A DNA stretch of 42,767 nt from Nitrososphaerota archaeon (GTDB taxonomy: Archaea; Thermoproteota; Nitrososphaeria; Nitrososphaerales; Gagatemarchaeaceae). The DNA lies in contig JAPCJK010000006.1 in NCBI GenBank assembly GCA_027886975.1, forward strand, positions 1 to 42,767, in the 5' to 3' direction. This document shows, one piece after another, positions 1 to 42,767 of this stretch. Each line of letters opens with the position of its first letter. Position 1 is the first letter of the stretch. A program made the translations under genes and the position numbers. The notes under the pieces were generated by a model. It did no database searches. It worked only from the letters and a program-made list of their open reading frames with translations, and was not told where the DNA came from.

Positions 1-255
1 GAGCGCTACCTGGTGTTCGGGTCAAAGGGGGGAGCGGACGCGCACCCGGACTGGTTCCGTAATCTGATGGCCCATCCAGAAGTCCAGATAGAGGTCGGGG
101 ACGACACCCTCGATGTCCACGCAGAAGAAGTCACCGCCCCCGAAAGAGACATCATTTACGGGCGCCAAGCTACCCTTTACCCCCAGTTTGCAGAGTATCA
201 GCGCAAGACCAAAAGGATCATCCCAGTAGTTGCTTTCACAAAGAGGAAGAATTAG
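1..255 (+). CDS. Deazaflavin (F420)-dependent nitroreductase family protein, 5'-truncated
   Basis: This is the C-terminal part of a gene that begins before the window; the frame is open from base 1 and ends at TAG 253-255. The visible 84 residues contain a GSKGGADAHPDWFRNLMAHP segment, typical of the DDN/F420-dependent nitroreductase family (split beta-barrel), followed by the usual short beta-rich tail ending in VVAFTK. Family members bind deazaflavin F420 or a flavin and reduce nitro or quinone substrates. The substrate cannot be told from this fragment. A GTG at 13 exists in frame, but the conserved residues before it (ERYL) argue that it is internal. Confidence 0.8.
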   Translation, partial: ERYLVFGSKGGADAHPDWFRNLMAHPEVQIEVGDDTLDVHAEEVTAPERDIIYGRQATLYPQFAEYQRKTKRIIPVVAFTKRKN

Positions 256-460
256 CCCAGGCCCGAAGATTCCGACCGCGTCAAGGCTCGGCGTATGAGC
301 TTTAGCAGGGGAGCGAGGAACCCGTCCGTTTGAAGTCCAAATACCTCGGTGGAGTTTGGGCGTAATTATTAACTGAAGAAGAGAATGGCTTCGAAGCCGA
401 CGTGTGCAAGTTTGGACCACGTCGAAAAACATCAAATCCGCAGGGGATGTGGATAAACGG

Positions 461-817
461 ATGATCAAGCAGGCCAACGTAACTGTGATGGTCAACAGCA
501 TGGAAAGGGCTGTCCGATTCTACACCGACTCCCTAGGGCTGAAGCTGAAAACCCGATATGGCGACCAATTTGCTCAGGTCGAGGCCCCGGGAACAATAAT
601 TGCATTACACCCCTCCAACAAGGATGGTCCGCAACCAGGAAAGTCTGAGAGCCTCTCGATTGGTTTTGCTGTGGACAACTTGGATGCGGCCATTAGCGAA
701 CTGAAAGAAAAGGGAATTGTATTCTCGAGAGTCACTGATGATACCCAGGTGAGGCTGGCCTTCTTTACCGACCCAGACGGTAACCCTCTCTACCTTTCGC
801 AGAGCAGATGGGGTTAG
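461..817 (+). CDS. VOC family (glyoxalase/bleomycin-resistance-like) protein
   Basis: A 118-residue single-module vicinal-oxygen-chelate protein. It starts with the typical beta strand and helix (VTVMVNSMERAVRFYTDSLG) and ends with the diagnostic FFTDPDGNPLYLSQ segment. Such proteins dimerise to form metal-binding sites and act as glyoxalases, dioxygenases, epimerases or drug-binding proteins; the substrate cannot be predicted. I prefer ATG 461 because the VOC fold normally starts right there. A GTG at 404 in the same frame would add 19 residues, and an A/T-rich TATA-like stretch near 363-373 would fit that longer start better, so the start is uncertain. Confidence 0.8.
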   Translation: MIKQANVTVMVNSMERAVRFYTDSLGLKLKTRYGDQFAQVEAPGTIIALHPSNKDGPQPGKSESLSIGFAVDNLDAAISELKEKGIVFSRVTDDTQVRLAFFTDPDGNPLYLSQSRWG

Positions 818-891
818 CTGTCCGACCTTTGGAGTGCCCAGGACATTTCAACATAGCAGCATGAGTATCCAATAAAACAAGAAAAACCAAA

Positions 892-908
892 GAGGTGCCG
901 CGGGTCGG
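892..908. repeat. 17-bp direct repeat, copy 1 (tRNA 3'-end-like)
   Basis: The 17 bases here are identical to 40770-40786, and both copies lie in non-coding gaps. Read on the minus strand with the next bases, this copy resembles the T-loop/acceptor end of a tRNA (CAAATCC then GACCCGCGGCACC), but no intact tRNA folds around it. It may be a remnant att-like site or coincidence. Confidence 0.4.
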
Positions 909-1058
909 ATTTGAGCTGGACTTCAGCTAGACGAGAACGGACAGGTACTGCTCAAGAGTCCGGGATGAAATCCCCTGACCGCACAGACTTCCACCACAAG
1001 GTCCTGCAACTGGTGTCTTGCACTAATTTGGAATCAAAGAGGGCGCCGGGCAGGAATG

Positions 1059-1658
1059 CTAGGGACCGTTAAAGTGGAAAGCGGCGTAGTTGCCGTCTTT
1101 GCCCGTGTTGTCCCATTCCATGCCGTAGTCCTTAAAGTGGCTCATTACGCCTACGCCCATGCTCATGGCGTCGACTGCCGGTGACAGCGGATGGTTGGCC
1201 ACCTGAATCGCCTTCTTCTTGTCTCCACCTTCAGTTGGCTTCAGCTGGTATTCAAGGACACCTGAGACCTTCACCCAGATCTTGTTGGCGTCGATCTCTA
1301 TCGGAGCCCATTTCATTCCCTTGAGGTCCGTGATTAAGCCTGCGAGCATCGCGGGAGCGCCTCCGGCCTTACCGCCGAAGATCGTCTCCAAAGCCATCTG
1401 CTGCTCCTTGGTGGCTTTGTTGTCAAGATACAATGCGGCGGACCAGTTGCCTTTCCAGAAGTTCCCGGGAGAGTGGGAGGCAATGACGGCATTGAGTCCG
1501 TCGAGTGAGACGTTACCATACTTCCCCTTCCTGATGTGGAATCCGTCCATGCCGTCGCAATGACCTTTGGTAGGGTCTGAGTAGAAGAGGCAGGGACAGC
1601 CTGAGTCGCAACTGCAGGAGTTTATCCAGTCACCATCGAGTTCCCATCTTTCTGGCAT
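1059..1658 (-). CDS. DUF1326 domain-containing protein
   Basis: About 199 residues with the DUF1326 pattern: an N-terminal WxxxGDWINSCSCDSGCPCLF segment rich in Cys, then a central region with GNFWKGNW and a C-terminal FHFNGP end. The clustered cysteines (CSCDSGCPC) suggest metal or thiol chemistry, but the function of the family is unknown. I chose ATG 1658 because a TATA-like element (plus-strand GTTATTTATCC, 1685-1695) lies about 30 bp upstream, giving a leaderless mRNA; a TTG at 1670 would add four residues. The gene lies just downstream of a DUF2182 membrane protein on the same strand, a pairing I know from other genomes. Confidence 0.85.
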   Translation of the reverse strand: MPERWELDGDWINSCSCDSGCPCLFYSDPTKGHCDGMDGFHIRKGKYGNVSLDGLNAVIASHSPGNFWKGNWSAALYLDNKATKEQQMALETIFGGKAGGAPAMLAGLITDLKGMKWAPIEIDANKIWVKVSGVLEYQLKPTEGGDKKKAIQVANHPLSPAVDAMSMGVGVMSHFKDYGMEWDNTGKDGNYAAFHFNGP

Positions 1659-1684
1659 GCCCGACGCCAACCAGGGAACATTGC

Positions 1685-1695
1685 GTTATTTATCC
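1685..1695 (-). promoter_or_regulatory. TATA-like element for the DUF1326 gene
   Basis: On the minus strand it reads GGATAAATAAC and lies about 30 bp before ATG 1658. It lies between the DUF2182 stop and the DUF1326 start, so DUF1326 can be transcribed separately. Confidence 0.45.
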
Positions 1696-1719
1696 TCAAC
1701 AATATTGCGGGTGTGGAGC

Positions 1720-2514
1720 CTAAACCAGCACTAGGGCTGCCCCGGCGAGGAGGAAGCCGATACCGAAAGCCTTCGGAATCCAGCTTCGAAATGGCAGGTT
1801 CCTTTCTGCGAATATGATCGCCGTGAACGCGACCATCCAAGCGAGCCCCATCGAGGCTGACACCAGGAGGAAGAGCATCATCACCCAACAGCACCCGACG
1901 CAGTACTTTGCATAGTCCAGGCCCATCCAGAACGAACCGAAGGCTCCGCCCCTGTAGGACCTGAACAGGAAGGAGTTCGGATGGCACCGTGCGAGGCATT
2001 CTCCTTTGATAGGCGAGAGCTGGTACACAGCGACAACGATCAGGGCGATCCCTAGCCCCAAGGTGGTTCCGATGAATAGGTTCGCTCCTAGTGGCAGCTG
2101 GCTAAGCACAAGCGCGGCGCCCACGTAGAAGAGCACCCCTGCAGCCACCCACGCCCCGATGTATGTGGCAACAAACAAGATTGCCTTACCGGGAGTTGGA
2201 CCTCCACCCTCTCTCACTTCCTTCTTCGTGCTTCTGCCGACATTCAGAAACATCAAGAGCATCGGCACCGCCGTGGGGAACATCATGGCGAGCATGCTCA
2301 CGGTCCAGGCCGCGGTGAACAGGGAGAGCGAAGCAAAATTCACAGGGAGTGTCGGCGTCCCAACCATGGGCCCAATGTTGAACACGGCGAGTGTCCAAGC
2401 AAAAATCGTGAGGACGCCGATTCCTCCTCCCACCGCAATTCTCCCTGAGACCAACGTCTCCAGGAGCTTATCCATCAGTTCTTGAATGTTGGTTGGAAAT
2501 CCCGCCGACCGCAC
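1720..2514 (-). CDS. DUF2182 integral membrane protein (predicted metal-binding)
   Basis: A 264-residue protein with about seven hydrophobic segments. It carries the DUF2182 signature: a C-x3-C motif (GECLARCHP) near residues 175-185, followed by GAFGSFWMGLDYAKYCVGCC and a last helix before the charged AERNLP segment. The conserved Cys/His residues suggest metal binding; the biological role is not established. The start is GTG 2514, the only ATG/GTG/TTG after the in-frame upstream stop that precedes the first helix; an ATG 39 bases further in (MDKLLETL) is an alternative. It lies upstream of the DUF1326 gene on the same strand, 61 bp apart, and the two probably work together. Confidence 0.85.
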   Translation of the reverse strand: MRSAGFPTNIQELMDKLLETLVSGRIAVGGGIGVLTIFAWTLAVFNIGPMVGTPTLPVNFASLSLFTAAWTVSMLAMMFPTAVPMLLMFLNVGRSTKKEVREGGGPTPGKAILFVATYIGAWVAAGVLFYVGAALVLSQLPLGANLFIGTTLGLGIALIVVAVYQLSPIKGECLARCHPNSFLFRSYRGGAFGSFWMGLDYAKYCVGCCWVMMLFLLVSASMGLAWMVAFTAIIFAERNLPFRSWIPKAFGIGFLLAGAALVLV

Positions 2515-2820
2515 AGAAGTTTCACTCGACCGACCGCAAGACCATTGGTCAGCCTAAAGCAGCAAATGCCCAGACGCAGGACGCTCTTCCTGTCTTCGAA
2601 AAAATCTATTTATGTTTGTTTCACATGTAAAATCAAATACCGGGCATGCAAAAATCAACAGACCCATCTCGTGTGCTGTCCGTCAAAGCAGTGGGAAGAA
2701 CGCAGGGTGCCACCGGAAATTCCCGGCCAGTTTGAGCGGTCGCAGGTAGCCGGGCCACCCTAGGGAGCAGTCAGAACAGCAGGAGCTGATACCCTCTTAC
2801 AGCGAACGGCTGAGCCTCGG
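2515..2820. other. Intergenic region, 306 bp
   Basis: It lies between the start of the DUF2182 gene and the stop of the acetyl-CoA synthetase gene, both on the minus strand. I see a possible minus-strand TATA element (plus-strand CTATTTATG near 2607-2615) that would give the DUF2182 gene a leader of about 70 nt. No RNA gene is recognisable. A plus-strand open frame here has no family features and I do not call it. Confidence 0.4.
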
Positions 2821-4917
2821 TCACTCTTCCTTTACTTCACGTAGGACCTCTTCATGGCCCGCTTTGGGAGTCACCTTCCCGGTCCCCTGCACAAGGAGGC
2901 GGACCTGTTCGACGACCTCGGGGTTCGCAAGGGTGGTGATATCCCCATAGTCAACGTGGTTGGATATTGAAGCTAGGACCCGCCTCATTATCTTCCCTGA
3001 CCTGGTCTTGGGCATGTCGGGCACGATGTACACATTTTTCGGTCTTGCAATCTTGCCAATCTCCTCTTCGAGCGCTCGGGTCACCTTTTTCTTTACCTCA
3101 TCGCTCGGCTCGATGCCCGGCTTCAGAGATACGTAGATGTCAGGCATTCTGCCTTTCATCTCGTCCGCTATGGGGACCGCTGCCGCCTCCGCAACCTCCG
3201 GTACTGTGAGGGCTGCGTTTTCCAGTTCTTTGGTTCCCAGCCGGTGCCCTGCCACCTTGATCACATCATCGAGCCTCCCAAGGATTCTGAAGTACCCATC
3301 CGCTGCGAGCACGGCCCCGTCCCCGCACATGAACGGCCAGTCGCGCCAATCCTTGCTATCCTTGTTCTTGTTGTACTTGGAGTAGTACTGCCTGACATAT
3401 CTTTCCGAGTCCCCCCAGATCGTTTGGAAGACGCCTGGCCAGGGGGCCCTGATGCAGATGTTTCCCGCCCTGTCGGAACCGCGCGGGATTTCATTTCCCG
3501 AGTCGTCATAGATAATCGGGAAGATCCCCGGGGCGCCGGGGCCCGTGCTCCCCGGCTTCATCGGCATGAGGGCGGGCACAGTACTGCAAAGGAAGCCTCC
3601 AGTCTCCGTCATCCACCACGTATCCGTGATGACCGCCTCTTTTTTCCCGACGACGTCATAGTACCACCTCCAGACGTCAGGCTCTATCGGCTCCCCCACC
3701 GTGGTCATCGACTTGAAGTGGTAGCCGTACTTTGTCGGCTCAGCAGGGCCCGTCTTCCTCATCTGGCGTATCGCAGTGGGAGACGTGTGGAAGATGCTGA
3801 CCCCAAGTTCCTCGGCTATCCTCCAGGGCCGCCCGGGGTCCGGATATGTGGGGACCCCCTCGTAGAGGACGCCGGTCGCCGCCAAAGCGAGAGGCCCGTA
3901 GACGATATACGAATGGCCCGTAATCCACCCGATGTCGGCCATACACCAGTAGACGTCCTCGGGGTGGATGTCGAGGATGTACTTCGACGTCCATGCGACG
4001 TATGCCAGGTACCCGCCGGTCCTATGCTGGCATCCCTTGGGCTTGCCCGTCGTCCCACTGGTGTACATGAGGAAGAGAGGCGCCTCGGCGTCCATCTGCA
4101 CAGGCTCGACCCGCTTCCCGACGTACCCTTTCAGAACCTCGTCGACGAAATAATCGCGGCCCTCCAGCATCGGCGTCTTTGACGAGTTCCTGCCAGGATG
4201 TCTGCGCCAGACCAGCACCTTGTCGACGTCCTGGCCCAGCTCCTTGGCTGCCTTCACTGCTATGTCCGCGTTCGCCTTGTGGTCGATCAGATTCCCGTTC
4301 CTGTAGTAGCCGTCTATGGTGACAAGAACGCGGCTCCCGGAATCCGCCGCCCTTACGCCGCAGGCCTGCCCGCTGAAACCCCCAAAGACCTGGGAGTGGA
4401 CCACGCCCAGCCTCGCGCAGGCGAGCATGGAAACAGGCAGCTCCGGAACCATCGGCATGTGGAATGTCACCCTGTCCCCAGCCTTCACACCGGCGAAGTC
4501 CCTGAGCAGGGAGGCGAATTCGTTTACCCGCTCGTAAAGGTCCTGGTACGTCATCCGGACCTGGGGCTGGTCCTCTAGTTCGGGGACGAAGATGAACGCC
4601 GCCTTGTCGGCGTATTTCGCAAGATGCCTGTCGACGCAGTTGTAGCTGGCGTTGAGCTTCCCCCCGACAAACCACTTCCAGAAGGGGGCATTGCTCGTGT
4701 CAAGGGTGGTCTGCCAGCGCTGGGACCAGTCGAGCAGTTCGGCGTATTCCTCGAAGAAATCGGGGAAGTTCTCAAGGCTGAACCTTTCGAGGGATTTCGG
4801 GTCCGCAAGGTTCGCCTGGGCGACGAATTTTGGCGAGGGGGGTATCTTTTCCTCCTCCTTCCAGTGGACCGCTATCTGTGCCTCGCTCATCTCCGATGCC
4901 TCTTCCGCGGATGGCAT
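2821..4917 (-). CDS. acs: Acetyl-CoA synthetase (AMP-forming)
   Basis: A 698-residue acyl-adenylate-forming enzyme that activates acetate (or propionate) with ATP and CoA to acyl-CoA, AMP and PPi. The N-terminal ACAS segment (VHWKEEEKIPP, then NASYNCVDRHL) is followed by the adenylation motifs: A3 YTSGTTGKPKG, the VGEPIEPDVWRWYY segment, A5 DTWWMTETGG, A8 GRLDDVIKVAGHRLGTKELE, and the C-terminal acetylatable-lysine motif PKTRSGKIMRR. The length is slightly above the usual ~650 because of a C-terminal tail. The A5 motif has Met where Gln is usual (DTWWQTETGG), which could shift acyl preference. Start ATG 4917 has a TATA-like element 25 bp upstream (plus-strand ATTCATAAG, 4938-4946), so the mRNA is probably leaderless. 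Confidence 0.93.
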   Translation of the reverse strand: MPSAEEASEMSEAQIAVHWKEEEKIPPSPKFVAQANLADPKSLERFSLENFPDFFEEYAELLDWSQRWQTTLDTSNAPFWKWFVGGKLNASYNCVDRHLAKYADKAAFIFVPELEDQPQVRMTYQDLYERVNEFASLLRDFAGVKAGDRVTFHMPMVPELPVSMLACARLGVVHSQVFGGFSGQACGVRAADSGSRVLVTIDGYYRNGNLIDHKANADIAVKAAKELGQDVDKVLVWRRHPGRNSSKTPMLEGRDYFVDEVLKGYVGKRVEPVQMDAEAPLFLMYTSGTTGKPKGCQHRTGGYLAYVAWTSKYILDIHPEDVYWCMADIGWITGHSYIVYGPLALAATGVLYEGVPTYPDPGRPWRIAEELGVSIFHTSPTAIRQMRKTGPAEPTKYGYHFKSMTTVGEPIEPDVWRWYYDVVGKKEAVITDTWWMTETGGFLCSTVPALMPMKPGSTGPGAPGIFPIIYDDSGNEIPRGSDRAGNICIRAPWPGVFQTIWGDSERYVRQYYSKYNKNKDSKDWRDWPFMCGDGAVLAADGYFRILGRLDDVIKVAGHRLGTKELENAALTVPEVAEAAAVPIADEMKGRMPDIYVSLKPGIEPSDEVKKKVTRALEEEIGKIARPKNVYIVPDMPKTRSGKIMRRVLASISNHVDYGDITTLANPEVVEQVRLLVQGTGKVTPKAGHEEVLREVKEE

Positions 4918-5006
4918 CCCTTTCTCTTCGAGCCTGGATTCATAAGCGTTGAAGGAAACGTCTAATCCAGACGAGCTGGGTTTCTGTTGAGACTAGGTCG
5001 CTTGTC

Positions 5007-5330
5007 CTATCTTCCGTAGGGAGTCTTGGCCCGCGCTACGATTTCCTCGGAAATCTGCTGCGACGTCTTGCCTTCAGTGACGATTCCGAGGCGATGCGCT
5101 GTCTCTATCAACTGTTCGTCCGAAGTCATCACCGGGCTGGACGAACTCTGTGCGGCTGCTCCCGTGACCATGGACGTCCCGATATTCGTAGCCTCTTTCT
5201 TGGCGTTGTCAAATTCCTTCTTTGCCAGGCCTATTGACCGGGCGATTTCGGGGATTTTTTTGGGGCCCCAGAGTAGTATGACCACCACGATAACTCCGAT
5301 GATGATCAACTCGAGCGGGTCGAGTGCCAT
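5007..5330 (-). CDS. tatA: Twin-arginine translocase subunit TatA
   Basis: About 107 residues: one N-terminal membrane helix (LELIIIGVIVVVILLWGP), the KKIPEIARSIG hinge and amphipathic helix typical of TatA/E, then a Ser-rich linker and a short helical tail. TatA oligomerises to let folded Tat substrates cross the membrane. I chose ATG 5330 because the TATA-like element TATTTAA at 5354-5360 lies 27 bp upstream; TTG 5339 would add three residues. It is divergent from tatC (5484). A Tat-type signal peptide is present on the ABC binding protein at 22516, so at least one likely client is encoded nearby. Confidence 0.93.
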   Translation of the reverse strand: MALDPLELIIIGVIVVVILLWGPKKIPEIARSIGLAKKEFDNAKKEATNIGTSMVTGAAAQSSSSPVMTSDEQLIETAHRLGIVTEGKTSQQISEEIVARAKTPYGR

Positions 5331-5353
5331 TAGGCCCAAGAAGCCCTTGCGCG

Positions 5354-5360
5354 TATTTAA
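5354..5360 (-). promoter_or_regulatory. TATA element of tatA
   Basis: Plus-strand TATTTAA, centred 27 bp from ATG 5330. It decides the choice of ATG over the upstream TTG and implies a leaderless transcript. Confidence 0.55.
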
Positions 5361-5483
5361 GAATTTGTAGCCGGTATGAGAGAATCAGTGACCCTGAAGG
5401 ATTCTCGGTAGTTCTGTGAAACGTTTCACCTTGGACAGAGGAACCAATAAGTTCGACTTGGGGCCAGGCTGGCTCTCTGTCAA

Positions 5484-6389
5484 ATGAGTGAAACCGAGCA
5501 GGGGCGGAAGTTCTGGGCGACGACCCTACGCGAGCACCTGTCTGAGCTGAAGTACAGAGTCAAGATAATTGGAATCGCCATGATTGGGAGCCTCATCTTC
5601 TGGCTCCTCATCCCTTCCGAGGCCTTCGACCCGAGCGCCCTCTTTACGGGGCTTTATCGGCCTATGATAAAGCTGGTATTCGAGCAGGCGGACGCTCTCG
5701 CCGCTGGCAAGATAACTCTCATCTCGGGAACCCTGACCGCTCCCCTCGAAGTCTATTTCTTGGGAGGCATCGTCATGTCGCTGATAACTTCCAGCCCGGT
5801 CATAGGGTACGAAATTTACAAGTTCATCGACCCAGCCCTTTACCCACACGAAAAGAAGATGCTTTACCGGTTCACCTTCGGCTTCTTTGGCCTTTTCACG
5901 GTTGGTGCTGCCATCGGCTGGTTCATCCTCACCCCGGCCATTATCAGATTCTTGGTCTTCTTTGCCACCATCGTTGGATTCGCACCAATCATCAGCGGAG
6001 CAGACTACCTCACCCTAGTTTTGACCATCGTCGCGGCGTCCGCGATCGCCTTCACAACTCCGGTGGTCTTTCTTTTGCTCGTGAGCCTGGGGATAATTTC
6101 AACGACAGCCCTGACCAAAAACAGGCTGATCGTCTATCTCGCCCTCTACGTCACTATTGCGGCTCTTACGCCTGAGCCGGTGGTAGGCCACTTCGGGATG
6201 TTCTTTCCAATCGTCGCAATGCTCGAGATATCGGCGGTTATTGGTAGGAGGATAGAGAAGAATCGCGCGCTCAGGGAAGGGAAGCCTTGGCCGCCTCCTG
6301 AGCAGGTCATCGAGAAGTGCAAGTACTGCAAGGCAGAATTAGACCTGACAAAGTCATTCTGCCCTAACTGCGGACGCTCGCGAGTGTAG
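5484..6389 (+). CDS. tatC: Twin-arginine translocase TatC with a C-terminal zinc ribbon
   Basis: 301 residues. The N-terminal cytoplasmic signature LREHLSELKYRVKI is the TatC signal-peptide-binding segment, followed by about six membrane helices, including FIDPALYPHEKKMLYRFTFG between helices. TatC is the receptor for RR signal peptides. Unusually, after the last helix the protein runs into a four-cysteine ribbon, CKYCKAEL then FCPNCG (Cys279, 282, 293, 296), which looks like a rubredoxin-type zinc ribbon. In the six-helix topology this tail would be cytoplasmic. The reading frame is continuous from the helices into the ribbon, so it is a real fusion rather than a neighbouring gene. It is transcribed away from tatA. 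Confidence 0.92.
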   Translation: MSETEQGRKFWATTLREHLSELKYRVKIIGIAMIGSLIFWLLIPSEAFDPSALFTGLYRPMIKLVFEQADALAAGKITLISGTLTAPLEVYFLGGIVMSLITSSPVIGYEIYKFIDPALYPHEKKMLYRFTFGFFGLFTVGAAIGWFILTPAIIRFLVFFATIVGFAPIISGADYLTLVLTIVAASAIAFTTPVVFLLLVSLGIISTTALTKNRLIVYLALYVTIAALTPEPVVGHFGMFFPIVAMLEISAVIGRRIEKNRALREGKPWPPPEQVIEKCKYCKAELDLTKSFCPNCGRSRV

Positions 6390-6458
6390 CTGGCGCGGAC
6401 CGACACGGGCGAGAGGATAAATGAAAGCGTCCATCGAACCCCCCACACCGAGCGCCGT

Positions 6459-7166
6459 TTGGGTTCCACCGATCCGATTAGCCTGAGGACAAGGGTCCTT
6501 TCGGAGCTCGTGGGGACCTTCGCCATATCGTTCTTCGGACCTGCCGCGATCGTGGTCGGTTTCCTCTTTCCAGGACTCGACGCCACCCAGAGGCTGATAT
6601 TCGCAGCCCTCGTACCCGGTGTTACCCTAGCGGTCGAAATCAAGTTCCTGGCCAAGTACTCGGGCTCCCACGTCAATCCTGCAATAACCGTCGCATTCGC
6701 TGCGGGCGGAAAATTCAGGAGCGGACTGATACTTCCGTATTTCGCGACCCAGTTCGTCGGTGGGATGCTCGCGGGCCTGGCCCTGCTTATGGTCTTCGAT
6801 TCCAAGGTCCCCTCCGCTTCACTGGGCTCGAACATGGTTTCGGCCGGGGTCTCACTCCCGGAAGCATTTGTCCTCGAGGTGTTCGGGGCGCTGATCCTCT
6901 GCCTCGTAGTGCTGTACGACGTGGCGCTGGTCCAGGGGGCGGGGAAGCAGGGGATTGTGGCAGGTATCGCATTGACCATCCTGATCTACATCCTGGGTCC
7001 CGTCTCCGGAGGGTCCATGAATCCCGTCAGAAGCCTTGGACCTGCAATATTCTCCGGGTTCTTCGACCGACAGTACCTCTACCTAATTTGTCCCCCGATT
7101 GGAGCCGCCATCGCCGGCCTGGTCTTCAGAGCAGAACGCGGGAGACGCGCCCGGAAGCCCGCCTAG
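6459..7166 (+). CDS. Aquaporin / MIP-family channel
   Basis: 235 residues with six membrane helices and two half-helix loops. The first is SGSHVNPAITVAFA (canonical NPA); the second is SGGSMNPVRSLGPAIFSG, where NPA is changed to NPV. The arginine after the second motif (selectivity filter) is present. The protein moves water, glycerol or small neutral solutes; the changed motif could widen or alter the pore. The likely start is TTG 6459; an out-of-frame ATG at 6421 is not usable. A TATA-like GATAAAT stretch at 6415-6421 lies about 40 bp upstream. It follows tatC on the same strand with a 69-bp gap. Confidence 0.88.
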   Translation: MGSTDPISLRTRVLSELVGTFAISFFGPAAIVVGFLFPGLDATQRLIFAALVPGVTLAVEIKFLAKYSGSHVNPAITVAFAAGGKFRSGLILPYFATQFVGGMLAGLALLMVFDSKVPSASLGSNMVSAGVSLPEAFVLEVFGALILCLVVLYDVALVQGAGKQGIVAGIALTILIYILGPVSGGSMNPVRSLGPAIFSGFFDRQYLYLICPPIGAAIAGLVFRAERGRRARKPA

Positions 7167-7167
7167 C

Positions 7168-7407
7168 TCAGGTAGCCAGCAGGCCGAGGGTATCATCGAC
7201 CCTCACCATCCTCCCCTCCTTCACGAGCACCTTTGTCAGCGTCCCCGATTCTGGTGAAGGGACTTCCACCTCGACCTTGGGGAACTCGAGCAGGACCACC
7301 AGTTCGTCTTTCCCTACATGGTCTCCTTCTTTCTTCAACCATCTGACGACCGTCGCGGCTTCTGCCCTCATCCCCTCGAGCCTCGGAACCTTGATGCCGA
7401 CTTCCAA
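7168..7407 (-). CDS. Stand-alone lipoyl/biotinyl-attachment domain protein
   Basis: A 79-residue protein that consists only of a lipoyl-like domain: IKVPRLEGMRAEAATVVRWL, then the turn LEFPKVEVEVPSP with the candidate modified Lys44, then the second half VLVKEGRMVRVDDTLGLLAT. The pattern around the lysine matches 2-oxoacid dehydrogenase E2 lipoyl domains (ETDKVxVEV) better than biotin carriers (AMKM). No E2 catalytic domain or dehydrogenase lies beside it. It may be a swinging carrier for a complex encoded elsewhere. The start is TTG 7407. It lies 110 bp downstream of the amidase gene on the same strand. Confidence 0.75.
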   Translation of the reverse strand: MEVGIKVPRLEGMRAEAATVVRWLKKEGDHVGKDELVVLLEFPKVEVEVPSPESGTLTKVLVKEGRMVRVDDTLGLLAT

Positions 7408-7517
7408 CGAGGAACACTATCGCGCCCAGGCTACATTCGGCCTAGAGAAAAAGCGATAAGAAATACGATAGCCGTGTCTCTTTTCGGCGGGCTTTCCCGT
7501 CTTCTCCTCTGACCGGA

Positions 7518-8519
7518 CTATCGTTCTATTGTGGGGAGGACTTCCGGCTTGGTCGACTTTCTCGTGATCTGTTCTACTTTCTTCCTCGTGCCCTCGGGGT
7601 CCTTGACCCAGTTCACGTAGAACTCGTAGGGGCACTCGGCCAGCGGCACTTCTCCAGCAGCTTCCTTGGCCGTGTAGCCTCTGTGAAGTAACTTGAACAG
7701 ATGGTTCTCGGCGGTCCAAGTCTCCCTTGCGTCCCTGATCGCCGGGATGGATAGCTGCGCGTACTGCACCTCGTCGGGGGCTTCACCGCATTCTCCAAGA
7801 ACCCTTCCATCGAAGTCCACGATGTTGGAGTGTCCGAAGTAGTAGTATACCCCGTCCCAGCCTGCCATGTTGGCGACTGCCACGTAGGTGTTGTTCGCCC
7901 ACGCCATCGCTGTCGCCATCAGCACCTGCTGGGCCTTTGACGGGTACATGTATCCCTGGATCCTTGCGATGAGCTCAGCCCCTTTCATTGCACAGTCTCT
8001 CCAGATCTCTGGGTAGTTGCCATCGTCGCAGATGATCAGGCTGACCTTGAGTCCCTTCGGACCCTCGGTGACGAATGTCTTGTTCCCAGGGTACCAGGGT
8101 TCGATGGGCGCCCAGGGCATGATCTTGTGGTACTTCTGAACGATTTGTCCCCTGTCGTTGATCAGTATCTCAGTGTTGTACGGATTCCTGTTCGGGTGGT
8201 CCTCGTGCAGCTCTCCCGTGAGGGAGAAGATGCCCCAGACCTTGTTGGCCGAGCAGGCCTCTGCGAAGATGTCCGTTTCGGGGCCGGGGACGGTTGTCGA
8301 GAGCTCCTTCCACTTCTTCGGGTTGAATCCCTGTGTGCTGTACTCGGGGAAGATGATGAGGTCGAGGCCCGGGAGCCCCGCCTTGTTTCCTGAAACGAAG
8401 CTGGTTATTCGCCGACAGTTCTCCAGGACTTCCTTCTGGGTCCCGACAGTCGGGACCTTGTAGTTGACCACGGCAACGCCGACAGTGTCCTTTGAGGAGG
8501 ATATGTCTCCATGAGGCAT
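7518..8519 (-). CDS. amiE: Aliphatic amidase
   Basis: 333-residue nitrilase-superfamily enzyme that hydrolyses short aliphatic amides (acetamide, propionamide, acrylamide) to the acid and ammonia. The catalytic triad is visible: Glu59 (FPEYS), Lys132 (KYHKIMPW) and Cys164 ([13 protein letters not shown]). The N-terminus [20 protein letters not shown] matches classical AmiE very closely, and the C-terminal tail that locks the AmiE oligomer ([12 protein letters not shown]) is also present. Formamidase AmiF is the nearest alternative but lacks this N-terminus. Acetate formed here could enter acetyl-CoA through the acetyl-CoA synthetase encoded at 2821-4917. A TATA-like CCTTAAAAG (minus strand) lies about 34 bp upstream of the start. 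Confidence 0.93.
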
Positions 8520-8641
8520 TTCTTTTCGCGTTCTTTCCGCCTCAGAGACTTTTAAGGGTTGTCAGGCGACAGGCCCTTGACCTCTCGAAAATGAGAGGGG
8601 CGCTTGAAACGTTTTAATTTCGTAGGAGGCGGCTAATCGCG

Positions 8642-9226
8642 TTGGGTCTTTCGCCCTACCCGAGGACCAGAGGGATCGCCCTGGCCGCCACCTTCGCTGC
8701 CCTGATTTCGGTGACGTCGCCAATTAGCATCCCCATCGGCCCGGTCCCGATCACCCTTCAGGTTTTCCTTGTCTATCTCGCGGCCACTCTGCTGGGACCA
8801 CGATATGGAGCGCTTTCGATGCTGATCTACCTGGTGCTGGGCGCGGCAGGGCTCCCCGTTTTCGCCGGCTTCTCCGGCGGAACGGCCGTTCTCCTCGGGC
8901 CCACCGGCGGGTATCTTTTCGGGTTCCTTGGTGCGAGTCTTCTTGGTGGTTTGGTGGCACGCAATCGCTCATCTCGAAGAGGAGCCGACACAATCAGGGT
9001 CTCGGCTTCCGCGCTTGTTTCTCTGCTCGTCATCTACGGACTCGGAGTCTCTTGGCTCATGAACTCGCTGCACCTGGACATCTATGCGGGCCTTACCTTC
9101 GGCGCGATTCCGTTCATTCCTGTCGACCTCGTCAAGGCAGTGGTGGCCGTGCCCGTCGCCGTTAGGCTGAGATGGAGCACCTTGCAGTTGCCGGTTAATG
9201 CTGCGACTGGCCCGCAGACTCCCTGA
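8642..9226 (+). CDS. bioY: Biotin transporter BioY (ECF S component)
   Basis: 194 residues with about six membrane helices. BioY signatures are visible: an N-terminal TSPISIPIGPVPITLQVFLVY region and a central GAAGLPVFAGFSGG followed by LLGPTGGYLFGF. BioY binds biotin with very high affinity, alone or with EcfA/T ATPase modules; none is visible here. The start is TTG 8642, with a TATA-like GTTTTAATT about 29 bp upstream and a GGAGG around 8625. The gene makes metabolic sense beside the biotin-dependent carboxylase set at 28-31 kb. Its 3' end overlaps the convergent dehydrogenase gene by 32 bp. Confidence 0.92.
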   Translation: MGLSPYPRTRGIALAATFAALISVTSPISIPIGPVPITLQVFLVYLAATLLGPRYGALSMLIYLVLGAAGLPVFAGFSGGTAVLLGPTGGYLFGFLGASLLGGLVARNRSSRRGADTIRVSASALVSLLVIYGLGVSWLMNSLHLDIYAGLTFGAIPFIPVDLVKAVVAVPVAVRLRWSTLQLPVNAATGPQTP

Positions 9227-10073
9227 AGAGCTCCGCCACGGAGCTGAAGTCCTTCTCGGCCAGCCCTCGCTTCTCTGCCAGCCTGTAGAGCTGGAGAGCG
9301 AGGCTCCCCATCGGGATGACCGAGCGTTGCTTCCTCGCTTCCGCCTCGATGATGTTCAGGTCCTTGATCATGTGCTTCAACGAGAACTGCATCGCATAGT
9401 CCGAGCCGAGGATCTTGGGGACCTTCAGGGCTGAATTCGGGGACCTGATGCTGCTAAGGGAGACCAGGAGGTACTCGATCATCTTCGGATCAAGGCCGCC
9501 ATTCAGACCGAAGTTGACCGCCTCGCCGAGCGACACCACATAGGACGCCAGCACGAGGTTGTGGACGAGCTTCAGGCTCAGACCGGCTCCGTTGGGGCCG
9601 ATGTGAAGGACCACGTTGGCGATCTGACTAAGGAGAGGCTTCATGCGCTCGAAGTCGGCATCTCCGCCTCCCACCATCAGCACCGCTTCCTTCTTTTCAA
9701 CCATGTTGGCCGACCCGACTACGGGTACGTCGAGCATCGAGGCGGCTCTCCGCTTGATGTCCGACGCGATGGCGACCGAAGTAGAAGGACCAATCGTGCT
9801 CATGTCAAGGAAGGTCTTACCATCGACAGGGACGCCAGAGATGCCTCCGAAGAACGACGAGACCGCTTCGTCGTCAGAAAGGACAGTAAACACCACGTCA
9901 GATTCTCTGACGAGTTCCTGGGCGCTCTGGGACACGCCGACTCCCCGCGCCTTTCCAAAGGCGGCGGCCCTGGCTTGGGTGCGGTTGTAGACCAGAGTGA
10001 GCGAGCCCGAATCAGCGAGCTTTTCTCCGACACGAGACCCGATGACCCCCAGTCCGACGAGCCCGACCTTCAA
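9195..10073 (-). CDS. NAD(P)-dependent beta-hydroxyacid dehydrogenase (HIBADH family)
   Basis: 292 residues. An N-terminal Rossmann fold (VGLVGLGVIGSRVGEKLA) is followed by the family signature around the substrate-binding LDVPVVGSANMVEKKEAVLMVGG and the catalytic Lys in LSLKLVHN, then an all-helical C-terminal domain. Members oxidise 3-hydroxyisobutyrate or tartronate semialdehyde-type substrates, or reduce glyoxylate and succinic semialdehyde. The substrate cannot be fixed here. It lies directly downstream of the CBS-pair gene on the same strand, so they may be co-transcribed. It overlaps the 3' end of bioY on the opposite strand. Confidence 0.85.
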   Translation of the reverse strand: MKVGLVGLGVIGSRVGEKLADSGSLTLVYNRTQARAAAFGKARGVGVSQSAQELVRESDVVFTVLSDDEAVSSFFGGISGVPVDGKTFLDMSTIGPSTSVAIASDIKRRAASMLDVPVVGSANMVEKKEAVLMVGGGDADFERMKPLLSQIANVVLHIGPNGAGLSLKLVHNLVLASYVVSLGEAVNFGLNGGLDPKMIEYLLVSLSSIRSPNSALKVPKILGSDYAMQFSLKHMIKDLNIIEAEARKQRSVIPMGSLALQLYRLAEKRGLAEKDFSSVAELFRESAGQSQH

Positions 10074-10109
10074 GCGATTCCTAGAAAGCTGGCGGCCTTA
10101 CTTCAGGCT

Positions 10110-10514
10110 TTAGCCCTCGGTGAGGGACCTGAAGACGTCGTAGACCTTTCCCTGAAGGTCTCGCTGAGTGAAAATCCCGACTATCTTTCCATTGTCTGTC
10201 GCGATGAGCCTTCGCACATTCTTCTGCAGCATCAACGAAGTGGCCTCACCAAGCCCCTGACGCGCCTCGATGGTTATGAGGGGGCTGCTCATCAACTCGG
10301 CAAGCGTCGCGTTAGCTGGGTTCTTGCCAGCAGCGATGACCTTCTCCAGCAGGTCCCGCTCGGTTACAATTCCGACGAATTTTCCTCCATCGCTTACGAC
10401 CACCGAGCCGATCTTAAGTTCCAGCATCTTCTGCGCGCCGTCCCTCGCCGACTTGCTCTTGTCGAGCGTCACAATTGGCCGCACGATGCTCTTGACCGTC
10501 GCCGTTACAGGCAC
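10110..10514 (-). CDS. CBS-domain pair protein
   Basis: About 134 residues forming two CBS motifs in tandem: the first with LDKSKSARDGAQKML then GGKFVGIVTERDLL, the second with LGEATSLMLQKNVRRL then GKIVGIFTQRDL. Such stand-alone pairs bind adenine nucleotides and sense energy state; the partner is unknown. The frame stays open up to ATG 10544, but the TATA element CTTATAAATT at 10545-10554 directly abuts that codon, so transcription should start near 10524. The first start codon after that is GTG 10514, which I use. The beta-hydroxyacid dehydrogenase gene follows on the same strand after 36 bp. Confidence 0.8.
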   Translation of the reverse strand: MPVTATVKSIVRPIVTLDKSKSARDGAQKMLELKIGSVVVSDGGKFVGIVTERDLLEKVIAAGKNPANATLAELMSSPLITIEARQGLGEATSLMLQKNVRRLIATDNGKIVGIFTQRDLQGKVYDVFRSLTEG

Positions 10515-10544
10515 CTGAACTCGGCCAAACGCGGAAATTCTCAT

Positions 10545-10554
10545 CTTATAAATT
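10545..10554 (-). promoter_or_regulatory. TATA element of the CBS-pair gene
   Basis: Plus-strand CTTATAAATT. It is too close to ATG 10544 for that codon to be in the mRNA and therefore favours GTG 10514. Confidence 0.55.
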
Positions 10555-10611
10555 GACGGAGGCCAACGAAGTCATATCTCAGGGGTTCGGTCGAACACTG
10601 CAACCAGCCAA

Positions 10612-10620
10612 GTCTTAATA
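10612..10620 (+). promoter_or_regulatory. TATA element of the first exporter operon
   Basis: GTCTTAATA, about 30 bp before TTG 10646. It supports a leaderless transcript starting at this TTG. Confidence 0.5.
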
Positions 10621-10645
10621 TCGTGCTGAGGGTCTCTTAGAATAT

Positions 10646-11815
10646 TTGAGGGAGACTCGTCTCATCCTCAGGGACATCAAAGGCGCTAGATTCAGGACAG
10701 CCGCCATCGTAGTCTCGGTCGCTGTCCTGGTCAGCCTGCTTTTTTCGACCTCGGTCTTCGACGTGGGGGCTCGGAAGGTCTCCGCAGTCGGGGCCGGGAA
10801 GTTCGGCGCCGACATCATGTTGTTGTCGCCCACATTGCCCACCATCTTCTCCTACGAGACCGCCACTGGTCCCATCTTCGTTGTCGATCGGCCTGAGGGA
10901 TACGTGAACAGCAGCGTCGTCGGCCAGGTGTTGAGTCTGCCCGGAGTGGATGCGGTTTCTCCGCAGGTCTTTGTCGGAAACATCAACAGGTCTACAGGCG
11001 TGACTCTGAAGCTGGTCGCCTTCGACCCGGCCACAGATTTCGTGGTGCAGCCCTGGCTGAGCCGTTCGATCGCGGGCCTTCAACCAAACGAAGCCGTCGT
11101 GGGGGCCGGCGCAGGGTTCTCGGTTGGCGACGATTTGCGTTACCTGGGCCTGGCGCTGAAAGTCGTTGCAGTTCTCAGCTCGACCAACGCCTCCCTCGAC
11201 CAGACGGTGCTCTTCCCAGTTGAAGGTCTCCGCTCCACGCCGGGGATCACTGCGACTAATGGAATTTCGGCCGTCATGGTCAAGCTGTCCGGCGATGGCT
11301 CGCTTACCAACGTGGAGTCGGAGCTAAAGAACAACGTGGGCAACTTCAGGGTCGTCGCTGCCTCCGAGCTGGTCACCCGTGTCAAGGTCGACACGGCCGG
11401 AATCGCGTCCTACGAGCTGCTTGCGGAAGTGATCATGGCGATATCGGTCTTTTCGCTGATTGGGCTCGTCTTCACCATGACGACGAACGAACGAAGCCGG
11501 CAGCTCGGTCTGATGAGGTCCATCGGTGCGACCAACCGTTTCATTTTCGTCAACGTGCTGAAAGAGGCGGCTCTGACCGCAGCGATAGGCAGCGGGCTTG
11601 GACTCCTGCTGGGGGCCGCGGTCGTCTATCTCGGGGAGGACTTTCTGGTCGCCACGTTTAATACCGCTCTCACGGTTCCGGATTTCTCGGAATCGCTAAT
11701 TTTGGTATTGACGTCTGTCGCCTTGGGCATCGCAATTGGGACTGCCGCCTCTCTCCTCCCTGCATGGCGTGTGTCAAGGCGAGACCCATACGAAGCGATA
11801 AGGAAGGGCGAATAG
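10646..11815 (+). CDS. MacB/FtsX-family ABC transporter permease, exporter 1 subunit A
   Basis: 389 residues in the classical four-helix MacB/FtsX layout: one N-terminal helix (AAIVVSVAVLVSLLFSTSVF), a large extracytoplasmic domain of about 220 residues, then three C-terminal helices with the conserved MTTNERSRQLGLMRSIGAT coupling region. It ends with SRRDPYEAIRKGE, the usual FtsX tail. It starts with TTG 10646. It is followed with no gap by an ATPase gene and then a second permease, giving a heteromeric exporter or mechanotransmission complex. Subunit A of the second cluster (22711) is clearly its paralogue (VSPQVFVG and FDPATDF segments shared). Confidence 0.88.
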   Translation: MRETRLILRDIKGARFRTAAIVVSVAVLVSLLFSTSVFDVGARKVSAVGAGKFGADIMLLSPTLPTIFSYETATGPIFVVDRPEGYVNSSVVGQVLSLPGVDAVSPQVFVGNINRSTGVTLKLVAFDPATDFVVQPWLSRSIAGLQPNEAVVGAGAGFSVGDDLRYLGLALKVVAVLSSTNASLDQTVLFPVEGLRSTPGITATNGISAVMVKLSGDGSLTNVESELKNNVGNFRVVAASELVTRVKVDTAGIASYELLAEVIMAISVFSLIGLVFTMTTNERSRQLGLMRSIGATNRFIFVNVLKEAALTAAIGSGLGLLLGAAVVYLGEDFLVATFNTALTVPDFSESLILVLTSVALGIAIGTAASLLPAWRVSRRDPYEAIRKGE

Positions 11816-12493
11816 ATGATCGAGCTGAAGGGTCTCTCGAAGCATTATCAGCTCAGCGGTGACACACTGGTCAAGGCCGTGGACAACGTAAACCTCGCCA
11901 TAAAGCCTGGGGAGTTCATGATGATCGTCGGAAGGTCGGGCTCCGGCAAGACGACCCTGCTCAGCCTGATCGGAGGTCTCACCAAGCCGACCTCGGGCAC
12001 GGTCAACATCGATGGCGTGGACATCTGGGGCCTGAACGACGCGACGCAGTCGAGGTTTCGGGCCGAAACGATAGGGTTCGTCTTCCAGATACCGAGCCTG
12101 CTCCCCACCCTGTCAGTCCTCGACAACGTAAAGCTCCCGACCATGTTCTCGAAGGGGCACGACAACGTAGGGGAGAGAGCGCTGTCCCTGCTCGAAATGG
12201 TTGGGCTTCCCGAGAAGGCCCACGCGTATCCTTCACAGCTCTCGGTCGGGCAGCAGAAGAGGGTGGCGCTGGCCAGGTCGCTGATCAACGAGCCGGACGT
12301 AGTGCTGGCCGACGAACCGACGAGCGACCTTGACAAGGCCACCGAGAACGAAATAATGACGCTCATCAAGAAAGTCCATGATGATGGGCCTCGGACGATG
12401 GTGATGGTGACGCACAACCTCGACCTGGTCAGCTACGCGACAGAGGTAAGGACCATGGCCAACGGGGTCCTGGACGAAGGGACCAGGAAATGA
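11816..12493 (+). CDS. ABC transporter ATP-binding protein (LolD/MacB type)
   Basis: 225 residues. Walker A GRSGSGKTT (39-47), Q-loop in FVFQIPSLLPTLSVLDNV, signature LSVGQQKRVALARSL, Walker B VVLADEPTSDLD and H-loop VTHNLD are all intact. The sequence belongs to the MacB/LolD/FtsE ATPase group that drives MacB-type permeases. The start ATG follows the stop of permease A directly, and the stop overlaps the start of permease B by four bases (ATGA), showing tight co-translation. It is the only ATPase in the two exporter clusters of this window and may also serve the second permease pair at 22.7 kb. Confidence 0.93.
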   Translation: MIELKGLSKHYQLSGDTLVKAVDNVNLAIKPGEFMMIVGRSGSGKTTLLSLIGGLTKPTSGTVNIDGVDIWGLNDATQSRFRAETIGFVFQIPSLLPTLSVLDNVKLPTMFSKGHDNVGERALSLLEMVGLPEKAHAYPSQLSVGQQKRVALARSLINEPDVVLADEPTSDLDKATENEIMTLIKKVHDDGPRTMVMVTHNLDLVSYATEVRTMANGVLDEGTRK

Positions 12494-13959
12494 CCTTCAG
12501 GGTCGCGCCCCTGGTGGCGGGGCTCGCGTCCATCGCCCTAGGGCTAGGCGTCATAGCGCTCTTCGCGCCAACCGACTTCTTCTTTGGTTACGCACAGGTC
12601 ACAGCCGGGGGTCTCTCCACCGCCATAGGACTCTACCTGATATTCATAGTCTCCTGGCGGGAGCTTGACGACAACGACCCGAGGACGCCGAGGCTCTATT
12701 CCCTGGTCAGACGAGAGGTCCGCGGAAGGGCGCTTAGGACCGTGGCGTCGGGGACTGCGATAGCCGTGCTCGTCGGAGTCCTCCTGTCGACGCTGCTGCT
12801 TACCAACGGGGCCGCATACAGCGTGTCCTCCACCAAGGACAAGCTCGGGGCCGACCTCCTGGTCGTCCCCGTGGAAACGACCCTCTCGGCCCAGCCGTTC
12901 TACACTCTGTCGTATGCCGGGAACACGGTCACGAACTCAGGGATTACATCCTACTCCATCCCACGATATCTAGAAGGGAGCATCACACAGCAGATCGCCT
13001 CAGTCCCCGGGGTGAAGGAGGCGACGCCTCAGCTCCTCGTCACCTACTTCTTCCCAGCTGGAGGATGCGGAGGGCTCAACGTCGTCTACATAGTTGGGGT
13101 GGCCACCACCAACAACTTTCTCTTGAAGAGCTATCTTCCGACCAATGCGTCCGAATCGTTGTCGGGCAACGGGGCTGTATCTGGTGCGGAGGTCCCCGGG
13201 TTCTACCAGCTGCCCACGCTCGGCCTGTTCTATGGCGTGCAGCTCGACCCGCGGGCCACCCTCCCCAGGACCGGGACGTTCATGGACCACATCATTTTCG
13301 TCTCCATGGACACTGCCAACGCGATGCTTCGGTGGCAGCTTGCCGGGAACGACCCGACCAAGGCCCAGATGCAGCCGTTGACATTCCACGAGGGGCAGGT
13401 GAGCGCCGTCTTCGTCAAGCTCGATGACGGAGCCAGCTCGACCGCAGTGGCTGCAGCCGTCGGCTCGCGGGCGCCCAGCGTGAAGGCATACACCCTCGAC
13501 TCGATAGCAAAGGCCACCGCGCTGCAGTTTTCAGGACTCCTCTCGATATTCTCCGTCTCGGGAACCCTGGTTTGGGTAGGCTCGCTGACCCTCGTCGCCA
13601 CCTTGGCCTCCCTGGCAACCAGCGAGCGGAAAGGCGAGATAGGCGTCATGAGGACGCTGGGCGGGTCCCGAAGTTTCATCAGGAAGATGGTCGCGACCCA
13701 GACCATGCTGACCACGAGCATCGCTGGCCTTGTGGCGATTATCGCGGTATGGATCGCCTTCAATTCGCCGATAGTTTATGATGCCATTATGCTTGCGTTC
13801 AAGATCCCCTACATCCCGCCATCTGCGAGCCTTACCCTCTCCTACGTGTTGGTCGCCGCCGCCATCGTCCTGGTAACGTCGGGGGTCGGCGCTCTCCTCG
13901 CAGCGAGGGTCTCAGGACAGATGGACGCCTACGAGGCGATCAGGAAGGGGTCTAGATAG
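12490..13959 (+). CDS. MacB/FtsX-family ABC transporter permease, exporter 1 subunit B
   Basis: 489 residues. Two extra N-terminal membrane helices (residues about 5-55) precede the usual FtsX unit: helix (TAIAVLVGVLLSTLLLTNGA), a large external domain of about 250 residues, then three helices with SERKGEIGVMRTLGGS and the tail MDAYEAIRKGSR. It overlaps the ATPase by ATGA. Its paralogue at 23970 lacks the two extra helices. The external domains of subunits A and B differ, so the two probably form a heterodimer. The exported substrate is unknown; the peptidase gene 27 bp downstream may be functionally linked. Confidence 0.87.
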   Translation: MTFRVAPLVAGLASIALGLGVIALFAPTDFFFGYAQVTAGGLSTAIGLYLIFIVSWRELDDNDPRTPRLYSLVRREVRGRALRTVASGTAIAVLVGVLLSTLLLTNGAAYSVSSTKDKLGADLLVVPVETTLSAQPFYTLSYAGNTVTNSGITSYSIPRYLEGSITQQIASVPGVKEATPQLLVTYFFPAGGCGGLNVVYIVGVATTNNFLLKSYLPTNASESLSGNGAVSGAEVPGFYQLPTLGLFYGVQLDPRATLPRTGTFMDHIIFVSMDTANAMLRWQLAGNDPTKAQMQPLTFHEGQVSAVFVKLDDGASSTAVAAAVGSRAPSVKAYTLDSIAKATALQFSGLLSIFSVSGTLVWVGSLTLVATLASLATSERKGEIGVMRTLGGSRSFIRKMVATQTMLTTSIAGLVAIIAVWIAFNSPIVYDAIMLAFKIPYIPPSASLTLSYVLVAAAIVLVTSGVGALLAARVSGQMDAYEAIRKGSR

Positions 13960-13986
13960 GATCCTAGGCCCTCAAGGCCAAACATC

Positions 13987-15375
13987 ATGGGGAACCTGTC
14001 CGGCAGGGTAGCGAAGTATATGTCGTACCTGCTGACCCTATGGCTCTTGATCCCCGCCTCAGGGACACCCACGTCGCATGCCTCTGCCGTCGCACCGATA
14101 CCCATCACATGCGACCTCGCGTTCGGCCAGTGCTTCGACCATAGCCAAAACAGCACGCACTTCATCGTGGTCTACAACACCACTGGGCGGTTTGCGGCGA
14201 CCCCCGGATGGGCGATGAACGTAAGCTCGATGGCCGAAGCAGCCTATGCCAAGCTTGTGGTCGACTACGGGTTTCAGCCTCCTGCCAGGAACCCGATTCC
14301 AATCTACCTCGACCTCGCCCGAGGAGGATTCACAAGTGACCTGCGGTGCGAGTTGTGCCCCTCGAGCCCGTCGAATCTGCAGCATCTACAGATCGAGTTC
14401 ACCTACAAGTCGCCATGCCCGGTCAACTGCGGCCTCCCGACCTCTTACTGGGGGGTGGCCCACGAATTCTTCCACACCATCCAGTTCACGACTTACAGCG
14501 ACAGCCTTCCCTTCGGCCGCTGGCTGGCAGAAGGCTCTGCGAACTGGGCCGGGTACGAAGTCACCGGAAACGAATCAAGGTGGGACCCGTGGGTGATTTC
14601 AGCCTGGCTCGGGTCCAACGGGACGACTGAGCTGAGCCTCGACGAACGAACATACGACAACGCTTTCTTCCTCGTCTTTCTTTCCGACCACTACGGCGGC
14701 CCGGAGATGATCAAACGGATCATGTCGGCGGCCAACCGAGACACGGGGGCACTGGACACCATCGTCGGCCAGTTGTACGCTCTGGGCTACCAGAAGACCG
14801 CGGCCCAGCTCATGAACGAGTTCGCCACCGCAATGATCACAGGAAACTTCACTGACAAAGACGGGGCGGCCGCGGTCCTCCGTAGCCTCCCCCCGATTAG
14901 CACCACGAGGAGTTGGACAGGCACCAATCAAACGGTCTCGACGTTCACCAGCTCGGTCAACGGTTTCTCGGCGGGGGACCATCTGCGGGTAAGCCTTCCC
15001 GACGGGATGGAATTCGTCGAGGTCGAACCGACATCAGGGGCTCCCCTTGCGGTCGATATCCGGGCGCAAAACAGGTCATGCTTCGACGCCACCGTAATCG
15101 GGCGACAGGGGACGCACTATGCGACCTACAAGATTGGGCGGGAAGGGCCGGCCATGGTGCCCTCCCCAGCCGGGTACGACCATCTCTTTGTCGCGGTCAC
15201 AAAGGGAAGTTGCGCGGATGGTAGTTTTTCGATTGTGCTAGGCACGTTCAACCCTGGAGGATTGGGCTACCTGCCGTCGGTCTGGCCGGTGGCGGTCATT
15301 TTGGCGTTGGTAATCATCATGGTCTTGATCGCTGCTTCCACTTATCGTTGGAGACGGTCTCCGCGCGCCTCCTAG
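13987..15375 (+). CDS. Membrane-anchored gluzincin-type metallopeptidase (putative)
   Basis: 462 residues. An N-terminal signal peptide (MSYLLTLWLLIPASGTPTSHA) leads into an external domain with HEFFH at 159-163 and a downstream EGSANW (Glu182), the HExxH-E arrangement of gluzincin peptidases. A C-terminal helix (VAVILALVIIMVLIAA) followed by RWRRS would anchor it to the membrane with the peptidase outside. Several Cys (CDLAFGQC, CELC, CPVNC) probably form disulfides. There is no TATA element in the 27-bp gap after permease B, so it is likely part of that operon and may process or release what the exporter handles. I do not recognise the exact family. Confidence 0.72.
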   Translation: MGNLSGRVAKYMSYLLTLWLLIPASGTPTSHASAVAPIPITCDLAFGQCFDHSQNSTHFIVVYNTTGRFAATPGWAMNVSSMAEAAYAKLVVDYGFQPPARNPIPIYLDLARGGFTSDLRCELCPSSPSNLQHLQIEFTYKSPCPVNCGLPTSYWGVAHEFFHTIQFTTYSDSLPFGRWLAEGSANWAGYEVTGNESRWDPWVISAWLGSNGTTELSLDERTYDNAFFLVFLSDHYGGPEMIKRIMSAANRDTGALDTIVGQLYALGYQKTAAQLMNEFATAMITGNFTDKDGAAAVLRSLPPISTTRSWTGTNQTVSTFTSSVNGFSAGDHLRVSLPDGMEFVEVEPTSGAPLAVDIRAQNRSCFDATVIGRQGTHYATYKIGREGPAMVPSPAGYDHLFVAVTKGSCADGSFSIVLGTFNPGGLGYLPSVWPVAVILALVIIMVLIAASTYRWRRSPRAS

Positions 15376-15377
15376 TG

Positions 15378-15386
15378 GTTATATAC
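15378..15386 (+). promoter_or_regulatory. Strong TATA box of the chaperonin-like gene
   Basis: GTTATATAC, a near-consensus archaeal TATA box, 30 bp before TTG 15412. It supports a start at TTG 15412 or, less likely, ATG 15421. Confidence 0.65.
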
Positions 15387-15411
15387 GTCCGAACGGGCGA
15401 GTTCGAATCTC

Positions 15412-17199
15412 TTGCCGTGGATGGGTTCCGTCGAGAAGCCATTCGAGGACGAACCTGACAGGGTGACCACCCAGCAGTCCCTCACCAGGGGGGCGGAGAT
15501 GATGATAGACAGGGTGAGGTCGTCACTCGGACCGAAGGGCATGCTCAAGCTAATCGTCCAGCCGTTCCCGATGAGGGACGACATAACCAGCGACGGGAAG
15601 ACGATACTGACGTCGATGGGGACGGTCCATCCGGGCGCCTGGCTGATGCGCGAGATGGCCTACAGCCAGATCAACTTGGGGGACGGTGTGATAACCACCA
15701 TGGTGCTGGCAGGGGAGCTCTTGAAAAACTCGAAACAGCTTCTCGGGCTCAAGGTCAAGCCGGCGCTGATCATCCGGGGGTACAGGGCCGCGATGGATTA
15801 TTCCCGCAGGACGATGAAGAGGATCTCGCTGCCAGCGGACTGGCGCTCCCATGAGGACCTCTTCCGTGTGGGCCGGACTGCCGCCGCGACCAAGTCCTTC
15901 GGCGCAGGGGCCGACAAACTTGCAGATTTCGCGGCCACCGCGGTGGGGTACATCACCGAGCTGCGCGACGGGAAGCCCTACATCGACATGAGGGACATCT
16001 GCGTCCTCAAGATGATTGGGGGGAGCAGAGACGAGACCCGGCTCATCCGTGGGATCGCTTTCGCCCAGGGCCTCAGGCATCCTTCGATGCCCAAGAGGGT
16101 CGAGCGCCCGAAGATCGCATTACTCACGTGCCCACTGGAGTTCAAGAAGTTCTGGGAGGAGAAGAACAACGTGAAGGTGCTGATAGCACCAGGCAAGATC
16201 AACTCCCTCAAGGAGAGCAGGCTGAACATGGTCAAGGAGCACGTGGACAAGATAACCGCGACGGGGGCGAACCTCGTTGTCATGTCGGAGGGATGCGACG
16301 ACCTCCATGCCTCAATGCTCGCGGAGAGGGGGATCCAGGTGGTCCACAGGGTCCCGGATGCGGGGGGCATAGGAAGGCTCGCCAAGGCGAGCGGGGGGAA
16401 AGCCATCGGTTCCATCGATGATCTCAAGGAATCGGACCTCGGGCGTGCCGGGTTCTCCGAAGAGGTGAAGGTCCCGAGGCACGACACGAGAAGGCTCGAG
16501 AGGGAGGTGAAGGCCGGGGACCCACTTCCAGAGGAGGAGAGGATGGTGGTCATTGACGGCTGCAAAGACCCGAAGTCGGCGACCATTCTGATCAGAGGGC
16601 AGATCGAATCGGGCCTAAATGAGACCGAGAGGGCGCTGGACGCAGCCCTGTCAGCCTGTCAGGCGCTCGTGTGGGCGCCCAGGGTCGTCGGCGGGGCGGG
16701 CGCAATCGAAGCGGAGCTGGCGCATCGCCTGAAGAAGTACGCCCTGAGGTTCGACGACAAGATCCAATTGGCCGTGCTTGCCTACGCAGAAGCCCTCGAG
16801 GGGGTGGTGGACGTCCTGGCGGCAAACGTTGGCCTGGACCCCATCGACGTCAGGCTAGAGATGGGCGCCGCCCACGCCAAAGGGCACACATGGCACGGAA
16901 TAGACGTCCGCGGCAGGCGCCTCCGCGACGCCTTCGACATGGGGGTCGTCGAGCCACTGAAGATCAAGTCGAGTGCGGTCATCATTGCGAGCGAAGCGGC
17001 TTGTCAGCTCGTGCGGGTCGACAGGGTGCTAAGGGGATGGCATGGCGCGACACTCCTCCCGGGCGAGATTCCACCGGGCGCCTCGGAAGGCCCCCGCGTC
17101 CTGAACAGCGCGAACGACCTGCCTGAGGAGACGATCAAGGCGTTCAGGAAGTCGAGGTTCCTGAAACCCTACGGGTCTAAACTCCAGCTGAACCTGTAG
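15412..17199 (+). CDS. Divergent group II chaperonin (thermosome/TCP-1) paralogue
   Basis: 595 residues, somewhat longer than standard thermosome subunits (~545). The equatorial-domain start is clear (RSSLGPKGMLKLIV, SDGKTIL, LGDGVITTMVLAGELL). The ATP-site motifs are altered: NDGATI is SDGKTI, GDGTTT is GDGVIT (Asp91 kept), and at the second catalytic position, where thermosomes have ERALHDAL, it has ERALDAAL, so the catalytic Asp is Ala411. GGG is changed to VGGAG, and the Gly-Gly-Met C-terminal tail is missing. It may bind ATP but is probably slow or inactive in hydrolysis, perhaps a regulatory or alternative ring subunit. The 3' end overlaps the convergent livM-like gene by 23 bp. The family call is firm; the function is inferred. 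Confidence 0.85.
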   Translation: MPWMGSVEKPFEDEPDRVTTQQSLTRGAEMMIDRVRSSLGPKGMLKLIVQPFPMRDDITSDGKTILTSMGTVHPGAWLMREMAYSQINLGDGVITTMVLAGELLKNSKQLLGLKVKPALIIRGYRAAMDYSRRTMKRISLPADWRSHEDLFRVGRTAAATKSFGAGADKLADFAATAVGYITELRDGKPYIDMRDICVLKMIGGSRDETRLIRGIAFAQGLRHPSMPKRVERPKIALLTCPLEFKKFWEEKNNVKVLIAPGKINSLKESRLNMVKEHVDKITATGANLVVMSEGCDDLHASMLAERGIQVVHRVPDAGGIGRLAKASGGKAIGSIDDLKESDLGRAGFSEEVKVPRHDTRRLEREVKAGDPLPEEERMVVIDGCKDPKSATILIRGQIESGLNETERALDAALSACQALVWAPRVVGGAGAIEAELAHRLKKYALRFDDKIQLAVLAYAEALEGVVDVLAANVGLDPIDVRLEMGAAHAKGHTWHGIDVRGRRLRDAFDMGVVEPLKIKSSAVIIASEAACQLVRVDRVLRGWHGATLLPGEIPPGASEGPRVLNSANDLPEETIKAFRKSRFLKPYGSKLQLNL

Positions 17200-18160
17200 A
17201 ACTTCTCATCATCCGGCCCCTGACGAAGCGCTGCAATCTCCCTACGACTCCTTCGGGGAAAATCAGCACGACCAAGAGCACCGCCAGACCTTGGGCCAAG
17301 AATCGCCAGGCGTGGTATTCGGTCAGGTAGTTGTTTAGAGGTACCATTACGAACGCTCCGGCCACGGGGCCGAAGAACGTGCCGAGGCCGCCGAGCACCA
17401 CCATCGAGAAGAAGAGCAGCATGTTGCTGGTGTCCAGGATGGTCGCACCTATCGCCCCGTAGAACAGCGTCAGCAAACCTCCCGCCAAACCGATGAAGAA
17501 GCTCGAGACTGCGAATGCGACTATCTTGACTCTGAAGATCCCGATCCCGAGCGACGCGGCATAGACTTCCGCGTCACGGACCCCCTTGAATGCGATCCCA
17601 AATCGTGAATCGAGCACCTTCTTGAGGACGATTGCCGACACGACCAGCATGGCCAACGCGAAATAGTAGTAGGCGACCCCGTCAAACAGCCTCCACTGAA
17701 ACCCCCCCAGCGTGATGTCGGGGATATTGTTCTGGCCGATGCCACCGACGAATATGTCGAAGAGGGGGCGAATGTCCTGCCGGGTTATCAGATTCTGGAA
17801 AAAGAGGGTGAAGACAAGGGAGTAAAGTGCCATGTACAGGCCGCGGAGCCTCATTGAAAGAAGGCTGAATGCGAAGCCGCTCCCTGCGGCAAAGATGCAG
17901 CCGACGAGGAGTCCCGCGAAGGGATTCCACCCGTTCAAGGTCAGATACCCGACAGTATACCCTCCTACGGCGTATGGAACCAGCGGGGCGAGAAACGGGA
18001 TGCCTAGGTATCCCAGGAGCATGTTGTAGTACAAAGCGATGATCGAGTAGGACAAGATCAGCACGAGGACGTAGGTCAGATACCCCTGTTCGGCGACGAG
18101 CGGGTACGCCAGAAGAGCGACGAGAGGCACCGCCAGGAGCCCCAGCGATATTAGCCGCAA
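17177..18160 (-). CDS. livM: Branched-chain amino acid-type ABC transporter permease (LivM-like)
   Basis: 327 residues and about nine to ten membrane helices. The LivM features are GIPFLAPLVPYAVGGYTVGY near the N-terminus, the coupling loop DSRFGIAFKGVRDAEVYAASLGI, and VVLGGLGTFFGPVAGAFV in the third quarter. It forms the membrane pore of a HAAT-type importer with the LivH-like protein. The start is TTG 18160, three bases after the livH stop, so the two are co-translated. It is the last gene of the livG-livF-livH-livM unit. The true substrate may be branched-chain amino acids, amides, urea or another small polar compound. Confidence 0.9.
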   Translation of the reverse strand: MRLISLGLLAVPLVALLAYPLVAEQGYLTYVLVLILSYSIIALYYNMLLGYLGIPFLAPLVPYAVGGYTVGYLTLNGWNPFAGLLVGCIFAAGSGFAFSLLSMRLRGLYMALYSLVFTLFFQNLITRQDIRPLFDIFVGGIGQNNIPDITLGGFQWRLFDGVAYYYFALAMLVVSAIVLKKVLDSRFGIAFKGVRDAEVYAASLGIGIFRVKIVAFAVSSFFIGLAGGLLTLFYGAIGATILDTSNMLLFFSMVVLGGLGTFFGPVAGAFVMVPLNNYLTEYHAWRFLAQGLAVLLVVLIFPEGVVGRLQRFVRGRMMRSSTGSAGV

Positions 18161-18163
18161 CCC

Positions 18164-19084
18164 TCAGGTCTCCCGGAAGCCGAAGAGTCCCTGGGGTCTG
18201 ATGATTAGAATGGCTATCATCAGGAGGAAAGCGAATGAAAGGCCCCAGGTGGCGTCCAGGAACAGCGTCACGTATTGCTGCACCAGCGCGACGATGTAGG
18301 AAGCCAGGATGGTTCCCTGGACGCTCCCGATTCCTCCGAAGACGACGACGATGAACGCTATGGTCAGAGGGGTCGCTCCGACCGACGGGGAAAGAAAGAC
18401 GGTGTTGGTGAGCAGGAAGCCGGCCACCGCTGCGAGCGCCGACCCGAGTCCGAAAGCCAGAAGATAGATTGTATCCGTGTTGATGCCTACAAGGCTGGCG
18501 GCGTCCAGGTCTTGCGCCACCGCTCTCATGCCGATCCCCCACCTTGAGCGTTTGAGGAAGACCTGCAAAAGCACGAGAACCCCGATGGCAACGGCAAACT
18601 GCACAAGCTCAGCGTAGGTGATGATCAGCCCACCGTACCGGATGTCTCCATTCGCGATTTCACTCGCGAACTGGACCCTGGCGCCGCCGAAGATCAGGGT
18701 GGCGATGCTTTCGAACATGGTGGCCAAGGCCAGCGTGACGACGAGCGTGGTGATCAGAGGATTCGGCTTCCGGATAAGCGGTCGTATCAGAAACCTCTGA
18801 GTCCCCACCCCGATGACGAAGATGACAAGTACTGCCGGGACGACTGCCAGAGCCAGGGGGACGGAGAGCCCCGAAGTCGGAAGGCTTGATCCGTAGAGCG
18901 CGCTCGAGGGCGTATTCAGCCACCATACGATATAGGCACCCGCCATGAAGAAGGCACCATGCGCAAAGTTGAGCACCCTGATAGTTGAGTAGATGAGGGT
19001 GAGGCCCATGGCCATGAGCGCGTAGAGGGAGCCGAGGATTATTCCGCTAAGAAGAGGAGGGAGAAGAAGTGAGCTGTCAACCAA
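18164..19084 (-). CDS. livH: Branched-chain amino acid-type ABC transporter permease (LivH-like)
   Basis: 306 residues, eight or so helices. The LivH signature is clear: SGIILGSLYALMAMGLTLIY at the N-terminus, VLNFAHGAFFMAGAYI next, the coupling helix RSRWGIGMRAVAQDLDAASLVGI, and IVVVFGGIGSVQGTILASYI near the end. It pairs with LivM-like 17177-18160 to form the permease of a HAAT importer. It lies 15 bp downstream of the livF gene on the same strand. Confidence 0.92.
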   Translation of the reverse strand: MVDSSLLLPPLLSGIILGSLYALMAMGLTLIYSTIRVLNFAHGAFFMAGAYIVWWLNTPSSALYGSSLPTSGLSVPLALAVVPAVLVIFVIGVGTQRFLIRPLIRKPNPLITTLVVTLALATMFESIATLIFGGARVQFASEIANGDIRYGGLIITYAELVQFAVAIGVLVLLQVFLKRSRWGIGMRAVAQDLDAASLVGINTDTIYLLAFGLGSALAAVAGFLLTNTVFLSPSVGATPLTIAFIVVVFGGIGSVQGTILASYIVALVQQYVTLFLDATWGLSFAFLLMIAILIIRPQGLFGFRET

Positions 19085-19099
19085 CCGAGGACGACCGCC

Positions 19100-19804
19100 C
19101 TATCCTCCTAGATAAGCCTGCATCACTTCCTTGCTATCGAGGACTTCCTTCGCGCCTCCCTGCATCCTGACCTCGCCATTCTCGATCAGGTAAATCCGGT
19201 CTGCATCGGCTATCCTCCTGGGGCTCTGCTCGACAATCAGGACTCCAACCCCAGTCTTTCTGATCTCCGCGATTTTCTTGTAGACCTCGTCAATCAGAAT
19301 CGGGGCAAGACCCGCGGACGGCTCGTCGACCATTAGCAGCTTTACGTTCTCCGCCATCAGGCCCCTCGCTATCGCGACGGACTGCCTTTCTCCGCCGCTG
19401 AGGGTGAGCGCAAGCTGGCCTTTCCTTTCGGCTACGGCCGGGAAGAGCTGATAGACTTTCTCCAGGTTCTTTTGCCTCGTGCGCCAGGACGTCCTGGGGA
19501 ACGCGCCGGCAGCCAGGTTGTCTTGGACAGTCATCTGAGGAAAGAGCCTGGCTCCTTCAGGGACATGTATGAGGCCCTTCTGAGCTATCTTGTACGGCGC
19601 CTGTCCGGTCACGTCCTCGCCATCGAGTGTGACCTTACCTACCCACGGCTTTAGGAGCCCTGAAGCCGTCCTGAGGATTGTCGTCTTGCCGTGCCCGTTG
19701 GCCCCGATCACAGCGACATATTCTCCGGCCTTGACCTCGAGGTTTATTCCCCTCAGGACTTCGACCTGGCCATAGCCGACATGGACATTCTCAAGGACCA
19801 GCAA
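19100..19804 (-). CDS. livF: Branched-chain amino acid-type ABC transporter ATP-binding protein (LivF-like)
   Basis: 234 residues. Walker A is GANGHGKTT, the signature is LSGGERQSVAIARGL, and Walker B is LLMVDEPSAGLAP, with the SAGLAP variant typical of LivF. The N-terminus LENVHVGYGQVEVLRGINL also matches LivF. It hydrolyses ATP together with the LivG-like subunit to drive uptake. It is tightly packed between livG (11-bp gap) and livH. Confidence 0.93.
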   Translation of the reverse strand: MLVLENVHVGYGQVEVLRGINLEVKAGEYVAVIGANGHGKTTILRTASGLLKPWVGKVTLDGEDVTGQAPYKIAQKGLIHVPEGARLFPQMTVQDNLAAGAFPRTSWRTRQKNLEKVYQLFPAVAERKGQLALTLSGGERQSVAIARGLMAENVKLLMVDEPSAGLAPILIDEVYKKIAEIRKTGVGVLIVEQSPRRIADADRIYLIENGEVRMQGGAKEVLDSKEVMQAYLGG

Positions 19805-19815
19805 GTTCGCGGCTC

Positions 19816-20535
19816 CTAGAAGTACCCCTCTCCGAGGTAGACCTTGACGACCTGAACGTTCTTCGAGACTTCAGGGGGCGACCCCTCGGCGATTTTTTCG
19901 CCCTTGTGCATCACAATGGTCCTGTCCGCCAAGGAAAAGATCGCCCTGATGTTGTGCTCTATTATCATGACGGTGATTCCTGATTCCCTGATCTTGGTGA
20001 CCATCCCGAGTTCCTCTTTTACCTCCTGGTTGTTCAGGCCCGCGAGCGGCTCGTCAAGCATCATGAGCTTGGGCTTTATGGCCATGGCCGAGGCCATCAT
20101 CAGCCTCTTTTTTCCGTAGATGTCCAGACGGTCGGCCGGCGTCTTGGCCTTGTCTGAGAGTCCGACGAAGGCAAGGCTTTCCGAGGCAGTCGCCGAGGGG
20201 TCGTGGGAGTTCCTTCCCCCGAACTGGGCGGCCAGGCGGACCTGCTCCTCGACGGTCATGGACTTGAAGTAAGCAGGGACCTGAAAGGTCCTCGCGAGAC
20301 CTAGGTGGGCAATCCTGTGGGACGGGAGCTTGTCGATTCTGTGCCCATCAAAGTTCACAGTGCCATCATCCGGGTTCAGGACCTTCGAAATGACGTTGAA
20401 GAGGGTGGTCTTCCCCGATCCGTTGGGACCAACGACCGCCAGTATCTCCTTCTCCTTTACATCGAAACTGAGTCCGGCGACGGCCTTCAGCGAACCGAAG
20501 CTCTTGCTGAGATTAAGCGTTTCGAGAATCGCCAA
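19816..20535 (-). CDS. livG: Branched-chain amino acid-type ABC transporter ATP-binding protein (LivG-like)
   Basis: 239 residues. Walker A is GPNGSGKTTLFNVIS (the LFNVI extension is typical of LivG), with the HRIAHLGLARTFQVPAYF Q-loop region, Walker B LMMLDEPLAGLNNQE and H-loop IEHNIRAI. The signature motif is unusual: IYGKKRLMMASAMA replaces the usual LSxGxQR..EIARAL, a pattern seen in some LivG relatives. The start is TTG 20535, and a TATA box lies about 36 bp upstream (20567-20576). It is therefore the first gene of a livGFHM transcript separate from the binding-protein gene. Confidence 0.9.
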   Translation of the reverse strand: MAILETLNLSKSFGSLKAVAGLSFDVKEKEILAVVGPNGSGKTTLFNVISKVLNPDDGTVNFDGHRIDKLPSHRIAHLGLARTFQVPAYFKSMTVEEQVRLAAQFGGRNSHDPSATASESLAFVGLSDKAKTPADRLDIYGKKRLMMASAMAIKPKLMMLDEPLAGLNNQEVKEELGMVTKIRESGITVMIIEHNIRAIFSLADRTIVMHKGEKIAEGSPPEVSKNVQVVKVYLGEGYF

Positions 20536-20566
20536 CTATCGACGCTCCTTGTCCCCGAGCCCCCGC

Positions 20567-20576
20567 GCTATATAAC
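20567..20576 (-). promoter_or_regulatory. TATA box of the livGFHM unit
   Basis: Plus-strand GCTATATAAC (minus GTTATATAGC), about 36 bp before TTG 20535. It lies between the binding-protein stop and livG, so the importer core has its own promoter. Confidence 0.6.
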
Positions 20577-20665
20577 TCGTGAAATTTTCAGGGGCTCTTC
20601 ATCCAAGGTCATCTGGACATCGCGTGGCCTTCGCTGGTAATGTAGTCTCGCGCGAACCTGTCGCG

Positions 20666-22516
20666 CTACGGCGTGATGTGGGACTTCGTGGCGGCGCTGA
20701 CGTTGGCGAAGTAGGCAGGCTCTTCGAAGGTCTCGTCGGCGAAGTTTGGCGTTGCGCCGTCGGTCGACCACGCGAACTGTCCGCTCGTGTAGTAGGCCTT
20801 CGGGTCGTCCTTCATCACCTCTTGCATCAGCGGGCTCCAGTAGACATCGGACGTCTCCTGGAATCCAGTCTTGGCGATAACATCCGGGTCGAAGAAGAAA
20901 CTGGAAGCCCTTTCGCTCCCGATGAGTATGCGGGTCGGTTGGTTTCCTGGCCTTGTGTATGGCTTCGGTATCGTCCGGTCGCCGTCCGCAGGCGGACTCT
21001 CTCCGATCCTGCTCTTGACCTGGTATGTCACAACTGGTCCTCCAACGGGCATGTCTAAGTTGAACTTCTCGAATGGCCAGACCCTGACACACTGGCCGGG
21101 GCGCATCGACCACGGTCCCCCCAGGCCTACCGTAACGTAGTCGGAGTGTCCCGTGTCGACGCTGCTGTTGAGGATTGCAGACATCCTGCGAGCTTGGTCT
21201 CCGGCGAAACCTCCCGCCATCGTGCCTACCGTCAAGCTGTTCCAGGCGAAGTCTTGCGACTGAGCTGAGTCAGCCAGGGCCGGTGCGCTGTTGAACTTCG
21301 CCCAGTAGTGAGCTTCGTAGTCGTATCCTCTCGAATTCCTCAGCAGGCCCCTGCATTCGTGGAACAGGGCCCCGACGGAATTCTGGCCCGCGAGCGGAAG
21401 GAAGTCAGGCAGCGACGGGCCGTACTGGAAGAAGACCAGCGAGGGGAGCGGGTCCGCCATGAACTGCTTGAGGAATGCCGCCTCGTCCGAAGGGGCGAAG
21501 TCCGTGATGAATATGAGGTCCGGAGGATCGTTCTTCAGTTGGGCAAGGATCGTACCATACTCGACTGTACCAAGAGCAACTTGCTGTCTGAAGTTCAGCT
21601 TCCCACCGGCCTTGGACATCAGCACCTCGAAGGTGTGCCCTATTCTCGTGCCGTAGGCACCCGCCGATTCGAACACCGCATATTTCTTGTTGATCGGCTT
21701 GTGCTTTCCATGATCAATCCAACCCTGATAGTTCATGAAGAGGTTTCTCGAGTAGTCCTCGTCGTGTACCACACCCATGAAGACGTTCCAGTATGGATGC
21801 GTCGGATAGGCAGTCGACCCGACCTTCTGGTTATAGCTCGGAAAGCCGTTGTAGGTCTTCCAGGTGATGTCGCTGGTAGCCGGATACGTTCCGGCCCAGG
21901 TACCGTTCAACAGAACGTTCTTCTCGTGTAGGCCAGAAATGTCATGGTTGATGTAATAGTGATCGTACTTCGCAGCCGTCGGCTCCTCTGTCGCATCCAC
22001 AGTAACATAGTCGGTCAGGATGAAGTCGACGTTGTCCTGGGAGAAGAGCTTCGTGACCGCGGCGCTCGCTTCCTGGGTATTCTTGTTGGGGACGTCGATG
22101 TTGATGAACTTGTAGCTGGGTGCTCCGTTCGGAAGCGAACCGAAGATTGCCACCCAGTCGTCGAAAGCCATCGAACTCGACTTTATCCCTGAGAGGCCGT
22201 CTCCCGCAAAGAGGCCCGTCTCTGGGAACGCAGAGCCCACCACCAACTGCTTGCCGAAATTCGGGTTAGTGTTTGTGGCCGTGGTGCCGACAGTCGTTGT
22301 TTCAGTTGTTACCCCCGGGGAAACACTAGGAGAGCGGAGTATGTACCCACCAGCAAACCCAGCTGCACCGAAGACGACCGCGCCACCGACCAACCCCTTG
22401 ATGAAGTCTCTCCGTCCCGAATCCATTCCTCCGCCGCCAGTGCCTGTCTGATTGAGTATTGATTTCTTAGAAACGTTCTGCGCGTCAGTCGGCGGCTCGG
22501 CGCCGTCAGACTCCAT
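20666..22516 (-). CDS. Tat-exported ABC substrate-binding protein (type I periplasmic-binding fold)
   Basis: 616 residues, considerably longer than usual LivJ/LivK proteins (about 370-420). After a 30-residue polar N-terminal extension comes a twin-arginine signal, SGRRDFIKGLVGGAVVFGAA (Arg35-Arg36), then a Thr-rich linker and the mature domain starting KQLVVGSAFPETGLFAGDGL. The middle and C-terminal parts are unusually long and carry no lipobox that I can see, so anchoring may rely on the uncleaved signal. The ATG 22516 start is fixed by a TATA box 29 bp upstream. It lies upstream of livGFHM on the same strand and should deliver the importer's substrate; the substrate is not determined. A palindrome covers its transcription start. 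Confidence 0.88.
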   Translation of the reverse strand: MESDGAEPPTDAQNVSKKSILNQTGTGGGGMDSGRRDFIKGLVGGAVVFGAAGFAGGYILRSPSVSPGVTTETTTVGTTATNTNPNFGKQLVVGSAFPETGLFAGDGLSGIKSSSMAFDDWVAIFGSLPNGAPSYKFINIDVPNKNTQEASAAVTKLFSQDNVDFILTDYVTVDATEEPTAAKYDHYYINHDISGLHEKNVLLNGTWAGTYPATSDITWKTYNGFPSYNQKVGSTAYPTHPYWNVFMGVVHDEDYSRNLFMNYQGWIDHGKHKPINKKYAVFESAGAYGTRIGHTFEVLMSKAGGKLNFRQQVALGTVEYGTILAQLKNDPPDLIFITDFAPSDEAAFLKQFMADPLPSLVFFQYGPSLPDFLPLAGQNSVGALFHECRGLLRNSRGYDYEAHYWAKFNSAPALADSAQSQDFAWNSLTVGTMAGGFAGDQARRMSAILNSSVDTGHSDYVTVGLGGPWSMRPGQCVRVWPFEKFNLDMPVGGPVVTYQVKSRIGESPPADGDRTIPKPYTRPGNQPTRILIGSERASSFFFDPDVIAKTGFQETSDVYWSPLMQEVMKDDPKAYYTSGQFAWSTDGATPNFADETFEEPAYFANVSAATKSHITP

Positions 22517-22530
22517 TACTCCAAGGTAAC
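22515..22530. promoter_or_regulatory. Palindromic operator candidate, copy 1
   Basis: ATTACTCCAAGGTAAC covers the predicted transcription start of the binding-protein gene and touches its ATG, a position that fits repression. It differs at only two of 16 positions from the copy at 25981-25996. Confidence 0.5.
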
Positions 22531-22540
22531 CTGTGAATCT

Positions 22541-22550
22541 GATATAAACC
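22541..22550 (-). promoter_or_regulatory. TATA box of the binding-protein gene
   Basis: Minus-strand GGTTTATATC, close to the archaeal consensus and 29 bp before ATG 22516. It implies a leaderless mRNA and fixes the start. Confidence 0.65.
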
Positions 22551-22710
22551 TATGCAGTTCCGTTCGTAAATGTGCGGAAAACCTTTGGCTAGAATTTCCA
22601 TGATTTTTCGTCAGGAATCTTTCGACTGCCAGCTCGGAAGGAAGAAATGCCCCATCGTCTTGCCCAAGAGTGGTTTTAGTATGGCTGACACGAATCCGGA
22701 GTGGTCGTAG

Positions 22711-23973
22711 TTGAAGACGTCCTTCCTGATTGGCAGGAACCTGAAGGTCGCTCGTTTCCGGTCGCTCATCATCGCAATCGCAGTCGCAGTAGTAGTCGGA
22801 CTTCTATTTTCAACATTCATGATAGAGCTCGGGGTCGGCCGGAGCACCGAAGTCGGCTCGGCGAGGCTTGGAGCGGACATACTCCTGTTGCCGAGTCCCC
22901 TTCCAATCAACCTCATAATCTACATCCAATGGCCGGACCCAGTCTTCATAACTCCCACGGACGCGGCCGCGCACCTTCAATATCTGCGTCCGAGGTACAT
23001 AGACGACAACGGGACCCTTGATGCGGGGATCAAGGCGATACCAGGGGTCGTGGGAGTCTCGCCGCAGGTCTTCGTGGGCACACTGAACAATTCTGGCCGT
23101 CCCGTGGCCCTCGTGGGGTTCGACCCGGCCACGGATTTCACAATCTTGCCATGGCTTAGTGCAACCGGCCAGAGTCAGACGAGCCTGGGGCCAGAGATGG
23201 CGATAGTGGGGAGCGATACCGGATTCAAGGCGGGAGACTACATGTCATGGAACAGTCTTAGACTGCGGGCCATTGCTGTACTTGAGCCAACTTCGTCGTC
23301 CATGGACAGGACGGTCTTCTTCCCGATCCAGACTGCGTACAAACTCCCTCTGACCTCTGGGGCGAACGGGACTTCTACTGCACTAGGGCAAAACTCGACT
23401 GTCCGTTTCAAAGCCGGCCAGATATCTGCTCTTCTGGTCAAGCTTGCCAGAGGCACGACCGAAGGCGACGTTGGCAGGCAGGTTTCCGCGACCCTGAGCA
23501 GCTACGTCGTGATATACGGGGCCATCGCAACCAAGCAGGTCAGCCTGGAGACGAGGGGCATCGCGAGCTACGAGTTCCTCTTGGCCGGACTGCTTGGGAC
23601 TTCGGTCTTGATACTTACGGCGTCGCTGATGTCCATGAGCGTCAACGAGAGGAAGAGAGAGTTCGGAATTCTCCGTTCAATGGGGGCGACCAAGCTAGGC
23701 ATCTCGAAGCTCATAATGGGCGAGGCTGGCATCATGTCCATTTCGGGGAGCCTGCTCGGGCTGGCGGTTGGGGGCGTCGTCTTTGCCGTCTCGGAGTTCT
23801 ATCTGGGCCAAGCCTACGGCATCTCTTTTGTCGCGCCCAGCTATACCGAGGTCCTCGGGTTCATGATCGAGGCCATGGCTCTGGGCGTAATCATCGGAAC
23901 CTTGGCCGCAGTGTACCCTGCCTACAGGGCGAGCCGGATGGACCCCTACCAGGCTATTGCCCGAGGAGAATGA
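22711..23973 (+). CDS. MacB/FtsX-family ABC transporter permease, exporter 2 subunit A
   Basis: 420 residues with the four-helix FtsX layout: N-terminal helix LIIAIAVAVVVGLLFSTFMI, a large external domain, and three C-terminal helices with MSVNERKREFGILRSMGAT and the tail SRMDPYQAIARGE. It is a paralogue of the 10646-11815 protein (shared GVSPQVFVGTLN, VGFDPATDF). The start is TTG 22711, with TATA-like GGTTTTAGTA about 35 bp upstream. The next gene overlaps it by ATGA. Unlike exporter 1, no ATPase gene separates the two permeases, so the ATPase must come from elsewhere, possibly 11816-12493. Confidence 0.88.
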   Translation: MKTSFLIGRNLKVARFRSLIIAIAVAVVVGLLFSTFMIELGVGRSTEVGSARLGADILLLPSPLPINLIIYIQWPDPVFITPTDAAAHLQYLRPRYIDDNGTLDAGIKAIPGVVGVSPQVFVGTLNNSGRPVALVGFDPATDFTILPWLSATGQSQTSLGPEMAIVGSDTGFKAGDYMSWNSLRLRAIAVLEPTSSSMDRTVFFPIQTAYKLPLTSGANGTSTALGQNSTVRFKAGQISALLVKLARGTTEGDVGRQVSATLSSYVVIYGAIATKQVSLETRGIASYEFLLAGLLGTSVLILTASLMSMSVNERKREFGILRSMGATKLGISKLIMGEAGIMSISGSLLGLAVGGVVFAVSEFYLGQAYGISFVAPSYTEVLGFMIEAMALGVIIGTLAAVYPAYRASRMDPYQAIARGE

Positions 23974-25250
23974 AGATGAGGGATAGGGCGGGAGACAAAA
24001 ACAAGCGTCCCCGGGTGACCACCTTGATCAGGAGGGACCTCCGGGGCAGGACCTTCAGGACGGTCTCGTCAGTGACGGCTGTCGCCGTGATCGTCGGAGC
24101 TCTTTTCCTGACGGTGTTGCTAATCAGCGGGGCCAACTACAGCATCGACCTGGCACGGAACCGGCTCGGCTCCGACATCATAGTCCTCCCCAAAGGGTCG
24201 GACGTTTCTTCGCAGCCCTTCGTCACTCTCTTCTACACAAGAACCAACGGCTACCTCCCTCCTGCCGACGTTCAGACAGTGGGGAGCGTCCCGGGAGTAA
24301 AAGCGGTCACCCCCGAGACATATCTCGCAATGTTCGGTTTCGCCGGAGGAGACACTGGGGTGGTCGCCTTCAACTACTTGATTGCCATCGACCCGGAGAA
24401 CAACTTCATGCTCAAGAGCTGGCTTCCGGCGAACGTCACCCAGCCATTGGCGAACAACGGGACAATCCTTGGCGCGGAGGTTCCTGAGTGGACCTCAATA
24501 CCCACCCACGGCGGCCGGTTCTACGGGGTCACCATACATCCTACTTTCAGGCTTGCGGCGACCGGGACATTCCTTGACCACATCCTCTTCATCTCCACCC
24601 AGACAGCTGCGTACATGGTCGCGTGGCAGGGCCTCCATCCCAACCAGAGCGACCCAGACTTCTTGCTCCCCCTCGGTTTCCAGCTGGGCCAGGTGAGCGC
24701 CATCTTCGTCAAGCTCGAAGACGGAGTCAATCCAGACCTGGAGGTCCAGAAGATCCTGACCGCCGACACGAACGTCGATGCATTCACGTTGAGCGACCTC
24801 GCTCACTCTGCCAACGTCCGCTTTGCAGGCCTCCTCTACCAGTTCGGGATTTCTGGGACATTGGTCTGGGCAGGCTCGGTCCTCCTTGTCAGCGCGATGA
24901 CAACTCTAGGGGTCCGGGAGCGACAGAGGGAGTTCGGCCTCCTGAGGTCAATCGGGGCGACACGCTCCTTCGTCCGTGCATTGGTGCTTAGCCAGTCGGT
25001 TATCATTACGGTGGTGGCAGGGGCCCTGGGGATACTTGGAGCGTATGCTCTCTTCAACCTCTTCTATGCCAGGGTGATTGCGCAGATTGGGGTGTCATAC
25101 ATTACTCCTCCAGCACCCGAGATTCTGACCGTCGTCCTCCTCGCCATGGCGGCCACCGTCTTCACCGGCATCGTAGCGGCGTGGTGGCCCGCAAGGGTGG
25201 CCAGCAGGATGGAACCATACGACGCCCTCAAGCGGGAGAAAGGCCAGTAG
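23970..25250 (+). CDS. MacB/FtsX-family ABC transporter permease, exporter 2 subunit B
   Basis: 426 residues: charged N-terminus, helix VAVIVGALFLTVLLISGANY, external domain of about 250 residues, three C-terminal helices with RERQREFGLLRSIGAT and the tail SRMEPYDALKRE. It is a paralogue of the subunit at 12490-13959 (shared SSQPFVTLFY-like segment, TGTFLDHILFIS, LGQVSAIFVKLEDG), but without the two extra N-terminal helices. It overlaps its partner by ATGA. With subunit A it should form a heterodimeric exporter or lipoprotein-type transporter; the substrate is unknown. Its stop lies 3 bp from the convergent DUF169 gene. Confidence 0.88.
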   Translation: MKMRDRAGDKNKRPRVTTLIRRDLRGRTFRTVSSVTAVAVIVGALFLTVLLISGANYSIDLARNRLGSDIIVLPKGSDVSSQPFVTLFYTRTNGYLPPADVQTVGSVPGVKAVTPETYLAMFGFAGGDTGVVAFNYLIAIDPENNFMLKSWLPANVTQPLANNGTILGAEVPEWTSIPTHGGRFYGVTIHPTFRLAATGTFLDHILFISTQTAAYMVAWQGLHPNQSDPDFLLPLGFQLGQVSAIFVKLEDGVNPDLEVQKILTADTNVDAFTLSDLAHSANVRFAGLLYQFGISGTLVWAGSVLLVSAMTTLGVRERQREFGLLRSIGATRSFVRALVLSQSVIITVVAGALGILGAYALFNLFYARVIAQIGVSYITPPAPEILTVVLLAMAATVFTGIVAAWWPARVASRMEPYDALKREKGQ

Positions 25251-25253
25251 CCC

Positions 25254-25943
25254 CTACATTCCTTTGAGCATCGCGGTCACTGCCACCGCGACCTCTTCGT
25301 TGGCCTTGGCACGCGTTCTCAATCTTTCTGTGAAGCCAGCCAACTGGTCCCTTGGAACCGTGACGACCATTTCGGTGGGCTTGATGCCTGTGCGTATCCG
25401 GTTGGTGACGCAGCCCAGACTGATGCCGACCTGCTGGTCGTTGTATGACATGGGGATCGCCGCGCAAGTGGGGGCCCCCATCAACCTCGCGTTCCCTGCG
25501 GCCTCGCCGACGAGCATCGCCTGCTGCGGGTTGACGACCATGAGGACGACGTCCGGTTCGAAACTTGCCTTGTGCAGGGGCCCGTAGGCAACGAAGCTGG
25601 GCGCCTCCTTCATCCTCGGGACGCCTCCGAAGGCGGAAGCCGGGAAGTAGCCGGTCTTGTCGAATAGCGCGATGTCCAAGCAGGCATCCAGGGAGACTTT
25701 CTCAGGAGGGAGGAATCCATGCGTGAAGCTCCCTATGTTGCAGTTCGCGTGGTCTTTCTGGTCCGTATAGAAATTGTCCTCGAATCCCCTTATCCAGAAG
25801 ACGCAGCCTGCGGCAACGCTTTCTTCGTTCTTTCTGGTCCCCTTCGGAGGCGCATCGACAAAGGATATCGCCACGGGAGGGTTCTCAAGGTTCAGAAGTT
25901 CGGTCAAATCAGATCCAATCTGCCTGTAAGATGAAAGGTCCAT
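25254..25943 (-). CDS. DUF169 domain-containing protein
   Basis: 229 residues matching the DUF169 pattern: LENPPVAISFVDAPPKG near the N-terminus, conserved cysteines at 47 (AAGCVFW), 68 and 88, the PDVVLMVVNPQQAMLV strand, and a C-terminal SLGCVTNRIRTGIKPTEM block. The function is unknown. In archaea and anaerobic bacteria, family members have conserved cysteines that could bind a metal or cluster. ATG 25943 has a TATA-like element (25964-25974) 26 bp upstream, and a palindrome (25981-25996) lies directly upstream of it. It is divergent from the small membrane protein gene at 26047. Confidence 0.85.
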   Translation of the reverse strand: MDLSSYRQIGSDLTELLNLENPPVAISFVDAPPKGTRKNEESVAAGCVFWIRGFEDNFYTDQKDHANCNIGSFTHGFLPPEKVSLDACLDIALFDKTGYFPASAFGGVPRMKEAPSFVAYGPLHKASFEPDVVLMVVNPQQAMLVGEAAGNARLMGAPTCAAIPMSYNDQQVGISLGCVTNRIRTGIKPTEMVVTVPRDQLAGFTERLRTRAKANEEVAVAVTAMLKGM

Positions 25944-25980
25944 ACCACGTTTCGGGCTCTCCCGTTTACTTAACCTGGAG

Positions 25981-25996
25981 GTTACTCCAACGTAAC
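25981..25996. promoter_or_regulatory. Palindromic operator candidate, copy 2
   Basis: GTTACTCCAACGTAAC, perfect 5-bp arms with a 6-bp spacer. It lies directly upstream of the DUF169 TATA element and about 20 bp upstream of the TATA element of the divergent small membrane protein gene, so it could control both. Confidence 0.5.
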
Positions 25997-26046
25997 TCTG
26001 GGTAAAGACATTTATCGCGAGCGGAGTCCTGAGCGGAAGTCAGGAC

Positions 26047-26292
26047 ATGGGCTGGAAAGCCGCCCTCGTCGGTGGAGTAGCCGGATTTTTCATCGGGTTC
26101 TTGTTCAGGGTCCTCGTGAACATATTGTTCTTCCCAGGGATTTCCACCTTTGAGGAAGGCCTGACAAAGACACTCTTCCCAAGCTCGAGGATCGATGTAC
26201 TCCTAAATTTCTTCGTCCCCATTCCGTACGCCTTGTTCGGGGCTCTTCTTGGATACGCCTACTACCGCCGGAAGTCAGTCTTGGAGAAATAG
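26047..26292 (+). CDS. Small two-helix membrane protein of unknown function
   Basis: 81 residues. The first helix (residues about 4-30, AALVGGVAGFFIGFLFRVLVNILFF) and the second (about 50-72, LLNFFVPIPYALFGALLGYA) flank a short polar stretch, and the C-terminus is YYRRKSVLEK. I do not recognise a family. Start ATG 26047 has a TATA-like CATTTATCG about 36 bp upstream. It is divergent from DUF169 and shares the palindrome at 25981-25996 with it, and it converges on the ccdA-like gene. Confidence 0.7.
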   Translation: MGWKAALVGGVAGFFIGFLFRVLVNILFFPGISTFEEGLTKTLFPSSRIDVLLNFFVPIPYALFGALLGYAYYRRKSVLEK

Positions 26293-26302
26293 ATTCTTTC
26301 GG

Positions 26303-26980
26303 CTAGATGGTAAAAAACAGAAAGATTCCAGCAACGACGAAGCTGATTCCGATCAATCGGTTGATGGCCCGGGAATGCTGCGATATTGAATTGGCGAATC
26401 TAATCTGACTGTCTTGCACCATCAGTCCAATAATGACCGTTGGAATAATCCGACCGATGGAGTAGATTAGGAATAGGCTGACGATGGCAACCGGGGTCAT
26501 TGAAGCAAAGAAAAGGAAGACCAGGGGGATCATCAGGGCAACCGTGCAGTGTGCTTGGCCCGGACCTCCGACGAAAACACCATACATGTATGCGTAACGA
26601 TACCCATGGTTTCCTACCATGGAGCTGGGTAGGCTCAATCGAGGAATCGGAAGCGAGAAGGTCCTCCCTGTCAGGTATATGATTCCGATCGCAGAGAGCA
26701 CAATAAACGCGATTCCGTTGACTGCCGCCTGGGCTTGCGGCAATACGCTTCGAGCGGCTGGCGCGATCAGGTAAAAGCCAAGAGTGATGAATGCAGCTAC
26801 GAGCATGGCACCGGCTGCGAACACCAACGAGACGATTACCGCACGTGTTCTGGAAGCCCTCTCTCCCTCTGGCTGGAAATAGGCGAAGAGTCCGGGATAG
26901 CAATAGAAACAGCAGGGGAGAAAAGTGCTCGCAACGCCTATCGCGAATGCCAGAATCTCATGAGAAACTAGAAGGACCAC
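26303..26980 (-). CDS. CcdA/DsbD-like thiol-disulfide membrane transporter
   Basis: 225 residues and six membrane helices. The first helix has FLPCCFYCYPGLFAYF (Cys23, Cys24, Cys27), the fourth has GGPGQAHCTVALMIPL (Cys145); these correspond to the redox-active Cys pair of CcdA/DsbD, which carries electrons from cytoplasmic thioredoxin to external disulfides. The extra Cys in the first motif (CCxxC instead of PCxxP) is unusual. It lies downstream of a thioredoxin-like gene and an HxlR regulator on the same strand and also has its own TATA element (27005-27012). Likely jobs are cytochrome c maturation or periplasmic thiol supply; the client is unknown. Confidence 0.82.
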   Translation of the reverse strand: MVLLVSHEILAFAIGVASTFLPCCFYCYPGLFAYFQPEGERASRTRAVIVSLVFAAGAMLVAAFITLGFYLIAPAARSVLPQAQAAVNGIAFIVLSAIGIIYLTGRTFSLPIPRLSLPSSMVGNHGYRYAYMYGVFVGGPGQAHCTVALMIPLVFLFFASMTPVAIVSLFLIYSIGRIIPTVIIGLMVQDSQIRFANSISQHSRAINRLIGISFVVAGIFLFFTI

Positions 26981-27004
26981 GAGCTCCGCAGCTCGTCCCT
27001 GCTG

Positions 27005-27012
27005 TATAAAAG
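27005..27012 (-). promoter_or_regulatory. TATA element of the ccdA-like gene
   Basis: Plus-strand TATAAAAG (minus CTTTTATA), 28 bp before the start at 26980. The gene can therefore be expressed apart from the upstream HxlR/thioredoxin genes. Confidence 0.5.
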
Positions 27013-27047
27013 GCCCTCTGACTCTATTCTGCGAAAACCCTAATCTG

Positions 27048-27323
27048 TTAGGGGTGGGTGGCTACTACTTGCCGTTTGTGTTCCCTTATTTTGGTTTGCA
27101 GCTCCTTCATTCTCGGATAGCCTACGAACTCGAGTCTTCCGTCTATGAATATTGCCGGGGTGATCGGCGCCCTGTATCTTACGGCCACCTCCGGTGCCGA
27201 TGAGTCTATCAGGCTCCAGGTCAGATCGGGGACTTCCGCCTTCATGCCTTCGATGATGGAGACGATTTTCTGTTGGACTTCCTTCGGAGTGCAACATGAA
27301 GCAATCAGTACCTCAACTTGCAT
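27048..27323 (-). CDS. Small thioredoxin-fold protein with a vicinal CC motif
   Basis: 91 residues of a thioredoxin-like fold: strand VEVLIAS, then Cys10-Cys11 (SCCTPKE), a helix (VQQKIVSIIEGM), strands around a cis-Pro segment (APITPAIFIDGRLEFVG) and a last helix. The redox site is CC rather than CxxC, as in some small redox proteins. It probably passes electrons to, or receives them from, the CcdA-like membrane protein encoded just downstream. ATG 27323 lies 6 bp after the HxlR stop, so the two are co-transcribed. Confidence 0.8.
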   Translation of the reverse strand: MQVEVLIASCCTPKEVQQKIVSIIEGMKAEVPDLTWSLIDSSAPEVAVRYRAPITPAIFIDGRLEFVGYPRMKELQTKIREHKRQVVATHP

Positions 27324-27329
27324 CTCTAC

Positions 27330-27737
27330 TCACCAATCTGTGGCAAGGGGGATGGCCGTCCTCTTAGGCATTGCCTCTCTGCTGGCAACAACGGGTTTCT
27401 TGGAGCTGACGGGGACTTGTAGCCATTTCTGACCCCATGTGTTCATGGCCCTGATTACTGCCGCTAGGTCCATTCCACGGGCTGTCAGGCTATACCAGAC
27501 CTCGACCGGCTGACCTTCGCGGACCTCCCTAATGACCATCCCTTCCGCCTGCATGAATCGTAGGTTGTCAGTTAGAACCTTGCCTGATACGTAGGGGATG
27601 TTCCTTTTCAGGTCGCTGAACCTCTTGGGACCGTTGAGCAGGTGACAGACGCTGACGGGGACCCATTTCCTCGCAATTATGGGAGCGGCCGAGCATGCAT
27701 AGGGGGAATCGCACGAGGCGTATTCAGGGAATTCCAA
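27330..27737 (-). CDS. HxlR-family winged-helix transcription regulator
   Basis: 135 residues. A typical HxlR core is present: helices around ARKWVPVSVCHLLNGPKRFSDL, the recognition helix SGKVLTDNLRFMQAEGMV, the wing REVREGQPVEVWYSLTARG, and a dimerising tail. Three Cys (9, 15, 31) near the N-terminus could sense thiol or electrophile stress, as in YodB/HypR-type members. It heads a redox operon with the CC-thioredoxin and CcdA-like genes. Its start is TTG 27737, with a TATA element at 27762-27771 and a perfect palindrome next to it, which suggests autoregulation. Family call firm; effector inferred. Confidence 0.87.
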   Translation of the reverse strand: MEFPEYASCDSPYACSAAPIIARKWVPVSVCHLLNGPKRFSDLKRNIPYVSGKVLTDNLRFMQAEGMVIREVREGQPVEVWYSLTARGMDLAAVIRAMNTWGQKWLQVPVSSKKPVVASREAMPKRTAIPLATDW

Positions 27738-27761
27738 TCGAGAAAACCGTTCACGTCAACG

Positions 27762-27771
27762 CTATTAATAG
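27762..27771 (-). promoter_or_regulatory. TATA element of the HxlR redox operon
   Basis: Plus-strand CTATTAATAG, about 30 bp before TTG 27737. It is adjacent to the palindrome at 27771-27785. Confidence 0.5.
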
Positions 27772-27785
27772 TTACCTTTGGTAAC
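27771..27785. promoter_or_regulatory. Palindromic operator candidate, copy 3
   Basis: GTTACCTTTGGTAAC, a perfect 6+3+6 palindrome touching the upstream edge of the HxlR-gene TATA element. Its arms match copies 1 and 2, but the spacing is one base shorter. Confidence 0.55.
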
Positions 27786-27805
27786 TAATGTACACAATAT
27801 TCCCG

Positions 27806-28237
27806 CTAATCGAAGACGGTTTCGCCAATCGACCGCTGTACGTTGTCGTATTCCAAGAAAGCTTTGAACCGTTCGTAGTCGATGTACTCCCAGATTTTCT
27901 TGATGGCGTCTCCGTTAAACTCCGCGAAGAAGACGCCGTAGTTGTGGTACTTGCGCCCCTTGTTTGTTGCGAGGTCTTCCCACCTGACGCAACCGAAGTT
28001 ACCGTCGACTATGATCTGTTTGATATCGAACTTGATCCCTTCGGGGAAGGCACGTCTGCCCAGTTCGTCGATGGTCTTTCGCGCGTTGTTGACTCCGGCG
28101 AAGTCCGTCGTACCAAGGAAGGTGTATGTGGTCTCGTCCGTTATGACACCGTCGAGGAGTTTCATGTTCCCGGTATTGAAGGCTTCGACGAAGTTCTTCA
28201 GCGCCCGTCTCTTTCCTTCGCCTTCCGGTCCCGCCAC
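27806..28237 (-). CDS. SnoaL/NTF2-like fold protein
   Basis: 143 residues of the NTF2-like cone fold: an N-terminal helix with LKNFVEAFNTGNMKLLDGVITDE, a central strand with VRWEDLATNKG, and the C-terminal strand GDAIKKIWEYIDYERF typical of SnoaL-like polyketide-cyclase/ketosteroid-isomerase relatives. The fold serves many small-molecule enzymes and binders, so no function is assigned. The start is GTG 28237; a TATA-like GCTTATAGCC (minus strand) lies 27 bp upstream, so the mRNA is leaderless. It lies upstream of the HxlR redox operon on the same strand, with the copy-3 palindrome between them. Confidence 0.78.
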   Translation of the reverse strand: MAGPEGEGKRRALKNFVEAFNTGNMKLLDGVITDETTYTFLGTTDFAGVNNARKTIDELGRRAFPEGIKFDIKQIIVDGNFGCVRWEDLATNKGRKYHNYGVFFAEFNGDAIKKIWEYIDYERFKAFLEYDNVQRSIGETVFD

Positions 28238-28279
28238 AGAACCGCGGGCCGCTCTTTGGGCTATAAGCCTTGGCGCGGT

Positions 28280-29641
28280 CTAGTCTTTGACCTGGGCCTG
28301 AAGTTCAGGGAGCTTGCTGTCCAGGTAAGTGGTGTCAAACTTGCCGGCTAAAAAGTCCTGATTGTTGAAAATCACCCTTTGGAGCGGGATCGACGTCTTC
28401 ACACCTTCGACGACGAACTTAGAGAGTGAGTCCTTCATCACATTGATGGCTTCCCGCCTGGACCCCCCCCAAGTGATCACTTTCGCGATGAGCGGGTCAT
28501 AGTAGAACGGCACCTTCGTCCCTACCTCGAGCGCATGATCCACCCTGACGCCGTCCCCAGAAGGGATCTGAAGCCCTGTTATCGTCCCCGGCGAGGGGAG
28601 GAACGTCCTGGGGTCCTCGGCGTAAACCCGCGCCTCAATGGAGCTCCCTCTGTGGGCGACACGTTCCTGGTCTATCTGAAGGCCCTCGCCGCTGGCTATC
28701 CTGAGCTGCTGCTCGACGATGTCTATACTGGTGGTCATCTCGGTCACGGGGTGCTCGACCTGCAGCCTTTTGTTAATCTCCAGGAAGTAGAGGTTCCCGC
28801 TCGATTCTTCGAGGAGGAATTCGAAGGTCCCGGCGTTGCCATACCCTGTCACCCTGGCCATTTCCACCGCAGTCCTGAGCAGATTGACCCTCTGCTTTTC
28901 GTCGAGGGCGGGCGACGGGGTCTCTTCGACGACCTTCTGGAACCTCCGCTGCAGCGAGCACTCTCTTTCGAAGAGGTGTATGACCTTCCCGTCAGAGTCG
29001 GCCAGTATCTGGACCTCAACGTGCCTGGGCCTGTCGAGTATCTTTTCCGCGTAAACATCCCCGTTGCCGAAATAAAGCTTCGATTCTCTGGATGCAGCCT
29101 GAAGGTACTCGGCCGCCTTGACGGGTTCGGTCAGCTTCCTCGTTCCCTTCCCCCCTCCGCCTGCGTCTGGCTTGATCAGAACGGGCCCGTACTCCTCAAG
29201 GAGTTTCACGAGGTCGGCAGGGTCCTTCAGGGGCTCGTAGGCGCCGGGTATCGTCGGAATCCCATGCTCTTTCGCCCTTCTCCTGGAGTAGGTCTTTGAC
29301 TCGATCCTGGCCATGACCTCCGGCCTTGGGCCCACCCATCTCGCTCCAGCCTTCTCGACCGCCTCTGCGAACTGATGGAACTCAGAGAGGAAGCCGTACC
29401 CTGGATGGACGGCGTCCGCACCCACCTTGCCGATGGCGTCGCAGATGTTCGGGATGGAAAGATAGCTTTCGAGAGGAGGAGACTTTCCGACCCTGATGGA
29501 TTCGTCCGCCTTCTTGACGTGAACAGCGTCGGCGTCAGCGTCAGAGTAAATCGCGACGGTCTTGACCCCGAGGCGCCTGCACGTCCGCATGACCCTCACT
29601 GCAATCTCGCCTCGGTTGGCGACGAGGACCTTCGAGAACAT
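28280..29641 (-). CDS. Biotin carboxylase subunit
   Basis: 453 residues in the biotin carboxylase layout: N-terminal VLVANRGEIAVRVMRTCRRLG, ADAVHPGYGFLSE, ATP-grasp KPDAGGGGKGTRKL, the FERECSLQRRFQKVVEETPSP motif, and EINKRLQVEHPVTEM. It carboxylates a biotin carrier using ATP and bicarbonate. A carrier gene and a PxpC gene lie immediately upstream on the same strand, but no acetyl- or propionyl-CoA carboxyltransferase is in the window. It is therefore more likely the biotin carboxylase of a 5-oxoprolinase/urea-carboxylase-like system than of acetyl-CoA carboxylase; a CoA carboxyltransferase elsewhere is the alternative. Confidence 0.9.
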   Translation of the reverse strand: MFSKVLVANRGEIAVRVMRTCRRLGVKTVAIYSDADADAVHVKKADESIRVGKSPPLESYLSIPNICDAIGKVGADAVHPGYGFLSEFHQFAEAVEKAGARWVGPRPEVMARIESKTYSRRRAKEHGIPTIPGAYEPLKDPADLVKLLEEYGPVLIKPDAGGGGKGTRKLTEPVKAAEYLQAASRESKLYFGNGDVYAEKILDRPRHVEVQILADSDGKVIHLFERECSLQRRFQKVVEETPSPALDEKQRVNLLRTAVEMARVTGYGNAGTFEFLLEESSGNLYFLEINKRLQVEHPVTEMTTSIDIVEQQLRIASGEGLQIDQERVAHRGSSIEARVYAEDPRTFLPSPGTITGLQIPSGDGVRVDHALEVGTKVPFYYDPLIAKVITWGGSRREAINVMKDSLSKFVVEGVKTSIPLQRVIFNNQDFLAGKFDTTYLDSKLPELQAQVKD

Positions 29642-29655
29642 GGCGGGTGCTGACT

Positions 29656-29877
29656 CTAGGATTCGATCTCGACGAGAACCTGGCCGATGTTCACTTCGTC
29701 GTCCTTCTTGACGTGGACCTTGTTGACCTTTCCTGCCACGTCTGTCGTGATAGAGATCTCTGTCTTCATCGACTGGACCACCACGACCGCTTCCCCGGCC
29801 TGGACTGACTGGCCCTCGGTCACGTTAACCTGCACCACGAGCCCCGCCGTCGGGGCTACTACATCGGTCGAAGGCAC
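29656..29877 (-). CDS. Biotin carboxyl carrier protein (biotinyl domain)
   Basis: 73 residues, one biotinyl domain: VVAPTAGLVVQVNVTEGQSV, then VQSMKTEISI with the predicted biotinylated Lys38, then VNKVHVKKDDEVNIGQVLVEIES. The usual AMKM motif is SMKT here. It is only a domain, without the N-terminal part of bacterial AccB. The start is GTG 29877, three bases from the PxpC stop; it is followed by the biotin carboxylase gene after 14 bp. All three are therefore one operon. BioY (8642) could supply the biotin. Confidence 0.88.
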   Translation of the reverse strand: MPSTDVVAPTAGLVVQVNVTEGQSVQAGEAVVVVQSMKTEISITTDVAGKVNKVHVKKDDEVNIGQVLVEIES

Positions 29878-29880
29878 CTC

Positions 29881-30882
29881 CTATTTCACTCCCGTCTCCA
29901 AGTTCTTTTCGAGCTTTCTGCGCAGCTCGATGGCCTCGTCATACGAGACTTTCTTGAACTTGACCTGGTCCCGCCCTGGGGCGGCCTGCCCCACCTTCCA
30001 CAGAGACCCGGTCACCACGCAGCACAGGCACACGAACCCTCCCGCCGACGGGCCGTCCCTCATCAAGATGATGGGCTGGTCCCCGCTGACGTTGACCGAC
30101 CCCACGGTGTAGCCGTTGTCGATGATGTTCGAGGGGTGCTTCCCGGCCACGCCGCCGTCAGACCTAGCCCACTTCCACTGGCGGGGGGTCAGCCTGTAGC
30201 CGAGCCTGTTCGCGTTCCTGTCAATCTTGTGGACCTCAGAGAAGAACGCAGCAAGGTCTTCCTCTTTGATGAACTCAGGGGCCGCCTGCGGTCCTACTGT
30301 GGCCTCGACCTCGAGAGTCTGGTTGAATCTGGGAACGGCATTTTCGACGACCTTCCTTCCTATGAGTCCAGCTTTCTCCTGCTCGCTTTTGCCAATCTCC
30401 AGCTCGTCTCCGGCCTTGAGGGCCCTGCCCTGGAAACCGCCGAACCCTCCTGCGGCGAAGGTCGACTTGCTGCCCAGGTAATCGGGGACTTGTATCCCCC
30501 CGGCGACCGCGACGTAGGCCCTGAAACCTGAGGTCTTCGCGATCCCGAGGGTCAGGTCCTCCCCCTGTTTGACAAGGAAGCTCTCCCACATAGGGACTTG
30601 TTTCCCGCCCATGGTCGACTGCATCTCCGCCCCCGTGACGGCAACCACGAGGTCGGTCTTCGCCCTCATGGAAAACAGTCCAGCAGCCACCTCGAGTGCA
30701 GCGTCGCCAGGCCGGTTTCCTACCAGCCGATTGGCGAGCCTGAAACTGTAGTCGTCCAGGGGACCGGATGGCGGGATGCCGATATCCCAGTAGCCTAGAC
30801 GCCCAGGATAATCTTGGACAGTTGCCTCAACGCCCCCCTTCAGGACCTCCAGAGAAGGCGCTTGGGTGCCCTGAATCGTCAA
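29881..30882 (-). CDS. pxpC: 5-oxoprolinase subunit PxpC / biotin-dependent carboxyltransferase family
   Basis: 333 residues of the AHS2/PxpC (YbgK-type) domain: GVEATVQDYPGRLGYWDIGI at the start, PPSGPLDDYSFRLANRLVGN, a central AVAGGIQVPDYLGSKSTF and GGFQGRALKAGDEL, and the C-terminal NIIDNGYTVGSVNVSGDQP. The same fold forms the carboxyltransferase part of urea carboxylase and is a subunit of bacterial 5-oxoprolinase, which opens 5-oxoproline (pyroglutamate) to glutamate with ATP. PxpA and PxpB are encoded at 37.4-39.1 kb. The start is TTG 30882, about 28 bp from a TATA-like GGTTTATC. It heads a pxpC-carrier-biotin carboxylase operon. Confidence 0.88.
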   Translation of the reverse strand: MTIQGTQAPSLEVLKGGVEATVQDYPGRLGYWDIGIPPSGPLDDYSFRLANRLVGNRPGDAALEVAAGLFSMRAKTDLVVAVTGAEMQSTMGGKQVPMWESFLVKQGEDLTLGIAKTSGFRAYVAVAGGIQVPDYLGSKSTFAAGGFGGFQGRALKAGDELEIGKSEQEKAGLIGRKVVENAVPRFNQTLEVEATVGPQAAPEFIKEEDLAAFFSEVHKIDRNANRLGYRLTPRQWKWARSDGGVAGKHPSNIIDNGYTVGSVNVSGDQPIILMRDGPSAGGFVCLCCVVTGSLWKVGQAAPGRDQVKFKKVSYDEAIELRRKLEKNLETGVK

Positions 30883-30920
30883 TGCAATCGCGGGCCTTAC
30901 TTAGTTAGATAAACCACTCG

Positions 30921-31943
30921 TCAGCTGAATGATGGCATAACGTCCCGGGCGAAAAGGGTGATGGAATTCTCGACCTGGTCGTGCGGCATTCCCGGCAGGG
31001 CCGTCCAGCACAGGATGTTGTTGACACCAAGACGTTTCGAATACATCTCGACCTGCTCCACTGCGGTCCTGCTGCTGCCGACGATGACCTTCTCTCTGTG
31101 CGATTCGAACGAACTGAAGGCGGGGTCGTCCGGGGTCCTGCCCTTGTCATCGACCATCGGCCTCCACTTGGCCCACTTCCCGTACATGCCCGCGAGCACC
31201 GCCATCATTGAGTCGGCAGACTCCTCCACCGCTTTCTCATCGGACTCGGCGACATACACATTTCTCAATATCGGGACGACATCTACACTCTTCCCGTACT
31301 TTGCCAGGAATCCGCGGTAAATGGCATAGTATCCCTCGAGCTCGGAAATGTGATGCCTGTTTGAGCCGACGAGCGGCAGGCCCAAAGCCGCTGCCCTCCT
31401 GAGACCGGCCTCCCCTGACGCCCCGAACCACATGGGAATCGGCCGCTGTACGGGCTTGGGGGTCACCGAGATATTATCGCACGAATAGAACCTCCCCTTG
31501 AACGAGAACGAGTCCTTGGTCCAGGCCTCGTTCAGAATCTCCAGGTACTCGTCCATCCTCGGTCCTCTCTCCTCCCTCGTTATCCCGAAGCCGTTGAATT
31601 CCTCGTCTCGGTATGCCGCTGCTACCCCGAGGAAGAGCCTCCCGTTCGAGATGTTGTCCAGGACGGCGGCGTTCTCTGCGGTTTCGATCGGGTGGTGAAG
31701 GGGGAGCAGGTAGCAGGACGTCCCGATTCTAACGTGTTCCGTTCTCGCAGCGATGGCCGCCGCGCTGACTAGGAGGGAGGGGTTCATCCCATCCTCCAAG
31801 AAGTGGTGTTCGACGAGGGAGATCGAATCATATCCCAGCTTCTCCGCGAGCTCTGCCTCTCTCAGGGCATCTTTCCAGAGCTGGGCATGGGTGACGCCTG
31901 AACCCGGAGGAACCTGGAAGGAATAGACAAGTCCGAATTTCAT
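30921..31943 (-). CDS. LLM-class flavin-dependent oxidoreductase
   Basis: About 340 residues of the luciferase-like monooxygenase fold: MKFGLVYSFQVPPG at the start, EHVRIGTSCYLLPLHHPIETAENA, GRLFLGVAAAYRDEEFNGFG, then RPIPMWFGASGEAGLRRAAAL. Members use FMN or F420 with a TIM-barrel fold; the substrate is not predictable. I prefer ATG 31943 because the TATA element CTAATAAG (31966-31973) lies about 26 bp upstream and MKFGL is the normal first strand; GTG 31961 would add six residues. The gene is divergent from the aldehyde dehydrogenase. Confidence 0.85.
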   Translation of the reverse strand: MKFGLVYSFQVPPGSGVTHAQLWKDALREAELAEKLGYDSISLVEHHFLEDGMNPSLLVSAAAIAARTEHVRIGTSCYLLPLHHPIETAENAAVLDNISNGRLFLGVAAAYRDEEFNGFGITREERGPRMDEYLEILNEAWTKDSFSFKGRFYSCDNISVTPKPVQRPIPMWFGASGEAGLRRAAALGLPLVGSNRHHISELEGYYAIYRGFLAKYGKSVDVVPILRNVYVAESDEKAVEESADSMMAVLAGMYGKWAKWRPMVDDKGRTPDDPAFSSFESHREKVIVGSSRTAVEQVEMYSKRLGVNNILCWTALPGMPHDQVENSITLFARDVMPSFS

Positions 31944-31965
31944 TCGTCGGGCGAAGGACACACCA

Positions 31966-31973
31966 CTAATAAG
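31966..31973 (-). promoter_or_regulatory. TATA element of the LLM oxidoreductase gene
   Basis: Plus-strand CTAATAAG, about 26 bp before ATG 31943. It fixes the start at MKFGL. Confidence 0.5.
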
Positions 31974-31994
31974 ACTAGTGAGTTTCCGGGCAAG

Positions 31995-32003
31995 ACAAAT
32001 AAG
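31995..32003 (+). promoter_or_regulatory. TATA element of the aldehyde dehydrogenase gene
   Basis: ACAAATAAG, about 29 bp before GTG 32028. Together with the element at 31966-31973 it forms a compact divergent promoter. Confidence 0.45.
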
Positions 32004-32027
32004 GACAGACGTTTCCCAAAACCCATC

Positions 32028-33497
32028 GTGAAGGTACCTTCACAGATGTTCATCGGCGGAAGATGGGTGGACTCAGAAGACGCCGCTACCCTGGACGTCG
32101 TGAACCCTGCGAACCAGGAGGTCCTTGCCCGGATTCCAAAGGCCTCGAGAGAAGACGCGAGGAAAGCGATCGACGCCGCGTCGGAGGCAGCGCGAGTCGC
32201 TGCGAAACTCCCTGCGCACGAGCGTTCGAGGATTCTCCTCAAGGTAGCGTCGATGCTCGAACAGAATTCTCAGGAGATGGTCGAGACCATAGCAAAGAAC
32301 GTTGGCAAGCCTGTTGCCGACGCGGCGGTGGAGACAGCCAGGGCAGTCCTTGTTCTGACCTTTGCGGCAGAGGAGGCCAAGAGGATTACAGGGCAGACGA
32401 TCCCGCTGGACTCGCAGCCCTTCCCGCCGGGCAACCAGAACAGGCTCGCCTTCACCATCAGGGAGCCTGTCGGAGTCGTCGGTGCGATTTCTCCGTTCAA
32501 CTTCCCGCTGAACCTCTTGATGCACAAGGTCGCGCCCGCCATCGCAGCGGGAAACTCCGTCGTCGCGAAGCCGCCTAGCGAAGGACCACTCCCCGCCCTC
32601 ATGATTGCAAAACTGTTCGAACAGGCAGGCCTTCCCGACGGGGTTCTCAATATCGTCGTCGGCCCGGGAGAAACAGTCGGGGATGAAATCGTCATCAGCG
32701 AGAAGGTGAACGCGATAAGCTTCACAGGAGGGAGCGAGACCGGCAAGGAGATTTCCCAGAAGGCTGCCAGGACAAACAAGAAGGTCATTCTCGAGCTGGG
32801 GGGACACAACCCGATGATCGTCCTCGACGACGCGAATCTGGAGGCGGCGGTCAGCTCCGCGGTCTCGAGCACATTCACGTTTTCAGGTCAGGTCTGCACG
32901 GCGACAAGGAGGATCATCCTCTCAGAGAAGTTGAGGAGCAAGTTCATGGCAAGCTTCGACCAGGCCGTGGCCGGCCTGAAGGTCGGCAATCCTCTGGAAC
33001 AGACCACAAACGTCGGCCCTGTAATCAGCCGCAAGAGCCTGGACAAGATCGAGGGCCTCGTAGAAGATGCGAAGTCCAAGGGAGCGGTCGCAAGGAAGGG
33101 CGGGAACAGGCTTGTTTCCGAAGAGTACTCGAGAGGGAATTACTTCGCACCCACCGTGCTCGACGAGGTCGAGGGCGACATGAAGATAGCTAACAGCGAG
33201 GTGTTCGGCCCCGTCGCTGCGGTGATGAAGGCGTCGAAGGAAGAGGAATTCGTCGATGCCGCCAACAGCACCACCTACGGTCTGCAGGCGTCGATTTACA
33301 CCTCAGACCTGGCGAAGGGAATCAAGCTGGCCAAGGAGATCAAGGCAGGGGCGGTATTGATCAACGACCGGACCACTCTGAGGTGGGACAACGCACCATT
33401 CGGGGGCGTGAAGATGAGTGGCATGGGGAGAGAAGGGGTAAGCTACGCCATTGCGGAACTGACCGACCTGAAGTTCATAGTGGTGAACCTGGGCTGA
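32028..33497 (+). CDS. NAD(P)-dependent aldehyde dehydrogenase
   Basis: 489 residues of the ALDH superfamily. The catalytic Cys290 (SGQVCTATRRI) and general base Glu256 (LELGGHNP) are both present, with the NAD-binding FTGGSETGKEI and ISPFNFPLNLLMHK segments, and the oligomerisation tail PFGGVKMSGMGREG. It oxidises an aldehyde to the acid; candidates are lactaldehyde, glyceraldehyde or semialdehydes. The start is GTG 32028 with a TATA-like element 29 bp upstream. It ends 5 bp from the convergent CitE-like gene. Its neighbours suggest a role in small-acid or amino acid catabolism. Confidence 0.92.
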   Translation: MKVPSQMFIGGRWVDSEDAATLDVVNPANQEVLARIPKASREDARKAIDAASEAARVAAKLPAHERSRILLKVASMLEQNSQEMVETIAKNVGKPVADAAVETARAVLVLTFAAEEAKRITGQTIPLDSQPFPPGNQNRLAFTIREPVGVVGAISPFNFPLNLLMHKVAPAIAAGNSVVAKPPSEGPLPALMIAKLFEQAGLPDGVLNIVVGPGETVGDEIVISEKVNAISFTGGSETGKEISQKAARTNKKVILELGGHNPMIVLDDANLEAAVSSAVSSTFTFSGQVCTATRRIILSEKLRSKFMASFDQAVAGLKVGNPLEQTTNVGPVISRKSLDKIEGLVEDAKSKGAVARKGGNRLVSEEYSRGNYFAPTVLDEVEGDMKIANSEVFGPVAAVMKASKEEEFVDAANSTTYGLQASIYTSDLAKGIKLAKEIKAGAVLINDRTTLRWDNAPFGGVKMSGMGREGVSYAIAELTDLKFIVVNLG

Positions 33498-33502
33498 CCT
33501 GA

Positions 33503-34318
33503 TTAGTCCGCCGTGGAAGAATCATCGAGCATCCGCTTCGCCAACTTTCGGTGGACCTCGTCGACCAACGCCCCCTCAAGAGCGATGGCTCCTTTTCCAC
33601 TGCGGCTACTTTTGTTGTAGGCTCCGAGGACCTTTCTGGCCCATTTCAACTCCTCTCTGGATGGAGAGAAGACCCTGTTGGCGGTTCTGATCTGTGAAGG
33701 GTGTACGACCTGCTTCCCAGAGAAGCCGAGGGCACGAGCCTGCCTGGCGCTCTTCTCGAAACCCGACATGTCCTTAAGGTCAAAAAAGACGTTGTCAATG
33801 GGGTCGATGCCGGTGGACCTGGCGGCCACCACGATCTTCGTCTTCACGTAGACATTGTCGAGATACTCAGAAACCGAGCCAGCGACTGACAGGGAGAAAT
33901 CGGCCGCTCCATAGGCGACGGCATCGACGCCTCCCGAGCCCGTCACCAGGTCTATCCCTGAGAGGCCCTTCGCTGTTTCTATGATCGGAATCAGGCGTTT
34001 GCCCGTGGACCTGTGGATGGTCGAAAGGTCGCCTTCGGCTTTGGGGATGACAAAAGTGTCCAGCCTGTCGAGCGAACCAAGTCGCGCAATGTCGGCTCTA
34101 CCCTGGCGCGATGAAGGCGAGTTGATCCTTACGCACAGCTCCCTCCTTCCCCACTCGACTTCGGAAACCGATTTACTGACCAGAGCCCGGGCTTTCTCCT
34201 TCTGTCCTGCTGGGACCGCGTCCTCGAGGTCGAGAATGATCGAGTCCGCGCCGAGGAGTCTCGATTTCTGGATCATCCTTTCCATGTTGCCAGGCACAAA
34301 GAGCTGGCTCCTGCGCAA
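33503..34318 (-). CDS. HpcH/HpaI aldolase / citrate-lyase-beta (CitE-like) family lyase
   Basis: 271 residues of the CitE-like TIM-barrel family that splits malyl-CoA, beta-methylmalyl-CoA or citramalyl-CoA. The N-terminal RRSQLFVPGNMERM, metal- and CoA-binding GADSIILDLEDAVP and downstream PIIETAKGL, YGAADFS and GKQVVHPSQI are typical. An upstream TTG at 34381 would lie at the divergent MaoC start. I prefer TTG 34318 because the shared TATA element at 34341-34350 is about 28 bp upstream of it and family members begin at RRSxLFVPG. Next to a MaoC hydratase, an acyl-CoA dehydrogenase and a CoA-transferase, the best guess is citramalyl- or methylmalyl-CoA lyase. Confidence 0.85.
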   Translation of the reverse strand: MRRSQLFVPGNMERMIQKSRLLGADSIILDLEDAVPAGQKEKARALVSKSVSEVEWGRRELCVRINSPSSRQGRADIARLGSLDRLDTFVIPKAEGDLSTIHRSTGKRLIPIIETAKGLSGIDLVTGSGGVDAVAYGAADFSLSVAGSVSEYLDNVYVKTKIVVAARSTGIDPIDNVFFDLKDMSGFEKSARQARALGFSGKQVVHPSQIRTANRVFSPSREELKWARKVLGAYNKSSRSGKGAIALEGALVDEVHRKLAKRMLDDSSTAD

Positions 34319-34340
34319 GGCGGAAAGCGTTTCCCACCCT

Positions 34341-34350
34341 TGACTTAAAG
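34341..34350. promoter_or_regulatory. Apparently bidirectional TATA element
   Basis: TGACTTAAAG reads CTTAAAG on plus and CTTTAAG on minus. It is about 28 bp from TTG 34318 (lyase) and about 35 bp from ATG 34381 (MaoC), so it could drive both genes. Confidence 0.45.
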
Positions 34351-34380
34351 CATGGCCCAAGGCGGCATCTGAAGTAGGCA

Positions 34381-34881
34381 ATGACGACGCCGGAGGATAG
34401 CGGCAAGCATTTCGAAGACTTTCGGAAGGGTCAGAAGCTCGAAGGCAAAGTCGGAAGGACGATAACCGAGACTGACAACATCTGGTTCACCCTTCTGACC
34501 AACAACAGCAACCAGATTCATTTCAACGCGGACTACGCGAAGAGATACTTTCCGGGGAAGCCGTTTGAAGGCAGGATGGTAGTCAACGGTTTCTTCACCC
34601 TCGGGCTTGTGGCCGGACTCCTAGTAGACGTCACCAGCGTGAATGGTTTCATGCTCGGAATCGACAAGGTGAAGTTCCTCAAGCCGGTATTCCCGGGAGA
34701 CACACTCTACGCCCGGTGCGAAGTGGTGAGCGTGCGGCCCTCGTCGAGCCAGCCTGGCCTCGGGATCGTCGTGATTGCATGCTGGGGGCTCAACCAGCAC
34801 GGGGCCAAGGTCATCGAGTTTTCGAGGTCGTTCATGGTGAGGAAGAGGAAGGTTGTCTGGGGCAAGAAGAGAACGACTTAA
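34381..34881 (+). CDS. MaoC-family dehydratase (mesaconyl-/itaconyl-CoA hydratase type)
   Basis: 166 residues with a single hotdog fold. The signature TITETDNIWFTLLTNNSNQIHF resembles the mesaconyl/itaconyl-CoA hydratase subgroup, with Asn where classical MaoC hydratases have the catalytic Asp; His follows. Later motifs are FEGRMVVNGFFTLGLVAGLL and KVKFLKPVFPGDTLYARCEV. It hydrates an enoyl-CoA to a hydroxyacyl-CoA. It starts at ATG 34381, and its end overlaps the acyl-CoA dehydrogenase start by 29 bp. With the divergent lyase it would give a hydration-then-cleavage sequence; the exact C5 substrate is inferred. Confidence 0.85.
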   Translation: MTTPEDSGKHFEDFRKGQKLEGKVGRTITETDNIWFTLLTNNSNQIHFNADYAKRYFPGKPFEGRMVVNGFFTLGLVAGLLVDVTSVNGFMLGIDKVKFLKPVFPGDTLYARCEVVSVRPSSSQPGLGIVVIACWGLNQHGAKVIEFSRSFMVRKRKVVWGKKRTT

Positions 34882-36031
34882 CGACGACCAGAGGCTGATA
34901 GTCTCCACCATAGAAGGGCTGGCCAGCAAGTTCGGAGAGAGCTACTGGCACCGCCTCGATAAGGAGGGGAATTACCCCGATGAATTCGTCGCCGAAATGG
35001 GGAGGTTGGGCATGGCCGCCCTTCCAATCCCGAAGGAATACGGAGGAGCTGGATACGGCTTGCGGGAAGCCTCACTCGTTCTGGAGGAGATAAACGCCGC
35101 AGGAGGGAACGCCCAGCCCTTCCATGGTCAATACTATCTTTCCTTCATGGTGGCCAGGTTCGCCTCGGAAAGTTGGAAGGAAAGGTACCTGCCTGGCCTG
35201 GCCAGCGGCAAGCTGAGGCTACAGACCTTCGCACTGACCGAGCCGGAAGCGGGGTCAGAGTCAACAAAAATCAAGACTTCGGCGGTGAAAAAGAACGGCA
35301 AGTATCTGATCCGCGGACACAAGATCTTCATTTCAAGGCTCGAGCATACGGACCTGGCCGTCCTTGCCGCCAGGACAACTCCCCTGAAGGACGCTGCGAG
35401 AAAGACCGAGGGCATCTCCCTGTTCCTTGTTGAAGTGAAAGCCTCGAAGGGGCTGGACATCCGCAAGATAGAGACCATGTTCAACAGTCAGACATACGAG
35501 GTGTTCATTGATGGTCTTGAAGTCCCCGAAGAGAACCTGATAGGCGAGGAGGGCCAAGGATTCAGGTACATTCTCGGGGTGCTCAACCCGGAAAGGATAC
35601 TGCTCGCCTCGGAATGCATAGGAGATGCCCGGTGGTTCATACAGAAGAGCGTGGCCTATGCCAACACCAGGGTCGTCTTTGACAGAAAGATCGGGAGCAA
35701 CCAGGGGGTCCAGTTCCCGATAGCGGATACCTACGCGAAGATGATTGCGGCGGAGAAGGTCAGGTGGAGCGCGGCTGAGATGTACGACGATGGGGCCGAA
35801 GACAAATCCGTGGGGGAGCTCGCCAACATCTCAAAGTACCTGGCTTCCGAATGCTCATGGCAGGCGGCGAACGTCGCGATGGACGTGTATGGAGGGTCCG
35901 GCCTGGCGACTGCGAACCACATCGAAAGGAAATTCAGGGAGGCCCGACTTTACAGGGTCGCCCCGGTTCCTCAGAACCTTGTCCTCGCGTATATAGCGCA
36001 GAGCGTCCTCGGGCTCCCCAGGTCGTACTAG
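34853..36031 (+). CDS. Acyl-CoA dehydrogenase
   Basis: 392 residues in the standard ACAD layout: N-terminal helical part (MAALPIPKEYGGAGYGL), central beta domain (FALTEPEAGSESTKIKTSAV), C-terminal helical domain (MDVYGGSGLATANHIERKFR). At the position of the catalytic Glu in SCAD/MCAD (IYEGT) the sequence reads VAPVPQN, so the base must lie elsewhere or differ. The tail LGLPRSY is typical of a subfamily found in C5-dicarboxylate clusters. The TTG start overlaps the MaoC end, and the CoA-transferase start overlaps its stop, showing tight coupling. Oxidation of a methylsuccinyl- or related CoA is a plausible role. Confidence 0.86.
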   Translation: MSGARRERLNDDQRLIVSTIEGLASKFGESYWHRLDKEGNYPDEFVAEMGRLGMAALPIPKEYGGAGYGLREASLVLEEINAAGGNAQPFHGQYYLSFMVARFASESWKERYLPGLASGKLRLQTFALTEPEAGSESTKIKTSAVKKNGKYLIRGHKIFISRLEHTDLAVLAARTTPLKDAARKTEGISLFLVEVKASKGLDIRKIETMFNSQTYEVFIDGLEVPEENLIGEEGQGFRYILGVLNPERILLASECIGDARWFIQKSVAYANTRVVFDRKIGSNQGVQFPIADTYAKMIAAEKVRWSAAEMYDDGAEDKSVGELANISKYLASECSWQAANVAMDVYGGSGLATANHIERKFREARLYRVAPVPQNLVLAYIAQSVLGLPRSY

Positions 36032-37299
36032 TGCCGCCGGGGAGAAAGGCTCCGAAATTGACAGGGGATGGACCGTTGGATGGAATCACGGTCCTGGACT
36101 TTACGACCAACGTTTCAGGCCCCGTCGCCACCCATGTCCTCTCGAGCCTGGGCGCTGCCGTGTGGAAGGTGGAACGACCTGACGGCGGGGACGATGCTAG
36201 GCAGATGGCACCGGTCGTTGGAGGGGATTCTGCCTACTTCATTGCAATAAACTCGTCAAAAAAGTCCGTTGCCCTGAACCTTGGGGAACCAAGGGCGAAG
36301 GAAGTCGTCGAGAAATTGGTGCGGCGCGCGGACGTCCTCGTCGAAAATTATCGCCCGGGCGTGGCGGACAGGCTCGGGGTGGGGTGGAGTGCAATGACGT
36401 CGATTAATGACAGGCTCGTATACGCTTCGATTTCGGGATACGGGGGGAAGGGACCGGACGGATTCCGGGCAGGATATGACGCACTCCTGCAGGCAAGGAC
36501 TGGACTCCTCTCGGTGACCGGGCATCCGAGGCAGGCGCCCGCCCGAATAGGAGTCTCGATTCTCGACGTTAGTTCTGGCGTTTGGACCGCCCTCGGCATA
36601 GTGACCGCCCTCATGGACCGGGATAGAACGAAGAAAGGAAGTCGCATATCGACGTCGTTGCTTGAAAACGGAGTCTTCCTCTTCGGCTATCATCTTCTTT
36701 CCTACCAGTTGACGGGACGGCTTCCAGGCGCCTACGGGACGGAACACCCTGCCTTCAGCCCCTACGGTTATTTTGCGACCGCCAGGAGTGATGGAATCTT
36801 CATCGGGGTATCCAACGACAGGCAGTTCGCAAGGCTCTGCATTTGCCTGGGCCACGGGGAATGGGCCGTCGACCCAAGGTATATGACGAACGTTGGAAGA
36901 GTCAAGAATCGGGAAAGGTTGCATGGATTGCTCGAGTCGGCACTGCGCGGGCATGATGCGGCTTGGTGGGAGAGTAAGCTGACTGATTCTGACGTCCCAG
37001 TCTCTCTTCTCCAGAACGCCCGGGACGTCCTGAACGATGTCCAGGCGGAACCTCTATCGTTGTTCCAAAAGGTCGAAGGGCCAGCAGGGCGTCTTCTTAG
37101 CGTCCCACGGATTCCGATGCGTTTTTCGGGGATTCCTTCCCCGAACGCAACATCCCGCCCGCCTCGCCTAGGGCAACACACCCGAGAGGTTTTGCTTTCT
37201 GTGGGTTTCACCGGGAGCCAGCTCGAGAAACTCGAACGGATTGGCGTAATTGCACAGTACTCGAAGAAGGAGAGGCTTGGCAGAAAGCGCTCTGGATGA
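36031..37299 (+). CDS. Class III (CaiB/BaiF) CoA-transferase
   Basis: 422 residues of the formyl-CoA transferase family. N-terminal LDGITVLDFTTNVSGPVATH and LGAAVWKVERPDGGDDAR, the central GYDALLQARTGLLSVTG with catalytic Asp150, and RIGVSILDVSSGVWTALGI are all canonical. It moves CoA between organic acids. The GTG 36031 start shares one base with the acyl-CoA dehydrogenase stop (TAGTG); a longer open frame upstream lies inside that gene and is not real. In bacterial itaconate clusters the same family makes itaconyl-CoA from succinyl-CoA; mesaconyl-CoA isomerisation is an alternative. Confidence 0.9.
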   Translation: MPPGRKAPKLTGDGPLDGITVLDFTTNVSGPVATHVLSSLGAAVWKVERPDGGDDARQMAPVVGGDSAYFIAINSSKKSVALNLGEPRAKEVVEKLVRRADVLVENYRPGVADRLGVGWSAMTSINDRLVYASISGYGGKGPDGFRAGYDALLQARTGLLSVTGHPRQAPARIGVSILDVSSGVWTALGIVTALMDRDRTKKGSRISTSLLENGVFLFGYHLLSYQLTGRLPGAYGTEHPAFSPYGYFATARSDGIFIGVSNDRQFARLCICLGHGEWAVDPRYMTNVGRVKNRERLHGLLESALRGHDAAWWESKLTDSDVPVSLLQNARDVLNDVQAEPLSLFQKVEGPAGRLLSVPRIPMRFSGIPSPNATSRPPRLGQHTREVLLSVGFTGSQLEKLERIGVIAQYSKKERLGRKRSG

Positions 37300-37357
37300 C
37301 GGTTGCCTTCATGCAGCTTAAATAATATTCAAGACCTTTTCTGAATCCGGTACCTAG

Positions 37358-38128
37358 TTGCCGAAAAAAATAGACATCAACTGCGACATGGGGGAGAGCT
37401 TCGGGAATTTCAAGGTCGGCAATGACGAGGCTGTGATGCCATACATCACCTCGGCCAACGTGGGTTGCGGTTTCCACGGCGGGGATCCCGTGACCATGGG
37501 AAGGACGGTTGCGCTCGCCAAACAGAATGGAGTAGGAGTCGGTTCTCATCCGGCTCTGCCTGACTTGATGGGCTTCGGCAGGAGAGAAATGAAAATCACG
37601 ACCGAGGAGGCGAGGGCATACCTGCTTTACCAGACGGGCGCGCTCAAGGCATTCTTGGAGACTCAAGGAATGAAGCTCCAACATGTCAAGCCTCATGGTG
37701 CATTTTATACGGTGCTGATGAAGAACGAGGATCTCACTCGCTCAGCCGCCGGGGCAATCCTCGACCTGGACAAGAACCTCTACTGGTTCATGCCTGTTCC
37801 AAACAAATCTGCCGAAGTGGCCTCGTCCCTGGGCGTGAAGGTCGTGGGAGAGATGTACGTCGACATGGACTACTCCCCCGACGGGAGCCTGGTCGTCAGA
37901 AGAGAGCAGTTCGCCCACCAGCTGGACCCGATGAGCACGGCGGAAAAGGTGATCAGGTTCCTGGACACAGGAAAGGTTAGGACGACGGAAGGAACAGAGA
38001 TAGAGATCGAGGCGAAGAGTATCTGCGTCCACGGCGACACGAGGAACGCGGCGGACTCCCTTCGGGCGATCCGAGGGGAGCTCAAGGAGCATGGAGTCGA
38101 AGTGACGTCGATCAAGAACATCGCCTGA
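37358..38128 (+). CDS. pxpA: 5-oxoprolinase subunit PxpA (LamB/YcsF family)
   Basis: 256 residues of the LamB/YcsF family. DINCDMGESFG at the start, SANVGCGFHGGDPVTM, GVGSHPALPDLMGFGRR and HVKPHGAFY are all present, giving the expected metal-binding and active-site residues of this polysaccharide-deacetylase-like fold. With PxpB and PxpC it forms ATP-dependent 5-oxoprolinase, turning 5-oxoproline to glutamate. The start is TTG 37358; a TATA-like TAAATAATA lies about 30 bp upstream. PxpB follows on the same strand after 49 bp; PxpC is at 29.9-30.9 kb on the other strand. Confidence 0.92.
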   Translation: MPKKIDINCDMGESFGNFKVGNDEAVMPYITSANVGCGFHGGDPVTMGRTVALAKQNGVGVGSHPALPDLMGFGRREMKITTEEARAYLLYQTGALKAFLETQGMKLQHVKPHGAFYTVLMKNEDLTRSAAGAILDLDKNLYWFMPVPNKSAEVASSLGVKVVGEMYVDMDYSPDGSLVVRREQFAHQLDPMSTAEKVIRFLDTGKVRTTEGTEIEIEAKSICVHGDTRNAADSLRAIRGELKEHGVEVTSIKNIA

Positions 38129-38141
38129 CGACTCGGTTCAA

Positions 38142-38150
38142 CACATATAT
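38142..38150 (+). promoter_or_regulatory. TATA element of pxpB
   Basis: CACATATAT, about 31 bp before GTG 38178. pxpB therefore appears to have its own promoter although pxpA lies just upstream. Confidence 0.5.
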
Positions 38151-38177
38151 CGGAACGGCGCGGGAACTGACACGCCC

Positions 38178-39146
38178 GTGCAAGTGGAATCCGAGTCTCT
38201 GATCGAGGCAGTCCCTGGAACAAACGAGAGACCGAGCGTCACCTACCGTTTCTCGGGGGACGAGTACATCCTCGTAGAGATAGGGGACATGAGCACCGAC
38301 TTCTTCTACAACCTTCGCGCCATGGCCCTCGGAGAGCAGGCCAGGAAGATTCCCGGGGTGATCGAGACGGTTCCAGCGATGAGGTCCCTCGTGGTCCACT
38401 TCGATTCGTTGAAGATCGGAGTACGAGAGCTGGTCGCGAAACTGAAGGAGATAGAGGGAGGAATAAGGAGCATCGGGGACCTCGTGATACCCTCGCGGCT
38501 CCTGAGGCTCCCGGTCGCCTACAGAGACAAATACACGACCGAGTTCATCGCAAGGTACGCGAAGCTGATCCGGACTGATGCGCCGAATATCGTTAACGGC
38601 CACAACCTGGAGTATGTCGCGAAGTACAATGGCCTCACAGTGGAACAGACCATCGGTCTGATAGAGTCGACTCAGTATTGGGTCGCCATGCTGGGCTTCT
38701 GGCCGGGCCTCGCCTTCATGACACCACTCGACCCGCGCGCCTACCTCACGGCTCCCAAGTACAACCCGACGCGCCCCTGGACGCCGGAGGGGGCCTTCGG
38801 TATTGGAGGGCCCATCGTGGCGATCTACCCCATTGAGTCGCCAGGGGGCTATCAGCTGCTCGGCAGGTCTATTCCCATTTATGACTTGAAGCAAAGAAAC
38901 CCGGTTTTCAGGAAGAATCCTGTTCTCCTTCAACCCGCTGACCGTCTCGAATGGGAGACGGTGACAGACAGTGAGCTGGAGGAGATAAGGAAGGAAGTCT
39001 TCGACGGCACCTACAGGTACAAGGTCTATCCTTACGAGTCCTTCAGTGTCAAGAAGTACTTGGAGTTCCTTGAGGACACGAAGGAGGAGGCGGAGGCCTT
39101 CGCCAAGCAGACTGAGGAAGCGAGGAAAGGAATCCCCTTCCCTTAG
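38178..39146 (+). CDS. pxpB: 5-oxoprolinase subunit PxpB / carboxyltransferase subunit 1 (KipI-like), C-terminally extended
   Basis: 322 residues, about 80-100 longer than usual PxpB. The AHS1/KipI core is present: FDSLKIGVRELVAKLKEIE, then LPVAYRDKYTTEFIARYA, MLGFWPGLAFMTPLD, and IYPIESPGGYQLLGR. The core corresponds to the N-terminal half of the urea-carboxylase carboxyltransferase and pairs with PxpC-type proteins. The C-terminal extension after about residue 255 is charged and helical and is not usual for PxpB. It lies directly downstream of pxpA. GTG 38178 is chosen by the TATA element 31 bp upstream. The pairing with PxpC is inferred from family knowledge. Confidence 0.85.
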   Translation: MQVESESLIEAVPGTNERPSVTYRFSGDEYILVEIGDMSTDFFYNLRAMALGEQARKIPGVIETVPAMRSLVVHFDSLKIGVRELVAKLKEIEGGIRSIGDLVIPSRLLRLPVAYRDKYTTEFIARYAKLIRTDAPNIVNGHNLEYVAKYNGLTVEQTIGLIESTQYWVAMLGFWPGLAFMTPLDPRAYLTAPKYNPTRPWTPEGAFGIGGPIVAIYPIESPGGYQLLGRSIPIYDLKQRNPVFRKNPVLLQPADRLEWETVTDSELEEIRKEVFDGTYRYKVYPYESFSVKKYLEFLEDTKEEAEAFAKQTEEARKGIPFP

Positions 39147-39188
39147 CCGCGCAAGCCTTTAATCAGATGTTGCCTTCGCGAAGGTCGA

Positions 39189-40568
39189 TTGGCGAACCTG
39201 GCTCAACTCAGCTTCCAACGGGCCCCCCTCATTCTTACGGAGATTCCGGGGCCGAAATCCAGGAAGGCCTACGAAAGGCAGTCCCGTTTCGAAACCCAGT
39301 CCAGAGTCTACTCTAACTACTTTCCCATAGCCATCGAGCAGGCAAGAGGCTCGACGGTAAAGGACGTCGACGGGAATGTCTACGTGGACTGGTACATCGG
39401 CGTCTGCGTCCAGAACTTGGGTCACGCTCATCCAGTCGTCGTCGAAGCGATCAAAAGGCAGATGGAGCAGATAATCCATAGCATCGACCTCCCTTTCGAA
39501 GCTAGGTTAGAATTCGTCGAGGGCCTGGTTGGCACCCTTCCTGGCGACCTAAGAAACGACGCCAAGGTGCTTTTCACAGTAACGGGAGCCGACGCATGCG
39601 AGGCAGGAGTGAGCCTAGCGAGGAAGGTCACGGGCAGAAAGGCGATAGTCGCCTTCGGGGGAGCCTACCACGGGATACACGGCGCCATCGTGGGCGCCAC
39701 CGCCGACTATCATTACAGGGACTACGCGGGAGTTCCGGCGTACGAGACCTACCACATACCCTATCCCTACCGGTACAGGTTTCCTTTCAAGTCGAAGGAA
39801 GGGGAAGAGAGCGGCGCGGTGATAGACTACCTTGAGTACATGATCAAAGACAGTCACTCGGGGGTCGGCCCCCTTGCCGGGATTATCGTGGAACCCATTC
39901 AAGGTGAGGGGGGTTACATAGTCCCCCCGGACGACTTCCTGCCAATGCTCGCCGAAGTGGCGCAGAAGCACTCCATCCCTCTGATCGTCGACGAAATCCA
40001 GACGGGCGTCGGAAGGACGGGCAAGATGTGGGCATCCGAATGGGCAAGGATCGACCCCGACATCGTCTGCATCTCGAAAAGCATAGGAGGCGGTGTTCCC
40101 CTTTCAATGATAGCTTACAGACCCGAGTATGACGACCTGCCTTCGGGGTTCCACCTGGGGACCTATCGAGGAAACGCCCTCGGCATTGCGGCGGGGAACG
40201 CCGTCCTCAAGTTCCTGGGGTCGACAGGCGTCCTAGAGAGGGTCAGGAAAGACGGCGAAGTTGTAAAGAAAAGGTTCGAGGAAATCTGTGAAGGAAACCC
40301 CATGGTAGGCGAAGTCAGAGGGAAGGGCTTCATGGTCGGCATAGAGCTGGTGAACGACAAGAACTCAAGGACTCCCGCCACAAAGCTCGCTTCCGACCTG
40401 AGGACGGAAATGCTTCGCCGCGGGCTTCTAATGCACACCTGCGGCCACTTCGGCAACGTCCTCAGGTTCATGGCTCCTCTCACCATCGAAGACCCGCTGC
40501 TGGATGCGGGTTTTGCAGTCTTCGAAGACTCGCTGAATGCCCTTACGAACCGTTCTAAGTTAGGATGA
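39189..40568 (+). CDS. Class III PLP-dependent aminotransferase (or archaeal amino acid racemase relative)
   Basis: 459 residues of the class III aminotransferase fold (acetylornithine/4-aminobutyrate group). The N-terminal LTEIPGPKSRKAYERQSR and the VDWYIGVCVQNLGHAHPVVV region are typical, with VDEIQTGVGRTGKMWASEW and the PLP Lys297 (CISKSIGGGVPLS). The PGPKS N-terminus also occurs in archaeal amino acid racemases (Pyrococcus broad-range type), so transamination of GABA/ornithine or racemisation are both possible. The start is TTG 39189 with a TATA-like TTTAATC upstream. Placed after pxpB, it could act on glutamate-derived compounds. Confidence 0.85.
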   Translation: MANLAQLSFQRAPLILTEIPGPKSRKAYERQSRFETQSRVYSNYFPIAIEQARGSTVKDVDGNVYVDWYIGVCVQNLGHAHPVVVEAIKRQMEQIIHSIDLPFEARLEFVEGLVGTLPGDLRNDAKVLFTVTGADACEAGVSLARKVTGRKAIVAFGGAYHGIHGAIVGATADYHYRDYAGVPAYETYHIPYPYRYRFPFKSKEGEESGAVIDYLEYMIKDSHSGVGPLAGIIVEPIQGEGGYIVPPDDFLPMLAEVAQKHSIPLIVDEIQTGVGRTGKMWASEWARIDPDIVCISKSIGGGVPLSMIAYRPEYDDLPSGFHLGTYRGNALGIAAGNAVLKFLGSTGVLERVRKDGEVVKKRFEEICEGNPMVGEVRGKGFMVGIELVNDKNSRTPATKLASDLRTEMLRRGLLMHTCGHFGNVLRFMAPLTIEDPLLDAGFAVFEDSLNALTNRSKLG

Positions 40569-40769
40569 AATCGACAAGACAATCCGCAATCGCCAGATAT
40601 CCGACCAAAATGATCTGCAAATTCCCTGGCGATCTCCAGGAGCCGTAAGTTGCGACCAGAGCTCGGCTTTCAACGCCCGAATCTGACTACCTGCAACGTT
40701 TTTGCCTTCACTTGCAAAGAAGTCGGAATTCCCACCAACCTCAAGCAAACACATCGAACCGGCTAAAGG

Positions 40770-40786
40770 GAGGTGCCGCGGGTCGG
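40770..40786. repeat. 17-bp direct repeat, copy 2 (tRNA 3'-end-like)
   Basis: Identical to 892-908 over 17 bases. It lies in the 268-bp gap before the Cas4-like gene. No complete tRNA is seen around it. The two copies bracket about 39.9 kb. Confidence 0.4.
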
Positions 40787-40836
40787 GTCCTCAGATTTAA
40801 TTTACAGGCAGAATCCAACGCATCCAGACCCAAGTC

Positions 40837-41613
40837 ATGACTAAGGCCTGGAAGAAGAATCTGGAGTCAATCCCATCACTGCTTAAGGAGAATGAGTACC
40901 GACATGGAGTCAGCGCTGTATCGGCTTCGTCCATCGGCACTCAATACTTCTGCGAAATGAAACTTGACCAGAGCTACATCCACGGCGAGATAGAGACTGA
41001 AGAGAAGTCGGAGGGCGACGTACTCCACGAAGAACTGCTCGCGATGGAGGCCACAACCCAGAAGACGCTTCTGGAAGACATAGAGACGAGGAGGCTGGTC
41101 GTCGCATCCTTTCCCCTCGCCGCCGAGGCAGAAGGGTTGGTATTGGTCGGGGTGCCAGACGCTGTGATCTTTCAGAAGGGAAGGCCGACCCACGTCGTCG
41201 AGCTGAAGACAATCCGCAGGGACGCGTCCATCCTCTACGACGGCCAACGCGCTCAGACGACGATCTACGGCCTGTTGCTGGACCAGGTGGGTTTCGATTG
41301 CAGGGACCTCAAGTTGGTGGTGGTGAAGTTGCGCAGGGAGGCGCCGATGTCGGAACAGCAGAAGAGCCAGTTCCTCGACGCTTTGACAAGTGCGTTGATT
41401 TCAGATAAGAACCTGAACACGCTCGCCTCAAAAGCCGACGGCCATCTAGTGCCCCATTCATTCCCCTATCGGAGAGACGAAGCAATCAGAATCTTGAGCG
41501 TGACACGAGGCTACTGGCTAAACCAAAGAACGGCTCAGCCCACGTCCAACCCGAACAAGTGCAGGGCCTGTGAATTCAGGAAGATCTGCCCATCAAGCTT
41601 GGCCAGGGAATGA
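40837..41613 (+). CDS. Cas4/RecB-like PD-(D/E)xK nuclease with Fe-S cluster cysteines
   Basis: 258 residues with the Cas4/AddB-type layout. A first Cys39 lies near the N-terminus (YFCEMKLDQ); then come the PD-(D/E)xK nuclease residues Asp108 (GVPDAVIF), Glu122 and Lys124 (VVELKTIR), the conserved Gln/Tyr helix RAQTTIYGLLLD, and three C-terminal cysteines Cys242, Cys245 and Cys251 (CRACEFRKIC) that with Cys39 would hold a 4Fe-4S cluster. No CRISPR array or other cas gene is in the window. It may act in DNA repair or belong to an element. A TATA-like ATTTAATTT at 40794-40802 lies about 40 bp upstream. Confidence 0.87.
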   Translation: MTKAWKKNLESIPSLLKENEYRHGVSAVSASSIGTQYFCEMKLDQSYIHGEIETEEKSEGDVLHEELLAMEATTQKTLLEDIETRRLVVASFPLAAEAEGLVLVGVPDAVIFQKGRPTHVVELKTIRRDASILYDGQRAQTTIYGLLLDQVGFDCRDLKLVVVKLRREAPMSEQQKSQFLDALTSALISDKNLNTLASKADGHLVPHSFPYRRDEAIRILSVTRGYWLNQRTAQPTSNPNKCRACEFRKICPSSLARE

Positions 41614-41690
41614 GAGTTCGAGGCGCCCTTAGTGAAGGAATCAGGCCCGACGAATGCTCGGTCGGTGGTAGGATTTGCCGGTGGAGCCCA

Positions 41691-41803
41691 AGCAGTTTTA
41701 AGAACCCTCTCTGAGTTTGCGTCTCCAAGGGTGTACTCACTACGCGGCAGTTCTGTTCCAGTCGTAAGGTAGCGACCGCACATCGATGTCCTACGATGGG
41801 TAG
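41691..41803 (+). promoter_or_regulatory. Leader region of the P-type ATPase gene with a short ORF and hairpin
   Basis: A TATA-like GTTTTAAG near 41695-41702 would start an mRNA near 41727. The leader holds two short frames: GTG 41731 (13 codons) and ATG 41786 encoding MSYDG then TAG at 41801. The second ATG lies in the loop side of a 5-bp inverted repeat (CATCG 41781-41785 with CGATG 41794-41798). Both the ATG and the TAG are in frame with the ATPase. It could be a leader peptide or the disrupted start of the gene. Confidence 0.4.
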
Positions 41804-42767
41804 ATTTCTCTGAGCAAAGAAGACAGCCAAGGTAAGCAATCCTATTGGGACGCTCCTGCTTCTGAGCTTCTTCAGCGACTTCAGACAACGGAAAAAGGCC
41901 TGACTGACGACGAAGTCGGAAGGCGACTCAAGCAGTATGGTCCGAACCTTCTAACGTCCAAGAAGAAAACGAGTGCACTTGCGCTTCTGCTCGTCCAGTT
42001 CAAGAGCCCACTCACTATCATCCTGATCTTTGCTGCGAGTGTTTCACTCTACCTCGGCGACATACTGAATGCGTCTATCATACTGGTGATCATCTTCGCG
42101 AGCAGCATGCTTGGATTCTGGCAGGAGAGGGGCGCGACCAACGCCGTAGAGAAGCTCTTGGCGGTCGTGCAGACAAAAGCGAGCGTGCTTCGCGACGGAG
42201 GTCAGAAGGAGATTCCTGTCGAGGGGATCGTGCCCGGAGACGTCGTGCTGCTCAACGCTGGGGACCTGATTCCGGGAGACTGCCTGGTCCTGGAATCGAA
42301 GGACCTCTTCGTAAACGAAGCGTCCTTGACGGGAGAGACCTTCCCCGCAGAGAAGACGGTCGGCGTCCTGCCGCCGGAGACACCACTCAGCCAGCGGACG
42401 AACAGCCTCTTCATGGGGACGAACGTGGTCAGCGGCAACGCCCAGGCGGTCGTCGCGGCAACCGGGCCTGGAACCGAGTTCGGCAAGATTTCTGACCGGT
42501 TGAAGCTAAGGCCTCCTGAAACAGAATTCGAGCAGGGCGTCCGGCGGTTCGGGTATCTCCTCATGGAGGTCACGCTCGTGCTTGTGGTCGCAACCTTCGC
42601 CATCAACGTCTACTTCGCCCGTCCGGTGTTGGACTCCCTTCTCTTCTCCCTGGCACTCGCTGTCGGCCTGACTCCCCAGCTGCTGCCGGCCATCATCAGC
42701 ATCAACCTGGCTCGCGGAGCCAAGAAGATGGCCAGTGAGAAAGTGATCGTCAAACGGCTTGCCTCCA
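41804..42767 (+). CDS. Magnesium-type P-type ATPase (MgtA-like), 3'-truncated, start unclear
   Basis: The first about 321 residues of a P3B/P2-like cation ATPase; the gene runs off the window before the DKTGT phosphorylation site. Seen are the N-terminal cation-ATPase domain (GLTDDEVGRRLKQYGPNLL), the first helices, the actuator loop with SLTGETFPAEKTV (the TGE dephosphorylation motif), and LTPQLLPAIISINLARGAKKM, which resembles MgtA. It should carry Mg2+ inward. No ATG, GTG or TTG lies between the in-frame TAG at 41801 and the conserved N-terminal domain; ATT 41804 or CTG 41810 are the only options, or the TAG interrupts a frame starting at ATG 41786. Confidence 0.75.
   Translation, partial: MSLSKEDSQGKQSYWDAPASELLQRLQTTEKGLTDDEVGRRLKQYGPNLLTSKKKTSALALLLVQFKSPLTIILIFAASVSLYLGDILNASIILVIIFASSMLGFWQERGATNAVEKLLAVVQTKASVLRDGGQKEIPVEGIVPGDVVLLNAGDLIPGDCLVLESKDLFVNEASLTGETFPAEKTVGVLPPETPLSQRTNSLFMGTNVVSGNAQAVVAATGPGTEFGKISDRLKLRPPETEFEQGVRRFGYLLMEVTLVLVVATFAINVYFARPVLDSLLFSLALAVGLTPQLLPAIISINLARGAKKMASEKVIVKRLAS

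Follow-up and report, generated by a model that had tools for sequence, protein, structure and literature searches.

The described systems closest to this locus include the itaconate-methylsuccinate cluster of Pseudomonas aeruginosa and C. necator, which encodes Ict, Ich, Ccl, a methylsuccinyl-C4-CoA dehydrogenase and a methylsuccinate isomerase. Both PA0879 and the ortholog in C. necator use methylsuccinyl-C4-CoA as substrate, and a methylsuccinate name has been argued for the Pseudomonas cluster (PMC12290011). The Yersinia rip operon (RipA, RipB, RipC) represents another type, and the two pathway types have been termed convergent (PMC12290011). Among archaea, haloarchaea carry out C5-dicarboxyl-CoA chemistry in their methylaspartate cycle (Mct, Mch, Mcl), which combines a CaiB transferase with a hydratase of the MaoC family and a lyase resembling CitE. 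Our literature searches, which covered papers open to search without subscription, yielded no archaeal cluster for itaconate or methylsuccinate.

The stretch of DNA analyzed here (the window, 42,767 nucleotides of contig JAPCJK010000006.1) encodes the same four adjacent families as the P. aeruginosa and C. necator cluster, but its CaiB protein lies outside the Ict clade, its lyase is CLYBL/Mcl-like, its hydratase is RipB-like, the isomerase is missing and the host is an archaeon. The haloarchaeal cycle differs in using C1-thioesters and a two-domain Mch, in yielding glyoxylate and propionyl-CoA, and in lacking an acyl-CoA dehydrogenase (ACAD) of the window's family. The rip operon lacks an ACAD as well, and RipA is a family I CoA-transferase, whereas the window has CaiB. 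With a probability of roughly two in three, the cluster serves the aerobic catabolism of a C5 dicarboxylic acid with a branched skeleton, for which methylsuccinate is the likeliest candidate; substrate, CoA donor, stereochemistry and physiological direction are as we infer them.

Gene layout and the four enzymes

A CitE-like lyase, a MaoC hydratase, an ACAD and a CaiB/BaiF CoA-transferase had been named at 33503-37299 from the sequence alone, with the last three genes overlapping; the ORFs and family matches agree, and all four genes are genuine with correct coordinates, though none of the proteins reached an NCBIfam equivalog cut-off in the profile search. The MaoC (34381..34881), ACAD (34853..36031) and CaiB (36031..37299) genes, all on the plus strand, form an overlapping operon, in which MaoC and ACAD share about 29 bp. 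The ACAD starts at TTG 34853. For CaiB we prefer GTG 36031, which gives a one-base overlap with the ACAD stop (TAGTG), to the first ATG of the ORF, 35851. The lyase gene (33503..34381, minus strand; start candidates TTG 34381, 34360 or 34318) is on the opposite strand and is therefore a divergent neighbour outside the operon.

The ACAD is in one family with an enzyme whose methylsuccinyl-C4-CoA dehydrogenase activity has been proven biochemically. It shares 51% identity over 375 aa with the ACAD of the P. aeruginosa cluster and falls inside the PA0879 clade in the tree (58 rows, 100/100); identity, clade and signature together predict a methylsuccinyl-C4-CoA dehydrogenase. The sequence-only reading had remarked that the usual catalytic Glu is missing, which is correct, as that site is occupied by Pro371 (ORF numbering), but it is no anomaly, since a replacement Glu on helix G (E247 here) is a family signature that PA0879-type enzymes, including that of the P. 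aeruginosa cluster, carry as well. Glu on helix G with Pro at the usual (J-K) site was observed in all 98 family members and in none of ten paralogs, so that an ACAD degenerate or inactive through Glu loss was ruled out; H91, Q124 and R162 are further invariants specific to the family, R162 being a tentative candidate for binding the carboxylate. Methylsuccinyl-C4-CoA is isovaleryl-CoA with a carboxyl in place of one methyl. In the alignment, E254 in the LDLER segment of the isovaleryl-CoA dehydrogenase (IVD) structure 1ivh is the counterpart of the helix-G Glu, and IVD moves the same catalytic Glu for its beta-branched substrate (PMC5798300). The relocated Glu is thereby tied to an entire enzyme family, so that, if the reading is right, genomes could be screened for candidate methylsuccinyl-C4-CoA dehydrogenases with a simple motif, LN[AP]ER together with AP[IV] close to the C terminus.

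The hydratase, a single domain of 166 aa, is predicted to be a mesaconyl-C4-CoA (itaconyl-CoA) hydratase of the RipB/Ich type, its best NCBIfam model being NF038241 RipB_Ich (133 bits, below the cut-off of 340). The canonical Asp...His is replaced by Asn42...His47, as in Mch domain 2 and in RipB, and the pair of P. caribensis RipB is identical. No BLAST match to PA0878 (275 aa) was obtained at E<=1e-3.

The lyase (HpcH_HpaI) has human CLYBL as its best PDB match (161 bits) and as a tree neighbour, in a 13-row group (96/93) that holds CLYBL and the malyl-CoA lyases (Mcl) alike. It had been likened to Ccl, but the phylogeny places it outside the Ccl clade, on the CLYBL/Mcl side, and outside the RipC clade too; orthology with the CitE present in nearly all ammonia-oxidising relatives was also ruled out, as the latter forms a separate clade. 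The catalytic residues are complete, with the conserved Arg, Glu and Asp (R85, E135, D161) and the lid Asp (D274), and they are the same in CLYBL and M. tuberculosis Rv2498c. V181 of Rv2498c touches the citramalyl methyl (PMC6689899), and this methyl-contact position is Val in the window lyase, CLYBL and Pseudomonas Ccl but Pro in both Mcls. The residue is not decisive, however, because RipC, a citramalyl-CoA lyase, has Pro there. Taken with the PDB match and the tree, these features point to a putative (S)-citramalyl-CoA lyase. Neither CLYBL nor Rv2498c is known to be encoded alongside a CoA-transferase, ACAD and hydratase set.

The CaiB protein, a class III CoA-transferase (PF02515, 361 bits), has CoA:oxalate and succinate-glutarate CoA-transferases as its top models, all under cut-off. 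The suggested equivalence with Ict fell with the tree, in which it is placed not within the Ict clade (28 rows, 100/99) but in a seven-row clade whose every member is located near the same ACAD family; it is the predicted activator of the free dicarboxylate. The proposed likeness to the P. aeruginosa cluster nevertheless stands, with the same four families encoded together and an ACAD of the same clade: the predicted chemistry is alike, while just one of the four enzymes is an ortholog.

The predicted pathway and its alternatives

Degradation of small dicarboxylic acids with a branched skeleton, methylsuccinate for instance, is very probably the role of the cluster. CaiB would transfer CoA, probably from succinyl-CoA, onto the free acid to give a C4-thioester. 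The FAD-dependent ACAD, whose helix-G base would make space for the beta-branched acyl group, would then convert methylsuccinyl-C4-CoA into mesaconyl-C4-CoA, with electrons passing to ETF, MaoC would add water to form (S)-citramalyl-CoA, and the CLYBL-like lyase would release pyruvate and acetyl-CoA. The genome encodes ETF at two loci and also an ETF-QO-like protein. No methylsuccinate isomerase (MmgE/PrpD) is present in the cluster; the only MmgE/PrpD of the genome, 26% identical to methylsuccinate isomerase, is on contig C102, away from the cluster. Methylsuccinate is more likely than itaconate as the entry substrate, and itaconate or mesaconyl-C4-CoA could join downstream of it. The C5-dicarboxylate chemistry of the sequence-only reading is supported, and of its two product branches pyruvate plus acetyl-CoA is favoured over glyoxylate plus propionyl-CoA; its itaconate label is better replaced by 'methylsuccinate-type', because the ACAD is of the methylsuccinyl-C4-CoA dehydrogenase type.

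Another dicarboxylate might pass through the same four steps, for example glutarate, some other substituted succinate, or succinate itself by way of fumaryl- and malyl-CoA, and both the best CaiB models and the variation of the CoA-transferase among clusters would agree with this. It is unlikely, however, as the helix-G Glu suits a beta-branched acyl group (PMC5798300) and the ACAD family is strongly tied to C5-specific partners.

Rather improbable is a leucine-type route, in which the ACAD would act on isovaleryl- or 3-methylglutaryl-CoA, MaoC would form (R)-3-hydroxy-3-methylglutaryl-CoA, and the lyase would yield acetoacetate and acetyl-CoA like Rv2498c, which is both a citramalyl-CoA and an (R)-HMG-CoA lyase (PMC6689899). 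The helix-G Glu shared with IVD and the LIV-type (branched-chain amino acid family) transporters beside many archaeal copies are in keeping with it, but the studied members of the PA0879 family use methylsuccinyl-C4-CoA (PMC12290011), isovaleryl-CoA derived from the oxo-acid needs no CoA-transferase, and bacterial clusters are linked to Ict and methylsuccinate isomerase. Moreover, the sole Carboxyl_trans protein of the genome is encoded within an ACC/PCC-like operon, a dedicated methylcrotonyl-CoA carboxylase being absent.

Mch/Mcl-type chemistry through beta-methylmalyl-CoA to glyoxylate and propionyl-CoA operates in haloarchaea (PMC5592240), and the match of the hydratase to Mch in the PDB search and the grouping of the lyase with Mcl as well as CLYBL speak for it. 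We regard it as quite improbable here, since PA0879-type ACADs produce mesaconyl-C4-CoA (PMC12290011), the hydratase fits the RipB model better (133 bits) than that of the haloarchaeal two-domain Mch (57 bits), and the lyase has Val rather than the Mcl Pro.

Recurrence, host and flanking genes

The module of ACAD, MaoC and CitE is found again in several families of Nitrososphaeria that do not oxidise ammonia, and also in one other archaeal MAG. At ten archaeal ACAD loci, the window included, CitE is nearby in nine and MaoC in eight, though MaoC is found apart from the ACAD in some relatives; among 80 named genome loci with the family ACAD, CaiB was located within 6 kb in 62, MaoC in 41, CitE in 33 and PrpD in 29. 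Relatives of the genes therefore do co-occur, distant archaea included, as the earlier proposal implied. The CoA-transferase is exchanged between lineages, and the finding of one core accompanied by varying CaiB types, or by a succinate CoA-transferase in genome G163, points to entry via CoA transfer onto the free acid. Clusters on Thermus thermophilus pAA2-2c and a Deinococcus sp. QL22 plasmid group ACAD, CaiB, a single-domain MaoC (49-50% identical) and CitE; their CaiBs belong to the Ict clade, unlike that of the window. A class I fumarase (mesaconase candidate) is added in Thermus and some Bacillota, and a TPP enzyme and PrpD in Deinococcus. That the metabolic genes are unrelated and grouped by chance or misassembly is scarcely credible and already refuted by conserved linkage: though the module is absent in most genomes of the same genus, its genes overlap, the contig composition matches the bin, and chance is excluded because the identical set recurs in distant archaea with GC of 36 to 64%.

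The host of the cluster is an archaeon, in line with the sequence-only reading, and of a soil type without ammonia oxidation; ammonia oxidisers occur among its class-level relatives, while archaeal AmoA is absent from its own family. Misbinning is unlikely, because GC and tetranucleotide use of the contig agree with four other contigs in the bin and the Acs encoded in the window has 70% identity to genomes of the same genus. If the predicted pathway holds, it would have been assembled independently a third time, besides the Pseudomonas and Yersinia types, around one conserved dehydrogenase; heterotrophic Nitrososphaeria, a common group in acid soils that is difficult to cultivate, could use methylsuccinate-type acids, which would offer a concrete substrate for their trial enrichment.

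A LIV-type ABC transporter frequently adjoins archaeal module copies. Identity of the window's own LIV-type transporter (17177-22516) with these is unsupported, as LivH and LivG show only 33% and 36%, and its substrate-binding protein has no match.

On the plus strand, the cluster is flanked by an aldehyde dehydrogenase (32028..33497; PF00171), a possible semialdehyde-to-dicarboxylate feeder, PxpA (LamB/YcsF; 37358..38128; NF003814 above cut-off), a possible lactam- or amide-opening partner, a PxpB/urea-carboxylase-type carboxyltransferase (CT_C_D; 38178..39146; PF02682) and a class III aminotransferase (39189..40568; PF00202), a possible semialdehyde source. The minus strand encodes a PxpC/urea-carboxylase-type carboxyltransferase (CT_A_B; 29881..30882; PF02626, TIGR00724 above cut-off), a biotin carboxyl carrier protein of 73 aa (29656..29877; SMKTE, read from sequence) and a biotin carboxylase (28280..29641; 43% to the biotin carboxylase part of pyruvate carboxylase). 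Speculatively, and with little likelihood, the module might form the lower part of an archaeal pathway not yet described. In it, the biotin-dependent PxpABC-like proteins (biotin carboxylase, carrier protein, CT_A_B, CT_C_D and PxpA) would cleave the ring of a methylated lactam or a related amide, the aminotransferase and aldehyde dehydrogenase would turn the resulting omega-amino acid into methylsuccinate, and the four genes would cut it to pyruvate and acetyl-CoA. Within the family, aminotransferase orthologs were located only in genomes G386 and G325, at other genome sites. In G386, the aldehyde dehydrogenase (76% identical), CitE, MaoC, ACAD and CT_C_D (83.5% identical) are syntenic, with CaiB absent from that cluster. 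The Deinococcus QL22 cluster shares PxpA, directly upstream of the ACAD, and the aldehyde dehydrogenase with the window, the latter adjoining the same module on Deinococcus and Bosea plasmids.

Gene arrangement and host

The four families that the sequence-only reading described as encoded together were all recovered, by profile family matches, within positions 33503-37299, with the MaoC hydratase, acyl-CoA dehydrogenase (ACAD) and CaiB CoA-transferase on the plus strand; the CitE-like lyase gene, whose start position is ambiguous, lies divergently on the minus strand. The claimed overlap of the last three genes was borne out: the MaoC and ACAD genes share 29 bp, provided that ACAD starts at TTG 34853, and CaiB would most likely start at GTG 36031, within a TAGTG shared with the ACAD stop. 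The genome has a size of 2.05 Mb and a completeness of 94.8%, and the composition of the window is consistent with other contigs of the same bin. Since the carriers of archaeal AmoA in the order all belong to four other families and none was found among 10 genomes of the window's family, the host is probably a member of the heterotrophic Nitrososphaeria.

Enzymes of the proposed route

The ACAD shares 51% identity with that of the P. aeruginosa itaconate cluster, the comparison sequence being a plasmid-borne cluster copy that we infer from gene order and cluster to be PA0879; PA0879 and its C. necator counterpart are demonstrated (RS)-methylsuccinyl-C4-CoA dehydrogenases (PMC12290011). The usual catalytic Glu is indeed absent, its position being occupied by Pro, with a helix G Glu (E247, motif LN[AP]ER) present, a combination observed in 98 of the 98 family members collected and in none of 10 paralogs. 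E247 aligns with the E254 residue of 1ivh, human isovaleryl-CoA dehydrogenase, in which the Glu shift gives space for a beta-branched acyl chain (PMC5798300). Methylsuccinyl-C4-CoA is isovaleryl-CoA with a carboxyl group in place of one methyl, and therefore the active-site geometry may well suit it. The invariant residues exclusive to the family include H91, Q124 and R162, the last of which stands where the canonical ITN motif has Asn and could, at a guess, bind the free carboxylate of the substrate. Electrons could exit via ETF and an ETF-QO-like protein; the genome encodes ETF at two loci and one ETF-QO-like protein. An ACAD-ETF operon with a divergent PrpD-family gene was also seen on contig C102 of this genome (locus L178, 6049-10388).

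The lyase contains the full set of catalytic residues, and its closest solved structure is human CLYBL. The phylogenetic tree placed the archaeal module lyases in one clade (100/99), which is nested with CLYBL and the malyl-CoA lyases in a larger group (96/93) and stands apart from RipC and Pseudomonas Ccl. Val occupies the site equivalent to V181 of Rv2498c, which contacts the citramalyl-CoA methyl group (PMC6689899), in the window lyase, CLYBL and Ccl; both malyl-CoA lyases have Pro there. Because RipC has Pro as well, the Val points only weakly to citramalyl-CoA use. Since the malyl-CoA lyase of R. sphaeroides is also able to form citramalyl-CoA (PMC3832036), the substrate cannot be read from the sequence alone. 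Nearly all ammonia-oxidising relatives (L007-L032) possess a single CitE/CLYBL-like gene that belongs to another clade and has Ile as the methyl-contact residue; its product is a candidate citramalyl-CoA (itaconyl-CoA clearing) lyase.

The best NCBIfam model for the MaoC protein is RipB/Ich, at 133 bits, below the cut-off of 340, and BLAST gave no match between it and PA0878. In the alignment, Asn replaces the Asp of the usual R-hydratase Asp-His pair, as in mesaconyl-CoA hydratase domain 2 and P. caribensis RipB; among the aligned sequences, Asp is clearly retained only in the copy of the archaeal relative G163. The CaiB protein does not belong to the Ict clade (28 rows, 100/99); it groups in a clade of seven rows (97/94), where its exact position is uncertain because several branches are long. 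Its six companions in that clade come from Bacillota, Rokubacteria, Actinomycetota, an alphaproteobacterium and the archaeon G406, and all were collected a few kb or less from an ACAD of the same family.

The module works like the Pseudomonas cluster, but ACAD is the only ortholog, the lyase, MaoC and CaiB coming from other family branches. The Pseudomonas and Yersinia clusters have been termed convergent (PMC12290011), and the window module would be a third combination. No example of an archaeal itaconate/methylsuccinate cluster was found in the searchable literature, which is no proof that one has never been published.

Occurrence in archaea and bacteria

Only 11 genomes out of the 400 at class level contained ACADs of this kind. 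Relatives of the cluster genes co-occur: among ten archaeal loci (the window, eight of the 11 genomes and one MAG bearing the label 'Euryarchaeota archaeon EA_12'), nine have CitE near ACAD and eight have MaoC near it. Overlapping MaoC and ACAD genes are seen again in G386, G020 and G406; G386 has ALDH, CitE, MaoC, ACAD and CT_C_D in the window gene order, with CaiB missing from that locus. G020, G261 and G258 share one CaiB type, the window has a different one, and G163 has a family I succinate CoA-transferase instead; because one core pairs with exchangeable CoA-transferases, activation of the free acid through CoA transfer is suggested.

The strongest named rival is a leucine/(R)-HMG-CoA route, since Rv2498c catalyses both the citramalyl-CoA and the (R)-HMG-CoA reactions; the ACAD clade and the CoA-transferases speak against it, as does the location of the sole Carboxyl_trans protein of the genome in an ACC/PCC-like operon. 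Two frequent neighbours of the archaeal module, an ABC transporter of the LIV type and an MFS carrier of the oxalate/lactate type, are possible carriers of the C5 acid. The transporter was observed next to the module in L046, L049, L050, L052, L053 and L071, and the MFS carrier in all of these loci except L071. On a haloarchaeal plasmid, from Halalkalicoccus (L069), TcuA, PrpF, a RipB-like MaoC, CaiB, CitE, a related ACAD (45% to the PA0879 type) and an LLM oxidoreductase are clustered.

Within 6 kb of ACAD at 80 named genome loci, CaiB was found at 62, MaoC at 41, CitE at 33 and a PrpD-family gene at 29, counts that are lower bounds because some contigs are short. A class I fumarase is added to the module in Thermus and some Bacillota, and such enzymes are known to hydrate mesaconate (PMC5592240).

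Surrounding genes

Around the module lie biotin carboxylase, BCCP (29656-29877), two urea-carboxylase-type carboxyltransferases, PxpA, a class III aminotransferase and ALDH; PxpA and ALDH adjoin the same four enzymes in Deinococcus QL22. The biotin carboxylase, BCCP, CT_A_B, CT_C_D and PxpA set, split around the module (28280-30882 and 37358-39146), looks like a biotin-dependent 5-oxoprolinase/urea-carboxylase-like enzyme. In Bosea and several Burkholderiales, a TPP enzyme pair and ALDH adjoin the module. The neighbours in the window and in these bacteria hint that a semialdehyde feeds the module, its source perhaps being a lactam or an amino acid, a reading of low probability because the aminotransferase is not linked to the module in G386 or G325. 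At the bacterial loci L064, L068, L093 and L138, a split TPP 2-oxoacid decarboxylase-like pair and ALDH lie next to the module, suggesting an upstream route from 2-oxo-acid through semialdehyde to dicarboxylate; 4-methyl-2-oxoglutarate is our guess for the 2-oxo-acid.

Elsewhere in the window, an amidase/formamidase-like gene (7518-8519) and a LIV-type ABC transporter (17177-22516) with an unusually long putative substrate-binding protein (616 aa) perhaps serve amide uptake. Positions 15412-17199 encode a divergent thermosome-like protein, the third chaperonin of the genome, with ≤37% identity to same-genus copies.
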